From Hymenobacter sp. DG25B (lineage in GTDB: Bacteria > Bacteroidota > Bacteroidia > Cytophagales > Hymenobacteraceae): a stretch of DNA of 64,000 bases. Positions within the stretch are counted from its first letter, which is position 1. Every line of letters starts with the position of its first letter. The stretch is taken from assembly GCF_000801315.1 (NCBI RefSeq), contig NZ_CP010054.1, positions 2,728,001-2,792,000 on the forward strand. Reading direction: 5' to 3'. This document shows positions 1 through 64,000 of this stretch, one piece after another. Position numbers and translations under genes: made by a program. Under the pieces are notes generated by a model that was given only the letters and a program-made list of their open reading frames with translations, was not told the DNA's origin and searched no databases.

Positions 1-461
1 TGAATAGGCGCTTCTTCCCGGTCTTTTGGCGGGCGCGGAATGCTGGTCAGCTCGGCTACATCGGGCGCCATGGCAATGGCCACGCCACCCAGAATCTGGA
101 TGCGCTCGGCAATGGTATCCACCATTACGCTTTGCTCCTCATAATGCTTGTCGTAGAGCAGGTGCAGCTGGTAGAAAGTGGGGCCTACTACCTGCCAGTG
201 GTGTTTTTTATACAGGTCGCGCAGGGTCATGGTATCAGCCAGCAGCTGGTTGAGCATCGTCACGCTCTGCTGCCGCACGCTCTCGGCCAGGCCAATGGGC
301 AGGCGCTGCGATACAGTGCCGTATTTCTGCAGGGCGGCCGGGGCATTCACCTGCTGGTTGAGGATGGGCTGTACGCTCACGGCAGCGCGGCCGTTGGCTG
401 ATGCTGCCGCCGCTTTACGCGGGGCGGCGGGTTTCTTAGTAGCGGTTGTTTTGGTTGCCAT
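1..461 (-). CDS. dps: Dps-family ferritin-like DNA-protecting protein (C-terminus outside window)
   Basis: Dps proteins form dodecamers that oxidise and store iron and protect DNA during starvation or peroxide stress. The reading frame starts at the ATG at 461-459 and runs off the left edge without a stop, so only about 153 residues are visible. The N-terminus is a Lys/Ala-rich tail (MATKTTATKKPAAPRK), as in Dps proteins that bind DNA through a basic tail. It is followed by the ferritin-like helix containing DLYKKHHWQVVGPTFYQLH, with the His and downstream Asp/Glu positions expected of the inter-subunit ferroxidase site (LLYDKHYEEQ). It is divergent from the VIT-like carrier gene, which also handles iron or manganese. 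Confidence 0.9.
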   Translation of the reverse strand, partial: MATKTTATKKPAAPRKAAAASANGRAAVSVQPILNQQVNAPAALQKYGTVSQRLPIGLAESVRQQSVTMLNQLLADTMTLRDLYKKHHWQVVGPTFYQLHLLYDKHYEEQSVMVDTIAERIQILGGVAIAMAPDVAELTSIPRPPKDREEAPI

Positions 462-566
462 GTTAGTTTCGGGAATGATAGGGCATGCGGCTGTAGATAG
501 CTACCACCGGGCATTTCTTACGTAGGGAGGTTGGTTGGGTTGATGCAAAACCCTACTTTATCAGTT

Positions 567-1274
567 ATGAACCATATTCACCCTCACCCGGAAACCCACC
601 TCAGCAGCTCAGCTATGCTGCAGGATATTGTGATTGGGCTCTCCGATGGCCTCACCGTGCCGTTTGCACTGGCAGCCGGCCTTAGCGGTGCGGTGCAGTC
701 CTCGGCGCTGGTTATCACGGCCGGGCTGGCCGAAATTGTAGCAGGCTCTATTGCTATGGGCCTGGGTGGTTACCTGGCAGGCCGTACCGAAGTAGAGCAT
801 TACCAGGCAGAGCTGGACCGGGAGCACCGCGAGGTGCAGGAAGTACCCCACGTTGAGCGCGCCGAGGTAGACGAGCTGCTGGCGGAAATGGGCCTCTCCG
901 AAGCCACCCGCGAGCAGGCCGTGCGGGAGCTCACCTCCGACCCCGACCAATGGGTGCGCTTTATGATGAAGTACGAGCTGGGCCTGGAAAAGCCCGATCC
1001 CCGGCAAGCCTGGAAAAGTGCCGTTACCATCAGCCTGGCCTATGCGCTGGGCGGCCTGATTCCCCTGAGCGCCTATTTCCTGACCGCAACCCCTGCCGAA
1101 GGGCTGGTTTGGTCGGCCGTTATTACCATTGTGTGCCTGTTGGTGTTTGGCTATATCAAGAGCCGCATAACGGGGCAGCCCCCCGTAATGGGTGCCCTGA
1201 AAATGGCCGGCACCGGAGCCCTGGCTGCTGCCGCGGCTTTCCTGGTAGCCAGGCAGTTTGAAGGGCATTTTTAA
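567..1274 (+). CDS. VIT1/CCC1-family Fe2+/Mn2+ transporter
   Basis: 235-residue inner-membrane protein of the VIT1/CCC1 family, which moves ferrous iron or manganese out of the cytoplasm or into stores. The N-terminal half has the family signature DIVIGLSDGLTVPFALAAGL in TM1 and GSIAMGLGGYLAGRTE in TM2. A long charged cytoplasmic segment (about residues 80-140, rich in Glu and His) follows, which in this family binds metal, and then three C-terminal TM segments. Starts at 531 (TTG), 543 (ATG) and 567 (ATG) are in frame. I prefer 567 because MNHIHPHPETH directly precedes the conserved part, but 543 has a GGGAGG run about 12 nt upstream and cannot be excluded. Divergent from dps. Confidence 0.88.
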   Translation: MNHIHPHPETHLSSSAMLQDIVIGLSDGLTVPFALAAGLSGAVQSSALVITAGLAEIVAGSIAMGLGGYLAGRTEVEHYQAELDREHREVQEVPHVERAEVDELLAEMGLSEATREQAVRELTSDPDQWVRFMMKYELGLEKPDPRQAWKSAVTISLAYALGGLIPLSAYFLTATPAEGLVWSAVITIVCLLVFGYIKSRITGQPPVMGALKMAGTGALAAAAAFLVARQFEGHF

Positions 1275-1343
1275 GCCTGCTTTCTAACTTGCTTCAGCTT
1301 TTCTTTTCTCCATTTTTCTCCTCATTCTTTATTTCTTTTTCTC

Positions 1344-1835
1344 ATGGACCAAGCACACTGGCACCTGCTCCTGAACCACACGCCTATTCTGGGCAGCTTA
1401 TTTGGGCTGCTGCTACTGGCGTTTGGCATACTCCGCCACAACGCCCCCGCCTTGCGGATTGGCCTTATCACGGTGCTGGTTTCGGCGGTGCTGTGCATTC
1501 CCACCCAGCTTACCGGCGAAGGCGCTGAAGAAGTGGTAGAAGATATGCCGGGCATCACCCACGCCATCATTCATGAGCACGAGGAAGCGGCCGAGGTGGG
1601 CTTCTGGGCAATGGAGGCAACGGGCGTACTGGCCTTGCTGGCGCTGCTGATGCCCAGCCGGGGGCGCCTCTTCACGGGCCTTACCCTGGTTGCTACGGCC
1701 GCCAGCTTTGGCCTGCTGGCCCGCGCCGGCAACCTGGGCGGGCAAATCTCCCACCCCGAAATTCGCCCGACCGGCGTAAATACCCAAACAGCCAGTCCGG
1801 CTCACACAGCGGAAGAGCACGAAGACAACGACTAA
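1344..1835 (+). CDS. four-TM membrane protein, DUF2231-like
   Basis: 163-residue membrane protein with about four hydrophobic segments. The start HWHLLLNHTPILGSLFG resembles the His-containing opening of DUF2231-type membrane proteins, and a conserved-looking acidic/His loop (TGEGAEEVVEDMPG, then HAIIHEHEEAAE) lies between TM2 and TM3. The C-terminal tail is polar and ends HTAEEHEDND. No function can be read from the sequence. The His/Glu-rich loops could bind metal or haem, but this is inference. It sits 69 bp after the VIT-like gene and 29 bp before the MOSC gene on the same strand, so the three may be co-transcribed. Confidence 0.7.
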   Translation: MDQAHWHLLLNHTPILGSLFGLLLLAFGILRHNAPALRIGLITVLVSAVLCIPTQLTGEGAEEVVEDMPGITHAIIHEHEEAAEVGFWAMEATGVLALLALLMPSRGRLFTGLTLVATAASFGLLARAGNLGGQISHPEIRPTGVNTQTASPAHTAEEHEDND

Positions 1836-1864
1836 CGCCCTTTTCCATTTTCTTGCGGTTTCTT

Positions 1865-2392
1865 ATGCCATTTCCCTTCTTCGGCGACGATAAATCTACC
1901 ATTGCGAAGCTGCTTGCCACTTTACCCCAGATGGGCAGGGTAGAATGGATTGGCCTGCGCCCGGCACGGCGCCAGCCGTTGCAGGCCGTAACGGAAGCCC
2001 TGGCCGAAACCGACCGCCACCTCGCCGGCGACCATGCCCGCCCCAAACCCGGCGGCAAGCGCCAGATTACCCTCATCCAGCACGAGCATCTGGCCACGGT
2101 TGCCGGCTTCCTGGGGTTTGAGGAGCCGCTTGAACCGGGTAGACTGCGGCGTAACCTGGCTATTAGCGGGCTTAACCTGCTGGCGCTTAAAAACCGGCGC
2201 GTGCAAATTGGCGAGGAGGTAGTGCTGGAAATAACCGGCGAGTGCCATCCCTGCTCCCGCATGGAGGAAGTGCTGGGCCCCGGTGGCTACAATGCCATGC
2301 GCGGGCACGGCGGCCTCACGGCGCGCATTCTGCAGGGTGGCCTAATCCGCGTGGGCGACGCCGTGCGGGTGGATCCTGCGGCGCCGGAGTAA
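1865..2392 (+). CDS. MOSC-domain protein
   Basis: 175-residue single MOSC domain. MOSC domains are found in molybdenum-cofactor sulfurases and in YiiM/YuaD-like reductases that bind Moco and transfer or reduce groups through a conserved cysteine. Here that segment reads GEEVVLEITGECHPCSRMEE, with the Cys pair in the expected place, after KRQITLIQHEHL and RRNLAISGLNLLAL, which match the MOSC core. The ATG at 1865 gives the compact domain; an upstream TTG at 1853 adds only four residues. It is the last plus-strand gene before a perfect palindromic terminator shared with the convergent hydrolase. Confidence 0.85.
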   Translation: MPFPFFGDDKSTIAKLLATLPQMGRVEWIGLRPARRQPLQAVTEALAETDRHLAGDHARPKPGGKRQITLIQHEHLATVAGFLGFEEPLEPGRLRRNLAISGLNLLALKNRRVQIGEEVVLEITGECHPCSRMEEVLGPGGYNAMRGHGGLTARILQGGLIRVGDAVRVDPAAPE

Positions 2393-2480
2393 GGGTAATA
2401 CCAGCAGTATAACTTATTCCAATTGGCATTTTTCTTTGGTAATGCTTAAAAGGTTTGCAGGCATATTACCTGTAAAATGC

Positions 2481-2530
2481 CTGCCACGAAAAAGCCCGGG
2501 CCTGATCAGGCCCGGGCTTTTTCGTGGCAG
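2481..2530. terminator. bidirectional intrinsic terminator, perfect 50-bp palindrome
   Basis: The two 25-nt halves are exact reverse complements with no spacer. The core is a GC-rich stem (AGCCCGGGCC) flanked by AAAAA on one side and TTTTT on the other, so it can terminate on both strands. It lies between the convergent MOSC gene and S15-type hydrolase gene. A second dyad (GCAGGCAT 2457-2464 with ATGCCTGC 2477-2484) overlaps its left edge and could form a competing hairpin. Confidence 0.9.
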
Positions 2531-2549
2531 GTAGCTGCGGCCCGTATGC

Positions 2550-4469
2550 TTAGGGCAGTTGCGGTACTTGCACACCCGATGCGTGCCTGGCATCGTGGTA
2601 CAGGCGAATAGTAGCTTTCTGAAAATCCTTGGCCTCGGCCGTCGGGATAGTTACCATTTGCTGCGGGTTGCGGTCCACAAGCGGGAACCAGGAGCTTTGC
2701 ACCTGCACCATGAGGCGGTGGCCCTTACGGAAGGTGTGCAGCACATCCGGTAGTTCGTACTTAACCTCTGCTACTTGGCCGGGCTGGAATGCCTCAGGCT
2801 TCTCGAAGGAATTGCGGAAACGGCCGCGAATGGGCTCGGCGCGCACCAGCTGCTGGTAGCCAGCCCTGGGTGCCGGCGTGGCGCCGGGAGCGGTACCCGC
2901 GGCCGAGTCGGGCAGCACGTCGATGAGCTTGACCACAAAGTCGGCATCGGTGCCGGTGGTTGATACGAACAGATCGGCCGTGAGTGGACCGGCTACGGTG
3001 AGGTCTTCGGTCAGCGGCTCGGTCTGGAACACCAGCACGTCGGGGCGCTGGGCGGCGAAGCGCTGGTCTTCCACCATGTACTCGTTGTTGCGCTCAGCAT
3101 GAATGCCGTTAGTGTAGGGCACCGGCTTCTGCGGGTCGCTCAGATACTCATCAAACCCTGCGGCTGCGGGAGTAAAGGCCAGCTTCCCTCCTTCCTGGAA
3201 GTACAGCGTGCGCGGCTGCGTGCCTTTGGGCGGCCAGGCAGCATAATTCTGCCACTGGTTGCTGCCGGTGTTAAACACGGTGGCTTCGGCGGCGGCAAAG
3301 TCGCCTTTGTTCTTGAGGTAGTGGTTGAAGAACTTCACCTCCAGGTTGTCGCGGTAATACTGGGCCGTGTTCTGGCCAAAGCGCAAGGGGCCGAACGTGC
3401 TCCACTCAGCCCGCGACCAGGCGCCGTGCGTCCATGGGCCCATTACCAGGCGGTTTTGGGCGCCGGGGCTTTGCTGCTCAATGGCCTTGTAAGTGGCCAG
3501 CGCGCCAAACAAATCTTCGGCATCAAACCAGCCACCAACCACGAGCGTAGCGGGCTTCACGTTCTTCAAGTGCGGGCGAATATTGCGCTCCTTCCAGTAG
3601 CTGTCGTAGGTGGGGTGCGCGAGGTACTCGCTCCAGGTTTTGGCGTGGTTGTTAAAGTACTGGGCGCCATCGGCGTTCTTGATGGGCCCCAGGTTTAGGA
3701 AGAACTGATAAGCATCCTTGCTTTCGGCGCTGAACATGGGCTCGTACTTCGGCGTGGGGCCCTGGCGGGGCGCGTCGAAGTAGTTCATGAACTCGAAGTT
3801 ATCGAGCAGAAAAAAAGCGCCTTTGTGGTGGGCATCGTCGCCGATGAACTCATCCGTTACCGGCGCCTGCGGCGACACGGCTTTCAGAGCCGGATGCGCG
3901 TCGGGCAGAGCGGCCGAGGCATAGAAGCCGGGGTAGGAAATGCCCATCATACCCACGCGGCCGTTGTTGTTCGGAATGTTCTTCAGTAGCCACTCAATGG
4001 TATCGTAGGTATCGGTGCTTTCGTCGTGGCCTGGGTTCTTGCCCTTCTTTGGCTTGCCATGGGCTGCCGGCACGGTGGGCGTCATCTCCTCAAACTGCCC
4101 TTCACTCATGTAGCGGCCACGCACGTCCTGGTTCACGAAAATGTACTGCTCCTGCGACAGTTCGCGGCTGCGCACCGGCCCACCGTTGGGGTAATTATTT
4201 TCGCCGTACGGCCCCGCCGAATACGGCGTGCGCTGCATCAGGAAAGGGTATTTATTGCCCTTGGCCGCATCCCGGGGCACGTAAATGACGGTGTACAGCT
4301 TCACCCCGTCGCGCATGGTTATCTGGCGGTCGAGCTTGGTGTAGTGCTGGCGCACGAACAGCGAATCGGCGGCACGCTGCGCAGCGTTTTGTGGCGTTTG
4401 CGCTTGCGCAGAAGCTACGCTACCTAGGGTGAATACTGCGAGAGCAGCAGCGGAAAACAGACGAAGCAT
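2550..4469 (-). CDS. secreted CocE/NonD-family hydrolase (X-Pro peptidase S15 fold)
   Basis: 639-residue alpha/beta hydrolase of the CocE/NonD family, which includes X-Pro dipeptidyl peptidases, cocaine esterase and glutaryl-7-ACA acylases. These remove acyl or N-terminal dipeptide groups. A signal peptide is visible (MLRLFSAAALAVFTLGSVAS ending AQAQ), so the enzyme is probably periplasmic or exported. The nucleophile motif GISYPGFY places the catalytic Ser near residue 178. Downstream GGWFDAEDLFG and MGPWTHGAW supply the Asp and His of the triad, and the C-terminal third is the jelly-roll domain (TADLFVSTTGTDADFVVKL). The length is normal for the family. The physiological substrate cannot be predicted; a dipeptide or ester from extracellular polymers is plausible. 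Confidence 0.9.
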   Translation of the reverse strand: MLRLFSAAALAVFTLGSVASAQAQTPQNAAQRAADSLFVRQHYTKLDRQITMRDGVKLYTVIYVPRDAAKGNKYPFLMQRTPYSAGPYGENNYPNGGPVRSRELSQEQYIFVNQDVRGRYMSEGQFEEMTPTVPAAHGKPKKGKNPGHDESTDTYDTIEWLLKNIPNNNGRVGMMGISYPGFYASAALPDAHPALKAVSPQAPVTDEFIGDDAHHKGAFFLLDNFEFMNYFDAPRQGPTPKYEPMFSAESKDAYQFFLNLGPIKNADGAQYFNNHAKTWSEYLAHPTYDSYWKERNIRPHLKNVKPATLVVGGWFDAEDLFGALATYKAIEQQSPGAQNRLVMGPWTHGAWSRAEWSTFGPLRFGQNTAQYYRDNLEVKFFNHYLKNKGDFAAAEATVFNTGSNQWQNYAAWPPKGTQPRTLYFQEGGKLAFTPAAAGFDEYLSDPQKPVPYTNGIHAERNNEYMVEDQRFAAQRPDVLVFQTEPLTEDLTVAGPLTADLFVSTTGTDADFVVKLIDVLPDSAAGTAPGATPAPRAGYQQLVRAEPIRGRFRNSFEKPEAFQPGQVAEVKYELPDVLHTFRKGHRLMVQVQSSWFPLVDRNPQQMVTIPTAEAKDFQKATIRLYHDARHASGVQVPQLP

Positions 4470-4548
4470 GGGTCGGGCTGGCTAGAACACAAACCTAACC
4501 CGGATTTAGCAGCTGACCAATAGCGCATTCGTAAACCGGATAATTGCA

Positions 4549-4589
4549 GACGGCTCCCCCTGCTGGCAATGCCAGCGGGGGGAGCCGTC
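4549..4589. terminator. GC-rich hairpin downstream of rtcB
   Basis: A 19-bp stem with one G-T wobble (GACGGCTCCCCC... pairing with ...GGGAGCCGTC) around an AAT loop, in the 135-bp gap between the rtcB stop and the next minus-strand start. No T-run follows on either strand, so it may be a transcript-end structure rather than a fully intrinsic terminator. Confidence 0.5.
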
Positions 4590-4604
4590 CGCTGCCAACG
4601 TGCC

Positions 4605-6044
4605 TTACTCACCGCCGTATTTACTCTTCCCTTTGCCGCTGCCGTCGGCATCCATGCGCACAATGCGCGGCATAAAGGAGCCCAGCACATCTACCAGGTC
4701 GCGCTGGTGGGCCATCACCTGGTGAATGTCTTTGTAGGCCATAGGGGCTTCATCGAGGCCACCGCCAATCAGCTCCACGCCTTTGTCGCGCAGCAGGCGG
4801 CGCAGCTCGCCTTCCGTCACCTGCAGCTTGGCCTGGGTGCGGGAAAGGCGTCGCCCGGCGCCGTGCGAGGCCGATTGCAGGGAGTCCCGCTCGCCGCGGC
4901 CCCGCACAATAAAGCCCGGCGCCGTCATGGAGCCCGGTATCACGCCCAGCACGCCTTTGCCGGCCGGCGTGGCGCCTTTGCGGTGTACTATGGCCTCGGT
5001 GCCATCGGGCAGGGTTTCTTTCCAGGCAAAGTTGTGGTGGTTTTCCACCTGGGCCAGCGGCTTCTCCCCCAGTGCTTTGCTCAGGCGCCGGTGAATGTCG
5101 TGGTGGCAGGCGGAGGCATAGTCGCCGGCCAGGTTCATAGCAGCCCAGTACTCCTGGCCTTCCTGCGAGTCAAGAGAAAGCCAGGCCAGGTGCCGGGCCT
5201 GCGATGGCAACTGGCACATATCCATGGCAATTTTGGTGTAGTGCTGCGCAATGGCCGCCCCCAGCCCGCGCGAGCCGGAGTGCGACAACACTCCCAGATA
5301 CTGTCCTACGGCCAGGCCCATATCGTTGCTGGCATCGGTAATATCTACCAGGCCAAACTCCACAAAATGGTTGCCGGAGCCGGAGCTGCCAATTTGCGCC
5401 ACGGCAGATTCCAGCTTATGCCGGGCCACACCAATCTGCCGGAATTCGGGCCGGTCGAAAATGGGGTCGTCGGTGTTGCGGTCCTTGAAGACTTCCCGGT
5501 TGCCGAAGCGCGTATTCTCGAGCAGCATTTTCTTCAGGGCATGCTGGCGCTCATCCAGAAACGACACGGGCATATCATAAACCGAAAGGGCCATGCGGCA
5601 GCCAATATCCATGCCCACGCCATAGGGAATTACGGCGTTATTGGTGGCCAGCACGCCGCCAATGGGCAAGCCGTAGCCCTGATGAGCATCGGGCATGAGC
5701 GCGCCATCAAGGGTGATGGGCAGTTGCATGGCGGTATCCATCTGCTTGCGGGCGCCATCTTCAATAAAATCTTCGCCGTAGCGGCGGTAGTCCTTTATTT
5801 TGGGGTTGAGGGCTACGTCGCGGCTGGGCTGGGGTACCAGGGCTTCGGCCAGCGGGCGCCAGGTTTCGTCGCGCACGTAGGCAAAGGGGTCGTCTTTTAT
5901 TTGTTTAAGCAGGGAAAGCGCACTGCCCTTATCCAGCTTCTTAAATTGTTTCTGATCCAGAATATCGAGAGCTATGCCAATAGCACGTCCCTCGGGGTAG
6001 CCCAGCTGGCGCAGGTCGTTACCGCGGAGTTTCTGAGAAGCCAT
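4605..6044 (-). CDS. rtcB: RtcB-family RNA ligase
   Basis: 479-residue RtcB, the Mn2+- and GTP-dependent ligase that joins RNA 2',3'-cyclic or 3'-phosphate ends to 5'-OH ends. Metal ligands are visible in order: the His of MPDAHQGYG, the Cys of GVGMDIGCRM, the His of SSGSGNHFVEFG, and the His of LGVLSHSGSRGLG. The guanylylation site is the His of SASHGAGRRLS. The N-terminal 90 residues (including PEGRAIGIALDILDQ) match the longer bacterial RtcB subgroup. No rtcA, rtcR, archease or prfH gene lies next to it. The gene stands alone, divergent from the J-domain-like gene, so its role (tRNA or 16S rRNA repair after nuclease damage) is inferred from the family only. Confidence 0.93.
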   Translation of the reverse strand: MASQKLRGNDLRQLGYPEGRAIGIALDILDQKQFKKLDKGSALSLLKQIKDDPFAYVRDETWRPLAEALVPQPSRDVALNPKIKDYRRYGEDFIEDGARKQMDTAMQLPITLDGALMPDAHQGYGLPIGGVLATNNAVIPYGVGMDIGCRMALSVYDMPVSFLDERQHALKKMLLENTRFGNREVFKDRNTDDPIFDRPEFRQIGVARHKLESAVAQIGSSGSGNHFVEFGLVDITDASNDMGLAVGQYLGVLSHSGSRGLGAAIAQHYTKIAMDMCQLPSQARHLAWLSLDSQEGQEYWAAMNLAGDYASACHHDIHRRLSKALGEKPLAQVENHHNFAWKETLPDGTEAIVHRKGATPAGKGVLGVIPGSMTAPGFIVRGRGERDSLQSASHGAGRRLSRTQAKLQVTEGELRRLLRDKGVELIGGGLDEAPMAYKDIHQVMAHQRDLVDVLGSFMPRIVRMDADGSGKGKSKYGGE

Positions 6045-6144
6045 AACGGAGATATAAGAGATAAACGGAAGGTAGAAAACGCGGGTAGTTGCCTGCCCGC
6101 GCGGTTTCCTATACGCAAGCCAGCGGGCAAGTGGGCGCCTTGGC

Positions 6145-6152
6145 TACCTTTG
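6145..6152 (+). promoter_or_regulatory. candidate -7 promoter element TACCTTTG
   Basis: Exact match to the Bacteroidota -7 consensus TAnnTTTG, 9 bp before the ATG at 6161. If used, the transcript would begin almost at the start codon. No matching -33 TTG is evident, so this is a candidate only. Confidence 0.45.
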
Positions 6153-6160
6153 TAGTGCTT

Positions 6161-7171
6161 ATGACCACACCAAACGCCTCCCTTCAGCCGCCGCGCCCAT
6201 TGCCCATTCCTGGAACTGCTGAAGCCGGCTCAGCGGCTCAACAAGCCTTTCGGGCGGCAGTAGAACAGGTGGAAGGCCTGCGCCAGCGCCTCACGGAGGT
6301 GCAGCAGGAACAGGCGGAAGCCCGCCGGCAGTATTGGAAGCAAGTGGGGCCCCTGGCCGAAGCCGTGGTAACCATACGCCGGGCCTTGTTTGCTCCTTTG
6401 GAGGAAGCACTTTTACTGGACTTTTTCTCCCGGGCCGAGCATCAGCAACTGGAAGATATTATTAGCGGGAATGCGCGCAGTCTGCAGGACCGATTTGGGG
6501 AAGACGCTTCGGATATACTGAGTAAATATGCTCCGACCCCGGGCAAATCAGGCTCGGCCGAAACAGCTTCCGCAGCCACCAATTCAGGAGCACCATCAGC
6601 AGAAAACGACCAGCCGAAGCCGCACGAACGAGCGGCCCATGAGGCCCGCAACCGCCGTAAAACAAAAGCCGACCGTGCCCGCGAAGCCGCCGAGCAGGCC
6701 GCCCGCGACGAGCAGCAGCGCCTGCTTTCCAATACCAAAACCGTGTACCGGCAGCTGGCCCGCGCCAACCACCCCGACCTGGAGCGCGACCCGGCCCTGC
6801 AGCAGCACAAAACCGCCCGCATGCAGCGCATCACGGAGGCCTACGAAGCCAACGACCTGTATACCCTATTGCAGCTGCTCTCGGAATCAGGCCCCGCCGA
6901 CCAGGAAGCCGATGATGTACTGCTGCGCTACACGCAGGCCCTGCAACAGCAGCAAACGGAGCTAAAGCAGCAGCTGCAGGCGCTGCTGTTTGGGGCGCAA
7001 AGCTTTTTGGGCAGCACCGGTAAAAAGCGGGAACAGGAGCTGCGGCAGATTAAACGCCATTTGCGCGCCGAGGCGGAATACCTACAGCACATCACCCAAC
7101 TGATTCAGGAGCCCGAAGGCCTGCGGGAGGTGCTGCGGAGCCTGAACGCTGCAGGCCACGAAACCATTTAG
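6161..7171 (+). CDS. J-domain-like protein with coiled-coil arms
   Basis: 336-residue soluble protein. An N-terminal Gln/Glu-rich helical region (about residues 20-110) precedes a low-complexity basic linker. It is followed by a J-like segment reading YRQLARANHPDLERD, with the HPD tripeptide that stimulates DnaK ATPase, and then KTARMQRITEAYEANDLYTL, as in helix III of J domains. The C-terminus is again coiled-coil (QQQQTELKQQLQALL). J domains deliver clients to Hsp70. This one is atypical because the domain is internal and no DnaJ zinc finger is present. The in-frame start at 6089 would add 24 unconserved residues; the ATG at 6161 follows a -7 promoter motif. No neighbour suggests a client. 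Confidence 0.7.
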   Translation: MTTPNASLQPPRPLPIPGTAEAGSAAQQAFRAAVEQVEGLRQRLTEVQQEQAEARRQYWKQVGPLAEAVVTIRRALFAPLEEALLLDFFSRAEHQQLEDIISGNARSLQDRFGEDASDILSKYAPTPGKSGSAETASAATNSGAPSAENDQPKPHERAAHEARNRRKTKADRAREAAEQAARDEQQRLLSNTKTVYRQLARANHPDLERDPALQQHKTARMQRITEAYEANDLYTLLQLLSESGPADQEADDVLLRYTQALQQQQTELKQQLQALLFGAQSFLGSTGKKREQELRQIKRHLRAEAEYLQHITQLIQEPEGLREVLRSLNAAGHETI

Positions 7172-7174
7172 CGC

Positions 7175-8044
7175 CTATTGCAGAAAATTCAGCACCTGCT
7201 GCACTACGGCCGGGTCGCGCATTATGCGGTTGTGCCCCAGGCCATCGGTTGGCCGAAAATCCAGACGGGGCCAGCTGTTGGCCAGCTCCTGGGCTTCGGC
7301 AAACGGAATGCTTTCATCCTGGTGGTCGTGCAGCAGTAGAGCGCGGTGGGCGGGAAACAGGCGGCCATTGTTCAACAGGCTGAAGCTTTCGGCATGGCGG
7401 CCGTGCTGCTTTTGCACAAACTGGCTCATGCGCTCCATAACGGCGGGCGGCAGTCGCAGCAGGGCAGCAAAGCGTTGGGCCACGGCCTTGGTGCTGGCGG
7501 GCACGCTCAGCAGCACCAGCCGCGCCAGGTGCTGATCAGTGGCCTGATTGAAATGCACCGGCACCCCTACTGTGGCCGCGCCGCCAAAGGAATGCGCTAC
7601 TACGGCGTAGACGGGCCCCAGCTCGTCGGCAACGGCCTGCACGGCCCGCGCAAAAGCTGGCAGTGTGGTCTGCGTACCAGACGAGGCGCCGTGCGCCGGA
7701 CCATCCAGGGCTACCACACGGTAGCCGGCCGCTACCAGTGCCCGCGTGAATACGCCCCAGAAGCTGGCGCGGTGCTCCCAGCCGTGCACCAGGAGCACGA
7801 TTTTTTCACCGACGGAATTCCACTCATAGGCGGCTATATTATCTTCTCCCGCCGGCACCCAAAACTGCCGGGCCCCGGCCAGGGCAGCAGCTTCCCAGGT
7901 CTTGGTTGGCAGCCGGCGCGGAGAAGTAAAAATCCGCCAGGCCGCCCGGAAAGCCAGCTCCGTGGAAACGGCGGCCAGCAGCCGCAGCTGAAATCGTAGG
8001 CGCCGGATGGCCGCTGGCGGGGATGGATAACGGTTTTTAACCAT
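7175..8044 (-). CDS. alpha/beta hydrolase
   Basis: 289-residue alpha/beta-hydrolase-fold protein. The oxyanion segment VLLVHGWEHRASFW comes first. The nucleophile elbow VAHSFGGAA supplies the Ser near residue 150, ALLLHDHQDESIPF the acid, and DGLGHNRIMRD the His. The triad is therefore complete and the protein is probably an active esterase or lipase-like enzyme of unknown substrate. Its stop lies 3 bp from the convergent J-domain-like gene, with no room for a terminator. Confidence 0.85.
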   Translation of the reverse strand: MVKNRYPSPPAAIRRLRFQLRLLAAVSTELAFRAAWRIFTSPRRLPTKTWEAAALAGARQFWVPAGEDNIAAYEWNSVGEKIVLLVHGWEHRASFWGVFTRALVAAGYRVVALDGPAHGASSGTQTTLPAFARAVQAVADELGPVYAVVAHSFGGAATVGVPVHFNQATDQHLARLVLLSVPASTKAVAQRFAALLRLPPAVMERMSQFVQKQHGRHAESFSLLNNGRLFPAHRALLLHDHQDESIPFAEAQELANSWPRLDFRPTDGLGHNRIMRDPAVVQQVLNFLQ

Positions 8045-8135
8045 GTATACTTTGTTCTCAATCCTGAGCCGGAAGCATGGCCGACTGTATCAGCCAGACA
8101 GCTTACTCCTACCCTGCGCTATAGCCTTTGGGCTG

Positions 8136-8852
8136 TTACTCCTCGCTGGACTGGCCCAGGCTGCTTGCTACCCCGCGCACGGCCTCGCTTAAGTAAGCGG
8201 GCACCTCGGCATCGGGTTGCAGGAGGCGGAGCAGATACAGGTATTTACGGCGGCCTTCTTCCAGCATTTGCGGGGTTACCTCTACCGTGAATACGCCGAA
8301 GGGCTCTACCTTTTGCACGCCCACCAGCAGAAACCGCTCAGCCCGCAGCGCATCAGAATAAAAGGCCGCCTGCCGGTCGTAATCATAGCCGGTGCAGGTG
8401 GCCCGGAAATGCTCATAGTCGCGGGCCATGGTGGTTTTAAAATCCACAATGGTGTAAGGCTGATGCGGCTGGTCTACTACCAGATCAGCGCGCAGCTTGC
8501 AGAGCGTGCCGGTAGTAGGTTCCGTGAACAGGCAGCTGGGCTCCGGAATGCCGGCCTCCAGCAGCTGGCGCAGGGCGGGCTGCATTTTCACGCCATCTAC
8601 CAGCCACCACACCAGGGTATCATTAATACCCGGCTCGCCGGGTACATAGTCTTCGGGCTCCAGCAGAGCGGTATGAAAGGCGGTACCAAAGCTCAGGGCG
8701 CCGGTATTGCCGGGGGTACGGGGCAGACGGCCGTTCAGCGCATCGCGCAGGCGCGAAAGGTCAGAATTGGCGATGGCCGGCAGGGCTCGGTAGTCGTCAT
8801 AGGGTACACGCAGCAGGTCGGGGCGGCGGTTCTCGGGATAGGTATCAGTCAC
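8136..8852 (-). CDS. PD-(D/E)XK nuclease-like protein
   Basis: About 238 residues. The core YTIVDFKTT is the D-xK catalytic strand of PD-(D/E)XK nucleases. An earlier acidic strand reads KLRADLVVDQP, and a later helix YDRQAAFYSDAL has the Q-xxx-Y pattern of RecB/exonuclease VIII-like domains. The opening ALPAIANSDLSRLRDALNGR and GTAFHTALLEPEDYV match phage exonuclease VIII-type (PDDEXK) proteins, which degrade double-stranded DNA for recombination. There is no RecT/Bet annealing partner or phage gene beside it. The start is uncertain: GTG at 8852 is preferred, and TTG at 8873 is in frame. Whether this is a chromosomal repair nuclease or a phage relic is open. Confidence 0.68.
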   Translation of the reverse strand: MTDTYPENRRPDLLRVPYDDYRALPAIANSDLSRLRDALNGRLPRTPGNTGALSFGTAFHTALLEPEDYVPGEPGINDTLVWWLVDGVKMQPALRQLLEAGIPEPSCLFTEPTTGTLCKLRADLVVDQPHQPYTIVDFKTTMARDYEHFRATCTGYDYDRQAAFYSDALRAERFLLVGVQKVEPFGVFTVEVTPQMLEEGRRKYLYLLRLLQPDAEVPAYLSEAVRGVASSLGQSSEE

Positions 8853-9086
8853 GGAATTCAAACAGCAATACAACTAAAAAGCTTCCTCCAGCAGCGGCAA
8901 AGGTGCCATTAATATTTGGGGCAGCTGCGCCGGGGAATTTCTCTCTTGTAACGGCTACACGAACTGCCGGGCTGTCTCTTTTGCGAAATTATCTTGCCCG
9001 GCCAGCCGATATTCAACCAACCTGATCCTGATCTTCTGTCTGTTAGCTGCTAGCCCGTGGCCGGCGGCCGGTTTACGGCAGGTCAA

Positions 9087-10088
9087 CTATTTTAATGAGT
9101 CCGGGGCCTGCTGCTTTTCGGCGCGGGCCTTTTTCTTCTGCTGCCGCTTAAAGTAGCCCTTCAGCAGGAAGTTGTGCTGCAGGGCTTCCATGCTCTGGTT
9201 GAAGCGCGCCGTGCCCTGCTCCACATTGTTCATAGAGTGCTCCAGGCGCCCGGCCATGGCCGTATCTACCAGCAGCGTACCCAGAGGGCCCTGCCCGGCC
9301 TTTACCTGGCGGGTGATGGTGTTCAGGGTGGTGGTCATGGTATCGGCGGTGGCGCTCAGGCGGCTGGCGCGGCGCATGGTATGCTGCATCTGGCCGGCAA
9401 AAGAGGTATCGGTGAACAGGTAGCCCACCACCCCGCGGCCGCGCCGGGCATCCCGGGCCAGGGTCTGCACATCGCGGGAGGCCGCATCCATGCGGGCCAT
9501 GGTGCCTTCCGCGTGCTTCACGGAGGCCCGCAGACTGTTGGCCACTTTTTTGTCGCCAATCAGTTCCCACATGGCGGAGCTGTTGTTGAGCTTGCCCGTC
9601 ACCTCTTTCATGTCTTCGGTAATGCCCACCAGGTTTTGGTTGGTGCGCTGCAGCGTGTTCAGCATGGCTTCTATGCGAACGGGCTGCCGGGAGCGCAGCT
9701 TATCTCCGTTGGCTACGGGCGGGGCCGGCTCGGGCATGGACGTAATGTTTACGATGGTGTTGCCCATGAGCCCATCTGTGCCGATGGAGGCTATGGCGTT
9801 TTTCTTGATGAAGGGCTGCACCTCGCGCCGCAGCGACATGCGCACGCGCACGGTGGTATCTCCTACAATATCAATCCCCTCCACCGTACCCACCATAATG
9901 CCGGCAAAGCGCACGTTGTTGCCCGTCAGCAGGCCATTTACGGCGCGGAAGTCGGCATTAATGTCCAAGGTATTGCTGAACATATTCTGCTTGCGCCCCA
10001 GCATATAGAGCAGCAGAATAAGACACACCAGCCCGGCCAGTACAAAAACACCTAGGCGGACGTTGTTGGCGGCGGTTCGCTGGCTCAT
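9087..10088 (-). CDS. mlaD: MlaD-type MCE lipid-transport substrate-binding protein
   Basis: 333-residue protein with one N-terminal TM anchor (VRLGVFVLAGLVCLILLLYM) followed by the MCE domain (residues about 40-120: VNGLLTGNNVRFAGIMVGTV, then GLMGNTIVNI). A long helical C-terminal extension follows. In Gram-negative bacteria MlaD hexamers in the periplasm pass phospholipids between the outer membrane and the MlaFE transporter. Third gene of mlaE-mlaF-mlaD, 45 bp after mlaF. The extension is longer than in E. coli MlaD and resembles the PqiB/YebT-like needle helices. No mlaB or mlaC follows on this strand. Confidence 0.9.
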   Translation of the reverse strand: MSQRTAANNVRLGVFVLAGLVCLILLLYMLGRKQNMFSNTLDINADFRAVNGLLTGNNVRFAGIMVGTVEGIDIVGDTTVRVRMSLRREVQPFIKKNAIASIGTDGLMGNTIVNITSMPEPAPPVANGDKLRSRQPVRIEAMLNTLQRTNQNLVGITEDMKEVTGKLNNSSAMWELIGDKKVANSLRASVKHAEGTMARMDAASRDVQTLARDARRGRGVVGYLFTDTSFAGQMQHTMRRASRLSATADTMTTTLNTITRQVKAGQGPLGTLLVDTAMAGRLEHSMNNVEQGTARFNQSMEALQHNFLLKGYFKRQQKKKARAEKQQAPDSLK

Positions 10089-10133
10089 GGCTATGGGTGA
10101 AAAAAGAACGGCGGGAAAAACAGGGTGGAAAAA

Positions 10134-10937
10134 TCAGGTGCGGGGCACGGCCCCCTCAAAGAATTCGTGCACTACCGGGTCTGTGGACAGGCGCAGCTCC
10201 TCGTAGGTGCCTTGCTGGTAGCAGCGGCCATCAACCAGCAGGGCCACGCGGTTGGCTGTGATGCGTACGCAGTTCATATCGTGGGAAATAATGATGGCCG
10301 AGGTGGTATAGCGGGCCTGCACATCCAGAATCAGCTGGCTTATCTCGCGGGCCGTTACGGGGTCCAGGCCGGTGGTGGGCTCATCGTAGAGAATGATATC
10401 GGGCTTGAGGATGAGCGTGCGGGCCAGCCCAATGCGCTTGCGCATACCCCCCGACAGCTCGGCGGGCATCATGTTCTGGGTGTGCTCCAGGCCCACGCTG
10501 GCCAGGGCCTCCTCTACCATGGCCTGCTCCTCTTCGCGGGTTTTGTTGATCCAGTGCCGGCGCAGCGGGAAAAGCAGGTTTTCGCGCACCGTCATGGAGT
10601 CGTACAGGGCATTGCTCTGAAACAGAAAGCCCACCCGGGCGCGCAGCTCATCCAGCTGCTGATGGTCGAACTCATTGATTTCTTCCCCGAATACCCGGAT
10701 GCTGCCCGCATCGGGCTGCAGCAGGCCTATGATGCACTTAATCAGCACCGATTTGCCCGAGCCCGACTTGCCCAGCACCACCACGTTTTCGCCGCGGTGC
10801 AGCGTCAGGCTGAAATCCCGCAGCACATGGTTGTCGCCGAATGATTTGAAGAGATGCTCCACCTCCAGCACCACTTCGGCCCCGGCCGCTGGGGTGGGCG
10901 TTGGTGCTTCCTGTACCTGTGGGCTGGCGGGCTGCAT
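10134..10937 (-). CDS. mlaF: MlaF-type ABC transporter ATPase
   Basis: 267-residue ATPase. Walker A is GKSGSGKS, the ABC signature is ELSGGMRKRIGLAR, Walker B is DIILYDEPTTGLDP, and the switch His lies in IIISHDMNC. The Q-loop reads VGFLFQSNALYDSMTVREN, characteristic of Mla/Ttg2A ATPases. It powers MlaE in moving phospholipids through the inner membrane. Located 8 bp downstream of mlaE, so the two are co-transcribed. The first 20 residues (PTPTPAAG) are low-complexity and probably disordered. Confidence 0.93.
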   Translation of the reverse strand: MQPASPQVQEAPTPTPAAGAEVVLEVEHLFKSFGDNHVLRDFSLTLHRGENVVVLGKSGSGKSVLIKCIIGLLQPDAGSIRVFGEEINEFDHQQLDELRARVGFLFQSNALYDSMTVRENLLFPLRRHWINKTREEEQAMVEEALASVGLEHTQNMMPAELSGGMRKRIGLARTLILKPDIILYDEPTTGLDPVTAREISQLILDVQARYTTSAIIISHDMNCVRITANRVALLVDGRCYQQGTYEELRLSTDPVVHEFFEGAVPRT

Positions 10938-10945
10938 GGCACAGG

Positions 10946-11704
10946 CTAGTTAAGACCCAGCAGGCCGGTTATCTGCACGGCCAGCAAATCAAGCACAAAG
11001 ATGACCAGCGACGATACCACCACCGCCGAGTTGGCCGACTGCCCTACGCCTTCGGTGCCTTTCTGGGAATGGTAGCCCTTGTAGCAGCCAATAATGCCAA
11101 TGGCAAAGCCGAAGAAGAACGTTTTAATAAAAGCCGGCAGCACATCACTGAATTCCAGCCGGTTCATGATGTTGTTCACGAACAGCGACATGCTGGTTAC
11201 GCCCTTCATGTTTATGCCGATGTAGGAGGCATACAGGGCAATCAGATCGGCCAGAATCACCAGCACCGGTATCATCAGGGTGGTGGCCATTACCCGCGTG
11301 ACTACCAGGTATTTAAACGGGTTGGTGCCCGATACTTCCATGGCATCAATCTGCTCGGTCACGTTCATAGAGCCCAGCTCGGCGCCAATGCTGGAGCCTA
11401 TTTTGCCGGCGCAGATGAGGGCTGTGATAATGGGGCCCATTTCGCGGATGATGGACAGCGCTACCATGGCCGGAATCCAGGCCTCGGCGCCAAACTTGGC
11501 CATGGTGGGCCGCGCCTGCAGGGTGAGTACAATGCCCATAATAAACCCCGTAACGCCCACCAACGGCAGCGACTTATAGCCCACTACGTAGCACTGGTGC
11601 AGGAACTCCTGCACCTCATAGCGCGGCCGAAATCCTTCGCTAAAAAACCGCCCTGTAAACCGGGAAATAGCACCGGCTTCTGCCAAAAACTCGCTGGCCT
11701 GCAT
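10946..11704 (-). CDS. mlaE: MlaE-type ABC permease
   Basis: 252-residue integral membrane permease of the MlaE/TrbE family. Conserved parts include the interfacial helix at the N-terminus (GFRPRYEVQEFLHQCYVVGY), the EQIDAMEVSG coupling motif and TRVMATTLMIPVL, with about five TM helices. It forms the membrane core of the lipid transporter with MlaF and contacts the MlaD ring. First gene of the mla operon. It lies 80 bp downstream of a universal stress protein gene on the same strand, so transcription from the stress genes might enter mla. Confidence 0.93.
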   Translation of the reverse strand: MQASEFLAEAGAISRFTGRFFSEGFRPRYEVQEFLHQCYVVGYKSLPLVGVTGFIMGIVLTLQARPTMAKFGAEAWIPAMVALSIIREMGPIITALICAGKIGSSIGAELGSMNVTEQIDAMEVSGTNPFKYLVVTRVMATTLMIPVLVILADLIALYASYIGINMKGVTSMSLFVNNIMNRLEFSDVLPAFIKTFFFGFAIGIIGCYKGYHSQKGTEGVGQSANSAVVVSSLVIFVLDLLAVQITGLLGLN

Positions 11705-11784
11705 AGTAGGCAGTTTAGCAATACACTGGATGAAAAACTCCTTCTGACTTCATCTAACCCGATGAGGATCAGCAAGCTATTTTT

Positions 11785-12687
11785 TTAATACAAAAGCCCT
11801 TCCGCCTCGCCGCCCATATCGGGGCGCTGGTCGGTGGCTGTGGTTTCAGAAACCGGAGCTTCCACCGCCGGCAACAACAGCACGGGCACCGTCGTGTGCT
11901 CCAGCACCCTGGCCGTTACGCTCCTATGAAACAGCTCGCCCAGATAGCTGCGCTGCCGGGCCACCAGCACCAGCAGCCCGGCCCGGGTGGTATGGGCGGC
12001 CTCCAGAATGCCGGCAGCAGCATGCGTGTGCTGAAAGCAGCGTAAGTCGGTGTGTTGGCTGGTTGCTACCAGCCCGCTGGTATGCACGGCCTGCAGAGCG
12101 GCGGCGCAGGCGTCGTCATCCTCTACCTCGGAAACGTGCGCCACGGTAACCGGGCACTGCAGATTCGTTAGCAATTGCTGGGCGAAGCGGCCCGCCTCGT
12201 CCAGCCGGAAGCCCTCAGCATCGGCGGCAATTATCACCTGGTGCGGCGGCGCGGTGGCCGTACTGCCCACGGGCACCACCAGCAAAGGAAAATGGGCGGC
12301 CCGCAGCAGGTCCAGCGCGGCACCGCTTACCTGGTCGGCGGAGGTGGCTTCTGCGGCCGGGCGGCCCAGCACAAACAACGCCGGCTGATAGCGCGCCATC
12401 AGGCTCCGGGCCAGGGTGGGCAGCAGGTCGGTGGCCATTTCTACGGTGGCGGGCACCGGGAGGCGGTCTACCAGCTCCTGCATGGCCTCGGCCGTAGGGG
12501 CTTCGGCATCCAGCTCGGCCTGGCGCCAGTTTTCACCGGCAAACACGTAGGGGTCGAAGAGAGACGCGCGCTTTACGTGCAGCAAGACCAGCCGGGCCTG
12601 CAGCTTAGCGGCCAGCCCGGCCGCATATTGCATAGCCTGGTTGGCCGCCGGGTAAAAGTTGGTGAGAACGATGAAGGTGAAGGACAT
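11785..12687 (-). CDS. tandem-domain universal stress protein (1)
   Basis: 300-residue protein with two Usp domains (about 1-145 and 150-285). The first begins FIVLTNFYPAANQAMQYAAG and the second HQVIIAADAEGFRLDEAGR. Usp proteins are cytoplasmic and respond to starvation, hypoxia or oxidative stress. The ATP-binding signature G-2x-G-9x-G(S/T) at the end of domain 2 is replaced by VARQRSYLGELFHRSVTARV, so canonical ATP binding is unlikely. A C-terminal tail rich in Glu and Thr extends past domain 2. Last of three consecutive minus-strand usp genes that start opposite the FNR-like regulator. Confidence 0.88.
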   Translation of the reverse strand: MSFTFIVLTNFYPAANQAMQYAAGLAAKLQARLVLLHVKRASLFDPYVFAGENWRQAELDAEAPTAEAMQELVDRLPVPATVEMATDLLPTLARSLMARYQPALFVLGRPAAEATSADQVSGAALDLLRAAHFPLLVVPVGSTATAPPHQVIIAADAEGFRLDEAGRFAQQLLTNLQCPVTVAHVSEVEDDDACAAALQAVHTSGLVATSQHTDLRCFQHTHAAAGILEAAHTTRAGLLVLVARQRSYLGELFHRSVTARVLEHTTVPVLLLPAVEAPVSETTATDQRPDMGGEAEGLLY

Positions 12688-12745
12688 GGCAGAGCAGCAA
12701 AAGGAAGCTTAAACAAGGGGCCTGGCCGGCAGAAAAGGAACGTCC

Positions 12746-13567
12746 TCAGATAACCGGCAGCACCAATACCGGCACGGGGCTGCGCTGCAGCACCTGGGCC
12801 GTTATACTCCTGTGGAACAGGCCGCCCAGCAGGCTTCTTTCCCGGGCCATAAGAACCAGCAGCTCGGCCTGCGTATCGGCGGCGGCCTGCAGAATGCCGG
12901 TGGCCGGGCTGGTGTGATGCACGGTGTACAGGCTATCCGGCGACAAATCCTTGACCAGGTGGTTGTGCCGAAGCGAGTTTACGGCCGTGCGGGCGCGGTC
13001 ATACTGCTCCTCGGTTTCCACGTGCAGCACCGAGAAGGTGGCGTGCAGCGCCTCCCACAGCGGGTGCATATCCAGGGCATTTTCCCGCAGCTTAAACGGC
13101 TCCCCATCAGCGGCCAGCGCTACGCGGGTAGGCGTGCCAGGCATGGGGGCACCTTCGGGTACCATCAGCAGGGGGTAGCGCAGGTGGCGCAGCACGGGCA
13201 GGGCCTGGTCGCCCAGCAGCTGGTCCAGAAAATCGGGAGTGGCGGCGCGCCCGCACACCAGCACCAGCGGGTGGTAGCGCGCAATGGCATCGGCCAGAGT
13301 CTCGGCCATGGTGTTTACCGAAAGCTCTACCGTAGCTGGTACGGGCAGCTCCTCGGCCAGCTTCTCCAGGGCGTTATGGGTTTCCCGCTGACTGCGGATG
13401 GCCGCCCCGGCCGGAATCATAACATACTCCGGATCCAGCAGTACATCCTGGTACAGATGCAGCAGCACTACCTGGCTTTGCAGCGGCTTCGCCAGGGCCG
13501 CTGCATAGGCCAGGGCCTGCCGCGAGGACTCAGAAAAATCAGTTAGTACCACCAGATAAGGTCCCAT
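12746..13567 (-). CDS. tandem-domain universal stress protein (2)
   Basis: 273 residues with two Usp domains, opening LVVLTDFSESSRQALAYAAA. Domain 2 ends MARERSLLGGLFHRSITAQV followed by LQRSPVPVLVLPVI, the same altered signature as in its neighbours, with Arg where ATP-binding Usps have Gly. Separated by 58 bp from the next usp gene downstream and 49 bp from the one upstream. The three may form one transcript. The role is inferred from the family and its position beside an FNR-like regulator. Confidence 0.88.
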   Translation of the reverse strand: MGPYLVVLTDFSESSRQALAYAAALAKPLQSQVVLLHLYQDVLLDPEYVMIPAGAAIRSQRETHNALEKLAEELPVPATVELSVNTMAETLADAIARYHPLVLVCGRAATPDFLDQLLGDQALPVLRHLRYPLLMVPEGAPMPGTPTRVALAADGEPFKLRENALDMHPLWEALHATFSVLHVETEEQYDRARTAVNSLRHNHLVKDLSPDSLYTVHHTSPATGILQAAADTQAELLVLMARERSLLGGLFHRSITAQVLQRSPVPVLVLPVI

Positions 13568-13616
13568 ATCAAAAAAATAAAAGAGGATAATTATTCATTG
13601 CGTCACCTTCGCCTTA

Positions 13617-14441
13617 TTAATCTGGTGAGGGCAGCACAAGGACGGGCAGCTGGCTTTCCCGGATAACCTGGGCCGTTACGCTGCGGTGAAACAGGCTCCC
13701 AAGCAGGCTGTGCCGCCGGGCAATAAGTACCAGCATATCCGCCCGCAGCTCGTGGCCCGCCTGCAGAATACCCTCGGCAACGGATGGGTATTTGAGCTCG
13801 TGCACATCAGTGGCAGTCAGGTCGGAGGCCAGGCCGCTGGCGCACACGCTCCACACCGTTTCGCGGGACTTGGGCGGCTGCGGATCGGTGGGGCTGGTGA
13901 TGTGCGCTACGGAAAGCCGCGCACCAAACCCCGCCCGCAGCTTATCTACCACGCCGGCATGGAGGCCCAGGGAAAACTCCTGCCCGTCTACCGCCAGCAG
14001 CAAATGCGTGGGCGGCTGCACTTCCCAGCCCATGGTGGGCACAATCAGCAGCGGGTAGGGCGCCGTGCGCAGCAGGTCCATTACGGTTACGCTGATCAGC
14101 TCGGTGGGCGTGGTGGCGGTACCGGGGCGGCCCAGCACCAGCATCAGGGGGTGATGATGGTGCACGGTATCGGTAACGGCATCGGGCAGGAACTCTTCGG
14201 ATATCTCTACTTCGGCCGGCACCGCCAGAGAAGTGACCAGCTTGCCCAGCACCTGCTCCAGCTGCTTTTCGCCTTGCGGCGTGTGCTGCCGGCTGTACTC
14301 ATCGGGGGAAAGCAGCCCGTCGTGGCGCAGGTGCAGCAGCACCAGGTGGGCATGCAGGGGCACGGCCAGCGTGGCCGCATACGACAGGGCGCAGTTGGAT
14401 ACCGCCAAAAAATCGGTTAAAACAACTAGGGAGGCACTCAT
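13617..14441 (-). CDS. tandem-domain universal stress protein (3)
   Basis: 274 residues with two Usp domains. The ATG at 14441 (MSASLVVLTDFLAVSNCALS) starts exactly at the first beta strand; an in-frame upstream start at 14471 would add ten residues with no Usp similarity. Domain 2 ends IARRHSLLGSLFHRSVTAQV, again lacking the glycine-rich ATP loop. First gene of the minus-strand usp run, and divergent from the FNR-like regulator across a 305-bp intergenic region. That layout suggests control by the regulator, although no clean FNR box was found in that gap. Confidence 0.88.
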   Translation of the reverse strand: MSASLVVLTDFLAVSNCALSYAATLAVPLHAHLVLLHLRHDGLLSPDEYSRQHTPQGEKQLEQVLGKLVTSLAVPAEVEISEEFLPDAVTDTVHHHHPLMLVLGRPGTATTPTELISVTVMDLLRTAPYPLLIVPTMGWEVQPPTHLLLAVDGQEFSLGLHAGVVDKLRAGFGARLSVAHITSPTDPQPPKSRETVWSVCASGLASDLTATDVHELKYPSVAEGILQAGHELRADMLVLIARRHSLLGSLFHRSVTAQVIRESQLPVLVLPSPD

Positions 14442-14746
14442 GGCACGAGAAAGTAAACAAGGAAAGCGCAAGCAGAACCCGGAAAAACCACCCTGCTACC
14501 CCGCTCCGGCGGCTAAGCAACGCGGACACTGCCACCGGCTCACGATGGCCCCAACGCACTAGGTCTGACCGGGGCAGAGCCCTGGCATAACATTGTGAAT
14601 ATCGGTGATTTTATTGTACATTAAGCAAAGCTACTGGCACTAATTTCACGTTGCCCTACGCCCTTTGTACCTGGGTATTCAGTATAAAAGTGACGCCTTG
14701 ATAGTGGATTTCCTCCGGCCCCCTTTGGCCTTTGCAGCTTTAGGCT

Positions 14747-15451
14747 ATGAAACGCTTTGTTCCACCCTCCTGCCCAGAATGCCCCAGCCGCCATAGTTGC
14801 CCTATGTCCTGCTGCCAGCCGGAGGAGCTGGAGGTGCTTTCGCTGATGAAAACGGCGCAGGTGTATCAGCGGGGGCAGGTTATTTTTCAGGAGGATGGCC
14901 GCCCCATGGGGCTGTACTGCATTCATTCGGGCAAAATAAAGGTGATGAAGGTGGGCGGCGACGGCAAGGAGCAGATTATCCGGCTGGCCCGGGAGGGTGA
15001 TTTGCTGGGCTATCGGGGCCTGTTGGCGGGCGGCAGTCACTCGGCCTCGGCCGTGGCGCTGGAAGAATCGGTGGTGTGCTGCATTCCCCGCACGGAGTTT
15101 TTCCGGCTTGTGGAGCAGAACGTGCGCTTTGCCGCTTCCCTGATGCAGCTGCTATCCAAAGCCCTGGGCGATGCCGAAGAGCGAATGCTGCACCTGGCGT
15201 ACAAGCCCGTGCGGGAGCGGCTGGCCGAAGCCCTGCTGCTGCTGGCGCGCACGTATCAGCAGCATAATCAGGAGCCCGTAAGCATTCCTATTTCCCGCGA
15301 CGACCTGGCTTCCCTGGTGGGTACCGCCAAGGAAACTACCAGCCGGTTTGTATCAGAGTTCCGGGATGAAGGCGTGTTGCAGGCGCGCGGCAGCCTGATT
15401 ACCATCCTGAATCCGGCCCGCCTGGCCGAAATTTCCACCCGCTACGACTAG
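14747..15451 (+). CDS. CRP/FNR-family regulator with N-terminal cysteine cluster
   Basis: 234-residue transcription factor. The N-terminus is CPECPSRHSCPMSCC, a dense Cys cluster like the one that holds the oxygen-labile [4Fe-4S] cluster in FNR. It is followed by a cNMP-fold effector domain (about residues 35-140, YCIHSGKIKVMKVGGDGKEQ) and a C-terminal winged helix (ISRDDLASLVGTAKETTSRF) in which the recognition helix E-xxSR matches FNR rather than CRP. Known FNR proteins act as anaerobic activators at TTGAT-N4-ATCAA sites. Near-matches to that site occur at 15715-15750 and 19555-19568. The gene is divergent from three usp genes and begins the stress block. The cluster assignment is inference from cysteine spacing. 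Confidence 0.88.
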   Translation: MKRFVPPSCPECPSRHSCPMSCCQPEELEVLSLMKTAQVYQRGQVIFQEDGRPMGLYCIHSGKIKVMKVGGDGKEQIIRLAREGDLLGYRGLLAGGSHSASAVALEESVVCCIPRTEFFRLVEQNVRFAASLMQLLSKALGDAEERMLHLAYKPVRERLAEALLLLARTYQQHNQEPVSIPISRDDLASLVGTAKETTSRFVSEFRDEGVLQARGSLITILNPARLAEISTRYD

Positions 15452-15872
15452 CCTGCCCGGCTTTGAATTTTTCCGCCTGCTATGGTCCTCTTTCCGGGTG
15501 GCAAACCACGGCTATCCGCACCGGGGGTGGGGCAGGCAGCGAGTGGCACAGGGAACAGGGCGTTTTCATGGAGAGGTACTGCAAGAGAAGCCAATTCAGC
15601 CGGCCGGCTACCCAAACGTAGCCGCTTAGCCAAGTTGTAGCAGCGGGGCAAAGCCGGGGTAGATAACCAGCAGTTGCTGTGTAACGAAGATGCCCATTTC
15701 CTATAGTTTATACATTGATAACTATCACCTTACAAAGTGATATTCATCAGCTTTTCCCTTACCGTCAGCAGCAGAAATTAGGGCCCTGTTTGTATGCCGT
15801 GCCCGGACAGCTGCTGGTTCCTGCTGAGCAGAACCTTGCCGGGTGCGGCACCCCGCCCCTACCTTTTGGCGC
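15452..15872. other. 421-bp intergenic region between the regulator and the cNMP-fold gene
   Basis: No convincing gene is seen here. A 63-codon frame from 15715 has no ATG and no recognisable similarity. The only structure that stands out is the pair of FNR-box-like palindromes at 15715-15750. The rest has ordinary base composition and no terminator with a T-run after the regulator stop at 15451. Confidence 0.6.
15715..15750. promoter_or_regulatory. two tandem FNR-box-like palindromes
   Basis: Site 1 at 15715-15728 reads TTGATAACTATCAC, matching 9 of 10 defined bases of TTGAT-N4-ATCAA. Site 2 at 15737-15750 reads GTGATATTCATCAG, keeping the inner TGAT-N4-ATCA. Their centres are 22 bp apart, two helical turns. 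They lie upstream of the cNMP-fold, AMP-phosphorylase and PRPP-synthetase genes and directly downstream of the FNR-like gene. Binding by that regulator is inferred. Confidence 0.6.
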
Positions 15873-16241
15873 ATGCTGCTACCCTGGCTTCACCTTCCGC
15901 GCATGAAAACGCAGCGTCTGGTCTGCGCGGCCGGCCACTGCCTGTACCGGGCCGGCCAGCCGGCCGAACATGTGTACTGGCTGGAGCAGGGCGCCGTGGG
16001 CATCTGGTCCCGAAGCCCCACGGGGCTGTTTCAGGTGGTATGCGGACCGGCGCTGCTGGGCAGCGAGCTTTTGGTAGCCAGCCGGTGCCGGCATACGGTG
16101 CTGGCCCTGCAGCCCTGCCAGCTCACGCTGCTTAACCAGAATGGCCTCCGAAAAATAATTCGGGCCCACCCGCGGCTGCTTCTCTGGCTGCTCTGCCAGT
16201 TCAGCCAGGAAACCATACTCACTCTTCCGCACTATGAATAG
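15873..16241 (+). CDS. stand-alone cNMP-binding-fold protein without HTH
   Basis: About 122 residues covering only the beta-roll effector domain of the CRP/FNR family: CLYRAGQPAEHVYWLEQGAV, then GPALLGSELLVASRCRHTVL, then a C-terminal helix like the CRP dimerisation helix. No DNA-binding domain follows; the stop is at 16239-16241, overlapping the next start by 8 bp. The Arg/Glu pair that binds cAMP phosphate in CRP is not obvious. It may be a ligand sensor, a regulator of the adjacent enzymes, or an inhibitor that forms heterodimers with the FNR-like protein; these are guesses. The start could be ATG 15873 or 15903. I prefer 15873 because the extra residues resemble helix A of CRP. Confidence 0.65.
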   Translation: MLLPWLHLPRMKTQRLVCAAGHCLYRAGQPAEHVYWLEQGAVGIWSRSPTGLFQVVCGPALLGSELLVASRCRHTVLALQPCQLTLLNQNGLRKIIRAHPRLLLWLLCQFSQETILTLPHYE

Positions 16242-17772
16242 CCCTGATCTGCTTCCACCACCGCCCGTTGTTCAACCAGCTCCCGGGCAGTTGCGCCTGC
16301 GCCGCATGGGCATCGATACCCGCAATGAGCACGTGGTTTTCCTGCGCTCTGACTCCCCCGTTTGCCACGCGGAAGGGTTCCGGGCCTTGTCGCGGCTGAA
16401 GGTGACGGCGAACGGGCATACCGTTATTGCCTCCCTGAATACTATTGTTGGCAATAGTTTGCTGGAGCCGCACGAAGTAGGTGTATCCGAGGTAGTGTGG
16501 GAACACCTGCGCGCCCGCCCTGGCGAAGAAGTGCACCTTATGCACCTACCACCCCTGGAATCCATGCACCTGGTGCGCGCCAAAATGTACGGCCGCCGCC
16601 TGCTGCCGGAAGACTACCGGGCCATTATGCTGGATGTAGCAGCCGAGCGGTATTCCAACGTGGAGCTGGCCGCTTTTGTAACTGCCTGCGTGCGCGACGT
16701 CACCCTGGAAGAAACCATTAGCCTCACACAGGCCATGATTGCGGCCGGGCGGCAGCTGCACTGGCCGGCCCACGTGGTAGCCGATAAGCATTCCATTGGC
16801 GGCCTGCCCGGCAACCGCACCACGCCCGTTGTGGTAGCCATTGTGGCGGCAGCCGGGCTGCTCATGCCCAAAACCTCTTCCCGGGCCATTACCTCCCCGG
16901 CCGGCACCGCCGATACCGTGGAAGTGCTGACTTCCGTAAACCTAACCCTGCGCCAGATGCGCCGCGTGGTGGCCCAGCACGGTGCCTGTCTGGCCTGGGG
17001 CGGCGCTATGCAGCTAAGCCCCGCCGATGATATTTTAATACGGGTGGAGCGCGCGCTGGATATTGATAGTCCGGCCCAGATGGTGGCCTCCGTGCTATCC
17101 AAGAAAGTAGCCGCCGGCGCTACCCACGTGGTAATTGATGTACCGGTAGGCCCCACTGCCAAGGTACGCAGTCTGGAAGAAGCGCAGGAAATGGTAGCCT
17201 TATTCCGGCAGGTGGGGCAAGCGGTAGGGCTGAAAGTAGAAGTGATGCTGACCGATGGCAGCCAGCCCGTGGGGCGCGGCATTGGCCCGGCCCTGGAAGC
17301 CCGCGACGTACTGGCCGTGCTGCAAAACAGCGCCGACGCTCCCCCCGATCTGCGGGAAAAATCTCTGCACCTGGCCGCCACGCTGCTGGAGCTTACGGAG
17401 CACGCGGCCACGGGTACCGGCGCCGCGGAGGCGGCCATGCTGCTTTCTTCGGGCAAAGCCTGGCAGAAGTTTCAGGACATTTGCCAGGCCCAGGGCGGCC
17501 TGCACTTTCCCCGGCCGGCGGCCCTGCACTGGGACATGGTAGCCAGCCGCCCGGGCCTGGTTCTCAACATAGACAACCGCCGCCTGGCTACGCTGGCTAA
17601 GCTGGCCGGCGCCCCCTGGAAGGCCAGCGCCGGCATAGACCTGCACGTGCGCCTGCGCCAGCCCGTACAGGCCGGGCAGCCGCTGTTTACGCTTTATGCC
17701 GAGAGCCCCGGCGAGCTAACCTACGCCCGCGATTACCTGCACGACTCCCCGGAACCTATCATAGCTTACTGA
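16234..17772 (+). CDS. AMP phosphorylase / thymidine-phosphorylase-family enzyme
   Basis: 512 residues, longer than classical DeoA (about 440). It has an extra N-terminal domain of about 90 residues (LRLRRMGIDTRNEHVVFLRS) as in archaeal AMP phosphorylases. The active-site region VADKHSIGGLPGNRTTPVVV and SSRAITSPAGTADTVEVL carries the residues of the nucleoside phosphorylase II family. Archaeal members split NMP plus phosphate into base and ribose 1,5-bisphosphate. Bacterial members are often annotated simply as thymidine phosphorylase family. Its start overlaps the cNMP-fold gene by 8 bp and its TGA overlaps the next ATG, so the three are translationally coupled. No ribose-1,5-bisphosphate isomerase or RubisCO is present in the window. 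Confidence 0.85.
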   Translation: MNSPDLLPPPPVVQPAPGQLRLRRMGIDTRNEHVVFLRSDSPVCHAEGFRALSRLKVTANGHTVIASLNTIVGNSLLEPHEVGVSEVVWEHLRARPGEEVHLMHLPPLESMHLVRAKMYGRRLLPEDYRAIMLDVAAERYSNVELAAFVTACVRDVTLEETISLTQAMIAAGRQLHWPAHVVADKHSIGGLPGNRTTPVVVAIVAAAGLLMPKTSSRAITSPAGTADTVEVLTSVNLTLRQMRRVVAQHGACLAWGGAMQLSPADDILIRVERALDIDSPAQMVASVLSKKVAAGATHVVIDVPVGPTAKVRSLEEAQEMVALFRQVGQAVGLKVEVMLTDGSQPVGRGIGPALEARDVLAVLQNSADAPPDLREKSLHLAATLLELTEHAATGTGAAEAAMLLSSGKAWQKFQDICQAQGGLHFPRPAALHWDMVASRPGLVLNIDNRRLATLAKLAGAPWKASAGIDLHVRLRQPVQAGQPLFTLYAESPGELTYARDYLHDSPEPIIAY

Positions 17773-18659
17773 TGCCGCCGCTCCTCCTGGCCCTGCCCGG
17801 CAACGAAGCCCTTACCGGCGAGCTGGCCCACCTGCTGGGCACCACCGTGGCCGACTACACCCTGCGCTCCTTCCCCGATGGCGAAACCTACGTGCAGCTG
17901 CACACCCCGGTAGCCGGCCGCACCCTGGTACTGATATGTACGCTGGCGCAGCCTAATCCGCAGCTGCTGCCGCTGTACTTTCTGGCTGAAACCGCCCGCG
18001 ACCTGGGGGCCCACCGCGTGTATCTGCTGGCTCCTTATCTGGCTTATATGCGGCAGGATGCCCGCTTTCAGCCGGGTGAGGGAATTACCTCCGCCTACTT
18101 TGCCCGGCTGCTTTCCCATTTTCTGGATGGCCTGCTTACGGTAGCCCCCCACCTGCACCGCTGGCACCAGCTCCGGCAAATTTACCGCATACCCACGGAG
18201 GCCCTGCACGCTACCAGTGCTATGGTGCAGTACGTGCGCCGGCAGGTGCACCGCCCCGTTCTGGTGGGCCCCGATAGTGAAAGCAAGCAATGGGTAGCGG
18301 CCATAGCCCGGGAAGCTGGTTGCCCCTACCTCGTGCTCCGCAAGCAGCGCCACGGCGACCGAAGCGTGACCATAGCCCCGCCGGATGTAGCCCGCTTTCA
18401 ACACCATACGCCGGTAGTGGTAGATGACATTGTTTCTACGGGACGCACTATGATAGCCACCGTGCAGCACCTGCGCCAAGCCGGGCTGCCCGCCCCGGTA
18501 TGCCTGGGAATTCACGCGCTTTTTGTGGGCGCGGCTTATGATGAGCTGCTGGCGGCCGGGGCCGGGCACGTAGTTACGTGCAACACGGTGCCGCACCCTT
18601 CCAACGGCATCAATCTGGCTCCTTTACTGGCAGAAGCCTTAACCCGGCTGCCCGGGTAA
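17772..18659 (+). CDS. archaeal-type ribose-phosphate pyrophosphokinase (PRPP synthetase) homologue
   Basis: 295 residues. Prs motifs in order: SFPDGETYVQL, the ATP-binding segment APYLAYMRQDARFQPGE, the HLHR segment, the flexible catalytic loop with Lys and Arg (LRKQRHGDRSVTI), and the PRPP loop VVVDDIVSTGRTM. The catalytic loop resembles archaeal class III enzymes (LEKxRxxDRxVxI) more than housekeeping bacterial Prs, and the protein is about 20 residues shorter than bacterial Prs. Normal Prs makes PRPP from ribose 5-phosphate and ATP. The start overlaps the AMP phosphorylase stop by one base (TGATG), suggesting linked function in ribose-phosphate salvage. The true substrate may differ from that of housekeeping Prs. 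Confidence 0.83.
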   Translation: MPPLLLALPGNEALTGELAHLLGTTVADYTLRSFPDGETYVQLHTPVAGRTLVLICTLAQPNPQLLPLYFLAETARDLGAHRVYLLAPYLAYMRQDARFQPGEGITSAYFARLLSHFLDGLLTVAPHLHRWHQLRQIYRIPTEALHATSAMVQYVRRQVHRPVLVGPDSESKQWVAAIAREAGCPYLVLRKQRHGDRSVTIAPPDVARFQHHTPVVVDDIVSTGRTMIATVQHLRQAGLPAPVCLGIHALFVGAAYDELLAAGAGHVVTCNTVPHPSNGINLAPLLAEALTRLPG

Positions 18660-19475
18660 TTACTCCCCGATGGCCGGCACTATCAGCACGGGCAGGCGGC
18701 TTTGCAGCAGCACCTGGGCGGTTACACTGCGGTTAAACAGCTTCCCCAGAAAGCTGCGCGGGCGGGCTACTAGCACCACCATATCATAGTCAGCCGGGTT
18801 GGCGGCCTGCAGAATACCCGCGGCGGGGTCGGGGTGGCGAATGGCTTTGCTTTGGACGGCTGGTAGGTCAATAGTGAGTCCGGTCTGGGTTAAGGTATTC
18901 AGGGCCCGGGCGGCGGTTTCATTCTCTGTTACGATATGCAGCACGGTAAGCTCTGCCTGCAGCGCCTGAAAAAGGTCGTGCAGCAGGTCGTTGCAGTTGC
19001 CCAAACGGAAAGGCTCGCCATCCAGGGCTACCAGCACGCGGCGCGGGCGGGCGGTAGTAGGCACGTGGGCCGGCAGCACCAGCATGGGGTATGGCCTGGT
19101 CCGTAGAATTTCCAGGGACGTGGTGGTCACCAGCTCTTCGGGCAAATTCTCCACGTCGGGGCGGCCCAGCACCAGCAGACCGGGGTGGTGCTGCTCAATG
19201 GCCTCGGCCACCACCTCCGCCACCCGCCCCTTGCGCACTTCCGTTACGGCGGGTACCGGCAGCTCCTCGGCCAGCCGGCTCAGGGCCACCCGCGCCGACT
19301 CCTGCGACTGGCCGGAAACCGCCCCGGTAAACCGCTCGGCATCCAGCAGAGAAGTGCGGCGCACGTGCAGTAAAACCAGGTTGGCCTGCAGGGCGCTGGC
19401 GATGTTGGCGGCATAGTCCAGGGCACGGTTGGCCGCCGGGTAAAAATCAGTGAGTACCAGCAGAGAAGCAGCCAT
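18660..19475 (-). CDS. tandem-domain universal stress protein (4)
   Basis: 271 residues with two Usp domains, opening SLLVLTDFYPAANRALDYAA and ending VARPRSFLGKLFNRSVTAQV plus LLQSRLPVLIVPAIGE. It shares the altered C-terminal signature of the three other usp genes. Its stop abuts the convergent PRPP synthetase stop with no gap. It is transcribed away from the MBL nuclease gene across a 198-bp region that contains an FNR-like box at 19555-19568. Confidence 0.88.
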   Translation of the reverse strand: MAASLLVLTDFYPAANRALDYAANIASALQANLVLLHVRRTSLLDAERFTGAVSGQSQESARVALSRLAEELPVPAVTEVRKGRVAEVVAEAIEQHHPGLLVLGRPDVENLPEELVTTTSLEILRTRPYPMLVLPAHVPTTARPRRVLVALDGEPFRLGNCNDLLHDLFQALQAELTVLHIVTENETAARALNTLTQTGLTIDLPAVQSKAIRHPDPAAGILQAANPADYDMVVLVARPRSFLGKLFNRSVTAQVLLQSRLPVLIVPAIGE

Positions 19476-19554
19476 ATGCAGCGGGAGTGAAAAAATGATT
19501 GCGCAAAGAAGATGGTTTCCTCTTTCGTTCAGTATGATAACAAATTAATATAAG

Positions 19555-19568
19555 TTGATAAATATCAT
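19555..19568. promoter_or_regulatory. FNR-box-like palindrome in divergent promoter region
   Basis: TTGATAAATATCAT matches 9 of the 10 defined bases of TTGAT-N4-ATCAA. It is centred at 19561.5 between the divergent usp(4) and MBL nuclease genes. On the plus strand TACCTTCC at 19592-19599 is a near -7 element at the distance expected for activation from -41.5. A further partial site (TATGATAACA) lies about 20 bp upstream. Confidence 0.6.
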
Positions 19569-19673
19569 AGAATTTCGCCTGCCCCGCTGCTTACCTTCCG
19601 GCCACTCATTTGGTCCACGCCTGCCTGCCGGCAATAGCGGGCTGGTTTGCCAGGAGCCCAAAACCTGCCCGCT

Positions 19674-21071
19674 ATGAACGTTAGCATCACCTTCCTGGGC
19701 GCCGCCCAAACCGTAACGGGCTCCAAGTATGTACTCACGTTCAGCCACGGACCACTCCAGCAGCAGCTTATGGTAGACTGTGGCCTGTTCCAGGGTCTGA
19801 AGGAGCTGCGCCTGCGCAACTGGGATGTCCTGCCCATCAGCCCCGCCCAGCTGGATACCGTGGTGCTTACCCACGCCCACATCGACCACAGCGGCTACCT
19901 GCCCCGCCTGGTAAAAGAGGGCTTCCGGGGCCGTATTCTCTGCACCGAGGCTACCCGCGACCTGCTGGAAATAATGCTACTGGACTCCGCCAAGCTGCAG
20001 GAGGAAGAAGCTGCCTTTGCCAATGCCAAAGGCTATTCTAAGCACCACCCGGCGCTGCCGCTCTACACCACCGAGGACGTGCTGCAGGTACTGCCCCTGG
20101 TGGTGGGCTGCCCCTATAATACGCCCGTGCAGGCAATAAACCAGGTTTCCGTAATCTTCCGGGATGCGGGCCACATTCTGGGGTCGGCTATGGTGGAGAT
20201 GCTGGTGCAGGGCGAGCAGCAGGAGAAAAAGCTGGTATTTTCCGGCGACCTGGGCCGCTACGACAACCCCGTGATGTATGACCCCACCGCCATTACCCAG
20301 GCCGATGTGCTGCTGGTAGAATCTACCTACGGCGACCGGAACAACCGCGTGCCCGACCCCGAGGCCGAGCTGGCGGCCGCCGTAAACCAGGCCCTGGGGC
20401 GCGGTGGTGTACTGGTTATTGCGGCTTTTGCCGTGGGCCGCACCCAAACCATGCTGTATTATCTCAAGCGCCTGCGGCAGCAGAACCGGGTACCCCGCGT
20501 GCCGGTGTATGTAGACAGCCCCATGGGCATTCGGGTATCGGGGCTGTACCCGCGGCATCCGGGGCAGCACCGGCTGGGCCACGGCAATATTTTCGATTTT
20601 GACGGGCTGCGCTTTGTTTCTGATGTACCGGAATCCAAAAGCCTGAATCTGCTGGAGCAGGGCGCCATCATTATTTCGGCCAGTGGCATGTGTACCGGCG
20701 GGCGCATTGTGCACCACCTGCACCACCGCCTGCCCCGCCCCCAGGACACCGTTTTGCTGATTGGTTTTCAGGCCGATGGCACCCGGGGCCGCCGCCTGCT
20801 GGAAGGTGAGCCGCAGATTAAAATGTACGGCGACATGGTGCCCGTGCTTTGCCACGTAGAGCAGCTCAACGGCTTCTCGGCCCACGCCGACCGCGACGAG
20901 CTGCTGCGCTGGCTGGGCAACTTTGAGCAGGCTCCCAAGCGTACGTTCATTGTGCACGGCGAGCCCCTGAGCTCCGCCGCGCTGGCCCAGGCCGTGCAGG
21001 ACCAGCTGGGCTGGCCGGCGCCCATTCAGCCCCGGTATCTGGAAACCTATTCGCTTTTTGAAGGCATTTGA
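19674..21071 (+). CDS. MBL-fold / beta-CASP ribonuclease
   Basis: 465 residues. Zinc-binding motif LTHAHIDHSGYLPRL (HxHxDH), a later GHILGSA His, SGDLGRYDNP, and the beta-CASP domain with GVLVIAAFAVGRTQ. The RNA-specificity segment contains GFQADGTRGRRLLEG, VEQLNGFSAHADRDEL and IVHGE. These are the marks of the CPSF73/YSH1-like RNA exonuclease and endonuclease group, so it probably degrades or processes RNA in the cytoplasm. The ATG at 19674 begins at the first strand (MNVSITFLGAAQTVTGSKY); the upstream in-frame start adds nine residues. First gene of a plus-strand run with DUF1003, the P-type ATPase and the L,D-transpeptidase. Confidence 0.92.
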   Translation: MNVSITFLGAAQTVTGSKYVLTFSHGPLQQQLMVDCGLFQGLKELRLRNWDVLPISPAQLDTVVLTHAHIDHSGYLPRLVKEGFRGRILCTEATRDLLEIMLLDSAKLQEEEAAFANAKGYSKHHPALPLYTTEDVLQVLPLVVGCPYNTPVQAINQVSVIFRDAGHILGSAMVEMLVQGEQQEKKLVFSGDLGRYDNPVMYDPTAITQADVLLVESTYGDRNNRVPDPEAELAAAVNQALGRGGVLVIAAFAVGRTQTMLYYLKRLRQQNRVPRVPVYVDSPMGIRVSGLYPRHPGQHRLGHGNIFDFDGLRFVSDVPESKSLNLLEQGAIIISASGMCTGGRIVHHLHHRLPRPQDTVLLIGFQADGTRGRRLLEGEPQIKMYGDMVPVLCHVEQLNGFSAHADRDELLRWLGNFEQAPKRTFIVHGEPLSSAALAQAVQDQLGWPAPIQPRYLETYSLFEGI

Positions 21072-21111
21072 TTTTGCTTCCTGCCCCTGGAAAGAAACCC
21101 CCTACTCTGGT

Positions 21112-21828
21112 ATGCCTACCGCGCCCACGTTCATCAGTGACTGCTCCGGCCGGGAGTTTCCCGAGGCCGACCGGGTGAGTGGGCGCACCGTGCGGCAGCC
21201 CATTCTGGAGCTCATTCAAAAAGACCAGCCCAGGTTTTCCGAGGACGACTACCTGGCCCTCGCGGAGCTGAACGAGTACCGGCGCAAATACATCCAAAAC
21301 TACCTGCTAAAGGAGGTGGGCCAGCTCTCCGAGCTGGAGCAAACCGTGCTCAGCAACCTGCAGGCCCAGGCTACGCTCACGGACAAGCTGGAGGACGACG
21401 TTGAGCCCCTGACGCTGGGGCAGCGCCTGGCCGATGGCATGGCATCGTTTGGGGGCAGCTGGACGTTTATCCTCTCATTCTGCTTTTTTCTGATTTGCTG
21501 GATTATTCTGAACGGTTTCTGGCTGGCCAACCGCGGCTTCGATCCTTACCCTTTTATTCTGCTCAACCTGCTGCTCTCGTGTCTGGCGGCCATGCAGGCC
21601 CCCATTATTATGATGAGCCAGAACCGGCAGGAGGATAAAGACCGGCAGCGCGCCCGCAAAGACTACATGATTAACCTGAAATCGGAGCTGGAAATCCGGA
21701 TGCTGCACGAAAAGCTAGACCACCTCATTATGCATCAGCAGCAGGATATGTTGGAAATTCAGCAGATTCAGGTAGAAATAATGAATGATATCCTGAAGAA
21801 AATAGAAGGATCCAAGCTGGTCACCTGA
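21112..21828 (+). CDS. DUF1003 membrane protein
   Basis: 238 residues. The DUF1003 core is GQRLADGMASFGGSWTFILS followed by two TM helices with the short loop (LANRGFDPYPFILLNLLLSC) and QAPIIMMSQNRQEDKDRQRA at the cytoplasmic face. A C-terminal helix (EIRMLHEKLDHLIMHQQ) follows. About 90 N-terminal residues contain CSGREFPEADRVSGRTVR, also typical of this family. The function of DUF1003 is unknown. It lies 40 bp after the MBL gene and 34 bp before the ATPase, pointing to one operon. A TTG start at 21058 overlapping the MBL gene is possible but less likely. Confidence 0.88.
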   Translation: MPTAPTFISDCSGREFPEADRVSGRTVRQPILELIQKDQPRFSEDDYLALAELNEYRRKYIQNYLLKEVGQLSELEQTVLSNLQAQATLTDKLEDDVEPLTLGQRLADGMASFGGSWTFILSFCFFLICWIILNGFWLANRGFDPYPFILLNLLLSCLAAMQAPIIMMSQNRQEDKDRQRARKDYMINLKSELEIRMLHEKLDHLIMHQQQDMLEIQQIQVEIMNDILKKIEGSKLVT

Positions 21829-21862
21829 CTTTGCTCCTTCCCTCGCACTTCCTCCTGATGCT

Positions 21863-24553
21863 ATGAAACCGGCCAGCGCTCCTACGGCTTCGTTCCCGCC
21901 CCCTTCCACCGATTTGCAGCTGGGGCTGACATTGGCGGAGGCGCAACGGCGGCGGCAGCTGCATGGCCCCAACATTCTGTCCGGTAGCAGCCAGGAGCCC
22001 ATCTGGCTGCTGGTGTGGCGGCAGTTCCGGAGCCTTACCGTGCTGGTGCTCATTGCGGCAGCCATTTTTTCCTGGGTGATGGGCGATACCGCCGAGAGCA
22101 TAGCTATTGCCGCGGTGGTGCTCATCAATTCGGTTATCGGACTGTGGCTGGAGTGGCAGGCCCGGGTATCCATGGCGGCTTTGCACCAGCTGGATGTGCC
22201 CAAAGCCCGCGTAGTGCGCAACGGGCAGCACCAAACCATTCCCGCCCCGGAGCTGACCATTGGCGATGTGCTGCTGGTGGAAGCCGGCGACGTGCTGCCG
22301 GCCGATGCCGAAGTACACGAAGCCCGGCAGCTCAACGTAAACGAATCCGCCCTTACGGGAGAGTCCTTGCCGGTGGCCAAGCTGCCCGGCGCATTGGGCA
22401 CCCCCGGGCAGCTGGCTGATGCGCCAACCTGCCACCTCTACAAGGGTACGGCTGTGGTAAACGGCAATGGCCGCGCTATTGTAACGGGCATTGGCATGAA
22501 TACCGAGCTGGGCCGCATTGCGCAAATGGTGCAAACCGCCGGGCACACCGCCACGCCGCTCGAAATCAAGATAAACCAGCTGGCCCGGCAGCTCATTCTG
22601 CTCACGCTGGGCCTGGCGCTGCTGTACCTGCTGATTGGGCTGCTGCAGGGCCGGGATGCCGTAATGATGGTGAAAATGGCCATTATTCTGGCTATTGCGG
22701 CCATTCCGGAAGGGCTTTCCATTGTGGCTACCCTGGCCCTGGCGCATGGTATGCTGCGCCTGGCCCGGCAGCACGTTATCGTCAAAAAGCTGTCGGCGGT
22801 GGAAACGCTGGGCAGCACCAGCGTCATCTTTACCGATAAAACCGGCACGCTCACCCAAAATCAGATAGCCGTAAATACCATCTGGCTACCCAGTGGCCGC
22901 GCCGAGGTGCACCTCTCCGAAACGCCCCCCTTAACGGTGGCAACCGGCGACGACGCGGTGCTGGCCTCGCCCCAGTTCAAGCAGCTGCTGCGCGTGGCCG
23001 TTTCCTGTAACAACGCCCCCTACCAGCCCGGACAGCGGCCCAACCCGGCCCTGGGCGACCCGTTGGAAATTGCCCTGAATGAGCTGGCCTTCGCCTCGCC
23101 GCTGCCCGAGCAAAGTGCCTGTCCCCGCCTGGATGAAAAGGCTTTCAACTCGGAAACCCGCCTGATGGCCACCCTGCATCAGGAACCGGACGGCCAGTAT
23201 TTTGTGGCCGTGAAAGGCGCCGCTGAAGATGTGCTGCTCCACTGCCACTACCGCTGGGATGCCGCCGGACTACAGCCGCTATCGGAAATTGAAAAGAAGG
23301 AATGGATTGCCCGCGCGGAGCAGCTGGCCCAAACCGGTCTGCGCACGCTGGGCTTTGCCAGTGCCCTGGCCGGCACCCACCCCGGCACCGATTTTGTGCA
23401 CCACCTGGCTTGGGTAGGCCTGATTGGCTTTCTGGATCCGCCGCGGCTGGAGGTGCTGCCGGCCCTGCAGGCCTGCCGGCAGGCGGGCATTCGGGTAATT
23501 ATGGTAACCGGCGACCACCCGGCCACGGCCCGCACGGTGGCGGCTAAAGTAGGCCTGGTATCCAGCGCAGAAACCCTGGTAGTAAGCGGCCCGGCCCTGA
23601 AACCCCTTGACCAACTGACCACGGCCGAAAAAGAGGAGCTGTACGCCTGCACCGTTTTTGCCCGCGTGAGCCCGGCCCAAAAGCTGGATTTGATTTCGCT
23701 CTACCAGCAGCGCGGCGATATTGTGGGCATGACCGGCGACGGGGTGAATGACGCGCCGGCGCTGCGCAAAGCGGATATTGGCATTGCCATGGGGCTGCGG
23801 GGCACGCAGGTAGCCGGGGAGGCTGCGGATATGGTGCTGCAGGATGATGCCTTTGCCTCCATAGTGGCGGCCATTGGGCAGGGGCGCGTCATTTTCGCCA
23901 ATATCCGTACCTTCATTCTCTACCTTACTTCCTGCAACCTGAGCGAAATTCTGCTGGTGACGGGCGTGGGCCTGCTGCATAACTCGGTGCCTCTGCTGCC
24001 CCTGCAAATTCTGTTTCTGAACATGGTGACGGATGTATTCCCGGCCCTGGCGCTGGCCGTGGGCACGGGCCACCCGCACCTGATGAAACAGCCGCCGCGC
24101 CCCACGCAATTGCCCCTGCTCACCGGCACAGATTGGAAAACCGGCCTGCTGTATGCCTCAGCCCTGGTGCTGGGCCCGGTGGCTATTTATTACTACAGCT
24201 GGGAGGTGCTCCGGCTTTCTCCGGCGGTGTGCAACAATATTATTTTTTATGGCATGGCCCTGGGCCAGCTGCTGCACGTGTTCAACTTTTCTACCGACCC
24301 CCGCAGCTTTTTTCGGTCTGAAATTACCCGTAACCCCTACATCTGGCTGGCACTGGGCATTTGCTTGGCGCTGTTTGTGGCCTCGTATTACGTGCCCTCG
24401 TTGCGGCGGCTGCTGGGCGTTCAGCCCTTCACTTCCCTCATGGCGGGCCTGATAGTAGCCGCCGGCCTTATTCCCGTACTGCTGGTGCGGTTAGGGTATG
24501 GCCTGCTGGCCCTGATTCCTTCCTCTACCCCAGAAAAATCGGCTTCCTCCTGA
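21863..24553 (+). CDS. P2-type cation-transporting ATPase (Ca2+-ATPase-like)
   Basis: 896 residues, full length. Actuator-domain motif NESALTGESLPVAK; ion-binding TM4 AIAAIPEGLSIVATL, with the PEGL typical of Ca2+ and Na+/K+ pumps; phosphorylation site VIFTDKTGTLTQN; hinge MTGDGVNDAPALRKADIGIA. A PMA/Ca2+-type C-terminal domain with about six TM helices includes LQILFLNMVTDVFPALAL. It pumps a cation, perhaps Ca2+ or Mg2+, across the inner membrane using ATP. CtpF-like pumps of this class belong to hypoxia regulons in mycobacteria, which fits the surrounding stress genes. Its TGA overlaps the next ATG. Confidence 0.92.
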   Translation: MKPASAPTASFPPPSTDLQLGLTLAEAQRRRQLHGPNILSGSSQEPIWLLVWRQFRSLTVLVLIAAAIFSWVMGDTAESIAIAAVVLINSVIGLWLEWQARVSMAALHQLDVPKARVVRNGQHQTIPAPELTIGDVLLVEAGDVLPADAEVHEARQLNVNESALTGESLPVAKLPGALGTPGQLADAPTCHLYKGTAVVNGNGRAIVTGIGMNTELGRIAQMVQTAGHTATPLEIKINQLARQLILLTLGLALLYLLIGLLQGRDAVMMVKMAIILAIAAIPEGLSIVATLALAHGMLRLARQHVIVKKLSAVETLGSTSVIFTDKTGTLTQNQIAVNTIWLPSGRAEVHLSETPPLTVATGDDAVLASPQFKQLLRVAVSCNNAPYQPGQRPNPALGDPLEIALNELAFASPLPEQSACPRLDEKAFNSETRLMATLHQEPDGQYFVAVKGAAEDVLLHCHYRWDAAGLQPLSEIEKKEWIARAEQLAQTGLRTLGFASALAGTHPGTDFVHHLAWVGLIGFLDPPRLEVLPALQACRQAGIRVIMVTGDHPATARTVAAKVGLVSSAETLVVSGPALKPLDQLTTAEKEELYACTVFARVSPAQKLDLISLYQQRGDIVGMTGDGVNDAPALRKADIGIAMGLRGTQVAGEAADMVLQDDAFASIVAAIGQGRVIFANIRTFILYLTSCNLSEILLVTGVGLLHNSVPLLPLQILFLNMVTDVFPALALAVGTGHPHLMKQPPRPTQLPLLTGTDWKTGLLYASALVLGPVAIYYYSWEVLRLSPAVCNNIIFYGMALGQLLHVFNFSTDPRSFFRSEITRNPYIWLALGICLALFVASYYVPSLRRLLGVQPFTSLMAGLIVAAGLIPVLLVRLGYGLLALIPSSTPEKSASS

Positions 24554-26139
24554 TGCGGTATCTGTTTTTTTGCTTGTTGGGTTTGCTGCTGGCCGATATG
24601 CGCCAGTGTTCCTCGCCCCCGGGCGCCAACGGGCAATCTGCCGCCGCTTCAGAAGCCAATACCATAGCCGCAGCAAAGCCACCAGAGCCTATTGGACCCT
24701 ACATACAGGCTCTGCTGGATACCACGGCCGCCGGCAGTACCCCGGCCGCCGATGCCCGTCTGCAACTGCTGGCCGGACCGGCCGTGCGCCGCTTTTACGC
24801 CGAGGCCCAACCCGCCTGGACGCTGCCCGCCGACAGCCTGGCGCCGCCGGCCCGCACTGCCCTGCAGCTCCTGGCCCACGCCGATGACTTTGGCCTGCTG
24901 CGCACCGACTACCACTGGCCCCGCCTGCAGGCCCTGCGCGATTCGCTGGCCCGCCGCAGCACTGCCCGCCAGCAGGCCCGCCTGGAGGTTTACCTGACCG
25001 ATGCCCTGCTGCACCTCATGCGCGACCTGCACCGCGGCAAGCTGCACCCCTACACGCTTTCGGCCCGGGAAATTGCGGCTAAAAAACCGCTGCCGGTAGA
25101 GGTGCTATTGCGCCAGGGCGTGCAGGCGCAGCAGGTGCGGGAAACGGTGGAGGCCTGCCAGCCCCGCAACCGGGAATACCGGCAGCTGCAGCGGGCCCTG
25201 CAGGCCTGGCTCCGGCGCCCGGTTGCCTCTAACCCTGACTCGGCGGCCGTGCACCAAAGCCGGTTTCGGCAGGTGGCCATTAATCTGGAGCGGTGGCGCT
25301 GGGGCACCTTCCCCGACTCCGAATATGTGCTTATTAATCTGCCGGCGTATGAGCTGTATCTGGTGAAGCAGGACAGCCTACAGCGGCGCCATCATGTTAT
25401 TGTGGGTAAGCCCATTACACCCTCCCCCACGCTCAGCAGCCGCATCACGCACTTCACTCTGGCCCCCGACTGGCACGTACCCAACTCCATTGCCACCAAA
25501 GAGCTGTTACCCATGCTGCGCCGCAACCCGGCCGCCTTCGTCAACAATAATTACAGCATTTATAACCGCCAGGGCACGCCCGTAAACCCGTATCAGGTAA
25601 ACTGGTACCGGGTATCGGCCCAGAATTTTCCGTATACCATCCGGCAGTCATCGGGCTGCGATAATGCATTGGGTAACATTGTGTTCCGCTTTCCCAGTCC
25701 TTATTCCGTTTACCTGCACGATACGCCCATGCGCGGGGCATTTGCCCTGCCGGTGCGGGCGCTCAGCCATGGCTGCATCCGGCTGGCGCAGCCCATGCAG
25801 CTGGCCGCCTACCTGCTGCGCCGCGACGGCAAGCAGCTGCGCCTGCCCTCCGAAAGTGAGTGTGCCCGCCAAACCCAACCCAAAGACATCTGGCTTCGGC
25901 GCCCCCTGCCCATTCACATACGCTACCTGACATGCGCCGCCGAACAGGGCCAGCTCCGCTTTTACCCCGATATCTACCGCCGCGACGCCAGCATACGGAA
26001 AGCATTTTTTGGGCAGTCAAGTTCGCTTTACTCTTTTGAACGCCGGACCACAAAAAAGCCCCGGCCATGGCCGGGGCTTTGTCTAAACAAGCACACATTA
26101 CCCATGTACTTACCACGGGCACTCCCTAAAAATGGGTAG
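24553..26139 (+). CDS. L,D-transpeptidase of the LdtD/YcbB type, possibly C-terminally frameshifted
   Basis: 528 residues with a hydrophobic N-terminus (RYLFFCLLGLLLADM), a large scaffold region (about 50-270) as in E. coli LdtD, and the YkuD catalytic domain with HVPNSIATKELLPMLRRNPA and the active-site motif SHGCIRLAQPMQLA (Cys near residue 407). Such enzymes make 3-3 crosslinks in peptidoglycan in the periplasm, often under stress or in dormancy. The start overlaps the ATPase stop (TGATG). The last 33 codons run through a perfect terminator hairpin at 26055-26080 and into the next gene. One extra T in the T6 run at 26005-26010 would instead give a stop at 26037-26039, just before the hairpin. 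Confidence 0.88.
   Translation: MRYLFFCLLGLLLADMRQCSSPPGANGQSAAASEANTIAAAKPPEPIGPYIQALLDTTAAGSTPAADARLQLLAGPAVRRFYAEAQPAWTLPADSLAPPARTALQLLAHADDFGLLRTDYHWPRLQALRDSLARRSTARQQARLEVYLTDALLHLMRDLHRGKLHPYTLSAREIAAKKPLPVEVLLRQGVQAQQVRETVEACQPRNREYRQLQRALQAWLRRPVASNPDSAAVHQSRFRQVAINLERWRWGTFPDSEYVLINLPAYELYLVKQDSLQRRHHVIVGKPITPSPTLSSRITHFTLAPDWHVPNSIATKELLPMLRRNPAAFVNNNYSIYNRQGTPVNPYQVNWYRVSAQNFPYTIRQSSGCDNALGNIVFRFPSPYSVYLHDTPMRGAFALPVRALSHGCIRLAQPMQLAAYLLRRDGKQLRLPSESECARQTQPKDIWLRRPLPIHIRYLTCAAEQGQLRFYPDIYRRDASIRKAFFGQSSSLYSFERRTTKKPRPWPGLCLNKHTLPMYLPRALPKNG
26055..26080. terminator. intrinsic terminator at the end of the stress block
   Basis: Perfect 26-nt palindrome AAAGCCCCGG-CCATGG-CCGGGGCTTT, preceded by a further A-run (26052-26054) and followed by TG. 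It can act in both directions, between the L,D-transpeptidase and the convergent small gene ending at 26126. It lies inside the annotated L,D-transpeptidase frame, which is unusual. Confidence 0.8.
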
Positions 26140-26401
26140 TAGAGTAGTGCTCGTCAATGGCCGAATCCATGGCTTCCTTGAAATAAGCCAGGAGCTTACT
26201 GCGCTCGGCATCAGGCATGTTCTGAAGCACGTGCTCAAAGGTGGTGCGGTACACGTGGGCCATGAAATTTGCGCCGTAGGTGGCGAAAAAGTCGTCGTGA
26301 ATTTTGTTGAAGGAAATTTTCTCCGCTGATGAGATGGATAGCGAGAGGGCCAGCCATTCCTTGGCATTATTTGCCAGGCTGAATTGTAAGTCTTTGTCCA
26401 T
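26126..26401 (-). CDS. small conserved-looking protein of unknown function
   Basis: 91 residues, mostly alpha-helical, acidic and without TM segments. Readable parts are KEWLALSLSISSAEKISFNK and MPDAERSKLLAYFKEAMDSA. I do not recognise the family. The frame has normal local codon use and an ATG start (26401). It is convergent with the L,D-transpeptidase, overlapping its present reading frame by 14 bp; this overlap disappears if the transpeptidase really ends at 26039. Confidence 0.6.
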   Translation of the reverse strand: MDKDLQFSLANNAKEWLALSLSISSAEKISFNKIHDDFFATYGANFMAHVYRTTFEHVLQNMPDAERSKLLAYFKEAMDSAIDEHYSTTHF

Positions 26402-26446
26402 AGAGGTTACTGGTAGGCCGCAAGGCTAAAGGTTAATGGGCTATGC

Positions 26447-26788
26447 TTAGCGGGCCCGGCGAAAGGGCCGGAAAGTAGGCACCTCAAAAAGGGGAATAAG
26501 AGGCCCCTGGCCACCGTGGGCGGCAAAAAACTGCTGAATGGCAGCTTCCAGGGCGGGGCGGTCGTTCAGTGGCATCTTGGCAAATACATCCTGCTGGTCG
26601 AGCGGGGCCGTGAGGCTGCTTAGGCGGCAGCTGTCGATGCCCAGCGGATGCTCAATAAACAGCGGGGTGCCGTCCTGAGCCAGGTGGTCGTGCTGGTAGC
26701 ACCAGGCCTGATTAAAACCAGGGCGGCTGGCACTGCGGCCTTGGTCGATGGGCATAAAGCCAAGGCTTTGCAGATAGGTATCGGTCAT
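26447..26788 (-). CDS. hypothetical protein, 113 residues
   Basis: Soluble small protein beginning MTDTYLQSLGFMPIDQGRSA with a basic C-terminus (FEVPTFRPFRRAR). No recognised domain. The pattern of a short N-terminal helix followed by an LGF and beta-rich middle (GTPLFIEHPLGIDSCRLSSL) is similar in layout to the next upstream gene, hinting that the two could be distant relatives. Located 45 bp from the 91-residue gene and 18 bp from the 89-residue gene, all on the minus strand, so probably one small operon. Confidence 0.55.
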   Translation of the reverse strand: MTDTYLQSLGFMPIDQGRSASRPGFNQAWCYQHDHLAQDGTPLFIEHPLGIDSCRLSSLTAPLDQQDVFAKMPLNDRPALEAAIQQFFAAHGGQGPLIPLFEVPTFRPFRRAR

Positions 26789-26806
26789 GGGAACGGGGAA
26801 AAGAAA

Positions 26807-27076
26807 TCAGAGGGAAGGCATTAACTCAGCAGACCAGTTTACCTGCCGGAGCAGGATGCGGAATTCGGCCTCAGAAGCCACGCGGCCCTGGAAGCTATAC
26901 AGCATCTGGCCATTCACCACTTCTAAAAGCGTGAGCTCGGCATCATCATACAGTACAATGGTTTCCTGCCCGCAGGCACTGGCACGACTGTAGCGCGCCT
27001 GGCGGGGCGGAGCGCTGTAGGGGGCAAAGCCAAACGCCTGCAGTAGCTCGGCAGATGGCTGATAGTAGGAAGGCAT
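26807..27076 (-). CDS. hypothetical protein, 89 residues
   Basis: ATG at 27076 gives MPSYYQPSAELLQAFGFAPY; an upstream in-frame start at 27154 adds 26 residues of no clear merit. The middle is beta-rich (GQETIVLYDDAELTLLEVVN) and reminiscent of small two-layer folds, and the protein ends AEFRILLRQVNWSAELMPSL. Family unknown. First gene of the trio of small minus-strand genes. 250 bp separate it from the ABC ATPase stop; I see no gene or clear terminator in that gap. Confidence 0.5.
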   Translation of the reverse strand: MPSYYQPSAELLQAFGFAPYSAPPRQARYSRASACGQETIVLYDDAELTLLEVVNGQMLYSFQGRVASEAEFRILLRQVNWSAELMPSL

Positions 27077-27326
27077 AAGGAAAAGCCCGTGAATGGGGCG
27101 CAGAGCCAGTGGGCCGTGCGGTACGCTAAGCGGCGCAGCGCAGTAGCGCTGCAAAAGAAGTTATGCAGCCCTGCTATGGCCGGTACTTCAGGTAAGGGTA
27201 ACCGGGCTGGTTAAGTTCATTCCGGGCCCGGCCGAAAGAAGCGGATGCGCTACTTTTCAGTCTGTTAACATACCAGCTTAAGAAATGCTTTTTACCCGGC
27301 TACCATGGTTGCTGAAAGCAATTAGC

Positions 27327-28313
27327 TCAAATATACCAAACTCTATCTGCCGGGAGGGAAACGGCTACGGAATGGCCCACAGAAAGGCTGCGGTTGCCGG
27401 TTTTAACCGTAATACTGCTGCCCAGCAGGCTTATTTTAATTTCGGAATAGCTGCCAAAGTATTTTACTGCCGTTACGAGGCCCGCTACTCCGCTCCCGGT
27501 ATCAGCGGCCAGCTGTATATCCTCGGGGCGCACCAGCAGCTGCTTGCCTTTCCGGGGTTTGGCGCCGGTTTGTTGGGCGAAGGCCTTTAGTAGCGGCCCC
27601 GTCAGCAGGTTATAGTCGCCGAAAAGAGCGGCGGCATACGCGGAAACCGGCTGCTGGTAAATCTGAGCCGGCGTGCCCCGCTGAATCAGTTGCCCGGCCT
27701 GCATCACCAGAATTTCATCGGCCCAGGAAAGGGTATCCAGCGGGTCGTGGGAAATTAAGGTGCAGGTGATGCCCAACTCTTCGCTGATATCCCGAATAAC
27801 CGATTTCAGGATTTGCTTGTGTCCCATGTCCAGGTTGGAAAAGGGCTCATCCAGCAGGAGTAATTTGGGCGAAGTGAGCAGCAGCCGGGCCAGGGCAATG
27901 CGCTGCCGCTCGCCGCCGGAAAGCTGGTTGGTTTGCCGCTGTGCCAGGTGCCGGATGCGGCAAATAGCATAGAGCCGGTCCAGCTCAGCCGCCGAGAGCT
28001 TATTGGCGTAGCGCAGCACCTGCTCTACCCGCAGAAACTTGGGCAGCTCAAACTGCTGCGACAAATACGCTACGCCCGGCGTACCCGGCACCAGCTTTTC
28101 TGTGGGTCCTTTTACCCGCGTTTCCTCAAAATACACCTCACCGGCCGTGGGTTGCACCAGTCCGGCAATGGTTTGCAGCAGCGTGCTTTTGCCCGAGCCG
28201 GTTTCGCCGGCAATGGCTATTTTCTGGAATTGCTGCTGCGTGAAGCTGATGTTTTGCAACACCGCATTTTCCCGCTCCTGCAAACTGATTCCCGAAACTT
28301 CTAAAAAATGCAT
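27327..28313 (-). CDS. orphan ABC-type ATPase (PotA/FbpC-like with C-terminal TOBE region)
   Basis: 328 residues. Walker A AGETGSGKS, signature NQLSGGERQRIALARLLL, Walker B LLLLDEPFSNLD, switch His in CTLISHDPLDTLSWADE. Residues 240-328 (KQLLVRPEDIQLAADTGSGV) form a TOBE-like regulatory domain, as in importers for polyamines, iron or sulfate. No permease or binding-protein gene is adjacent, so its membrane partner must be elsewhere or it has a non-transport role. It is followed on the same strand by small unknown genes. Confidence 0.85.
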   Translation of the reverse strand: MHFLEVSGISLQERENAVLQNISFTQQQFQKIAIAGETGSGKSTLLQTIAGLVQPTAGEVYFEETRVKGPTEKLVPGTPGVAYLSQQFELPKFLRVEQVLRYANKLSAAELDRLYAICRIRHLAQRQTNQLSGGERQRIALARLLLTSPKLLLLDEPFSNLDMGHKQILKSVIRDISEELGITCTLISHDPLDTLSWADEILVMQAGQLIQRGTPAQIYQQPVSAYAAALFGDYNLLTGPLLKAFAQQTGAKPRKGKQLLVRPEDIQLAADTGSGVAGLVTAVKYFGSYSEIKISLLGSSITVKTGNRSLSVGHSVAVSLPADRVWYI

Positions 28314-28367
28314 AGGTGCAGGTGGAGTGGCCGGTAATGGCCCGGGCCACGGGTAAAGATACGCGCC

Positions 28368-28937
28368 TTACTCCGCCCTTACGCCTGCCGGGCCATACAC
28401 CAGCACATAGGCCGGTGGAATATTCAGCAGCACATGGACATTGCTGAGCAACTGAAAGAAGCGCCCAAACAGCTTTTTGTTGCGCAATGAATACTGGAAC
28501 AGAATGAGCCGGCCAGCGGGCTGCAACGCTTGCCTGGTATTCTCTAGAATACGCCAGCCCAGGCGCCGGGGCAAGGAGGTGAAGGGCAGGCCGCACACCA
28601 CAAAGTCGGCGGGTGGCAGGTTTCGCTGCCGCAGATATTCGGTGGTTTTATCGGCTGAGCCGTGGATGATGTGCACGTGGGCGTGGCCCGCGTAGCGTTT
28701 CTGGAGAAGCTGGCAGAACCGGCGGTTTACTTCTATCAGCACAATGGCCGTATCGGGCTGGCGGCGCTGCATCAGCACATCAGTAAAAACACCCGTGCCG
28801 GGTCCGTATTCCACAATACACTGGGCACGGGTAAAATCTATCGGCTCCATTACCTGCTCCGTCAGCTCGCGGGAGCTGGGCACCATAGAACCCACGGTGG
28901 CCGGGTTGCGGAAGAACTCTTCCAGAAATGAGGGCAT
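28368..28937 (-). CDS. class I SAM methyltransferase (phospholipid N-methyltransferase-like)
   Basis: 189 residues. N-terminal EEFFRNPATVGSMVPSSREL is typical of PmtA and related rRNA-adenine-methyltransferase-fold proteins, followed by SAM motif I CIVEYGPGTGVFTDVL, an acidic motif II end (IVLIEVNRRFCQLL) and the catalytic-region motif ADFVVCGLPFTSLPRRLG. Members methylate phosphatidylethanolamine or rRNA adenines. The PFTSLP motif in place of NPPY argues for a lipid-methylating or uncharacterised subgroup. 54 bp upstream of the ABC ATPase on the same strand. Confidence 0.78.
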   Translation of the reverse strand: MPSFLEEFFRNPATVGSMVPSSRELTEQVMEPIDFTRAQCIVEYGPGTGVFTDVLMQRRQPDTAIVLIEVNRRFCQLLQKRYAGHAHVHIIHGSADKTTEYLRQRNLPPADFVVCGLPFTSLPRRLGWRILENTRQALQPAGRLILFQYSLRNKKLFGRFFQLLSNVHVLLNIPPAYVLVYGPAGVRAE

Positions 28938-29044
28938 GAAATAGCGGTGGAAGGGAAACGAATAACTCAGGATAACTTAAATCTGATTCGGCTGACTACA
29001 GCCGCTTGCCGCTTCTGGTAACGGCTACGGTTGAGTTGCCTGCC

Positions 29045-31591
29045 TTAAAAGGCGTTGCCTCTAAACTGGTCCAGATACGGCGCCGTCCGGCTTTGTTTTG
29101 CCTTCGCCACCTTATCGGGCGTGCCGGCCACTACTACCTGCCCGCCTTCGTCGCCGGCGCCGGGTCCCATATCCAGCACCCAGTCGCTGCCGGCCACCAC
29201 GCGCATGTCGTGCTCTACTACGATGACGGTATTGCCGGCGTCTACCAGCCCATTTAGCTGGGTGAGCAGCTTCTCCACATCGGAGGGGTGCAGGCCAGTG
29301 GTGGGCTCATCGAGGACGTAGAGCGAGTTGCCGCGCTGGGCCTTTTGCAGCTCCGTGGCCAGCTTAATGCGCTGGGCCTCGCCGCCGGAAAGCTCGGTGG
29401 CGGGCTGGCCCAGGCGCAGGTAGCCCAGGCCCACTTCGCGCAGCACCGTAAGGGCGCGGTGCACGGCAGGCTCTTCCCGGAAAAATTCCCAGGCGGCATC
29501 CACCGTGAGGCCCAGCACCTCGGCAATGTTCTTATCCTGATAGGTTATTTCGAGGGTTTTGGCGTTGTAGCGGGCGCCATGGCACACGGGGCAGGGCGCG
29601 TACACGCTGGGCAGAAACAGCAGCTCCACCATTACGAAGCCTTCACCCTGGCAATTCTCGCAGCGGCCTTTAGCTACGTTAAAAGAAAAGCGGCCGGCAT
29701 CGTAGCGGCGCTTTTTGGCCGCGGGCGTGGCCGCAAACAGCCGCCGCACGTGGTCGAAGAGGCCGGTATAAGTAGCCATATTGGAGCGCGGCGTGCGCCC
29801 GATGGGCTTCTGGTCTACGCGCACCAGGCGCTTAATGTGCTCCATGCCCCCGGCAATCTGCCCGCCGGTTGCAATGGGCGCGGCCCGTTCCAGCGGGTCG
29901 CCTTCCTCCTCTTCCGTGGGCAGTTGATGCCCGAGGTGCTCGGCCACCAGCTCTACCAGCACCTGGCTAACCAGGCTGGACTTGCCGGAGCCCGACACGC
30001 CCGTGACGGTGGTGAACACGCCCAGCGGAAATTCCACATTCAGGTCCTGCAGGTTGTTGCGCGTTACGCCCTGCAGGCGGAGCCAGCCGTTAGGCTGGCG
30101 CGCCGGGTTCTCCGGCCGGGTTTCTTCATTAAATAAATAACGGCGCGTCTGCGAGGCACCTACGGCCGCCAGCCCAGCGGGCGGGCCGCTGTAAAGGATT
30201 TCTCCGCCCAGCTCGCCGGCGGCGGGGCCTACATCCACCAGCCAATCGGCCTGCCGAACTACGTCCAGGTTATGCTCTACCACGAACAGGGAATTGCCGG
30301 CCTTTTTCAAGCCGGCCAGCGCCTTCAGCAGGGCGGCGGTATCGGAAGGATGCAGACCCGCAGAGGGCTCATCGAGCACATATACTACTCCAAACAGGTT
30401 GGAATACAGCTGCGTAGCCAGCCGCAGCCGCTGCAGCTCCCCCGGCGACAACGTAGGCGTGCTGCGCTCCAGGGAAAGATACCCCAACCCCAGATCCAGC
30501 AGCACAGACAGGCGGGCGCACAGATCCTCAGCAATGCGTTGCGCCACAATCACCTGCTCCGGGTGCTCCGCGTTGTGCTTTTTGCTGCCGGTGTTAGAGC
30601 CATCGGCATAAGGCTTGAGCAGGGCAGCCATCCGCTTCAGCGGCAGCCCCGACATATCCGCAATATCCAGCCCGGCAAACGTAACGGCCAACGACTCCGG
30701 CCGCAGGCGCTTGCCGTGGCAGGTGGGGCACGCGGTGCTCAGCATGTACTGCAGGGCCCGCTTTTTCATGAGAGGGCTTTGCGTGGTGGCAAAGGTGTGC
30801 AGCACGTGCCGCCGTACGCCCGTGAAGGTACCCATGTAGTTTGGCTGCTCCCGGCGCTTAAGGGCGCGCTGGGTTTCGGCGGGCGTGTAGCCGGGGTACA
30901 CGGGCACCACGGGCTGCTCTTCGGTGAACAGAATCCAGTCGCGCTGCGCCTGGGGTAGTTCCTGCCAGGGGCGGTCGATGTCGTAGCCGAGCGTTACCAG
31001 GATGTCGCGCTGGTTCTGGCCGCCCCAGGCCTGGGGCCAGGCCGCAATGGCCCGCTCCCGGATGGTGAGCGTGGGGTTGGGCACCATGGTTTCTTCCGTT
31101 ACCTCATAGATGCGGCCCAGACCGTGGCAGGTGGGGCAGGCACCTTCCGGGGTGTTGGGCGAAAACCCTTCGGCATATACAATGCTCTGGCCCGCCGGGT
31201 AGTTGCCGGCCCGCGAGTACAGCATGCGTACTAGGTTGGAAAGCGTAGTAACCGAGCCTACCGAGGAACGCGTGGTGGGGGTGCCGCGCTGCTGCTGCAG
31301 GGCCACGGCCGGCGGCAGGCCGTCAATGGATTCCACTTCCGGCACGGCCATCTGGTGAAACAGCCGCCGCGCATACGGCGACACCGACTCCAGATAGCGC
31401 CGCTGCGCCTCGGCGTAAAGCGTACCAAAGGCCAGCGAGGATTTGCCGGAGCCCGACACGCCCGTAAACACCACCAGCGCATCGCGCGGAATGTCTACAT
31501 CAATGTTGCGGAGGTTGTGCTCCCGGGCCCCGCGCACGCGCACAAAGCCAGAGAAAGGGTGGTCCGGAAGGTCAGCAGCAGAAGTCGCCAT
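29045..31591 (-). CDS. UvrA paralogue (UvrA2 class) ABC ATPase
   Basis: 848 residues, about 100 shorter than canonical UvrA. Two ABC modules: [20 protein letters not shown] near the N-terminus, and [17 protein letters not shown] with [16 protein letters not shown] near the C-terminus. Zinc modules are [17 protein letters not shown] and CENCQGEGF...CPVCHGAR. The stretch that in UvrA forms the UvrB-binding domain is absent between YSRAGNYP and the first zinc module. This matches the UvrA2/DrrC-type class seen in stress-tolerant bacteria, linked to DNA-damage or drug tolerance without direct UvrB loading. The gene is alone on this strand. Confidence 0.9.
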
Positions 31592-31721
31592 GAAAAGCAG
31601 AAGTTCAGGTTGGATGCACCAGCATACGTAACTGCATTCCGCGCTGCCTATTCTGCTTCAAAAAATTAGCCGCATGGCCCGTAAAAACCGTCTGTTTCTG
31701 CGCCTTGTTTTTCTTATCCCA

Positions 31722-32330
31722 CTAATCCGCTATGCGTTCCTGCGCCTGCTTTTTCTGCTGATGCAGGGCACGCTCGATGCGCTGATCAGGCACCAGCCAG
31801 ATGAAGGCTACCAGCACGTAAAAGAAACCTCCGGCCCACGCATTCCAGAAGCTGGCGCCAATGCCAAGGCAATAGAGTATTGCCGTAGCCTTGCCTTTCA
31901 GGTCGCGCCCAATGGCATAAGCCAGCACGGAATTAGGCCCTTCTGATTTTATAATGCTGTTCTGCAGGATAAAGTAGGCAATGGCCGACATCAGGAGCAC
32001 AAAGCCGTAGGCGGCCATGGGCACTTGGGCAAAATGATTTTCTCCCACCCAGCCGGTGGAAAACGGAATAAGGGAAAGCCAGAACAGCAGGTGCAGATTG
32101 GCCCACAACGTGCGGCCACTGATTTTGCTGGTTCCCGTGAGCATCATGTGATGATTATTCCAGTAGATGCCCACGTAGATAAAGCTCAGCACATAGCTCA
32201 GAAAAACCGGGAGCATTGGCCGCAGTGCGGCAAAGTCCTGCCCATGCGGCACCTTAATTTCCAGCACCATAATGGTGATGATAATGGCCAGTACTCCGTC
32301 GCTGAAAGCCTCGAGGCGTCCTTTATGCAT
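31722..32330 (-). CDS. TMEM175-family potassium channel protein (DUF1211)
   Basis: 202 residues with about six TM helices. The TM1 motif RLEAFSDGVLAIIITIMVLE is the family hallmark (FSDGVxAIxxT). Bacterial TMEM175 proteins form tetrameric K+-permeable channels. Second conserved region YVGIYWNNHHMML. No neighbour explains its role. It ends 130 bp before the uvrA2 start (31591), so the two minus-strand genes may be transcribed separately. Confidence 0.88.
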   Translation of the reverse strand: MHKGRLEAFSDGVLAIIITIMVLEIKVPHGQDFAALRPMLPVFLSYVLSFIYVGIYWNNHHMMLTGTSKISGRTLWANLHLLFWLSLIPFSTGWVGENHFAQVPMAAYGFVLLMSAIAYFILQNSIIKSEGPNSVLAYAIGRDLKGKATAILYCLGIGASFWNAWAGGFFYVLVAFIWLVPDQRIERALHQQKKQAQERIAD

Positions 32331-32460
32331 ATGCGGCCCGCTTTAGCAGGGAATAAAAAAAGTGATAATAAACCCTTGCCATTTCACAAGTAAGCGCGCA
32401 TTCTCATTCTTTTCTTCAATATCCCTGAGCCGAAGACAGTGAGAATGGCCTAAGGTTACC

Positions 32461-32468
32461 TAATTTTG
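32461..32468 (+). promoter_or_regulatory. candidate -7 promoter element TAATTTTG
   Basis: Exact TAnnTTTG match 31 bp before the ATG of the OmpA-family gene. No strong -33 TTG is visible at the usual distance, so this is a moderate prediction. Confidence 0.4.
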
Positions 32469-32499
32469 AAGGATAACGGCGTTTCTGCTTTCAGTTAGT

Positions 32500-34467
32500 A
32501 TGAGGTTTTTGCTGACGCTGATTCTGGCACTTTGCTGCGTAAAGCTGCACGCGCAGGATCCGGCGGCCCTGCGCGAATACGTGAGCCCCTATGCGGGGTA
32601 CCGGCTGGCCTATCCGGCGGGCTGGCAGGTGCGCTCCAGCGAAGACCTGCTGACCGTGGATTTCGTGACACCCGGCATCCGGCCCACTGCCCCGGTGCAG
32701 GTAGAGCTGCGCATTCGGCCGGTTCCGGAGCAGCAAAAGGACTACAACCTGCTCACTCACGGCCAGCTGGACTCCCTTTGGCTGATAATCCGGAGCTATC
32801 CGCAGGTGCGGCTTTTTGAATTGTACCAGCGGGATGCCGGCAGCTTTCAGGAGATTCGCTACGATTATTCCTACAAGGTTTCCCTCACGGATACGGTGCG
32901 CACCCGCGTCATCGGGCGGCGGGTATGGCGGGTTGGGTATGAGTTTCGGCTGGAATACCGGGCCCTGGCCAGCTATACCCGCCGGTACTACGCCGTAGGA
33001 AAGCAGCTCCTCAATTCCTTTGAACTGCTGCCCACCGGGCTGCCCAGCCGGCGCTACGCCGAGCAGCTCTGCGACGACAAAATGTATGGCATTGCGGCCC
33101 TGCGCGTGCAGGACGGGCTGTGGGAAGATGACTGCCGCACCATTCACGAGTTTTCCGTGCAGGACCCTTCCGAGCTGGCGAAAGTGCATCGGCAGGTGTT
33201 GCCGTTTCAGTCCTACGCCCTGGCCAAAGGCTTTGATAACTGCCTGTATTCCGTAACGAAGGCGCCCACCAATGCGCCCGAGTATGTATACCGCTACGAC
33301 CCGGCGGCGGAGCTGGGCCACTACACCGCCTGGCAGCTCCCGGCCCAGGGCCCCGAAAACATCTGGATTTCCGCCGCCACCAATGAGCGGGGCGACCTGC
33401 TGTTCATCACCTCCGACGCCAGTAAGCTGGTGAAAGTAAGCCCCACAGATGATACGGTAACCATAGTATGGGAAAAGGACCCCGTGCGCCAAGCGGCTTA
33501 CTATCCAGCCATTGCATTTGCGGGCGCGGGCACGCACGCCAATTTTTGTATTGATGACACCCAGACCCTCTATCAGGTATACAGCACCGATGGCGCCCTG
33601 CTGAAAGTGAATCTGGCTACCAAACAGCCCGCGCCCGACCTACAGCCCCTGGATGGGCTTCCGGAGCAAGGCGGCTACAGCGACGTACTGCTGCAGTACG
33701 ATGTGGACGGCAACCGGGTGTTCTATCTGGCCGGCCCCAAAGCCCTGTACCAGGCCGACCAAAGCAACCACCAGACCACCCGTGTGCGCCGGGGAGTGTA
33801 TACCGATCTGGCCGGTTGCAATCTGTTCCGGACCACGGTGCAGCCGGCGCCTGCTACCGCCATTCCCGTCACCACCTGGCGGGGCCGCGTGCTCGATGCC
33901 GTCACGTATCAGCCCCTGCCCCAGGCCCGGCTGCAGCTGCTGCAGGATAGTACTACCCTGCCGGTTCCGCTTACCCCGGAGGCTGCTTTTCTGGTTTCGG
34001 CCCGCCCCGGCAAAGCGTACAAAGTTCAGGCCCAGCTGGCGGGTTATCTGGTGGCGGATTCCACTTACACGCCGCGCTCTGGCCCTTTTGGGCAGGATAT
34101 CCTGCTGCAACCCATGGCAGTAGGCACCACGCTGCGGCTGGATAAAGTGAAGTTTCAGCAGGGCCAGGCCGTACTGCTGCCCGCCTCCTACCCCGATCTG
34201 GAATACCTGCTTTCGCTGCTCCTCAAATACCCCCAGCTGACCATTGAGCTGCGCGGGCACACCGATAATGTAGGCGACCCGCAGAAAAACGTCATCCTAA
34301 GCGAGCAGCGGGTAGAAGTAGTGAAGAGCTACCTGGTAGCGCACGGCATTTCCGCCAGGCGCATCACTGGCATCGGCCTGGGCGGCGCCGAGCCCCGCGC
34401 CAGCAATGAGCAGGAAGCCACCCGCCAGCTCAACCGCCGGGTAGAGTTCCGGGTAACGGGCATGTAG
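32500..34467 (+). CDS. OmpA-family outer-membrane-associated protein
   Basis: 655 residues. Signal peptide MRFLLTLILALCCVKLHAQ. Residues 25-170 form a PsbP/MOG1-like start (YVSPYAGYRLAYPAGWQVRS) common in proteins of unknown role, and the central part (200-430) looks like a beta-propeller of repeated TV/LV strands. A carboxypeptidase-regulatory-like segment (TWRGRVLDAVTYQPLPQARL) follows, then a C-terminal OmpA domain (LTIELRGHTDNVGDP, then LNRRVEFRV) that binds peptidoglycan. It probably anchors an envelope sensor or scaffold. Monocistronic, with a convergent membrane-protein gene 10 bp downstream. Confidence 0.85.
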   Translation: MRFLLTLILALCCVKLHAQDPAALREYVSPYAGYRLAYPAGWQVRSSEDLLTVDFVTPGIRPTAPVQVELRIRPVPEQQKDYNLLTHGQLDSLWLIIRSYPQVRLFELYQRDAGSFQEIRYDYSYKVSLTDTVRTRVIGRRVWRVGYEFRLEYRALASYTRRYYAVGKQLLNSFELLPTGLPSRRYAEQLCDDKMYGIAALRVQDGLWEDDCRTIHEFSVQDPSELAKVHRQVLPFQSYALAKGFDNCLYSVTKAPTNAPEYVYRYDPAAELGHYTAWQLPAQGPENIWISAATNERGDLLFITSDASKLVKVSPTDDTVTIVWEKDPVRQAAYYPAIAFAGAGTHANFCIDDTQTLYQVYSTDGALLKVNLATKQPAPDLQPLDGLPEQGGYSDVLLQYDVDGNRVFYLAGPKALYQADQSNHQTTRVRRGVYTDLAGCNLFRTTVQPAPATAIPVTTWRGRVLDAVTYQPLPQARLQLLQDSTTLPVPLTPEAAFLVSARPGKAYKVQAQLAGYLVADSTYTPRSGPFGQDILLQPMAVGTTLRLDKVKFQQGQAVLLPASYPDLEYLLSLLLKYPQLTIELRGHTDNVGDPQKNVILSEQRVEVVKSYLVAHGISARRITGIGLGGAEPRASNEQEATRQLNRRVEFRVTGM

Positions 34468-34477
34468 CAGGCGGCTT

Positions 34478-34849
34478 CTATTGCTGTAGTATGTAAAAGA
34501 CTACTTCACCTATGGCGAACAGCACAAAGACTCCGGCAAAGAGCGATATGACAATTGCCACGGTATAGCTGCCGATTGCAATAAGACGCCAGAGCAAACA
34601 CCAGATGCTTCCCTGATAAGGGAACGACTGAGCTACCTGGTTTGCCGTTCGGGCCACCAGCCACAGCATCAGGAGCCCGCAAATTGCCATCAGTCCTACC
34701 AGTACTGGTCCTGCCTTAGGCGTATTGGGCCACACTTCGTTCAGTAGCAGGAGGTTCAGAAAGCATCCTATTCCCACCGCTACTACCCACCAGAGCAGAG
34801 CGGGCACCAGCCGTACTACAAGCCCCGCAAAATTGAGCAGTCGTTCCAT
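34478..34849 (-). CDS. small membrane protein (123 residues)
   Basis: Four hydrophobic segments (LVPALLWWVVAVGIGCFLNL; GLMAICGLLMLWLVARTANQ; SYTVAIVISLFAGVFVLFAI) and no recognised domain. ATG at 34849 chosen over 34885, which would overlap the neighbouring gene. Last gene of the minus-strand membrane operon; 7 bp separate it from the 79-residue gene. Confidence 0.6.
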   Translation of the reverse strand: MERLLNFAGLVVRLVPALLWWVVAVGIGCFLNLLLLNEVWPNTPKAGPVLVGLMAICGLLMLWLVARTANQVAQSFPYQGSIWCLLWRLIAIGSYTVAIVISLFAGVFVLFAIGEVVFYILQQ

Positions 34850-34856
34850 TGCTGCG

Positions 34857-35096
34857 CTACAAACGAGCCAGCAGTTCCGCGCCATCCGGCGACCAGACCA
34901 CCATCAGCAGGAAAAACAACCCCAGCAGGATGCTAACCACGCCACCCGCTACGGGCAGCACCCCGGTGAGCAAGCGCCACTGCCGTTCCTGAGCAGAAGC
35001 GCCCCGCTCCTGCCACGTGAGCACAAAAGCCAGGAGCAGTATGCCGCCCACGCAGGCCAGCAGCACCAAAAAACTAAAGGCCACTTGCAGCAACAT
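34857..35096 (-). CDS. small membrane protein (79 residues)
   Basis: Two TM helices (LLLQVAFSFLVLLACVGGIL-like and VAGGVVSILLGLFFLLMVVW) separated by a short loop with charged residues (TWQERGASAQERQWRLL). No family recognised. The ATG (35096) lies 23 bp inside the 3' end of the DUF4173 gene, so the two are translationally coupled. Confidence 0.6.
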   Translation of the reverse strand: MLLQVAFSFLVLLACVGGILLLAFVLTWQERGASAQERQWRLLTGVLPVAGGVVSILLGLFFLLMVVWSPDGAELLARL

Positions 35097-36732
35097 GGCG
35101 TTGGGCTTGAAGGGTGAGGTTGACGTGTTGTTCGAAAAAGCGGCCTGCCTGCCAGTCGGCCCAGGTGCGGCTGGGCCAGTGGCGGCGGGCTTCCAGCGCC
35201 CGAAACGCCTGGATGCGCCGGGCCAGCAACTGCCGGGCCGTTTCCTGGGCCAGGGGTTGCCATTTACCGTATTCGTCTTCCGTGGTTAGCTGGCGCCCGG
35301 CCAGCGTGTGGGCGCGCAGGGCCAGCTCCGGCAGTACCCGGTCGGGCATAGCCAGCAGAAAACCATAGTCTACCTGCCGGAAGCGCGGCTGCAGATTAAA
35401 GCGCACCATCCAGACTTCCCAGTTGCCGGCTGCCAGCAGCAACAGCAGGCCGTAGGCGGCCAGGGCATTCAGGCGTACCAGACTGTAGGCTGAGCGCCGC
35501 TGCCAGATTTTCAGCAGAACCGTAGCCAGGCCAAACACAGTCAGCAGCAAAAAACCGTACACGCCAACGCGCTTGTAAGCCAGCCCGCTGTACTGGATAT
35601 AGTAGTAGTTGCGTAGGGCCACCGACACGGCCAGTACCGCATTTTGCAGCACCCAGATGGTAGCTCCCACGCGCAGCACCTGCAGGCCCGGCTGGTAAAA
35701 ATTTAGGTTACGGCGAAAAAACCATAGTACAATGCCCATGGCTACCAGAATGCTCAGAATCAGCACGTAAGTACCTTCGTGCACAAACTGCGTCAGATCA
35801 AACCCCGGCGCGGGGTGAAAGCCAAACCATATCCAGTTGATGTCAATGGCATTGACCACCAACAGCAGCAGATTCACCAGCGCCAGCAGCCCCAGAGCCA
35901 TCAGGTATTCCTTGCGCAAATCAAGCGGGCGAAACGTGCGGGCCCGGAAATCAGGCTGCCGCACGGCAAACGAGGCCACCCTATTGCGCTGCCGCTGCAC
36001 AAACTCCCCTAAGCGCGACTCCCGGTCGGATAGATAATGTACCGGGATGATAAAGAGGCAGCCGGTCGAGAGCCCCAGGCCCAGCAGGAAGAACAGCATG
36101 TGCGGCACGGAGAGGCGCTCAAACAAAACACTCAGGAAGTCGCCTAAGGCAAGCCAAAAGTCGTGGGTAAGCGTACTGTAGCGCGGGTTGGCTACCGCAA
36201 ACAGCACGTGGAAGATGGCCAGGGCAAGCAGGGGCAGCAACAGCAGGCGGCCGTAGTACCACCATCGGGTAAGGCTACTCTCCATATTTGCGGGTAGGCG
36301 CAGCAGCTGACCCATGCGCTCCACCGCCGGAAAAAGATTGTACAAGCCCGTCAGCAGGGCAAATAAAACCAGTTTCAGATGGGGCTGGTTCAGGTATCCC
36401 AGCCAGATGGCCAAGGAAGCCACACATGCCAGCCGGGCGGCGCCGGAGCCATATACCGCCACCATTAGGGCGCTAAACAACGTGCCCAGCAACGACAGCC
36501 AGCCATAGCCCGAGCGCCACATGGCAGCCTGCCGGGGCGTGCCCGCCAGCACCGCCACCACCACAAAAACGGTGTACAGTAGTAGGCTCAGGGCGGCACG
36601 CTCCTGCCAGAACAGTACATCAAACAGAATGGCCCCTACGGGCAGCAGCAGCTTCTGCAGCAGAGTCAGCGGAAACGGTGGGGCCGCAGCTGTCTGGGGC
36701 CGGATAGGAACGGATGATGCCAGCGTATTCAT
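35074..36732 (-). CDS. DUF4173/DUF4153-type polytopic membrane protein
   Basis: 552 residues with about 12 hydrophobic segments. The DUF4173 signature region is KEYLMALGLLALVNLLLLVV, then FVHEGTYVLILSILVAMGIV and RRNLNFYQPGLQVL. A soluble C-terminal tail (residues about 470-552) is rich in Arg and aromatic residues. ATG at 36732 (MNTLASSVPIRPQ); an upstream frame extension to 36834 runs into the operator and the preceding gene and is rejected. Function unknown; the family often sits beside winged-helix regulators, as here. An operator-like dyad at 36767-36781 lies 35 bp upstream. Confidence 0.82.
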   Translation of the reverse strand: MNTLASSVPIRPQTAAAPPFPLTLLQKLLLPVGAILFDVLFWQERAALSLLLYTVFVVVAVLAGTPRQAAMWRSGYGWLSLLGTLFSALMVAVYGSGAARLACVASLAIWLGYLNQPHLKLVLFALLTGLYNLFPAVERMGQLLRLPANMESSLTRWWYYGRLLLLPLLALAIFHVLFAVANPRYSTLTHDFWLALGDFLSVLFERLSVPHMLFFLLGLGLSTGCLFIIPVHYLSDRESRLGEFVQRQRNRVASFAVRQPDFRARTFRPLDLRKEYLMALGLLALVNLLLLVVNAIDINWIWFGFHPAPGFDLTQFVHEGTYVLILSILVAMGIVLWFFRRNLNFYQPGLQVLRVGATIWVLQNAVLAVSVALRNYYYIQYSGLAYKRVGVYGFLLLTVFGLATVLLKIWQRRSAYSLVRLNALAAYGLLLLLAAGNWEVWMVRFNLQPRFRQVDYGFLLAMPDRVLPELALRAHTLAGRQLTTEDEYGKWQPLAQETARQLLARRIQAFRALEARRHWPSRTWADWQAGRFFEQHVNLTLQAQRHVAASGL

Positions 36733-36766
36733 AAAGATGAGAAATGAAGTTTTATTTTTAAAAGAA

Positions 36767-36781
36767 CTTTGAATTACAAAG
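36767..36781. promoter_or_regulatory. operator-like dyad CTTTG-N5-CAAAG (site B)
   Basis: CTTTGAATTACAAAG, a 15-bp inverted repeat between the winged-helix regulator gene and the DUF4173 gene. The same arms occur at 37763-37777 upstream of the first gene of the operon. On the minus strand TATACTTTG overlaps it and resembles a -7 element, so a repressor here could cover the promoter. Confidence 0.6.
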
Positions 36782-36799
36782 TATAAAGACAAAAAAAGG

Positions 36800-37099
36800 T
36801 CACGCCTGACCGCGCAACAATTTTTCCAGCGCATCCAGATGCTCCTGAAAGGCCTTTTTTCCTTCTTTGGATACCGTATAAGTGGTGTTGGGCTTCTTCC
36901 CGATAAACTGCTTGGACACCTCTACATAGCCGGCCTTTTCCAGCGCCGACACATGACTGGCCAGGTTGCCGTCAGTAAGGTCCAGGGCCTCTTTCAGCTC
37001 ATTAAAGCTCACAGCATCGTTCGCCAGGAGCACCGCCATAACCCCCAGCCGTACCCGGTTGTCAAAAGCCTTGTTCAGCGTATGAATGACGTGTTTCAC
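36800..37099 (-). CDS. winged-helix transcriptional regulator (MarR/ArsR-like, HTH_34 type)
   Basis: 99 residues, a single wHTH domain. Helix 2 and recognition helix: VSFNELKEALDLTDGNLASH, then VSALEKAGYVEVSKQF, and the wing KKPNTTYTVSKEGKKAF. No ligand domain. Starts with GTG at 37099, overlapping the upstream gene's TGA (GTGA), so it is translationally coupled to the membrane protein. It most likely represses its own operon through the two CTTTG-N5-CAAAG dyads at 37763-37777 and 36767-36781 (inference from position). Confidence 0.85.
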   Translation of the reverse strand: MKHVIHTLNKAFDNRVRLGVMAVLLANDAVSFNELKEALDLTDGNLASHVSALEKAGYVEVSKQFIGKKPNTTYTVSKEGKKAFQEHLDALEKLLRGQA

Positions 37100-37749
37100 A
37101 GGGCCGGTTGTGAAGCGCGTTCATAGCGGTTGTACATGAGCAGCCCGTAGCCAATATGCCCCAGGCCAAACCCCACCGCGAATAAGAGAAGCCCCCAGCC
37201 CGGCAGTGCCAGAGCCAGCAGGCCCAGGGCCAGTTGCGTTAGTCCCAACAGCCGGATTTCATCCAGCGTGTATTTGCTGGCGTTCAGCAAGGCAAGGCCG
37301 TAGAAAACCAGCATCCCCGGCACCACAAAGGAAGCTGCCCCGCGCAGGTACAGGACCAGACAAAACAGCCCTCCTACTACCAGCGGCACGGCCAGACTCA
37401 GCAATAAACGCCGGGCCGGCGCATCCCACAGCGGGCGCCCGTCCTGCGCTGCCCGCCGCCGGGTGAAATACCAAGCCACTACCAAGGCCAGCACAATCAT
37501 GGCCACGGCCAGCCCCAGCAGAAAGGGCAGTGCCTGCTGCCGCTCCGGCTCCGAGGCATCTACCAGCCGCAGAAAGCCTTCCCGCCCATACTGCGCCTGC
37601 AGATAGAAATGCCCCACCGCTGCCCCGGCCAGCGCCACCAAGCCCGCCCCTACCCCGGACAAGCCACTAAGGGAGAGAAAACGGGAAGACCGCTCCATAA
37701 TGGCACGAATCTCTGTGAGCTGGGCAAGTGGATCAGTAGCAGGCTTCAT
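37096..37749 (-). CDS. polytopic membrane protein of unknown function
   Basis: 217 residues with about six TM helices. N-terminal cytoplasmic helix QLTEIRAIMERSSRFLSLSG, then GLSGVGAGLVALAGAAVGHF. C-terminal end FGLGHIGYGLLMYNRYERAS. Proteins of this type are regularly paired with a small wHTH regulator in Bacteroidota; the pair may sense membrane state, but this is inference. First gene of the operon, preceded by operator-like dyad A. Confidence 0.72.
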   Translation of the reverse strand: MKPATDPLAQLTEIRAIMERSSRFLSLSGLSGVGAGLVALAGAAVGHFYLQAQYGREGFLRLVDASEPERQQALPFLLGLAVAMIVLALVVAWYFTRRRAAQDGRPLWDAPARRLLLSLAVPLVVGGLFCLVLYLRGAASFVVPGMLVFYGLALLNASKYTLDEIRLLGLTQLALGLLALALPGWGLLLFAVGFGLGHIGYGLLMYNRYERASQPAL

Positions 37750-37762
37750 ATCGTTCAGAGCA

Positions 37763-37777
37763 CTTTGTAATGCAAAG
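37763..37777. promoter_or_regulatory. operator-like dyad CTTTG-N5-CAAAG (site A)
   Basis: CTTTGTAATGCAAAG, 14 bp upstream of the ATG at 37749. Identical arms and spacing to site B at 36767-36781. It is probably the autoregulatory operator of the wHTH protein encoded at 36800-37099. Confidence 0.6.
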
Positions 37778-37961
37778 CAATGTAATATTCTTCACTTTGC
37801 AAGCATTTGTGTAGAAAGTGCTTTAAGAATGGCATTACTGGCTGTAAGCAAGCACTTCTGGATGGCGCCTTATCATGAGAGATTCACTAATAGCCGGCTA
37901 TAAACCTAAATGTGGCTAAACAGGGTTTTCTTCTGAATTTGGTTGACCATGCCGTAGCTTT

Positions 37962-38242
37962 TTGGTCCTTGCATTTGTGAAAGAGAGCGGGAAATTCTGT
38001 GGCATCGACTCCCCCATTCAGGTGGTTCGCTATCAAGGAAGTAAACGGGTAGAACAGTGGTTACCAAAGTATGAACTGCTCTCTTCCCATACCGGGCGCC
38101 ACACGTTCGTCATCCAGAGCCTACTCCAAGGGATGCCACCTGCCGTCCTCATGAAGTTCACGGGCATAAGGATATAAAAACCTTAATGCGCTATGTAAAA
38201 GTAGCTGATGCCGAGAAACGGATTCAAATGGAAAAGATCTAG
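37962..38242 (+). pseudogene. tyrosine recombinase remnant (C-terminal, frameshifted)
   Basis: The visible peptide contains SKRVEQWLPKYELLSSHTGR followed by HTFVIQSLLQG, the Arg-His-x-x box of the phage-integrase catalytic domain (R-H-T). The frame breaks near 38162-38164. With one extra G it would read TGHKDIKTLMRYVKVADAEK up to the stop at 38240-38242, supplying the missing GH and the active-site Tyr. The N-terminal domain is gone, so this is a decayed integrase. It marks the left side of a region whose gene content differs from the flanks. Confidence 0.78.
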
Positions 38243-38509
38243 GGATAGGCCTAACCACTTCGAAGCCCAACTCCAAACCATGTCCTATTGTGTCCGGCTT
38301 AGCTGGACCACCTTTTTCACTAAGAGCCCTGACCCAAGCCGCTCGTTTGGCTCTAGTACCCAACTTTAACCGCAATTAAGGGCACCAACAGGCCCGAAAC
38401 GCTTCCGCAGAGCGCAAAAAATCGAAGGTGCTTTACTCGTTTGTTAGCAATACAGGTCGACTAACGGAAATTCTTGACTGGCCTGCGTAAAGGTTCCGTA
38501 ACAATGCCG
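38243..38509. other. 267-bp gap with no recognised gene
   Basis: No coding frame with recognisable similarity. A stretch around 38290-38318 (TGTCCGG...GCTGGACCACC) vaguely resembles an insertion-sequence terminal repeat but has no visible partner. A 12-bp match, ATGCCGTAGCTT, occurs near 37950 and at 38504, on both sides of the recombinase remnant. Confidence 0.4.
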
Positions 38510-38517
38510 TAGCTTTG
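38510..38517 (+). promoter_or_regulatory. candidate -7 element TAGCTTTG for the pyr leader
   Basis: Exact TAnnTTTG match. Transcription from here would start near 38524 and read a leader of about 370 nt with a strong intrinsic terminator before pyrB. No -33 TTG at the proper spacing is obvious. Confidence 0.4.
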
Positions 38518-38666
38518 CAGCATGCTTCAACCAAAAAACTTGTTGATGAAGCGTGGAACCCTGCTCGGCTGGGAACCGCGAATGGACCGGAAGGTCTTCG
38601 CCTCCATCGGTTTTCCCGATTTTGCCTCTGGTATTTCTGTTATTTTTTCTGGGTATTGCCCCGCCG

Positions 38667-38694
38667 CCGTTTCGGATTCCGAAACGGTTTTTTT
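38667..38694 (+). terminator. intrinsic terminator in the pyrB leader (attenuator candidate)
   Basis: CCGTTTCGG-ATT-CCGAAACGG, a 9-bp stem with a 3-nt loop followed by seven T residues. It stands 200 bp before the pyrB start and about 145 nt after the candidate promoter. Just upstream is a U-rich tract (38632-38650, TATTTCTGTTATTTTTTCTG) preceded by a small ATCGG/CCGAT hairpin, an arrangement like the UTP-sensitive pause and attenuator of enterobacterial pyrBI. A translatable frame starting ATG at 38522 (MLQPKNLLMKRGTLLGW) reads through it. Whether it regulates pyrB or ends an unrelated transcript cannot be decided here. Confidence 0.7.
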
Positions 38695-38895
38695 ATGTCC
38701 ATTGAGTTCGTCGGCTACCGCCCCGCCGTCCATTCGTACCTCCCATGGACGCCAACATTCTCACCGCCAACCGTGGCGGCTGCCGCCAGCTCCTCAGCCC
38801 AGACCGGTAGCCAGTTTCTCCCTTATGGGAAGTGGCAGATAAGATTTTACACTGTTTGTTTTAGCTAGACGACCTCACTTTTCCTCCACTCCGGT

Positions 38896-39876
38896 ATGGC
38901 ACGTAAAGACCTGCTCGACATTGCATCCCTTCACCGCGAGGAAATCGAGTTCTTGCTCGACCAATCCACGTCCTTTAAAAAATTGTTCACCCGCTCGGTG
39001 AAGAAAATCCCCGCCCTCGAGGGCAAGTCCGTGCTCATGCTTTTCTATGAGGCCAGCACCCGAACGCACTCCTCCTTCGAGGTTGCCGCCAAACGCCTCT
39101 CGGCGGAGGTGACGAACTTCGACGTCGCCCACTCCTCCATCACCAAGGGCGAGTCGGTGCGCGAGACGATTGAGACGCTCCAGGCCATGCGCACCGACTA
39201 CATCGTCGTCCGCCATGGCCACCCCGGTCTGCCCGGAATGATAGCCCGCCAAACCACGGCATCGGTCATCAATGCCGGCGACGGGGCGCACGAGCACCCC
39301 ACGCAGGCTCTGCTGGACGCCTTCACCATCAAGGAAAAATTTCCTGATCCCCGGGGCAAAAAAGTCCTCATCATCGGCGACATCCTTCACTCCCGCGTCG
39401 CGCGCTCTACCAGCACCCTGCTGCAAAAGCTGGGCATTGAGGTTGCTTACCTGGGGCCGGGCTCACTGGTGCCCAAGTATGTCCCGGAAAGCATCCGCCG
39501 CTTCACCGACTATGAAGCGGCCATGGCCTGGGCGCCCGATGTGGTATACCTGCTCCGCGTGCAGATGGAGCGCCAGGACGTGCAGTTTTTCCCTAGCGTC
39601 CGCGAATACCACCGGGTTTACGGCATCACCAACGACCGGCTCGCGGAAATTCGCGACCGGGGCCTATACATCATGCACCCCGGCCCCGTGAACCGGGGGG
39701 TTGAGCTGTGCGACGCCGTCATGGACTATGAGCGCAGCCTTATCACCAATCAGGTCGAAAACGGCATCTCCATCCGCATGGCCGTGCTCGACTGGCTCAC
39801 GCCGGGCGGGGATTTCCCGAAGCAGGAATCGTATGTCGCACGGCAGCGAGCTGCCTCAACGGTGAGTACGCCCTAA
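38896..39876 (+). CDS. pyrB: aspartate carbamoyltransferase
   Basis: 326 residues; joins carbamoyl phosphate and aspartate, the committed step of pyrimidine synthesis. Carbamoyl-phosphate loop FYEASTRTHSSFE, followed by SSITKGESVRETIETL, then NAGDGAHEHPTQALLDAFTI, IMHPGPVNRGVEL and the Asp-domain loop SLITNQVENGISIRMA. All key residues are present. About 15-20 residues at the C-terminus (FPKQESYVARQRAASTVSTP) extend past the usual end. The sequence does not look like the usual Bacteroidota PyrB I know, and codon choice (many CTC, ATC, GTC) differs from the left flank. First gene of the pyrB-pyrC-purE-purK-carA-carB run. Confidence 0.93.
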   Translation: MARKDLLDIASLHREEIEFLLDQSTSFKKLFTRSVKKIPALEGKSVLMLFYEASTRTHSSFEVAAKRLSAEVTNFDVAHSSITKGESVRETIETLQAMRTDYIVVRHGHPGLPGMIARQTTASVINAGDGAHEHPTQALLDAFTIKEKFPDPRGKKVLIIGDILHSRVARSTSTLLQKLGIEVAYLGPGSLVPKYVPESIRRFTDYEAAMAWAPDVVYLLRVQMERQDVQFFPSVREYHRVYGITNDRLAEIRDRGLYIMHPGPVNRGVELCDAVMDYERSLITNQVENGISIRMAVLDWLTPGGDFPKQESYVARQRAASTVSTP

Positions 39877-39973
39877 ACGCCGGACGCGGCGGCTGGTTCC
39901 ACCCGTGTGTTTTTCATCTCCAACAGCCCGAATATCTCCTCACTCTTTCCCAGTTTACAGCACTCATAAATTC

Positions 39974-41251
39974 ATGCTCCTCCTTCAAAACGCCCGCATC
40001 GCCTCCGAAAATTCACCCGTGCTTATCGAGAGTGATGTTCTGATTGTCGAAGGAATAATTCAGGACATCGGCAAAAGCCTGGCCATTCCTGAAGGTAGCC
40101 GGGTCATCGACGCGCGAGGTCGGGTGCTTATGCCCGGCATGTTTGATGCCCACGTTCATTTCCGTGCCCCCGGCTTCGAGAACAAGGAAACCATCACCAC
40201 GGGGAGCGAAGCGGCCATCAACGGCGGCATTACCGGCGTGGTCATGATGCCGAATACCCGCCCGGCCCTCGACTCGGCGACTGCCATAGCCACCGTCCTG
40301 GAAAATGCCAAGGACCGGTCCCGCATTCCAGTGTATACTTCCGGCTGCGTTACCAAAAACCGCGAAGGCAAGGAGTTGGCCGAAATCGAGGGCATGCACA
40401 GACTCGGCGTGACCATGCTCACCGACGACGGCGACACCACCGCCGACCCGGCGGTGCTGTTGCGGGCCATGCAGTACGCCACCGAGTTTGGGATGTTTTT
40501 CGCCAGCCACTGCGAGGTGCCGGAACTGGCCGGGCCGCGTGCCCTGAACGAAGGAGTGATGAGCTACCGGCTCGGTATCAAGGGCTCGCCGGCGTGCGCG
40601 GAGGAAATCATCATCGACCGCGACATTCGCCTGGCCCGGGCGGCGGGCGCGCACGTGCACATCCAGCACGTGTCCAGCAAGCTCGGCATGGAAACCATCC
40701 GCTGGTGGAAATCCCGAGGCGATGTAAAGGTGACGGCGGAAGTGATGCCGCACCACCTGCTGTTCACCGACGAGCACATCGGGGACTACGACACGAACTA
40801 CAAGATGAACCCGCCGCTGCGAACGCAGGTCGATTGTGATGCGCTGCTGGAAGGGCTCAAGGAAGGCGTCTTCGACATCATTGCCACGGACCACGCGCCG
40901 CACACGCCGTTCGAAAAAGCCCAGGATTTCATTAGCGCGCCCAACGGCATCACCGGCCTGGATACGGCCCTGGTCTCGCTCCACCACTTCTTCGTTGAGC
41001 CCGGAAAATTCGGGTGGGACCTGGTGGTGAAGCGCTATTCGGCCGAGCCCCGTCGCTTGATGGGCCTGCCAGTAGCTGCCATCGAAGTCGGCCAGGAAGC
41101 CAACTGCGTTTTGTTCGACACCGAAGCCGAAACGACCTTCACGAAGGAATTCATGAAATCCAAATCCCAGAACACCCCCTTCATCAACCAGACGCTGAAA
41201 GGCCGGGTAGACCTGGTGATTTTAGGTACGGAAATCCTGCTGGAGCGCTGA
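39974..41251 (+). CDS. pyrC: dihydroorotase
   Basis: 425 residues, class I amidohydrolase; closes carbamoyl aspartate to dihydroorotate. Metal motif [17 protein letters not shown], substrate region [13 protein letters not shown], then the His-containing strands [12 protein letters not shown] and the late Asp in [19 protein letters not shown]. The start is the ATG at 39974 ([12 protein letters not shown]); an in-frame start at 39905 would add 23 residues without similarity. It follows pyrB by 97 bp. With carA/carB further down, this cluster encodes the first three reactions of pyrimidine synthesis. Confidence 0.93.
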
Positions 41252-41339
41252 CAGAACGTGGGTCCCAGCCCGCGACTCCGCCCCAAATCACGTTTTTTCG
41301 ACCACCCGGGGCTGCCCAGCCCCCTCTACAAGGCCCACC

Positions 41340-41870
41340 ATGAGTACCCTTACCACCTCCGACACCCCCACTAGCACCGCCCCGGGCAAGCCCTTGGTTG
41401 GCGTTGTGATGGGCTCCAGCAGCGACTGGACCACCATGCAGCATACCGTGCAGATGCTCACGCACTTTGGCGTGGCGCACGAAGCGCGTGTGGTGTCGGC
41501 CCACCGCATGCCCGACGACTTGTTTGCCTACGCTGAACAAGCCGGCCCGCGCGGCTTGCAAGTCATTATCGCCGGCGCGGGTGGCGCCGCCCACCTGCCA
41601 GGCATGCTGGCCGCCAAAACCACGCTGCCCGTGCTGGGGGTGCCGGTGGCCAGCCGCCATTTGCAGGGGGTAGACTCCCTGCACAGCATCGTGCAAATGC
41701 CTAAAGGGGTGCCCGTTGCCACGTTTGCTATTGGCGACGCCGGAGCGGCCAATGCCGCGCTGTTCGCCGTCAGCCTGCTGGCCTTGCACGATCCGGCCCT
41801 GGCGACCAGGCTGCAGGCGTTTCGCGCCGAACAAACCGAAGCTGCTCGCGCCATGACGCTGCCCGTATGA
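41340..41870 (+). CDS. purE: N5-carboxyaminoimidazole ribonucleotide mutase
   Basis: 176 residues; converts N5-CAIR to CAIR in purine synthesis. Class I PurE motifs: [32 protein letters not shown] with the catalytic His, [19 protein letters not shown] and [20 protein letters not shown]. The C-terminal segment [20 protein letters not shown] is, from memory, typical of Burkholderiales PurE and unlike Bacteroidota PurE. The first 15 residues (Thr/Ser/Pro-rich) are an unconserved tail. The stop overlaps purK by 4 bp (ATGA). Confidence 0.93.
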
Positions 41871-43117
41871 AGGAAGGTATTCAAGTTGCAGCCATGACCC
41901 CGGTTTTCCCGGGCAGTGAAGACGCCGCGGGCCAGCTGGCCACCCTGGGGGTGATGGGGGGCGGCCAGCTGGGCCGCATGTTTGTGCATGCCGCTCAGCG
42001 CCTGGGTTACTTCACCGCCGTGCTGGATCCGGACGCGCAAAGCCCGGCCGGGCGGGTGAGTCACTACCACATCCAGACCGACTACAACGACCCGGCGGGG
42101 CTCTCGCAGCTGGCCCAGCTGTGCCAGGCCATCACCACCGAGTTTGAAAACGTGCCGGCCCAGGCCCTGCACGTGCTGGCCCAGACCCGACCCGTGGCGC
42201 CGGGCGCGGCCGTAGTAGGCATTGCTCAAAACCGCATCGAGGAAAAAGCCCACTTCGCGGCCTGCGCTGATCTGTCGGGGGTGAGTTGCGCACCTTATGC
42301 GGTGATTGAAACGCTGGCCCAGCTGCAGGCCATCCAGGCCGACCGGGCGGATTTGCTGCCCGGCATCCTGAAAACCGCGCGCATGGGCTACGATGGCAAG
42401 GGTCAGGTCCGCGTCAGGACCGCCGTTGAGCTGACAGCCGCCTGGGCGGAGTTAGGCAGCGTCGCCTGCGTGCTGGAAAAGATGCTGCCGCTAACCGCCG
42501 AGTGTTCGGTGCTGGTGGCGCGCGGTTGGGACGGGCAGGTCGTCAGTTTCGCCCCCCAGCGCAACGTACACGTCGATGGCATTCTGGCCGTGACCCATGC
42601 GTACGAAGGAAATATGCCGCCCGCCCTGGCAACCAGGGCTCGCGAGGCGGCCGTTTCCATCGCGCATCATCTTGGCTATGTCGGGGTGCTGTGCGTCGAG
42701 TTTTTTGTGGTGGACGACGGCAGTGCGCACGGCGGCCTGGTGGTCAATGAAATGGCCCCGCGCCCGCACAACAGCGGCCATTACACCTTGGATGCCTGTG
42801 ACGCCTCGCAGTTTGACCTGCAGGTCCATGCCATGGCGGGTTTGCCCTTGCCGCCGCCGCGCCAGCATTCCCCGGCTATCATGCTCAACCTGCTGGGCGA
42901 GGTGTGGTTTGACGCCCGCGGGCAACGACGGGAGCCGGACTGGACCGCCGTTCTGAGCCTGCCGGGAACGCACCTGCACCTGTACGGCAAGCTGCACGCG
43001 CGCGCAGGCCGCAAGATGGGTCACCTGACCATCACCGGCCCGAATGTCGCCAGTGTCAAAACCGTGGCACGGCGCGCTGCTGGCCTGCTCGGCTTGCCGG
43101 GGCTGGACGACATCTAG
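41867..43117 (+). CDS. purK: N5-carboxyaminoimidazole ribonucleotide synthase
   Basis: 416 residues, ATP-grasp enzyme that carboxylates AIR with bicarbonate and ATP. N-terminal [37 protein letters not shown]-grasp core [17 protein letters not shown] and the Mg-binding segment [10 protein letters not shown]...[35 protein letters not shown] and [20 protein letters not shown] recall Burkholderiales PurK strongly, so transfer of a purEK unit from a betaproteobacterium is likely (inference from memory). The first ten residues are poorly supported; ATG 41894 is an alternative start. Confidence 0.92.
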
Positions 43118-43219
43118 AGGCTATTAATCATTTCCAGTCGTGCCGCCCTGGCTCCCTTCTTCACCATGTCGCGCATCATGCGGGGGAAGGGGGCCTGGGC
43201 TAAGGCGAACCAACAGAAC

Positions 43220-44302
43220 ATGACCCAAACAGTAAAACTCATTCTGGAAGACGGCACCGAACTCGAGGGCCAATCCTTCGGGGCCTTTACCTCCGCGGCC
43301 GGCGAGGTCGTGTTCAGCACGGCCATGACCGGCTACCCGGAAAACCTGACGGACCCCTCCTTTGCCGGCCAGATCCTGGTGCTCACCTACCCGCTGGTGG
43401 GCAACTACGGCGTGCCTGGCGAGGAGCTCTACGAGTCGATTTCCCGGATTTTCGAGTCGGATAAGGTGCACATTGCCGGCCTGGTAGTCAATTATTATTC
43501 CGAAGAACACAGCCACTGGAACGCGGCCAAAAGCCTGGGCGACTGGCTCAAAGAGTATAACATCCCCGGCATCTTTGGTGTGGACACGCGGATGCTCACC
43601 AAGAAGCTGCGCGAGAAAGGCGCGATGCTGGGCAAAATCGTAGCGGAGGAAGATGTGCCCTTCCACGACCCGAACCTGGACAACCTGGTGGCCCAGGTGA
43701 GCCCGACCCAGGTCACCCGCTACGGCCACGGCCAGCACAAAATCGTGCTGGTGGACTGCGGCACCAAGACCAACATCATTCGCTGCTTTCTCGAGCGCGA
43801 CGTGGAGCTCATCCGCGTGCCCTGGGACTACGACTTCACCACCCTAGACTACGACGGCCTGTTCCTCAGCAACGGCCCCGGCGACCCGAAAATGTGTGAG
43901 GCTACTATCACCCACCTGCAAAAAGCCCTGCAGCAGGACAAGCCCATCTTCGGCATCTGCCTGGGCAGCCAGCTCATGGGCCTGGCCGCGGGCGGCGACA
44001 CCTTCAAGCTGAAATACGGTCACCGCAGCCACAACCAGCCCGTCAAGCTCACCGGCACGCAGCACTGCTACATCACCAGCCAGAACCACGGCTTCGCCGT
44101 CGACCCGGCCACGCTGCCGGCCGAGTGGCGCGTGCTGTTTGAGAACCTGAACGACGGCACCTGCGAAGGCATTAAGCACCAGACCAAGCCGTTCTTCTCC
44201 ACCCAGTTCCACCCCGAAGCCGCCGGTGGCCCCCAGGACACGGAGTTTCTGTTTGATGACTTTTTGACGGCAGTGGCAGCCTATAAAGCCGCGAAGGTAT
44301 AG
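43220..44302 (+). CDS. carA: carbamoyl-phosphate synthase small subunit
   Basis: 360 residues; glutamine amidotransferase that feeds ammonia to CarB. N-terminal CarA domain VKLILEDGTELEGQSFGAFT, FSTAMTGYPENLTDPSFAGQ, GVPGEELY. The class I GATase triad is present: Cys in FGICLGSQLMGLAAGG, and His and Glu in STQFHPEAAGG. The ATG at 43220 (MTQTVKLIL) is chosen; an in-frame start at 43166 would prepend 18 residues with no similarity. The protein looks Bacteroidota-like, in contrast to purE/purK upstream. Separated from carB by 115 bp containing a palindromic repeat. Confidence 0.94.
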   Translation: MTQTVKLILEDGTELEGQSFGAFTSAAGEVVFSTAMTGYPENLTDPSFAGQILVLTYPLVGNYGVPGEELYESISRIFESDKVHIAGLVVNYYSEEHSHWNAAKSLGDWLKEYNIPGIFGVDTRMLTKKLREKGAMLGKIVAEEDVPFHDPNLDNLVAQVSPTQVTRYGHGQHKIVLVDCGTKTNIIRCFLERDVELIRVPWDYDFTTLDYDGLFLSNGPGDPKMCEATITHLQKALQQDKPIFGICLGSQLMGLAAGGDTFKLKYGHRSHNQPVKLTGTQHCYITSQNHGFAVDPATLPAEWRVLFENLNDGTCEGIKHQTKPFFSTQFHPEAAGGPQDTEFLFDDFLTAVAAYKAAKV

Positions 44303-44376
44303 CGACGCCTACTTGCCTCGCCCATTCAAACGAATGCTGCCGGTCCGTCCGGCTTAAAACAACATCCGCAACGATT

Positions 44377-44396
44377 GAGACGCCACTAGGCGTCTC
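44377..44396. repeat. short palindromic repeat GAGACGCC-ACTA-GGCGTCTC
   Basis: An 8-bp perfect stem with a 4-nt loop in the carA-carB gap, reading TTGAGACGCC on one side and ending in CTCTACA on the other. Similar GTAGAGACGC-type palindromes are common dispersed repeats in Bacteroidota genomes (recalled, not searched). No T-run, so it is not a classical terminator; it may modulate carA versus carB expression. Confidence 0.6.
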
Positions 44397-44417
44397 TACA
44401 TCCCGCTTTTCCACCCC

Positions 44418-47400
44418 ATGGAAAAACCCACGAAAGTTCTTATCCTCGGTTCCGGCGCGCTGAAAATCGGCGAGGCCGGCGAGTTCGACTACTCCGGCTC
44501 CCAGGCGCTCAAGGCCCTGAAAGAGGAAGGCATCCGCACCATCCTGATCAACCCCAACATTGCCACCGTGCAGACCTCCGAGGGCCTGGCCGACGACGTG
44601 TACTTTCTGCCCGTGACGCCCTACTTCGTGGAGGAAGTCATCAAAAAGGAGCAGCCCGACGGCATTCTGGTGGCCTTCGGCGGGCAGACGGCCCTGAACT
44701 GCGCCGTGGCCCTGTACCGCGCCGGCGTGTTCGACAAGTATAACGTGCAGGTGCTGGGCACGCCCGTGCAGAGCATCATCGACACGGAGGACCGGGATAT
44801 CTTCAAGGAGAAGCTCGGGCAGATTGGTGTGCTCTCGGCCCGCAGCGTGGCCGTCACCACGCTGGACGACGCGCTGGCCGCCGCCGAAAAAATCGGCTTT
44901 CCCATCATCGTGCGGGCCGCCTTTGCGCTGGGCGGGCTGGGCAGCGGCTTTGCCAACAACTTCGACGAGCTGCGGGCCCTGGCCCAGAAGGCCTTCACCA
45001 CCTCGGACCAGATTCTGGTGGAGGAGTCGCTGAAGGGCTGGAAGGAAGTGGAGTACGAAGTGGTGCGCGATGCCTACGACAACTGCATCACGGTCTGCAA
45101 CATGGAGAACTTCGACCCCATCGGCATCCACACCGGGGAGAGCATCGTAGTAGCGCCGTCGCAGACGCTGAGCAACCGGGAGTACCACAAGCTGCGCCGC
45201 CTCGGCATTCAGACCATCCGCCACCTGGGCATCGTGGGCGAGTGCAACATTCAGTATGCGCTGGACCCGAAATCCGAGGACTACCGCGTCATTGAAGTGA
45301 ATGCGCGCCTCTCGCGCTCCTCGGCCCTGGCCTCCAAGGCCACGGGCTACCCCTTGGCCTTCGTGGCCGCCAAGCTGAGTCTGGGCTACTCACTGGCCGA
45401 GCTGAAAAACAGCGTGACGCAGACCACCTCGGCCTTCTTTGAGCCGGCCCTGGACTACGTGGTGGTCAAGCTGCCGCGCTGGGATCTGGGCAAGTTCGCG
45501 GGCGTGAACCGGCAGATCGGCTCGGCCATGAAGAGCGTGGGCGAGGTGATGGCCATCGGCAAAAGCTTTGAGGAAGCCATTCAGAAGGGCCTGCGCATGC
45601 TCGACACGGGCAAGCGCGGCTTTGTGGCCAACCGGGCCGAGGACGAGCTGGATAACGCCGCCATCGACCAGCTGCTGCGCGAGCCCAACGAGGAGCGCAT
45701 CTTCGCTATCAATCTGGCCTTTGAGGCCGGCTACAGCATCCAGCAGGTCCATGAGCTGACCAAAATCGACTTGTGGTTTCTGCAGCGCTTATATACCATT
45801 TTCCAGTTAGGCCAAAAGCTTGCCGAAGGCCGTACCAACGGCGGCCTCGACGGGCTGGACACCGCGCTATTGCGCGACGTCAAAAAAGCTGGCTTTTCCG
45901 ACCAGCAGATTGCCGTGCAGCTGCTGGGGGAAGGCGACGTGAAGGCCGACGAGCTGCGGGTACGCGCCCGCCGCAAAGCCCTGGGCGTGCTGCCCGTCAT
46001 CAAGCAGATTGACACGCTGGCGGCCGAGTTCCCGGCCCAGACCAACTACCTCTACACCACCTACCACGGCACGGAACATGATTTAGCGCCGGAAACTGAT
46101 AAGTCCGTCATGGTGCTGGGCTCGGGCGTGTACCGCATCGGCTCCTCCGTGGAGTTTGACTGGTGCGGCGTGCAGGCCGTGCAGACGGCCGCGGCCGAGG
46201 GTTACAAGACGATTATCATCAACTACAACCCCGAAACCGTCTCCACCGACTACGACGTCTCGGACCGGCTCTACTTCGAGGAGCTGAGCTTCGAGCGGGT
46301 GCTGGACATTCTGGACTTTGAACAGCCGGGCGGGGTGATTCTCTCCACGGGCGGGCAGATTCCCAACAACCTGGCCACCCGCCTGGCCGAGGCCAAGGCG
46401 CCCATCCTGGGCACCTCGGCGGCCATGATTGACCAGGCGGAAAACCGCCACAAGTTCTCCTCTATCCTCGATGAGCTGGGCATTGCCCAGCCCCGCTGGC
46501 AGGAGCTCACCTCGCTGGAAGCCATGTTCGACTTCGTAAATGAGGTGGGCTACCCCGTGCTGATCCGGCCCAGCTACGTGCTGTCGGGGGCGGCCATGAA
46601 CGTGGTGTCCAATGCCTTCGAGCTGGAAGAATTCCTCAAAGCTGCGAAGGAAGTCAGTGCCGAATACCCGGTGGTGGTCTCCGAGTTCATCCAGGAGGCC
46701 AAGGAAATTGAGCTGGACGCCGTGGCCGACCGGGGCGAAATCGTGAGCTACGCCATTTCCGAGCACGTGGAGTTTGCCGGCGTGCACTCCGGCGACGCGA
46801 CCATGTACTACCCGCCCCAGCGCGTGTACGTGGGCACGGTGCGCAAGCTCAAGATCATTGCCGAGAAGATTGCCAAGCGCTTTGAAATCAGCGGGCCCTT
46901 CAACATCCAGTTTCTGGAGAAAAACCGCGAAATCCGGGTGATTGAGTGCAACATCCGCGCCTCCCGCTCCTTCCCCTTCGTGAGCAAGGTCTCGGGCCAC
47001 AACCTGATCCAGAAGGCCACCCAGGTACTGCTGGGGAAGAAAGTGACGCGCGACGCCAGCGAGCTGGTCTACGATCTGCCCTTCGTGGGGGTAAAGGCCC
47101 CGCAGTTCTCCTTCACCCGCCTGCCCGGCGCCGACCCGGTGCTGCGCGTGGACATGACCTCCACCGGCGAGGTGGGCTGCCTGGGCGACACGGCCGAGGA
47201 AGCGCTGCTCAAGGCCATGCTCTCGGTGGGCTATAAGATTCCGCAGAAAACGGTGCTGCTCTCCAGCGGCCCGCTGCTCTCGAAGGTGGCGCTGCTGGAC
47301 TCGGCCCGCCTGCTGGTGCAGCACGGCTTCGCGCTCTACGCCACAGCGGGCACGCACCGCTTCCTGGCCGAGCACCAGGTGCCCAGCACGCTGGTCTTCT

Positions 47401-47654
47401 GGCCCGACGAGCGGCAGGAGCCCAACGTGCTGACGTATCTGAAGGAGAAGAAGATTGACCTGGTGCTCAACATCCCCAAGAACCTGAGCAAGGGTGAGCT
47501 GGACAACGACTACACCATCCGCCGCACGGCCGTGGACTTCGGCATTCCGCTGCTGACCAACGCGCGGCTGGCCAAAGCCTTCATTCAGGCCTTCTGCACG
47601 CTGGAGATGAAGGATCTGAAGATCAAGAGCTGGAACGAGTATAAGGCTATGTAA
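44418..47654 (+). CDS. carB: carbamoyl-phosphate synthase large subunit
   Basis: 1078 residues, full length. Two ATP-grasp halves: KVLILGSGALKIGEAGEFDY, LINPNIATVQTSEGLADDVY and GILVAFGGQTALNCAVAL in the first, and VMVLGSGVYRIGSSVEFDWC, INYNPETVSTDYDVSDRLYF and GVILSTGGQIPNNLATRLAE in the second. The C-terminal allosteric MGS-like domain (residues about 940-1078, LFATAGTHRFLAE-type region) is present. Makes carbamoyl phosphate from glutamine, bicarbonate and 2 ATP with CarA. The LGSGALKIGEAGEFDYSG start is characteristic of the Bacteroidota CarB variety. Last gene of the nucleotide cluster. Confidence 0.94.
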   Translation: MEKPTKVLILGSGALKIGEAGEFDYSGSQALKALKEEGIRTILINPNIATVQTSEGLADDVYFLPVTPYFVEEVIKKEQPDGILVAFGGQTALNCAVALYRAGVFDKYNVQVLGTPVQSIIDTEDRDIFKEKLGQIGVLSARSVAVTTLDDALAAAEKIGFPIIVRAAFALGGLGSGFANNFDELRALAQKAFTTSDQILVEESLKGWKEVEYEVVRDAYDNCITVCNMENFDPIGIHTGESIVVAPSQTLSNREYHKLRRLGIQTIRHLGIVGECNIQYALDPKSEDYRVIEVNARLSRSSALASKATGYPLAFVAAKLSLGYSLAELKNSVTQTTSAFFEPALDYVVVKLPRWDLGKFAGVNRQIGSAMKSVGEVMAIGKSFEEAIQKGLRMLDTGKRGFVANRAEDELDNAAIDQLLREPNEERIFAINLAFEAGYSIQQVHELTKIDLWFLQRLYTIFQLGQKLAEGRTNGGLDGLDTALLRDVKKAGFSDQQIAVQLLGEGDVKADELRVRARRKALGVLPVIKQIDTLAAEFPAQTNYLYTTYHGTEHDLAPETDKSVMVLGSGVYRIGSSVEFDWCGVQAVQTAAAEGYKTIIINYNPETVSTDYDVSDRLYFEELSFERVLDILDFEQPGGVILSTGGQIPNNLATRLAEAKAPILGTSAAMIDQAENRHKFSSILDELGIAQPRWQELTSLEAMFDFVNEVGYPVLIRPSYVLSGAAMNVVSNAFELEEFLKAAKEVSAEYPVVVSEFIQEAKEIELDAVADRGEIVSYAISEHVEFAGVHSGDATMYYPPQRVYVGTVRKLKIIAEKIAKRFEISGPFNIQFLEKNREIRVIECNIRASRSFPFVSKVSGHNLIQKATQVLLGKKVTRDASELVYDLPFVGVKAPQFSFTRLPGADPVLRVDMTSTGEVGCLGDTAEEALLKAMLSVGYKIPQKTVLLSSGPLLSKVALLDSARLLVQHGFALYATAGTHRFLAEHQVPSTLVFWPDERQEPNVLTYLKEKKIDLVLNIPKNLSKGELDNDYTIRRTAVDFGIPLLTNARLAKAFIQAFCTLEMKDLKIKSWNEYKAM

Positions 47655-47664
47655 GGCAAAGCTT

Positions 47665-48150
47665 CTACTTCGCGTATCGTTGCACCATCATGCGTAGTGC
47701 CGACTTGCCCGAGCGCTGGAAACGGAAGCTCCAGGAATATCTGATTGCAAAAGGCAGCACTAAGAGCCGGTTAAAATTTAGGACTGCTGAATACTTGTCC
47801 CGCTTGAGTAGCCCGAAAATAGCTGTTTTGCACTGGCACCTTGAGCTGTTTTGCAGATTGAGGTGGTCGGCGGCCAGCTGCACGAATTTGGTGGAGCTGG
47901 TCAGGTAGCGCGCCAGCTGCTCGGCCACGGCCGTGAGGGAAGTGCCCTTGGGCTTGACTTCCACCACAGCCACCAGTTTGCGGTCCACAAACAGGGCGTA
48001 GTCGGCCGGCCAAGTGCTGGTCTGAAACTCGCGAACGGCAACACCTTATCCGGCACTAAGGTTTAATTTGTCGGCATCCTAGATTTCCCGGCCAGATGCT
48101 TGCAGCTGTTGATCAATGATCTGCCGGGCTTTCTGTTCGGGGGTAATCAT
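47665..48150 (-). pseudogene. type I restriction enzyme R subunit (HsdR) N-terminal remnant
   Basis: From ATG 48150 the minus strand reads MITPEQKARQIIDQQLQASG, then TAG (48079-48081), then DADKLNLSAG, then TAA (48046-48048), then GVAVREFQTSTWPADYALFV, DRKLVAVVEVKPKGTSLTAV and AEQLARYL. This is the HsdR N-terminal nuclease domain, with the D and ExK catalytic pattern visible as DYALFV...VVEVKPKG. Two nonsense codons in one frame, plus loss of homology after about 47830 and of everything downstream, show a dead gene. No hsdM or hsdS is present. It lies 9 bp beyond the carB stop. Confidence 0.82.
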
Positions 48151-48187
48151 CTAGTTGATAACGATACAACCTTATTTCAATAGGAAG

Positions 48188-48406
48188 ATGCTAGTCAACA
48201 AACTTAAGCAACCTGAACAGTTATACTACTGGATAGATAAGACCTTTTTCTCAGATAAAGTCTCCGCAAAGGATGAACCTAAAGTTATGGTTGCTTCTGA
48301 TAGCAAGTTCCAAACAGGAAGTATTCTCGGCCGCCTTCCCTACTCACCGAAGCATTTTGTGTTTCCAAAGTTGCAATTCCAAAACTTGACCGTTAGCCTA
48401 AAATAA
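48188..48406 (+). CDS. AT-rich small ORF of unknown function
   Basis: 72 residues from ATG 48188 (MLVNKLKQPEQLYYWIDKTF), ending KLQFQNLTVSLK. The region is clearly poorer in G+C than the flanks. There is an in-frame TTG at 48155. It could be a real small gene of foreign origin or the tail of a larger decayed gene. No family recognised, and the stop sits immediately before the tRNA terminator hairpin. Confidence 0.35.
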   Translation: MLVNKLKQPEQLYYWIDKTFFSDKVSAKDEPKVMVASDSKFQTGSILGRLPYSPKHFVFPKLQFQNLTVSLK

Positions 48407-48437
48407 AAACCCTCTCAGCGTGATGCTAAGAGGGTTT
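48407..48437 (-). terminator. intrinsic terminator of tRNA-Lys
   Basis: On the minus strand AAACCCTCT ... AGAGGGTTT forms a 9-bp stem followed by TTATTTT, four bases after the tRNA 3' end. It could also end transcripts from the plus strand, where GTTTGTG follows. Confidence 0.75.
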
Positions 48438-48440
48438 GTG

Positions 48441-48513
48441 TGATCCCGCTGGGATTCGAACCCAGGACCCATACATTAAAAGTGTATTGCTCTACCAGCT
48501 GAGCTACAGAATC
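48441..48513 (-). tRNA. tRNA-Lys (anticodon TTT)
   Basis: 73-nt cloverleaf. Acceptor stem GATTCTG/CGGGATC (two G-T wobbles), D-arm AGCTCAGCTGGTAGAGC, anticodon stem-loop ATACA-CTTTTAA-TGTAT with TTT in the loop, T-arm CTGGGTTCGAATCCCAG and discriminator A. CCA is not encoded. It stands at the right edge of the region holding the HsdR remnant and nucleotide cluster; tRNA genes are common integration sites. Confidence 0.95.
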
Positions 48514-48591
48514 CTTTACTTTGCAATCGGCGTGTGTTATTCGCTGATTGTGGCACAAAAGTAGAGGGCCGATCCTTATCCTGCAAACGTT

Positions 48592-49317
48592 TTGCTCAAA
48601 AAAACTCACTTTTTTTTATTTCTGGGCCTGTTTTTCTGCCAAACCGTTCTGGCCCAAAACGATAGCAAAGCCCTAGTAAAAGCAGATTCCTTGTTCGAGG
48701 CGGGCGCTTTGCTGCCGGCCTACAAGCTCTACCGCCAAACCCTGCGCCAGGAGCACCAGCACAGTGCCCGGTTGCTGGTGCGCATGGCCTACACTCAGGA
48801 GCAAATAGGCCATTATCCGGCGGCGTTGTATTACCTGAATGTGCTCCAAACGCATGCTCCCTCGCAGGCTACCTGGAATAAAATGGTGGAGCTCGCCCAA
48901 AACAACCGCCTCGACGGCTATACTACTTCGTGGCCGCAGCGCTTACTGATTCCCTTCCGGCGCTATTACAATCAGCTGCTGCAAGCTGCCTTTATAGTAG
49001 CCGTAGTAGCGGGCACGGTCTTGTTAATTCGCTTGCTAAAGCGCCGCCGTATCATTCGGGAATGGTGGGTGCTGTATGGTGTGTATTTGCTGCTGGCCGG
49101 GGTGTTGCTCAATCTGTTGCGGCCGGAAAAAGTGGGGCTGGTGTGTCAGTCCCGGGCGGCGCTGATGAGTGGCCCGGCCGCCGGAGCCAATTGGCTGACA
49201 GTAGCCGCGGCCGGCGACCGGCTGCAAGTGGAAGGCGTGCAGGATATCTGGTATCAGGTAAAATGGCACGGGCGCACTGCTTTCATCCGGCGCCAGAACC
49301 TGTTAGTGGTTGAGTAA
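48592..49317 (+). CDS. exported TPR and SH3-like domain protein
   Basis: 241 residues. There is no ATG at the start of the frame; TTG at 48592 gives LKKTHFFLFLGLFFCQTVLA, a convincing signal peptide. Residues 25-110 hold TPR-like repeats (ADSLFEAGALLPAYKLYRQT; YPAALYYLNVLQTHAPS), then two TM helices (residues about 130-180) and a C-terminal bacterial SH3 domain (GDRLQVEGVQDIWYQVKWHG). This TPR-TM-SH3 order resembles BatE of Bacteroidota aerotolerance operons, but no batABCD genes are adjacent, so the name is not applied. Confidence 0.75.
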   Translation: MLKKTHFFLFLGLFFCQTVLAQNDSKALVKADSLFEAGALLPAYKLYRQTLRQEHQHSARLLVRMAYTQEQIGHYPAALYYLNVLQTHAPSQATWNKMVELAQNNRLDGYTTSWPQRLLIPFRRYYNQLLQAAFIVAVVAGTVLLIRLLKRRRIIREWWVLYGVYLLLAGVLLNLLRPEKVGLVCQSRAALMSGPAAGANWLTVAAAGDRLQVEGVQDIWYQVKWHGRTAFIRRQNLLVVE

Positions 49318-49401
49318 TGCCAATGCTTGGGCGAAGCAATATTGCTGCCGGCGCTATTCACCTGACTGACATTCTACAGCACCCAGAAGTGCATTTACTT
49401 C

Positions 49402-49453
49402 AGAAACCCAACTCGCCCCGGTAGCAAGCTAAGGTGGGGCTGGTTGGGTTTCT
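49402..49453. terminator. hairpin between convergent genes
   Basis: AGAAACCCAAC...GCCCC pairs with GGGGC...TTGGGTTTCT, with short internal mismatches and a loop of about 16 nt. It lies between the TPR/SH3 gene and the convergent SDR gene and probably ends both transcripts. Confidence 0.6.
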
Positions 49454-49486
49454 CCTTATAAATTCTTGCCAGGTAGGCTGGCTCTT

Positions 49487-50293
49487 CTAGCGCAAAGGAG
49501 AGTCTTTCTCCTTGCGAAAATGATTCAGCACCAGCTTATCAGTGAGGCCGGGCAGCCATTTGTTCAGGAAAACGGTCAGTTTACCCTGACTAGTGAGCAC
49601 CATGTCGCGGCGGCGCTGCTCCACGGCTTTCAGGATATGCCGGGCCACTTCTTCGCTGCTCATAATGTTGCCTTCATCCAGCGGCGACTCGCCCTGCTGG
49701 GAGCCATCGGCGGCCAGGGCCACATTGCGGATATTGGAGGAAGTGAAGCCGGGGCAGGCTACCAGCACGTGCACGCCTTGGGGCAGCAGCTCCGTGCGGA
49801 GCGCTTCCAGGAAACCCTGCATGGCAAACTTGGAAGCCGAGTAGCCCGTGCGCCCCGGCAGGCCCCGGTAGCCCGCAATGCTGCTGATGCCTACAATAGA
49901 GCCTTTGGTGGCCACAATATGCGGCAGCGCAAACTTGGTGGTGTATACCGTTCCAAAGAAGTTGGTTTGCATCAGCTGCCGGATTACGTCCAGGTCGGCA
50001 TCCTGAAACAGGGCCCGCATAGAAATGCCGGCGTTGTTCAACAATACGTCCAGGCGGCCAAAAGCGGCAATGGCTTCCTCTACTGCCCGGCGCGAGTCTT
50101 CTTCGTTGCCCACATCGGCGCGCACGGTGCGGTGCTCAATGCCCTGGCGCTGCAGCTCAGCGCTGGTTTCCTGCAGGCGCGCTTCATTACGGCCCGTGAT
50201 AACTACTCTGGCGCCGGCCTGGCCGAACACCTTGGCACAGGCGCGGCCAATACCCGAGGTACCCCCGGTAATCAGTACTACTTTTCCTTTCAT
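49487..50293 (-). CDS. short-chain dehydrogenase/reductase
   Basis: 268 residues. Rossmann motif VLITGGTSGIGRACAKVFGQ with the TGxxxGxG glycines, NNAG motif LLNNAGISMRALF, and catalytic Ser, Tyr and Lys in GISSIAGYRGLPGRTGYSAS then KFAMQGFLEALRTEL. The C-terminal stretch (MVLTSQGKLTVFLNKWLPGL) is a hydrophobic extension typical of DHRS7B-like, membrane-associated SDRs acting on lipids or steroids. Substrate unknown. Divergent from rlmD, 145 bp apart. Confidence 0.88.
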   Translation of the reverse strand: MKGKVVLITGGTSGIGRACAKVFGQAGARVVITGRNEARLQETSAELQRQGIEHRTVRADVGNEEDSRRAVEEAIAAFGRLDVLLNNAGISMRALFQDADLDVIRQLMQTNFFGTVYTTKFALPHIVATKGSIVGISSIAGYRGLPGRTGYSASKFAMQGFLEALRTELLPQGVHVLVACPGFTSSNIRNVALAADGSQQGESPLDEGNIMSSEEVARHILKAVEQRRRDMVLTSQGKLTVFLNKWLPGLTDKLVLNHFRKEKDSPLR

Positions 50294-50425
50294 AGAGTCT
50301 TGGCAGAATTTAGCCCTGGCTCAGCAGGCCGGGAGAAGCAAAACTACGGTTTTTCTGAGCGCAGCTACAGCGGCGGACCCTCTACAAAATCCGCATCTCC
50401 TCATAAATCTGGTCAAATCCGTGGT

Positions 50426-50433
50426 TACCTTTG
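50426..50433 (+). promoter_or_regulatory. -7 promoter element TACCTTTG of rlmD
   Basis: Exact TAnnTTTG match ending 5 bp before the GTG at 50439. It implies a leaderless or nearly leaderless transcript and supports choosing that GTG as the start of rlmD. Confidence 0.5.
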
Positions 50434-50438
50434 CGCTT

Positions 50439-51848
50439 GTGAGGAAATCAGTAAAAAACATCCCCGCGGAGCTGCTTCGCGAAGTCGAAATCACCGACAT
50501 GGTAGCCGAAGGCAAGTGCCTGGTGCGCCGCGAGAATCTGGTCATTTTTGTAACCCAGGTAGCCCCCGGCGACGTGGTAGACCTGCGCGTAACCAAAGCC
50601 AAAAAGAACTTCTTGGAAGCCGTACCCACGCACTTCCATAAATACTCCGAGCTGCGCGTGCAGCCTTTCTGCGAGCATTTTGGCACCTGTGGCGGCTGCA
50701 AGTGGCAGCACCTGGGTTACGAAACCCAGCTTAAATTCAAGCACCAGCAGGTGGCCGATACCCTGCAGCGCATTGGCAAAGTAGCGCTGCCCGAAATACA
50801 GCCCATTCTCCCCTCTCCGGCCCAGACGTATTACCGCAACAAGCTGGAATACACCTTCAGCCACAATGGCTGGCTCACGAACGAGCAGATTGCCAGCGGC
50901 CACAACTACGACCGGCGCGTGCTGGGCTTCCACACGCCCGCCCGCTTCGATAAGATTCTGGACGTGAACCACTGCTGGCTACAGCCCGACCCCAGCAACC
51001 AGATCCGGCTGGCCGTGCGTGACTACGCCCACGAGCATGACCTGCCCTTCAACAACCTGGTTACGCAGGAAGGCTTCCTGCGCAACCTCATCATCCGCAC
51101 GGCTAACTCCGGCGACCTGATGGTAATTCTGCAGTGCTATTATGCCCACGATGCGCTGTTCCCGCTGCTGGACTACATCTACGAGCGGTTCCCGCAAATC
51201 ACCTCCCTCAACTACGTCCTCAACGACAAAGGCAACGAAACCTTCCACGACCTGGACGTGGTGTGCTACAAGGGAGAGCCGTACATTCACGAGGAAATGG
51301 AAGGCCTGCGCTTCCGCGTAGGACCAAAATCTTTCTACCAGACCAATTCCGAAGGCGCCTACAACCTCTACAAAGTCACCCGCGACTTCGCCCAGCTCAC
51401 CGGCTCAGAGCTGGTGTATGACCTCTACACCGGCGCCGGCACCATTGCCAACTTTGTGGCCCGCCAAGCCCGGCACGTAGTAGGCGTAGAGTATGTAGAA
51501 TCAGCGGTGAAGGACGCGTACATCAACTCTGAAATCAACGGCACTACCAACACCGAGTTTTACGCCGGCGACATGAAGGATGTACTCAACTCCGAATTCA
51601 TCGCCAAGCACGGCCGCCCCGATGTCATCATCACCGACCCGCCCCGCGCCGGCATGCACCCCGACGTAGTGGCCCGTCTGCTGGAAATGCGCGCCCCTCG
51701 TATCGTGTACGTTAGCTGCAACCCCGGCACCCAGGCCCGGGATTTGGAGCTGCTGGATGAGGCGTATAAGGTTACTAAAGTGCAGCCCGTGGATATGTTC
51801 CCCCATACGCACCACGTGGAAAATGTGGTGTTACTGGAGTTGCGGTGA
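50439..51848 (+). CDS. rlmD: 23S rRNA (uracil-5-)-methyltransferase RlmD
   Basis: 469 residues. Makes m5U in 23S rRNA (the RumA/RlmD family). TRAM domain at the N-terminus (VEITDMVAEGKCLVRREN); the [4Fe-4S] cysteines in CEHFGTCGGCKWQH and a later conserved Cys; SAM motif LVYDLYTGAGTIANFVARQA; the methyl-acceptor nucleophile in VYVSCNPGTQARDL and motif DPPRAGMHPDVV. The frame extends far upstream to 50025, but that stretch is antisense to the SDR gene. GTG at 50439 follows a -7 promoter motif and gives the normal family length. Confidence 0.92.
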   Translation: MRKSVKNIPAELLREVEITDMVAEGKCLVRRENLVIFVTQVAPGDVVDLRVTKAKKNFLEAVPTHFHKYSELRVQPFCEHFGTCGGCKWQHLGYETQLKFKHQQVADTLQRIGKVALPEIQPILPSPAQTYYRNKLEYTFSHNGWLTNEQIASGHNYDRRVLGFHTPARFDKILDVNHCWLQPDPSNQIRLAVRDYAHEHDLPFNNLVTQEGFLRNLIIRTANSGDLMVILQCYYAHDALFPLLDYIYERFPQITSLNYVLNDKGNETFHDLDVVCYKGEPYIHEEMEGLRFRVGPKSFYQTNSEGAYNLYKVTRDFAQLTGSELVYDLYTGAGTIANFVARQARHVVGVEYVESAVKDAYINSEINGTTNTEFYAGDMKDVLNSEFIAKHGRPDVIITDPPRAGMHPDVVARLLEMRAPRIVYVSCNPGTQARDLELLDEAYKVTKVQPVDMFPHTHHVENVVLLELR

Positions 51849-51855
51849 TACCTAT

Positions 51856-52221
51856 ATGAATGATATAAATATTACTGATTGGTTAAATGAATTAGCTGGC
51901 GAAAAACTTAGCTCCGTCGTTTTTGTGATGGATTATCTTCAACTGGATTTTGACGGCAACAGGTATACCATGTATATCTGGCCTGAAGTAATAATTGAAG
52001 AAAAAGTATTTCACTTTTCTGGTGAGCAATACAGGAATAAGCTGTGCGCTTTAATCACACAAGTTGTAAAGCACGTTGTCTACAAAGAGCGACAAAGCCT
52101 TGAAATTCATTTTGTAGACGGTAATCAAATTCGCTTATCTCTCAATCCTAATAACCCGGATATAGTAGCAGAAATTGGCATCTATACAGATGCTAGTGAA
52201 GCATGGATGGTACTCGAATAA
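51856..52221 (+). CDS. AT-rich protein of unknown function (121 residues)
   Basis: Begins MNDINITDWLNELAGEKLSS 7 bp after the rlmD stop. The composition (many Ile, Asn, Tyr, Val; A/T-rich codons) is very different from the GC-rich flanks. Beta-rich small acidic protein: VFVMDYLQLDFDGNRYTMYI, then QSLEIHFVDGNQIRLSLNPN. I do not recognise the family; the fold and size resemble immunity proteins or other horizontally acquired small cargo. It overlaps the next frame's alternative start. Probably a recent insertion at this locus. Confidence 0.65.
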   Translation: MNDINITDWLNELAGEKLSSVVFVMDYLQLDFDGNRYTMYIWPEVIIEEKVFHFSGEQYRNKLCALITQVVKHVVYKERQSLEIHFVDGNQIRLSLNPNNPDIVAEIGIYTDASEAWMVLE

Positions 52222-52232
52222 AAATCTACACC

Positions 52233-52607
52233 ATGGACTACACCAACGACCCCGAACTGAACGGCAAGTACCTCGGCACCATCACCAAGGATTTTGCTAC
52301 CGTTTCTGATACACTGATGGAGGCCTCCTCCCAGATTCGGAAGCGGGATATTTCGAAGTACCCGATTTTTGTGTTTGCCCGACAGGAGGTGCCACTGGGT
52401 GGTCTGCTCATCAATGCAGACGAGCTGAACCTGGAATGGCACGTTTTCGCCAGCTACCTGGAGCTGTTTGTGCAGCAGGGCATTGTGAGTCAGGAGGGAA
52501 TTGAAGCCTTTCAGAATACCTACCGTGACCCCAATGAGTACTGCTGCCTGTTCGTGCTGGATGAGGAGTTCACCAACTTCGTATACATCCCTTACCCGGA
52601 AGATTAA
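52233..52607 (+). CDS. conserved-looking hypothetical protein (124 residues)
   Basis: ATG at 52233 (MDYTNDPELNGKYLGTITKD); an in-frame start at 52203 overlaps the previous gene. Acidic soluble protein with aromatic-rich C-terminus (YCCLFVLDEEFTNFVYIPYP) and helical middle (TVSDTLMEASSQIRKRDISK). Normal GC-rich codon use, unlike the preceding gene. Function unknown. It ends just before a 39-bp inverted repeat pair. Confidence 0.65.
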   Translation: MDYTNDPELNGKYLGTITKDFATVSDTLMEASSQIRKRDISKYPIFVFARQEVPLGGLLINADELNLEWHVFASYLELFVQQGIVSQEGIEAFQNTYRDPNEYCCLFVLDEEFTNFVYIPYPED

Positions 52608-52608
52608 C

Positions 52609-52776
52609 TGTCATTGCGAGGAGGCACGACGAAGCAATCCGTCCTCTGCAATGTACTGAGCCCAAATAAATCAGAAAGCCCTTGACGTGTGCACTACGCG
52701 CCAAGGGCTTTCTGGTAAAAGGAAGTGTCGGCTGTGTAGAGGACGGATTGCTTCGTCGTGCCTCCTCGCAATGACA
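52609..52776. repeat. 39-bp perfect inverted repeat pair enclosing a hairpin
   Basis: Left arm 52609-52647 (TGTCATTGCGAGGAGGCACG onward) and right arm 52738-52776 are exact reverse complements. Between them lies a stem (GAAAGCCCTTG ... CAAGGGCTTTC) with T/A edges that could act as a terminator for the convergent hypothetical gene and thiL. The arm contains CGAAGCAATCC, a motif I recall in dispersed repeats of Bacteroidota, so this is probably a non-autonomous palindromic element. Confidence 0.85.
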
Positions 52777-52780
52777 ATTT

Positions 52781-53809
52781 TTAAAAGTGCTGCCAGCCCT
52801 GGGCGCGCAGGGGCACCGGCTGACCGGCTTTGGTAATCAGGTTGGCGCCTTCGCTCTTGTCTACCATGTGGCCGATGATGGTGATATCGGGGTGGTTTTT
52901 GAGCTTGTCGTGGTCGGAGAGCGGCACGGTAAAGAGCAGCTCGTAGTCCTCGCCGCCGTTGAGCATGCACATGATGGGGTCGAGGTTAAATTCCTCGGCT
53001 ACTTCCAGCGTGGGATTGGCAATGGGCAGGTTTTCGGAGAAGATGCGCGCGCCGGTGCCGCTGGCCTGGCAGAGGTGGAGGGTTTCGGAAGCCAGCCCGT
53101 CGGAAATATCAATCATGCTGGTGGGCACCACGCCCAGGTCGCGCAGCTCGTGGATGATGTCCATGCGGGCTTCGGGGCGGAGCTGGCGCTGCAGCACGTA
53201 GGGGTATTTGCTGAGCTCGGGCTGCGTTTCGGGGTCGGCCTGCCAGGCCTGCTTTTCGCGCTCCAGCACCTGCAGACCCAGAAAAGCACCGCCCAGGTCG
53301 CCGGTTACGCACAGCAGGTCGTTGGAGCCGGCCCCGCTACGGCGCACCGCTTTACCGTGTTCTACCTGCCCTAAAGCCGTGATGTTGATAGTAAGTCCAC
53401 CCCGGCTGGCCGTCGTGTCTCCGCCCACCAAATCCACATTATAGGCTTCACAGGCCAGGCGCATGCCTTCGTACAGTTCCTCAATAGCCTCCACTGAAAA
53501 CCGGGCACCAATAGAAATCGACACCACAATTTGCGTGGGCGTGGCATTCATTGCGGCAATGTCCGACACATTCACGGCTACTGCTTTGTAGCCCACATGC
53601 TTGAGCGGGCAGAACGTGAGGTCGAAGTGGATGCCTTCCACCAGCATATCTGTGCTCACCACTACGTCGTGGTTGGCGGCCGGAGCTATGATGGCGGCAT
53701 CGTCGCCAATTCCTAAAACGGTGCTGGGTTGATGGAGCGTGATGGTATTCTGAATGCGGTGGATAAGACCGAACTCCCCTACTTTATCGAGTGGCGTGAT
53801 GTCGCTCAT
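52781..53809 (-). CDS. thiL: thiamine-monophosphate kinase
   Basis: 342 residues. Phosphorylates TMP to thiamine pyrophosphate with ATP. PurM-like fold motifs: GEFGLIHRI, VLGIGDDAAII, STDMLVEGIHFDLTF, AAMNATPTQIVVSISI, DLVGGDTTASRGGLTINI, SMIDISDGLASETLHL and MLNGGEDYELLFTV. ATG at 53809; a TTG three codons upstream is less likely. Monocistronic on the minus strand. Other thi genes are not in the window. Confidence 0.94.
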   Translation of the reverse strand: MSDITPLDKVGEFGLIHRIQNTITLHQPSTVLGIGDDAAIIAPAANHDVVVSTDMLVEGIHFDLTFCPLKHVGYKAVAVNVSDIAAMNATPTQIVVSISIGARFSVEAIEELYEGMRLACEAYNVDLVGGDTTASRGGLTINITALGQVEHGKAVRRSGAGSNDLLCVTGDLGGAFLGLQVLEREKQAWQADPETQPELSKYPYVLQRQLRPEARMDIIHELRDLGVVPTSMIDISDGLASETLHLCQASGTGARIFSENLPIANPTLEVAEEFNLDPIMCMLNGGEDYELLFTVPLSDHDKLKNHPDITIIGHMVDKSEGANLITKAGQPVPLRAQGWQHF

Positions 53810-53944
53810 GGAATTCAATTAAATGAGGGTGCAAAAGTACAATACTCTACGGGCTGCGTGAAATACAGACAGAAGTTAGCCTATACTTATACAACTTGAA
53901 TGTGGCGCTAGGAGCGCAGTAGCTTGCGGGCTGATGTGAGGAGA

Positions 53945-54059
53945 GTAGCGCGAAGTTCCGGCTTCGCGTACGAGTAAAGCGAGTTCCTACGCGTTTACTC
54001 AAACGGCGCGTTTCCGCCCACTCGCTTCGCGAGTACGCGAAGCCGGAGCTTCGCGCTAC
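53945..54059. repeat. imperfect 27-bp inverted repeat with inner palindromes
   Basis: GTAGCGCGAAGTTCCGGCTT onward (53945-53971) pairs with its near-complement at 54033-54059 (one mismatch). The enclosed stretch holds further dyads (CTACGCG, CTCGCTTCGCGAG). It lies in the 393-bp gap between the thiL start and the TetR gene, and probably belongs to the same class of dispersed palindromic elements as 52609-52776. Confidence 0.8.
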
Positions 54060-54160
54060 AATCATTCGTCAGCTGACTGGACTTTGCTCTAGGCGCCATG
54101 TACTCGTTATGGCCATTCTTTCATAACCTCATCCCAAACAACTTCAGGTCGCAACAATCG

Positions 54161-54192
54161 TTTGCTAACGAACGTTAGGAATCATATCTTTG
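54161..54192 (+). promoter_or_regulatory. promoter with TetR-type operator for the paa operon
   Basis: -33 TTTG at 54161-54164, 20-bp spacer, and -7 TATCTTTG at 54185-54192, both matching the Bacteroidota consensus. The spacer holds the dyad CTAACG-AA-CGTTAG (54165-54178), which a TetR protein bound there would use to block RNA polymerase. The TetR gene starts 10 bp further on, so autoregulation together with paaABCD is likely. Confidence 0.7.
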
Positions 54193-54202
54193 TTGAACCC
54201 AT

Positions 54203-54793
54203 ATGGAACCGGCTACTCTCTCCCGCAAAGCACAGATTGACCAGACTGCTACGGCGCTGTTTCGGTCGCGGGGCTTTGCGGCTACCAGCATGCGGGAGTT
54301 GGCGTCAGCTTTAGGTATTGAAGCGGGCAGCATTTACTCGCACATTCGGAGCAAAGAGGAGATTCTGAACCGTATTTGCTTCCGACTGGCAGATGCTTTT
54401 TTTGCCGGATTTGAAGCATCGACTTACGATAAAGCGCAAACGATTGCAGAGCAGCTGCGCCGGGCCATTGAAAGCCATGTGCGCGTGCTTACCCAGGACG
54501 TGGCCGCTTCGGCGGTATTTCTGCACGAGTGGCGCCATCTCTCGGAGCCGGCCCGCACGGAGTTTCTTACACTGCGCGAGCAGTATGAAGCTGGTTTTCG
54601 CGAATTGATTCAGCAGGGCCTGACTACCGGTGAGCTTCATGCTCCCGATGCCGGCTTTGCCACGCTTACGCTTCTGGCCAGCCTGAACTGGCTGCCTACC
54701 TGGTACAAACCCAACGGCAAACTCAGCCCCGATGACATAGCACACCGCCTGGCGGAGCAACTGTTGCGCGGACTGGCCGGCCCCACCCAATAA
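54203..54793 (+). CDS. paaR: TetR-family repressor, probable PaaR
   Basis: 196 residues. N-terminal HTH: ALFRSRGFAATSMRELASAL and GIEAGSIYSHIRSKEEILNR. A C-terminal ligand domain follows (residues 60-196; VFLHEWRHLSEPARTEFLTL). First gene before paaA (30-bp gap). In PaaR-type systems phenylacetyl-CoA releases the repressor. The assignment rests on position and on the dyad CTAACG-N2-CGTTAG upstream, so the gene name is an inference. Confidence 0.8.
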   Translation: MEPATLSRKAQIDQTATALFRSRGFAATSMRELASALGIEAGSIYSHIRSKEEILNRICFRLADAFFAGFEASTYDKAQTIAEQLRRAIESHVRVLTQDVAASAVFLHEWRHLSEPARTEFLTLREQYEAGFRELIQQGLTTGELHAPDAGFATLTLLASLNWLPTWYKPNGKLSPDDIAHRLAEQLLRGLAGPTQ

Positions 54794-54823
54794 TTTACTT
54801 CCCACCATTTACCCCAGCGCATT

Positions 54824-55813
54824 ATGTACGGCGGAGGAAACACTTTTGAAGCACCGGTTAAGGCCGATGGCTTAGAAAACGAAGACCCGATTCTGTTGGC
54901 CGAGTTTGAGGCACGCATTGCCCGGGGCGAGAAAATTGAGCCCTCAGACTGGATGCCGGCCCTGTACCGCAAGCAGCTCATCCGTATGATTGAGCAGCAT
55001 GCGCACTCGGAAATTATTGGCTCCCTGCCCGAAGGTACCTGGATTACCCGCGCGCCCGGCTTCCGCCGCAAAATGGCCCAGATGGCCAAAGTGCAGGACG
55101 AAGTAGGCCACGCGCAACTGCTGTACTCGGCCGCTGAAACGCTGGGTAAAACCCGGGAGCAGATGCTGTCTGACCTCATCAACGGCAAGTCGAAGTACAG
55201 CAACGTCTTCAACTACCCCACCCCCACCTGGGCCGACTCCAACGTTATTTCCTGGCTGATTGATGCCGGCGCCATTGTAAACCAGCTGGCCAACGCCAAG
55301 GGCAGCTATGGCCCCTACTGCCGGGCTCTGGACCGGATTTGCGCCGAGGAAGCCTTCCACCTGAAGTACGGCCACGATGCCGTAACGCACATGGCAACCG
55401 GCACGCCCACCCAGCGCCGCATGATGCAGGAGGCCCTGAACCGCTGGTGGCCCGCCATCATGACTTTCTTCGGTCCCGCCGACAAGATGAGCACGCACAC
55501 GGAAATCCTGATGCGTTGGAAGGTGAAGATGGCCACCAACGACGACTGCCGTCAGCAGTTTCTGGATATGTACGTGCCCAAAATCTGGGAGCTGGGCCTC
55601 ACTCTGCCCGACCCCAACCTGCACAAAAACGAAGAAACCGGCCAGTGGGAGTTCACCGAGCCCGACTGGGAAGACTTCAAGCGCGTGATTAACGGCGACG
55701 GCCCCTGCAACAAGGAGCGCCTGGCTGTGCGCCGCGCTGCCGAAGAAAACGGTGCCTGGGTACGCCGCGCCCTGCTTTCGCCCCAGGCCAAATATGTAAA
55801 GCCGCTGGCCTAG
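54824..55813 (+). CDS. paaA: 1,2-phenylacetyl-CoA epoxidase subunit A
   Basis: 329 residues; catalytic alpha subunit of the di-iron monooxygenase that epoxidises the ring of phenylacetyl-CoA. Ferritin-like helices with the di-iron ligands: [31 protein letters not shown] (E-xx-H) and [20 protein letters not shown] (E-xx-H). Substrate and PaaC-contact regions [20 protein letters not shown] and [13 protein letters not shown] are intact. Length is normal. First catalytic gene after paaR. Confidence 0.95.
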
Positions 55814-55926
55814 TAAGCCAGTCAGCTATTCAAGCATTGAAATATGGGTTCTGAGTTGTAGAGCAAGCGTCCCACCCCGCCCCACCCCTCGGCATTCAGA
55901 ATTCATATTTCATAATTTTCCCACCT

Positions 55927-56610
55927 GTGCTCCACTCCCTCGACCCGCGCATTAACCGTTTAGGTTTGCCGGATACTCCTCCGCCTCCACCCGATAAATC
56001 TCAGCTGGATCAGTTCGAGACCTACGAAGTCTTTCATCAGAAAAAAGAAGGCGCCGCCTACGTGTATGTAGGCCCCGTGCACGCGCCTTCAGCTGATGTG
56101 GCGTTTCTCTTTGCCAAAGAGCAGTACAGCCGCCGCTTCCCCTGCACGGGCATGTGGGTAGTGCCCACCACCAGCATTCAGCTGACGGGATACGTAGGCG
56201 ACACGGAATCAGTATATGACACGCTGCCCGCCGACCGCGGCGAAGTACCGGCAACGGAACCTACCGAGGAAACCCAGGCGGCTGCCACATACGCGGCCGG
56301 GGAAGGGGAAGAAGACTACGACATCTTCCATCTGAAAAAACGTGGCAAAGCGCACACACACGTAGGCAAAGTGCAGGCCGCTACGCCCGGCCAGGCGCTG
56401 CAGGTAGCCAAAGCCGTTTTCGGTGAGCAGCGCCCTGTGGTGAATGCATGGGTGGTGCGCTCGGCGGATGTGCTGCGCTCCGAGGAGGACGACAAGGATA
56501 TTTGGGCCACTAACCCGGAGAAAAAGTACCGCGAAGCCCTGGCCTACCGCGTGCAGGACCGCATTGAGCGCTTCAAACAAGAACAACACCAAAACGCCCC
56601 CCAAGCCTGA
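55927..56610 (+). CDS. paaB: 1,2-phenylacetyl-CoA epoxidase subunit B, tandem duplicated domains
   Basis: 227 residues, about twice the usual PaaB length (about 95). It holds two PaaB domains: residues 29-90 (QFETYEVFHQKKEGAAYVYV, then LFAKEQYSRRFPCTGMWVVP) and 129-190 (DYDIFHLKKRGKAHTHVGKV, then AKAVFGEQRPVVNAWVVRSA), joined by a Pro/Glu-rich linker. PaaB bridges PaaA and PaaC in the complex. GTG start at 55927; no earlier ATG exists in frame. The duplication could supply both bridging copies in one chain. Confidence 0.85.
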   Translation: MLHSLDPRINRLGLPDTPPPPPDKSQLDQFETYEVFHQKKEGAAYVYVGPVHAPSADVAFLFAKEQYSRRFPCTGMWVVPTTSIQLTGYVGDTESVYDTLPADRGEVPATEPTEETQAAATYAAGEGEEDYDIFHLKKRGKAHTHVGKVQAATPGQALQVAKAVFGEQRPVVNAWVVRSADVLRSEEDDKDIWATNPEKKYREALAYRVQDRIERFKQEQHQNAPQA

Positions 56611-56615
56611 ACGTC

Positions 56616-57371
56616 GTGAATCAAGCAGCTCTCAAAGACCTCCTGTACCGCCTCGCCGACGACCAGCTGATTCTGGGTCACCGCAATTCTGAATGGAATG
56701 GCCTGGGCCCCATTCTGGAGGAAGATATTGCCTTTTCCTCCATGGCGCAGGACAAGCTGGGCCACAGCCTGCAGCTGTATTTGCTGCTGAACCAGCTGGG
56801 CGAAGCTGAGCCGGATACGGTAGCCTTCACCCGCAACGCGCCCCAGTTTCACTGCAGCCAGCTGGTGGAGTTGCCCATTGGCGAGTATGATTTCAGTTTG
56901 ATCCGCCACTTCCTCTACGATCATGCCGAGCTGCTGCGCTTTGAAGCTCTGGGCCAGAGCAGCTATGAGCCGCTGGCTCAGGTAGCCCGCAAACTGAAAG
57001 GCGAACTGAAGTACCACGTACTGCACGCCAATACCTGGGTAAAGCGCCTGGGCTCCAGCACCGAGGAAGCCATTGAGCGCCTGCAACAGTCTCTGAACTA
57101 CGCGCTGCCCTATGCGCTGGGCTTGTTTGAGAAAACAGATCAGGAAGAAGCCATTATAGCCGAAGGTATTTTCATCGGTGAAGATGCCCTGAAGGGTCGT
57201 TGGGAAGAAAGCATCCGGACTGTGCTGAGCCAGACGGCCTTACAACTGCCCGACCTGCGGACCCTTACGCCCGTGTACGGCGGCCGTACCGGAGAGCACA
57301 CCGAGTACCTGCAGCCCCTGCTGGACGAAATGGCCGAAGTATTCCGCCTCGACCCCACGGCTGACTGGTAA
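56616..57371 (+). CDS. paaC: 1,2-phenylacetyl-CoA epoxidase subunit C
   Basis: 251 residues, structural ferritin-like partner of PaaA. Helix motifs include LADDQLILGHRNSEWNGLGP, LEEDIAFSSMAQDKLGHSLQ (E-xx-H retained), LRFEALGQSSYEPLAQVARK and ELKYHVLHANTWVKRLGS. GTG start 5 bp after the paaB stop, so co-translated. Followed by a 253-bp gap filled with repeats before paaD. Confidence 0.94.
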   Translation: MNQAALKDLLYRLADDQLILGHRNSEWNGLGPILEEDIAFSSMAQDKLGHSLQLYLLLNQLGEAEPDTVAFTRNAPQFHCSQLVELPIGEYDFSLIRHFLYDHAELLRFEALGQSSYEPLAQVARKLKGELKYHVLHANTWVKRLGSSTEEAIERLQQSLNYALPYALGLFEKTDQEEAIIAEGIFIGEDALKGRWEESIRTVLSQTALQLPDLRTLTPVYGGRTGEHTEYLQPLLDEMAEVFRLDPTADW

Positions 57372-57443
57372 TCAGCCTAATCTTCTGTCATACCGAAAAG
57401 GTGCGCATCAAGCCAGGGACCGACACATCTCGCCTACTTCGCC

Positions 57444-57545
57444 TGTCATCCTGACGAAGGAAGGACCTTATCCCGCTAGCACGAGTCGTTTTGTTCAAAT
57501 TATCGTGCCGCCGTGAGAAGGTCCTTCCCTAGGCTCAACATGACA
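57444..57545. repeat. imperfect inverted repeat in the paaC-paaD gap
   Basis: TGTCATCCTGACGAAGGAAG onward (57444-57469) pairs imperfectly with 57518-57545, which ends AACATGACA. A second related half (GAGATGCTTCGGCTCTGCTC, 57570-57589) ending AGCATGACGG follows at once. These resemble dispersed palindromic elements with TGTCAT/ATGACA ends like the one at 52609-52776. The 253-bp gap has no gene. Confidence 0.7.
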
Positions 57546-57624
57546 GTTACTTTGGCAACCTCAGCACGCGAGATGCTTCGGCTCTGCTCAGCATGACGGT
57601 CTATTTAATTAACGCGCAACGCAC

Positions 57625-58104
57625 ATGGATAAGCCCACGATACTAACCTGGCTGGAAGAAGTGAAGGACCCCGAAATACCGGTGCTTTCCCTGGTTGATC
57701 TGGGCGTTATCCGGGACGTGGTGCTGCAGGAAGACGGTGGTGTGCTGGTAAAAATGACCCCTACCTTTTCCGGCTGCCCGGCCATGGATTACATGCAGCG
57801 CGACGTGGAGCGGGTACTGCATGCCCACGGCGTAGAGAACGTGCAGATTGAAATGAGCTTTGAGGAGCCCTGGAACACCAACATGGTGAGCGAGAAGGGA
57901 CGCCTGGCGTTGAAGAACTTTGGACTAGCCCCGCCGCCCATGTATAACCAGGTGCTGGATCTGGATATTCTGGAGTACGCCACCTGCCCTTACTGCAACA
58001 GCCAGAATACAGAAATGCGCACACCTTTTGGCGCTACACTATGCCGCTCCATGCACTACTGCCATAATTGCCGGCAGATGTTTGAGCAGTTCAAGCCCGT
58101 GTAA
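57625..58104 (+). CDS. paaD: PaaD, Fe-S assembly factor for the epoxidase
   Basis: 159 residues. MIP18/SufT domain (residues 1-90: LEEVKDPEIPVLSLVDLGVI, TFSGCPAMDYMQRDVERVL) followed by a zinc-ribbon-like tail with two CxxC pairs (CPYCNSQNTEMRTPFGATLC, then CHNC). PaaD helps mature the [2Fe-2S] of PaaE. Separated from paaC by repeats but on the same strand, it may need its own promoter. Confidence 0.9.
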   Translation: MDKPTILTWLEEVKDPEIPVLSLVDLGVIRDVVLQEDGGVLVKMTPTFSGCPAMDYMQRDVERVLHAHGVENVQIEMSFEEPWNTNMVSEKGRLALKNFGLAPPPMYNQVLDLDILEYATCPYCNSQNTEMRTPFGATLCRSMHYCHNCRQMFEQFKPV

Positions 58105-58155
58105 TTTTATTCGGCCTTATCTCACTATTTCGCTTTTTGCGGCGTTATTGCTGTC

Positions 58156-58743
58156 ATGAAAAAAATCCTGCCGCTGGCCCTTTTCTTACTTATGGCCGGC
58201 CTCGATGCCTGTAACCGCACTCCCGCACCCATTGATCCGGCCTCGCCGGCAGCAGCAAAAGCCCAGATCAGCGTGCTGCAAGACACTGTGGAAGCCCGCT
58301 GGACGGAAATGATAACCAGCGACAACGCCAAACATAGCGCTACCCGGCAAATCATCCGGGAACTGCAGGACCAGCCCGGCACCGACCGCACGCAGCTTCA
58401 GCAGCTGCTGAAAGCCAACAACCGTCTGAAGGGCTTGCGCTACAATCAGCAAACCATGCAGGAATCTGCCCGGATTGATGCTTATGATGCCGCCCAGGAT
58501 TCCGTACTGCGGGCTGTATATACCGTGGCGCTACCCGAGGCCGGCCAGAAAAGTGAGCTGGTGCGTAACCTTACCGAAGGAATTCAGCAGTCGGATGCCG
58601 AGGTGGTGGCCTTCCGGGTGCGCTACGATAAAGCCGCCCAACGCTTCAACGACTACCTACAGCTCCATCAAGCCGAACTATCTGAGCTGGGTGGCAAATA
58701 TGCCAAGCTAAAGCCGCTGCCGCTGTTTACCATTCAGCAGTAA
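58156..58743 (+). CDS. predicted lipoprotein of unknown function
   Basis: 195 residues. Signal and lipobox LALFLLMAGLDAC with Cys19, so it is probably membrane-anchored. The mature part is largely helical: AAAKAQISVLQDTVEARWTE, LQQLLKANNRLKGLRYNQQT and EVVAFRVRYDKAAQRFNDYL. The YDKAAQRFNDYL segment recalls the LemA-like family, but I would not name it LemA. 51 bp after paaD; possibly read through from the paa genes. Confidence 0.75.
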   Translation: MKKILPLALFLLMAGLDACNRTPAPIDPASPAAAKAQISVLQDTVEARWTEMITSDNAKHSATRQIIRELQDQPGTDRTQLQQLLKANNRLKGLRYNQQTMQESARIDAYDAAQDSVLRAVYTVALPEAGQKSELVRNLTEGIQQSDAEVVAFRVRYDKAAQRFNDYLQLHQAELSELGGKYAKLKPLPLFTIQQ

Positions 58744-58763
58744 CTTCTGTACGCTTTAAACGA

Positions 58764-58806
58764 CAACGCCCGACCGGCTAGAAAATTTCCAGTTGGTCGG
58801 GCGTTG
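58764..58806. terminator. GC-rich hairpin after the lipoprotein gene
   Basis: CAACGCCCGACC pairs perfectly with GGTCGGGCGTTG around a 19-nt A/T-rich loop. No T-run follows (CTGTGC), so termination may be Rho-assisted. Confidence 0.6.
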
Positions 58807-58870
58807 CTGTGCAACCTTACGGCCGAACATAGAATCTGCTCTATACACACCTTATCTACTACTCAATATT

Positions 58871-59200
58871 ATGCGCACTCTATCCCGCCTTTCGCTTTTT
58901 CTATTGCTATCCGCCGGCCTGCTGAGTGGCTGCGCCCACGAGGAAGCTGCCCCGGCTTGTGCTACTTTGGTAACCGTGCGTGATTTAACCGGCCTCGACG
59001 GCTGCCGCATGGTGCTGGAGCTAGAGGACGGCCAGCGCCTGGAGCCCCACGGTTCTGCCTGGCAGGCCTATACCCCGCACGATGGGGAACAACTATATGT
59101 GGCGTATGAATATGACTCCATGGTCAGTATTTGTATGGTGGGAGAAACGGTGCGAATAACCTGCATTCAACCCGCATCTACCTCCTCGCCGCAAAATTAA
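58871..59200 (+). CDS. small lipoprotein of unknown function
   Basis: 109 residues. Signal with lipobox LFLLLSAGLLSGC, then a small beta-rich domain (CATLVTVRDLTGLDGCRMVL; GEQLYVAYEYDSMVSICMVG; ETVRITCIQP) with several Cys residues. ATG at 58871; an in-frame start at 58793 adds nothing recognisable. It resembles small META/NigD-like OB-fold lipoproteins of Bacteroidota, without firm evidence. Followed by a strong bidirectional terminator. Confidence 0.7.
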   Translation: MRTLSRLSLFLLLSAGLLSGCAHEEAAPACATLVTVRDLTGLDGCRMVLELEDGQRLEPHGSAWQAYTPHDGEQLYVAYEYDSMVSICMVGETVRITCIQPASTSSPQN

Positions 59201-59227
59201 CGTTGGTTTACTGAGCCCACTTTTCAC

Positions 59228-59266
59228 ATAAAAAAAGCCTCTGTGCTACACAGAGGCTTTTTTTGT
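59228..59266. terminator. bidirectional intrinsic terminator
   Basis: AAAAAAAGCCTCTGTG-CTA-CACAGAGGCTTTTTTT, a perfect stem flanked by A- and T-runs, between the small lipoprotein gene and the convergent oligoendopeptidase gene. Confidence 0.92.
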
Positions 59267-59281
59267 GCGGAAGAAAATACC

Positions 59282-61018
59282 CTACAGTTTAGCCATTTCA
59301 TCGTGCACGAAATCGGCCAGCGTGCGCAGGTACTCGGTGCTAAAATCAAAGCGGATGCCCGCAGCGGCGTATATCTCGCCGATGGGTGCCGTGTAGCCCA
59401 ACGCCAGGGCGCGTTTGTAAGCCGCCAGGCCTTGCTGCGGATTCTGACGGAAGTTGCGCCAAACCGCAATGGCTCCCAGCTGGGCCATGGCGTATTCTAT
59501 GTAATAGAACGGCACTTCATAGAGGTGCAGCTGCTTTTGCCAGAGGTAAGGCTTATACTTCTCCAGTCCCTGCCAGCTCACGGTGCGCTGGTTGAACTCG
59601 TTGAAGATAGTCATCCAGCTTTGGTGCCGTTCCTGCTCCGTATGCTGCGGATTCTCGTAGACCCAGTGCTGAAACTTATCAATGGTAGCTACCCACGGGA
59701 AGGTTTCCAATACGCTTTCCAGGTGGGTTTTCTTGGCGCGGCGCAGTTCCTCTGGGTCAGAGAAAAACACATCCCAATGGTCCATACTCATTAGCTCCAT
59801 GCTCATGGAGGCCAGCTCAGCTACTTCGGATGGCGGATGCTTATCGGCGGAAAGTGGCAGGCGGCGTGTGAGGAAGCTATGTACAGCGTGGCCGCCTTCG
59901 TGCAGCATGGTTACTACATCGCGCAGCGAAGAGGTGGCATTCATGAAAATGAACGGCACGCCGGTTTCATCCAGTGGGTAGTTGTAGCCGCCCGGAGCTT
60001 TCCCCTTGCGCGACTCCAGATCCAGATTACCCATTTGGCGCATAGTGCGCAGACAGTCGCTCAGAAAAGGGTCGAGGCGCTCGAATACGGTAATAGTTTT
60101 TTCCAGTAGTTCCTCGCCGGTTTCAAAAGGGTGCAGGGGCGCTTTGCCACTCACGTCCACATCCAGGTCCCAGGGGCGCAGCTCGGGCAGGGCCAGATCC
60201 TGGCGGCGGGCCAGGTCTAAGTCGTCAATGAGCGGCACTACGGTTTCCCGGATAGCCTGGTGGAAATGCTTACAGTCCTGCGGGGTGTAGTCGAAGCGGC
60301 CGAGGGCCGCGAACATATAGTCGCGGAAGTTGGGGAAGTCGGCGTTCAGGGCCATCTGGTGGCGTAGCTGCACCAGCTCAGTGAAGAGCTTATCCAGGGG
60401 CACGGCATCCTGCAGACGGCGCTCCTGCACGGCCCGGTAGGCTTCTTCGCGCACGGAGCGTTTGGGGTTTTTCAGCCGGTCGGCGGCGCGGGGCAGGGTT
60501 ATTTCCTCGCCATCCAGCGTTACCGTCATGGCGCCCACGGTAGCGGCATATTGCTGCTGCTTGGTGCTGATTTCGGTTTTGAGCGGAATATTCGCTTCGC
60601 GGTAGATTTCCAGGGCCTGGCGCACCGAGCGAATAAACACGCGGTAGCGCTGCGGATCCAGCTGCCCCAGGTACTCCGAGGCCATCATCTTTTCGTTGAG
60701 AGCGTGGTCGTAGGGGGCTACTTTGGGCTCAATCTCACTTACAAAGTATTGAAACGCCTCCGCCCGACCGGCATCCTGCGTGTCGCAGGTCATGCGAATA
60801 TAGCGCCAGGCCATGTCCTCGCTAAGCACACTTTCCAGCTCACTGCGGTCCAATAGCCACCGTTCCAGCTCGGCGGCCGAGTGCAGGTCCCGTTCTCGCA
60901 GCTCAATAAAATAAGGCTCGAGAGTAGCCCAGTCACTTACCAGAAAACTCTCGGGCAAGTAATGACGGGGTGGGCGCTGGGTATCGGTAGCCAGGGCGGT
61001 TTCGGGGGAGTGTACCAT
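59282..61018 (-). CDS. M3-family oligoendopeptidase (PepF/PepB type)
   Basis: 578 residues. Zinc metalloprotease motif MLHEGGHAVHSFLTRRLPL (HExxH variant HEGGH) with the downstream Glu in LASMSMELMSM. The C-terminal signature FYYIEYAMAQLGAIAVWRNF is typical of the M3B oligoendopeptidase F group, as is the N-terminal SDWATLEPYFIELRERDLHS. These cytoplasmic enzymes hydrolyse peptides of about 5-20 residues. It lies between the paa operon and paaE on the minus strand. No functional link to phenylacetate is evident. Confidence 0.9.
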   Translation of the reverse strand: MVHSPETALATDTQRPPRHYLPESFLVSDWATLEPYFIELRERDLHSAAELERWLLDRSELESVLSEDMAWRYIRMTCDTQDAGRAEAFQYFVSEIEPKVAPYDHALNEKMMASEYLGQLDPQRYRVFIRSVRQALEIYREANIPLKTEISTKQQQYAATVGAMTVTLDGEEITLPRAADRLKNPKRSVREEAYRAVQERRLQDAVPLDKLFTELVQLRHQMALNADFPNFRDYMFAALGRFDYTPQDCKHFHQAIRETVVPLIDDLDLARRQDLALPELRPWDLDVDVSGKAPLHPFETGEELLEKTITVFERLDPFLSDCLRTMRQMGNLDLESRKGKAPGGYNYPLDETGVPFIFMNATSSLRDVVTMLHEGGHAVHSFLTRRLPLSADKHPPSEVAELASMSMELMSMDHWDVFFSDPEELRRAKKTHLESVLETFPWVATIDKFQHWVYENPQHTEQERHQSWMTIFNEFNQRTVSWQGLEKYKPYLWQKQLHLYEVPFYYIEYAMAQLGAIAVWRNFRQNPQQGLAAYKRALALGYTAPIGEIYAAAGIRFDFSTEYLRTLADFVHDEMAKL

Positions 61019-61057
61019 TGCAAAAGAGTTTTCGCGGAAGAATACCCTAAGGATAAT

Positions 61058-62167
61058 TTAACCGATTTCGATAACAACGTCACTGGTGAGGGGGTGGCCC
61101 ACGCATACCAGCACATAACCTTGCTTCATTTCGGCGTCGGATAATCCTTCGCGCTCATCCAAATGTACTTTGCCGGACAGGCATTTCCCACGGCAGGCTG
61201 TACATAAACCGGCCTGGCAGGAATACGGCAAGTCAATATCCTGATCCAGAGCGGCTTCTAGAATAGTCTGGTTGGCCGCTACGGCTACGGAATACTCCGA
61301 TCCTTCATACTGAATGGTAACGGTCCGGGGCTGATTGGCATCATCTTCCGCCGCTACTGAAACATCTCCGTGGCCATTGGGCTGGTTGGCAGCCACTTCA
61401 CTGGAGTCGGCGGCGGCCATGAAGCTTTCACGGTGAATGTTGGCGGCCGGCACACCCAGCAGTTCCAAAGCCGCTTTGGCTTCGGCCATCATGCCATCGG
61501 GGCCGCAAAGGAAATACTCGGCCTGCTCGGCCGGGAACTGGTGGCGCTGCTCCAGAATACGCAGCAGCATGGTGCGGTTGAGGCGCCCGGTATGCTGGTG
61601 CGCCGCTACGGGCTGCTTGGGCTGGGTGTAAATATGCTCTACCTGTAGGCGGCCGGCATAGCGGGCTTCCAGCTGCGCCAGCTGCTGCCGGAAAATAACA
61701 GATTCTTCATTGCGGTTGCCGTACACCAGCAGCACGTGGCTCTCGGGCTCCTCCTGCAGCACGGCTTTCAGCATGCTCATGAGGGGCGTAATACCGCTGC
61801 CGGCCCCTACCAACACCAACGAGCGGGCTGTTTTAGCGCCGGTTTTGAGCGTAAAATTGCCCAACGGAGCCATTACCTCCATTTGCTGGCCTACCTTCAC
61901 CGTATCCAGCAGATAGTTGCTGACCAGGCCCCCGGGCACCCGCTTTACCGTAACCGAGAGCCGCGGCGCTTCGTTAGGCGTGCTGCTAAGCGAATACGAG
62001 CGGCGTTCTTTCTTTCCTCCGGCACCACAGGGTAAAATCAAGGTCAGAAACTGACCAGGCTGACAGGCAATAGGTTGGCGCTCAGGATGCTCTAGGTGGA
62101 TGGTAACGGCGTCGGGGGTTTCCTGGGTGAGTTCAACGACGTTAAGGGTAAGGTAAGGAGAGCTCAT
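61058..62167 (-). CDS. paaE: PaaE, phenylacetyl-CoA epoxidase reductase
   Basis: 369 residues. FAD domain (ERRSYSLSSTP, the RxYS motif), NAD(P)-binding domain (LVGAGSGITPLMSMLKAVL, YFLCGPDGMM) and a C-terminal plant-type [2Fe-2S] ferredoxin domain with CQAGLCTACRGKC. Passes electrons from NADPH to the PaaABC di-iron centre. Separated from paaABCD by two lipoprotein genes and the oligoendopeptidase and carried on the opposite strand, so it needs its own promoter. Other family members (Hmp- or KshB-like) are possible, but the paa context favours PaaE. Confidence 0.85.
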   Translation of the reverse strand: MSSPYLTLNVVELTQETPDAVTIHLEHPERQPIACQPGQFLTLILPCGAGGKKERRSYSLSSTPNEAPRLSVTVKRVPGGLVSNYLLDTVKVGQQMEVMAPLGNFTLKTGAKTARSLVLVGAGSGITPLMSMLKAVLQEEPESHVLLVYGNRNEESVIFRQQLAQLEARYAGRLQVEHIYTQPKQPVAAHQHTGRLNRTMLLRILEQRHQFPAEQAEYFLCGPDGMMAEAKAALELLGVPAANIHRESFMAAADSSEVAANQPNGHGDVSVAAEDDANQPRTVTIQYEGSEYSVAVAANQTILEAALDQDIDLPYSCQAGLCTACRGKCLSGKVHLDEREGLSDAEMKQGYVLVCVGHPLTSDVVIEIG

Positions 62168-62341
62168 TCGGGTGGTGAACTGACTAAAAAAAGGTTTACG
62201 TAGACGGAAGGCCCACGGATTTTAAGCGGGCTGCAAAGTACGGGATTCTGCACCGTTCGTTTTAGCTTGGTGCCCGCATTTTACACTGGTACATCTCCAA
62301 ATTTTACATCTGCCGGGCTTCGGCCTTACTTTCTCCCATTT

Positions 62342-63031
62342 ATGTCTGCACTTGCCCAGCTGCTGGAACGCCATCAGCACGAATTTGGTCCGGTTCTGCC
62401 CGTTGATCTGAATGCTCCCGAAGTTACCCGCCTGGATTTTACCGCCGCCAATTCGGTGGTAGCGCGGGCTGACCTGCGCGACACGGCTGCTTTTGAAGCG
62501 TTGGTACAACAGCTTTTAGCTGATAAAGAAGCGGCTATTGGCGTGGGCGGCTACCTGGAGAACCGGGTTATATACCGCCGGAGCCCGGAGTTGTTCGGCG
62601 ACGCGGCCCGGCCCCGCTCCCTGCACCTGGGCGTAGATATCTGGCTGCGGGCCGGCACCCCCGTGCTGGCACCGCTGGATGCCGTGATACATAGCGTGGA
62701 AGACAACGAAGGTTTTGGCAATTACGGCCCTACTGTTATTCTACAGCATCAGCTGGAAGACACTACCTTCTACACCCTCTACGGCCACCTGACCCGCCGC
62801 GAAACCGCCCTGCTACGCCCCGGCATGACGGTGGAAAAGGGCGTAGCCTTCACGGAAGTGGGCCCCGCGCCCGAAAATGGCGACTGGCCCCCTCACCTGC
62901 ACTTTCAGATTATTGCGGATATGCAGGACTACGTAGGCGACTACCCCGGCGTAGCACTACCGGAAGAGCGGGAAAAGTGGGCGGAGCTCTGCCCCGACCC
63001 TAACCTGATTCTCCAGAGCCAGTGGCTCTAA
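62342..63031 (+). CDS. M23-family peptidase (LytM-like)
   Basis: 229 residues. Zinc ligands RSLHLGVDIW (HxxxD), later HLHFQ, plus YTLYGHLTRRE; all expected residues of an active LytM endopeptidase are seen. No signal peptide is visible after ATG 62342 (MSALAQLLERHQHEFGPVLP), so the location is uncertain: cytoplasmic, or exported by another route. In Bacteroidota such M23 domains can be fused to, or neighbours of, aminotransferase and kinase modules, but none is here. Divergent from paaE. Confidence 0.82.
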   Translation: MSALAQLLERHQHEFGPVLPVDLNAPEVTRLDFTAANSVVARADLRDTAAFEALVQQLLADKEAAIGVGGYLENRVIYRRSPELFGDAARPRSLHLGVDIWLRAGTPVLAPLDAVIHSVEDNEGFGNYGPTVILQHQLEDTTFYTLYGHLTRRETALLRPGMTVEKGVAFTEVGPAPENGDWPPHLHFQIIADMQDYVGDYPGVALPEEREKWAELCPDPNLILQSQWL

Positions 63032-63050
63032 CCGAACCTTCTATTTATGA

Positions 63051-63106
63051 AGCACCAGCAAAAGCCCGGCTCTCATTCCACTGAGAGCCGGGCTTTTGCT
63101 GGTGCT
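63051..63106. terminator. bidirectional intrinsic terminator
   Basis: A 25-bp perfect stem (AGCACCAGCAAAAGCCCGGC onward) around the loop TTCCAC, followed by TTTTG. Shared by the M23 gene and the convergent LolC/E-type gene. Confidence 0.9.
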
Positions 63107-63131
63107 TTTGAATACGGATTAGTTACCTGGA

Positions 63132-64000
63132 TTAATCAAACTTAATAGCGACAACCGGCTTGATGCGGGAAATCAGGAAGGTGGGAATGAGTACGGCCAG
63201 CAGGGACATTCCGAAAGTAGCCACGTTCAGCAGCACAATGATGAGCGGGTCCCAGTGAATCGGCACCCGATCCATGTAGTAGTTCTCGGGGTCGAGGGGG
63301 ATGATGTGGAAAAAGTACTGAATGGCGCAGAAGCCCAGGCCAATGAGGTTGCCGTACAAAATGCCTTTGATGGTCAGATTCAGCCCCCGGAAAAAGAACA
63401 TGCTCCGGATCTGGTTATCGGTGGCACCAATGGCCTTTAGCACCCCAATCATGTTGGTGCGCTCCAGAATCATGATGAAGATGGTAGCCACCATGTTAAA
63501 GGTCGCCACAAACACAATCAGCAGCAGGAAGATTACCACGTTGCGGTTCAGTAGCTGCAGCCAGTCGAAGAGCTGCGCATATTCCTCCGTGATTTTATCC
63601 AGCTTCAGGTCGTAGCGCAGGTTTTCGTACAGCTCATCGGCTACGGGGTCCAGCTGATTGAAGTCCTTGAGGACCACTTCCATGCCGCCTACCAGTGAGT
63701 CGGGCCAGGCATTGAGGTCCCGGATCTGGCGAATGTCGCCGATGACGTAGACTTCATCAAACTCATCCAGGCCGGTTTGGTAGATGCCGCTCACGGTAAA
63801 GCGCCGGATGCGGGGCGGATTCTGGATAAAGTAGAACAGGGCATCGTCGCCCACTTTCAGGCGTAGCTTATCAGCTACTTTGCGGGAAAGCAGGACTTCC
63901 TCGGATGCAGCCGTATCGGGGAAGGTAATGAAGCGGCCGGCCACCAGATTCTGGCGCATGAGCGAGGGGCTTTTCCGCTCATCAATGCCCTTCAATACCA
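63132..64000 (-). CDS. LolC/LolE-type ABC permease (N-terminus outside window)
   Basis: The frame is open to the right edge, so only about 289 C-terminal residues are visible. A periplasmic beta-rich domain (LSRKVADKLRLKVGDDALFY, MEVVLKDFNQLDPVADELYE) is followed by the FtsX-type domain with about three TM helices: NRNVVIFLLLIVFVATFNMV, the coupling motif ERTNMIGVLKAIGATDNQIR and the end LIPTFLISRIKPVVAIKFD. LolC/E extract lipoproteins from the inner membrane with LolD. Bacteroidota have several FtsX-like paralogues, so LolC or LolE cannot be told apart here. Confidence 0.88.
   Translation of the reverse strand, partial: VLKGIDERKSPSLMRQNLVAGRFITFPDTAASEEVLLSRKVADKLRLKVGDDALFYFIQNPPRIRRFTVSGIYQTGLDEFDEVYVIGDIRQIRDLNAWPDSLVGGMEVVLKDFNQLDPVADELYENLRYDLKLDKITEEYAQLFDWLQLLNRNVVIFLLLIVFVATFNMVATIFIMILERTNMIGVLKAIGATDNQIRSMFFFRGLNLTIKGILYGNLIGLGFCAIQYFFHIIPLDPENYYMDRVPIHWDPLIIVLLNVATFGMSLLAVLIPTFLISRIKPVVAIKFD

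Follow-up and report, generated by a model that had tools for sequence, protein, structure and literature searches.

A probable low-oxygen response island with its own FNR-type regulator in Hymenobacter sp. DG25B

Gene content and order of the island

A 64-kb stretch of contig NZ_CP010054.1 of Hymenobacter sp. DG25B was analysed in the present study (the window; positions are counted from its first base). Based on an ORF list and on Pfam and NCBIfam profile searches, all of the genes named in an initial annotation of positions 13617–26139 were found, with their domains and overlaps confirmed. That annotation placed four usp genes in this range. Four exist, each encoding two Usp domains (PF00582), but only two lie within it, namely usp3 (13617–14441, minus strand, start codon picked by eye within the ORF) and usp4 (18660–19475, minus strand), the other two being usp2 (12746–13567, minus) and usp1 (11785–12687, minus). 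Together they hold eight of the 16 Usp-domain matches of the genome, corresponding to four of its nine Usp proteins. The usp3-usp2-usp1 unit probably extends leftward, beyond the range first annotated, into a distal part comprising mlaE (10946–11704, Pfam MlaE), mlaF (10134–10937, ABC_tran) and mlaD (9087–10088, MlaD), because these genes lie on the same (minus) strand with gaps of 8 to 80 bp; mlaEFD is also syntenic in the relative loci L047 and L048.

Divergent from usp3 is the gene of an FNR-type regulator (fnr, 14747–15451, plus strand), followed on the same strand by an operon whose first gene (15873–16241) encodes a 122-aa HTH-less protein with a cyclic-nucleotide-binding fold (42.9 bits to PF00027 when the frame is read from 15843; solved CNBD proteins were matched in a profile comparison), which is 67–81% identical in two relatives. 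This gene shares 8 bp with that of a nucleoside-monophosphate/thymidine phosphorylase family protein (16234–17772, plus), which in turn meets a PRK07199-type ribose-phosphate diphosphokinase (PRPP synthetase; 17772–18659, plus; NF005537, 400 bits) at a TGATG junction. The phosphorylase, for which the nearest solved structure is 4ga5, scored 667 bits against the broad family NF003338 (cut-off 434) and 488.5 against the AMP-phosphorylase equivalog TIGR03327, below the cut-off of 535. The AMP-phosphorylase/PRPP-synthetase pair described initially is indeed adjacent, but the name AMP phosphorylase is not established by these scores.

To the right, divergent from usp4, lie genes for an MBL/beta-CASP RNase (19674–21071, plus; Pfam Beta-Casp and RMMBL; motifs HAHIDH, SGD, ISASGM and SAHAD; nearest solved structure TTHA0252), a DUF1003 protein (21058–21828, plus; PF06210; start codon uncertain), a P2-type cation ATPase (21863–24553, plus) with the site motifs PEGL, NLSE, NMVTD and DKTGT, which we read as Ca2+-like, and a YkuD-domain L,D-transpeptidase (LDT; 24553–26139, plus), in which the SHGC[IV]R catalytic motif (here SHGCIR) and an upstream His are present (HDTPMRGAFALPVRALSHGCIR). 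The ATPase and LDT genes join at a second TGATG, and the overlapping starts noted initially were thus evident at three junctions.

Candidate FNR boxes at two promoters

Using TTGAT-N4-ATCAA as the target pattern, the only sites of the 64 kb that depart from it at no more than one base were TTGATAACTATCAC (15715–15728, one mismatch), before the operon of the HTH-less protein, and TTGATAAATATCAT (19555–19568), between the divergent usp4 and beta-CASP genes. A second box before the operon, GTGATATTCATCAG (15737–15750), has two mismatches, is identical in three species and lies 22 bp from TTGATAACTATCAC, centre to centre. No box of the island matches the pattern perfectly, each having one or two mismatches, and none of the three fits the strict outer pattern TTG-N8-CAA. 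The motif by itself is weak evidence, because the excess in the window is modest (19 matches with up to two mismatches versus 11.3 expected; two of 100 shuffles reached 19), TTG-N8-CAA is rarer than chance (11 versus 20), and genome-wide matches with at most one mismatch number 77 versus 56 for a reversed control. Delineating an FNR regulon across the genome by motif was likewise rejected: among 30 boxes inspected (the first 16 of the genome-wide match list plus 14 picked by hand), 21 lay in probable coding DNA and nine were intergenic. One of the genome's two perfect boxes is coding, and the other lies 35 bp before a fatty-acid-hydroxylase gene.

Placement and conservation carry the weight. 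Three intergenic alignments contained three sites with no more than two mismatches in each of three Hymenobacter species, and 20,000 column shuffles never gave more than one such site, although this null is optimistic since column shuffling splits runs of conserved columns. The boxes first reported in two promoter regions are therefore conserved features, and these promoters head units totalling eight genes. In L048 the box of the second promoter is retained, now between usp4 and the ATPase gene, although the beta-CASP and DUF1003 genes are gone.

Between usp3 and fnr, the alignment held no box with up to two mismatches common to the three species, and the motif therefore cannot assign fnr or usp3-usp2-usp1-mlaEFD to the regulon. 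It is a realistic, if lesser, possibility that the regulon comprises the two boxed promoters only, with fnr and the usp3 unit as independent neighbours. Two observations weigh against such a restriction. A block of about 30 bp near 14590–14625 is near-identical in the three species, so that some conserved control between usp3 and fnr seems likely from the alignment, and MCE/ABC/MlaE and usp genes, which resemble those of the island by name, are listed as micro-oxia-induced in Bradyrhizobium (PMC6515984).

Distribution of the neighbourhood and of the phosphorylase–PRPP synthetase pair

The neighbourhood as a whole is narrow in distribution. One other Hymenobacter species keeps the full gene order and a second keeps most of it, and the neighbourhood survey suggested with the initial annotation thus extends it beyond a single genome, but narrowly: three of 120 Hymenobacter genomes (own genome included) carry the phosphorylase, and in one of the three the locus lacks genes for PRPP synthetase, beta-CASP, DUF1003 and LDT. 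The core, that is the phosphorylase–PRPP synthetase pair, at times with the beta-CASP RNase, is not unique to Hymenobacter, being found across three phyla as well as on plasmids. Phosphorylase and PRPP synthetase genes were adjacent in 63 of 67 distinct loci (L052 and L073, the same place of one plasmid, counted once), and beta-CASP was adjacent to the pair in 12 of the 67, none of them from Hymenobacter. About 13 kb of Polaromonas sp. A23 contains beta-CASP, hemN, an FNR gene with CSNCNLRELC, usp and the pair, with a perfect FNR box between hemN and fnr. A link to usp as a rule of the pair was rejected, as none of 20 Burkholderiaceae loci had a usp gene within 10 kb.

This mobility raises the somewhat unlikely alternative that the island is general stress or metal-stress cargo, in which genes that move separately came to lie by an FNR gene and respond to a number of signals, among which oxygen may or may not count. 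The phosphorylase was found in 115 plasmid records, 46 of which were typed as conjugative, often with beta-CASP beside the pair, and seven of the eight plasmid stretches inspected have genes annotated for copper or heavy metals close to the pair. Its spread is patchy, with matches above the cut-off in 23 of 150 genomes of a family sample and three of 395 of a phylum sample (own genome included in each) in addition to the genus count above, and a tree set the Hymenobacter form apart from those of other Hymenobacteraceae. However, the conserved FNR boxes sit exactly at the promoters of the module, expression of the like-named Bradyrhizobium genes is lost without FixK2 according to PMC9104804, and the regulators of the three phosphorylase carriers are 91–96% identical, compared with at most 62% elsewhere in Hymenobacter. 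Regulator and cargo may therefore travel together, or the three carriers may simply be close kin. Against the low-oxygen reading, orthologues of the regulator (at least 49% identity) occur in 77 of 120 Hymenobacter; around 20 that were examined, there was no phosphorylase, whereas usp was within 10 kb in six, mlaE in one and LDT in one.

The regulator and a low-oxygen interpretation

The FNR-like regulator with an N-terminal Cys cluster was upheld by alignment to an Aliivibrio-type FNR (9qlt), in which all four cluster Cys positions were matched (the protein has Cys at 9, 12, 18, 22, 23 and 111/112); we take the ligands of E. coli FNR to be C20, C23, C29 and C122. The motif KETTSR, whose residues presumably act in the recognition helix, fits the ExxSR requirement of Fe-S FNR regulators. 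Among the genome's three CRP/FNR-HTH proteins above the Pfam cut-off, the other two are without an N-terminal Cys cluster, and from its sequence the regulator looks like the only FNR-type oxygen sensor of the genome. When the regulator was aligned with 22 further Hymenobacter sequences, all 23 had the Cys equivalent to C122 and 22 of them had the CxxC, while the third ligand Cys had the E. coli spacing in four, another spacing in 18 and was absent from one. This variation, and the reliance of the FNR-type case on Cys positions, would suit a regulator that resembles FNR but responds to NO, peroxide or redox state, or that represses at these boxes; with all four ligand positions and the target motif matching FNR, we consider this unlikely. 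Chance closeness of unrelated genes, to which the partners missing from one of two relatives might point, is very improbable in view of the overlapping junctions, the retained gene order and the near-constant adjacency of the pair.

We therefore return to the reading of positions 9087–26139 as a Hymenobacter low-oxygen response island under the control of its own FNR-type Fe-S regulator, which is probably correct. An oxygen-linked regulon is likely, and the island might further serve in dormancy and wall remodelling. The single oxygen regulon put forward initially is in keeping with the FNR-type regulator, the two conserved boxed promoters and a like-named, FixK2-dependent Bradyrhizobium operon, but fnr and usp3-mlaEFD fall outside what the motif can assign. 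When oxygen falls, the FNR cluster would persist and the dimer would bind the TTGAT-N4-ATCAA-type boxes, raising the cNMP-phosphorylase-PRPP synthetase transcript and the divergent transcripts of usp4 and of beta-CASP-DUF1003-ATPase-LDT; the divergent usp3-usp2-usp1-mlaEFD unit may follow, though without a clear box. RNA and nucleoside monophosphates could then be degraded by phosphorolysis, keeping the glycosidic-bond energy as ribose phosphate, while a sustained PRPP level would allow bases to be recaptured, and adjustments by Usp proteins, ion pump, lipid transport and cell wall would aid survival without respiration.

The island is best filed as a putative counterpart, in Bacteroidota, of the FixK2-type regulons with which Proteobacteria respond to micro-oxia, although the phylum differs and FixK2 is not known to be an Fe-S sensor. 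In Bradyrhizobium diazoefficiens, transcripts of bll3117, bll3116 and bll3115, an operon controlled by a CRP/FNR protein and with products named phosphorylase, PRPP synthetase and MBL hydrolase, rise 5.1, 7.7 and 15.4 fold in micro-oxia, as given in PMC6515984, where they are unmarked as direct FixK2 targets or as bacteroid-induced; PMC9104804 gives a FixK2 box (ATGATCTGGGTCAA) and decreases of 6.6 and 30.6 fold for bll3117 and bll3115 without FixK2. As in that triad, the Hymenobacter phosphorylase and PRPP synthetase are adjacent in one unit. Whereas the triad is one predicted operon, beta-CASP here heads a separate unit at 19674, behind the opposite-strand usp4, and the passages of PMC6515984 and PMC9104804 on the triad mention neither a linked fnr nor linked genes for DUF1003, ATPase or LDT.

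The low-oxygen-induced lxa cluster of Burkholderia cenocepacia (PMC6127331, PMC9104464) resembles the island in encoding Usps, six in number, along with an MBL protein of 51 kDa (BCAM0300), but it has about 50 genes including a heat shock protein, BON and phosphofructokinase, its candidate regulator BCAM0049 is encoded elsewhere, and phosphorylase and PRPP synthetase are unnamed for it in the passages on the cluster; strain H111, which has no lxa, nevertheless survives anoxia. None of 20 window proteins scanned with Pfam was Hsp20, BON or PFK, and the composition is thus not of the lxa type. The DosR regulon of Mycobacterium tuberculosis includes a P2-type ATPase, and DosR is a LuxR-type two-component regulator, unlike the CRP/FNR regulator linked to the island. 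Many Usps are a further likeness (PMC6127331).

The phosphorylase recalls the archaeal AMP phosphorylase–R15P isomerase–RuBisCO pathway in its family, its N-terminal extension and the nearest solved structure, but it lies under the AMP-phosphorylase cut-off, its partner here is a PRPP synthetase, and R15P isomerase was not found at E 0.001 in any of 12 genomes, own included (the search was positive in nine of 14 control genomes). A more speculative reading, which we hold to be improbable, is that the pair, joined in some loci by the beta-CASP RNase, has spread horizontally and scavenges RNA and nucleotides under oxygen control, being tuned in Hymenobacter by the small HTH-less CNBD protein. 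In bacteria without R15P isomerase, RNA would yield NMP and then base plus ribose-1,5-bisphosphate, and the CNBD protein, first in the FNR-boxed operon, would sense a nucleotide or pair with and restrain FNR.

Low-oxygen induction of part of this gene set is already known in unrelated bacteria, and the proposed island offers, for Bacteroidota, an oxygen response that is self-contained and can be tested. The widely shared enzyme pair raises the question of its function in bacteria, outside the RuBisCO route of archaea; if it recycles nucleotides once respiration stops, RNA breakdown would be tied to anoxic survival across very different bacteria. A route from RNA to acetyl-phosphate was rejected: phosphoketolase was found in none of the 19 Hymenobacteraceae carriers searched out of 23, the present genome among them, and acetyl-phosphate therefore cannot be the route here. 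Among ten other genomes in that search, one Polaromonas was positive, as were three Hymenobacter that have no phosphorylase. In Bradyrhizobium without FixK2, phosphoketolase and acetate/propionate kinase are down (PMC9104804). A Criblamydia plasmid encodes phosphoketolase and acetate kinase near the pair, and on an Acidovorax plasmid an 806-aa 'xylulose 5-phosphate 3-epimerase', which has the length of a phosphoketolase, lies near an acetate kinase gene.

Gene content and the FNR-type regulator

Gene calls combined with Pfam and NCBIfam scans placed mlaD, mlaF, mlaE, usp1, usp2 and usp3 on the minus strand (left to right), followed by the FNR-type regulator gene (fnr; 14747..15451), a 122-residue cNMP-fold protein without an HTH, a phosphorylase of family NF003338 (16234..17772) and a PRPP synthetase (17772..18659). 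To the right of these lie usp4 on the minus strand and, in order, an MBL/beta-CASP nuclease (19674..21071), DUF1003, a P2-type ATPase and an L,D-transpeptidase. The gene list, overlaps and boxes at two promoters described in the initial annotation were borne out by gene calls, domain scans and motif matches. The catalytic motifs are retained in the nuclease, the ATPase pump and the L,D-transpeptidase. Within 7.6 kb of the cluster lie four of the nine Usp proteins of this 4.36 Mb genome, with 8 of its 16 domain matches. The beta-CASP protein also matched the model of the type VII CRISPR nuclease Cas14, at 384 bits against a cut-off of 800.

Aligned to Aliivibrio-type FNR structures, regulator residues Cys 9, 12, 18 and 111 fall on the four Cys that serve as cluster ligands. 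Among 23 aligned Hymenobacter sequences, the N-terminal CxxC is kept in 22 and the fourth Cys in all; the third Cys has the E. coli spacing in four, while in 18 a Cys or CC stands four to five positions further on, and one sequence has none. Three CRP/FNR-type HTH proteins of the genome score above the Pfam cut-off, including the regulator. Because the other two, one of them a response-regulator fusion with one Cys, have no N-terminal cluster, sequence comparison indicates that this regulator is most likely the Fe-S FNR of the organism, if it has one. A CRP/FNR gene without the N-terminal Cys cluster (G000:C3:161428) is preceded by a gene whose product, judged by eye, resembles RIC/ScdA-type di-iron repair proteins. 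The HTH-less protein resembles CNBD domains, has two relatives 67% and 81% identical to it, and could either sense a nucleotide or act as a partner of FNR.

FNR-type boxes

Within the 64-kb window, two sites match the TTGAT-N4-ATCAA-like motif with no more than one mismatch, both in intergenic stretches of the cluster, and a third box with two mismatches adjoins the first (positions 15715, 15737 and 19555). All three are kept in two other phosphorylase-carrying Hymenobacter genomes (G135 and G143) despite drift of the surrounding DNA. None of 20,000 column shuffles gave more than one conserved site, against the three observed; this null splits conserved runs and so favours the conserved-box claim. 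Letter shuffles of the cluster's own three intergenic stretches gave two matches with ≤1 mismatch in 2 of 20,000 cases and three with ≤2 mismatches in 71 of 20,000. Counting against the boxes, the window holds fewer sites of the strict pattern TTG-N8-CAA than expected by chance, the genome-wide motif count is just above the reversed control (77 vs 56), and 21 of the 30 genome boxes with surroundings inspected lie in probable coding DNA. The usp3-fnr gap contains a ~30-bp block near-identical across the three species and no site with ≤2 mismatches common to all three, the nearest being TTATTGTACATTAA with three. We infer that the regulator senses oxygen, binds DNA and acts as an activator. The genome has two perfect FNR boxes, one of which (G000:C1:2377581) is intergenic, 35 bp before a fatty-acid-hydroxylase gene.

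Distribution of the cluster and the phosphorylase pair

The initial annotation had read these neighbouring genes as one oxygen-responsive dormancy regulon under the FNR-like regulator. The neighbourhood does extend beyond one genome, being whole in G135 and partial in G143, but it is narrow, with the phosphorylase above cut-off in three of 120 Hymenobacter genomes. The G143 locus (L048) retains fnr, four usps, the cNMP gene, phosphorylase, ATPase and boxes, and lacks at this locus the PRPP synthetase, beta-CASP, DUF1003 and L,D-transpeptidase genes. Two equal-score carbamoyl-phosphate synthase large-subunit matches were found in the DG25B genome (window 44418-47654 and G000:C1:1222935-1223183), two in G135 and none in G143. 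Regulator orthologues with at least 49% identity occur in 77 of 120 Hymenobacter genomes (counted by hand from the list); within 10 kb of 20 of these, usp was near six, mlaE and the L,D-transpeptidase near one each, and the phosphorylase near none. In several Hymenobacter (L177-L192) the orthologue adjoins a gene named by eye as 2-oxoglutarate-dehydrogenase-E2-like, with neighbours including small paralogous proteins that start like MAYSxNxPAGK.

The phosphorylase exceeded the cut-off in 23/150 family genomes, 3/395 of the phylum sample (own genome counted, plus one partial match below cut-off) and 102/299 genomes sampled from the Polaromonas family, and matched 115 plasmid records (E 1e-60). 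A non-random draw of 67 distinct loci comprised the window, 24 other Hymenobacteraceae including the Pontibacter plasmid, three other Bacteroidota (one partial gene), two Polaromonas, seven further plasmid records of the 115, picked for spread, and the 30 best-scoring Burkholderiaceae loci; one Pontibacter plasmid locus, present twice (L052, L073), was counted once. In this set 63 of 67 loci have a PRPP synthetase gene next to the phosphorylase on the same strand (raw 64/68; exceptions L048, L087, L088 and L098), and 12 of 67 have the beta-CASP gene adjacent (raw 13/68). In a 63-row tree, whose deep joins are unsure owing to long branches, the three Hymenobacter phosphorylases group separately from other Hymenobacteraceae. 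The phosphorylase-PRPP synthetase pair with beta-CASP recurs on plasmids (L073-L079) of Bacteroidota, Chlamydiota and alpha-, beta- and gammaproteobacteria, and copper or heavy-metal genes are annotated in seven of eight plasmid stretches read.

Putative nucleotide route and low-oxygen parallels

The phosphorylase scores under the AMP-phosphorylase cut-off, so its substrate may not be AMP; any nucleotide route through the pair is putative. R15P isomerase was not found in 12 genomes searched, nor phosphoketolase in the 19 Hymenobacteraceae carriers searched, so what becomes of the sugar is not explained by the archaeal RuBisCO route or by one through phosphoketolase.

Literature searches on the phosphorylase and low oxygen yielded two Bradyrhizobium papers (PMC6515984, PMC9104804) among others, so this kind of regulon is already known; the Hymenobacter cluster probably represents a variant of it in Bacteroidota, one that has an FNR of its own and additional partners and is split in its arrangement. 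We found no literature on Hymenobacter FNR with universal stress. In the portions available (PMC6515984, PMC9104804), Bradyrhizobium bll3117 is named as a thymidine phosphorylase family protein, bll3116 as a ribose-phosphate pyrophosphokinase and bll3115 as an MBL fold hydrolase; by product name the three resemble the pair and beta-CASP. Micro-oxia raises their transcripts 5.1, 7.7 and 15.4 fold (PMC6515984), fixK2 deletion lowers bll3117 and bll3115 by 6.6 and 30.6 fold, and a FixK2 box precedes the predicted bll3117-bll3115 operon (PMC9104804); the available part of PMC6515984 marks these genes neither as direct FixK2 targets nor as bacteroid-induced. Among the genes that the table of PMC6515984 gives as induced in micro-oxia are bll6063-6065 (MCE, ABC and MlaE) and usp bll6069. 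Rising products of the Burkholderia cenocepacia lxa locus include six Usps along with an MBL protein of 51 kDa (PMC6127331, in part). On the contrary side, the excerpts available report Usp transcripts down under oxygen limitation in stationary Burkholderia thailandensis (PMC3966863) and survival of anoxia by B. cenocepacia H111 without lxa (PMC9104464). Polaromonas sp. A23 carries beta-CASP, hemN, FNR, usp and the pair within ~13 kb; its FNR has a CxxCx5C cluster, and the hemN-fnr gap holds a perfect FNR box.
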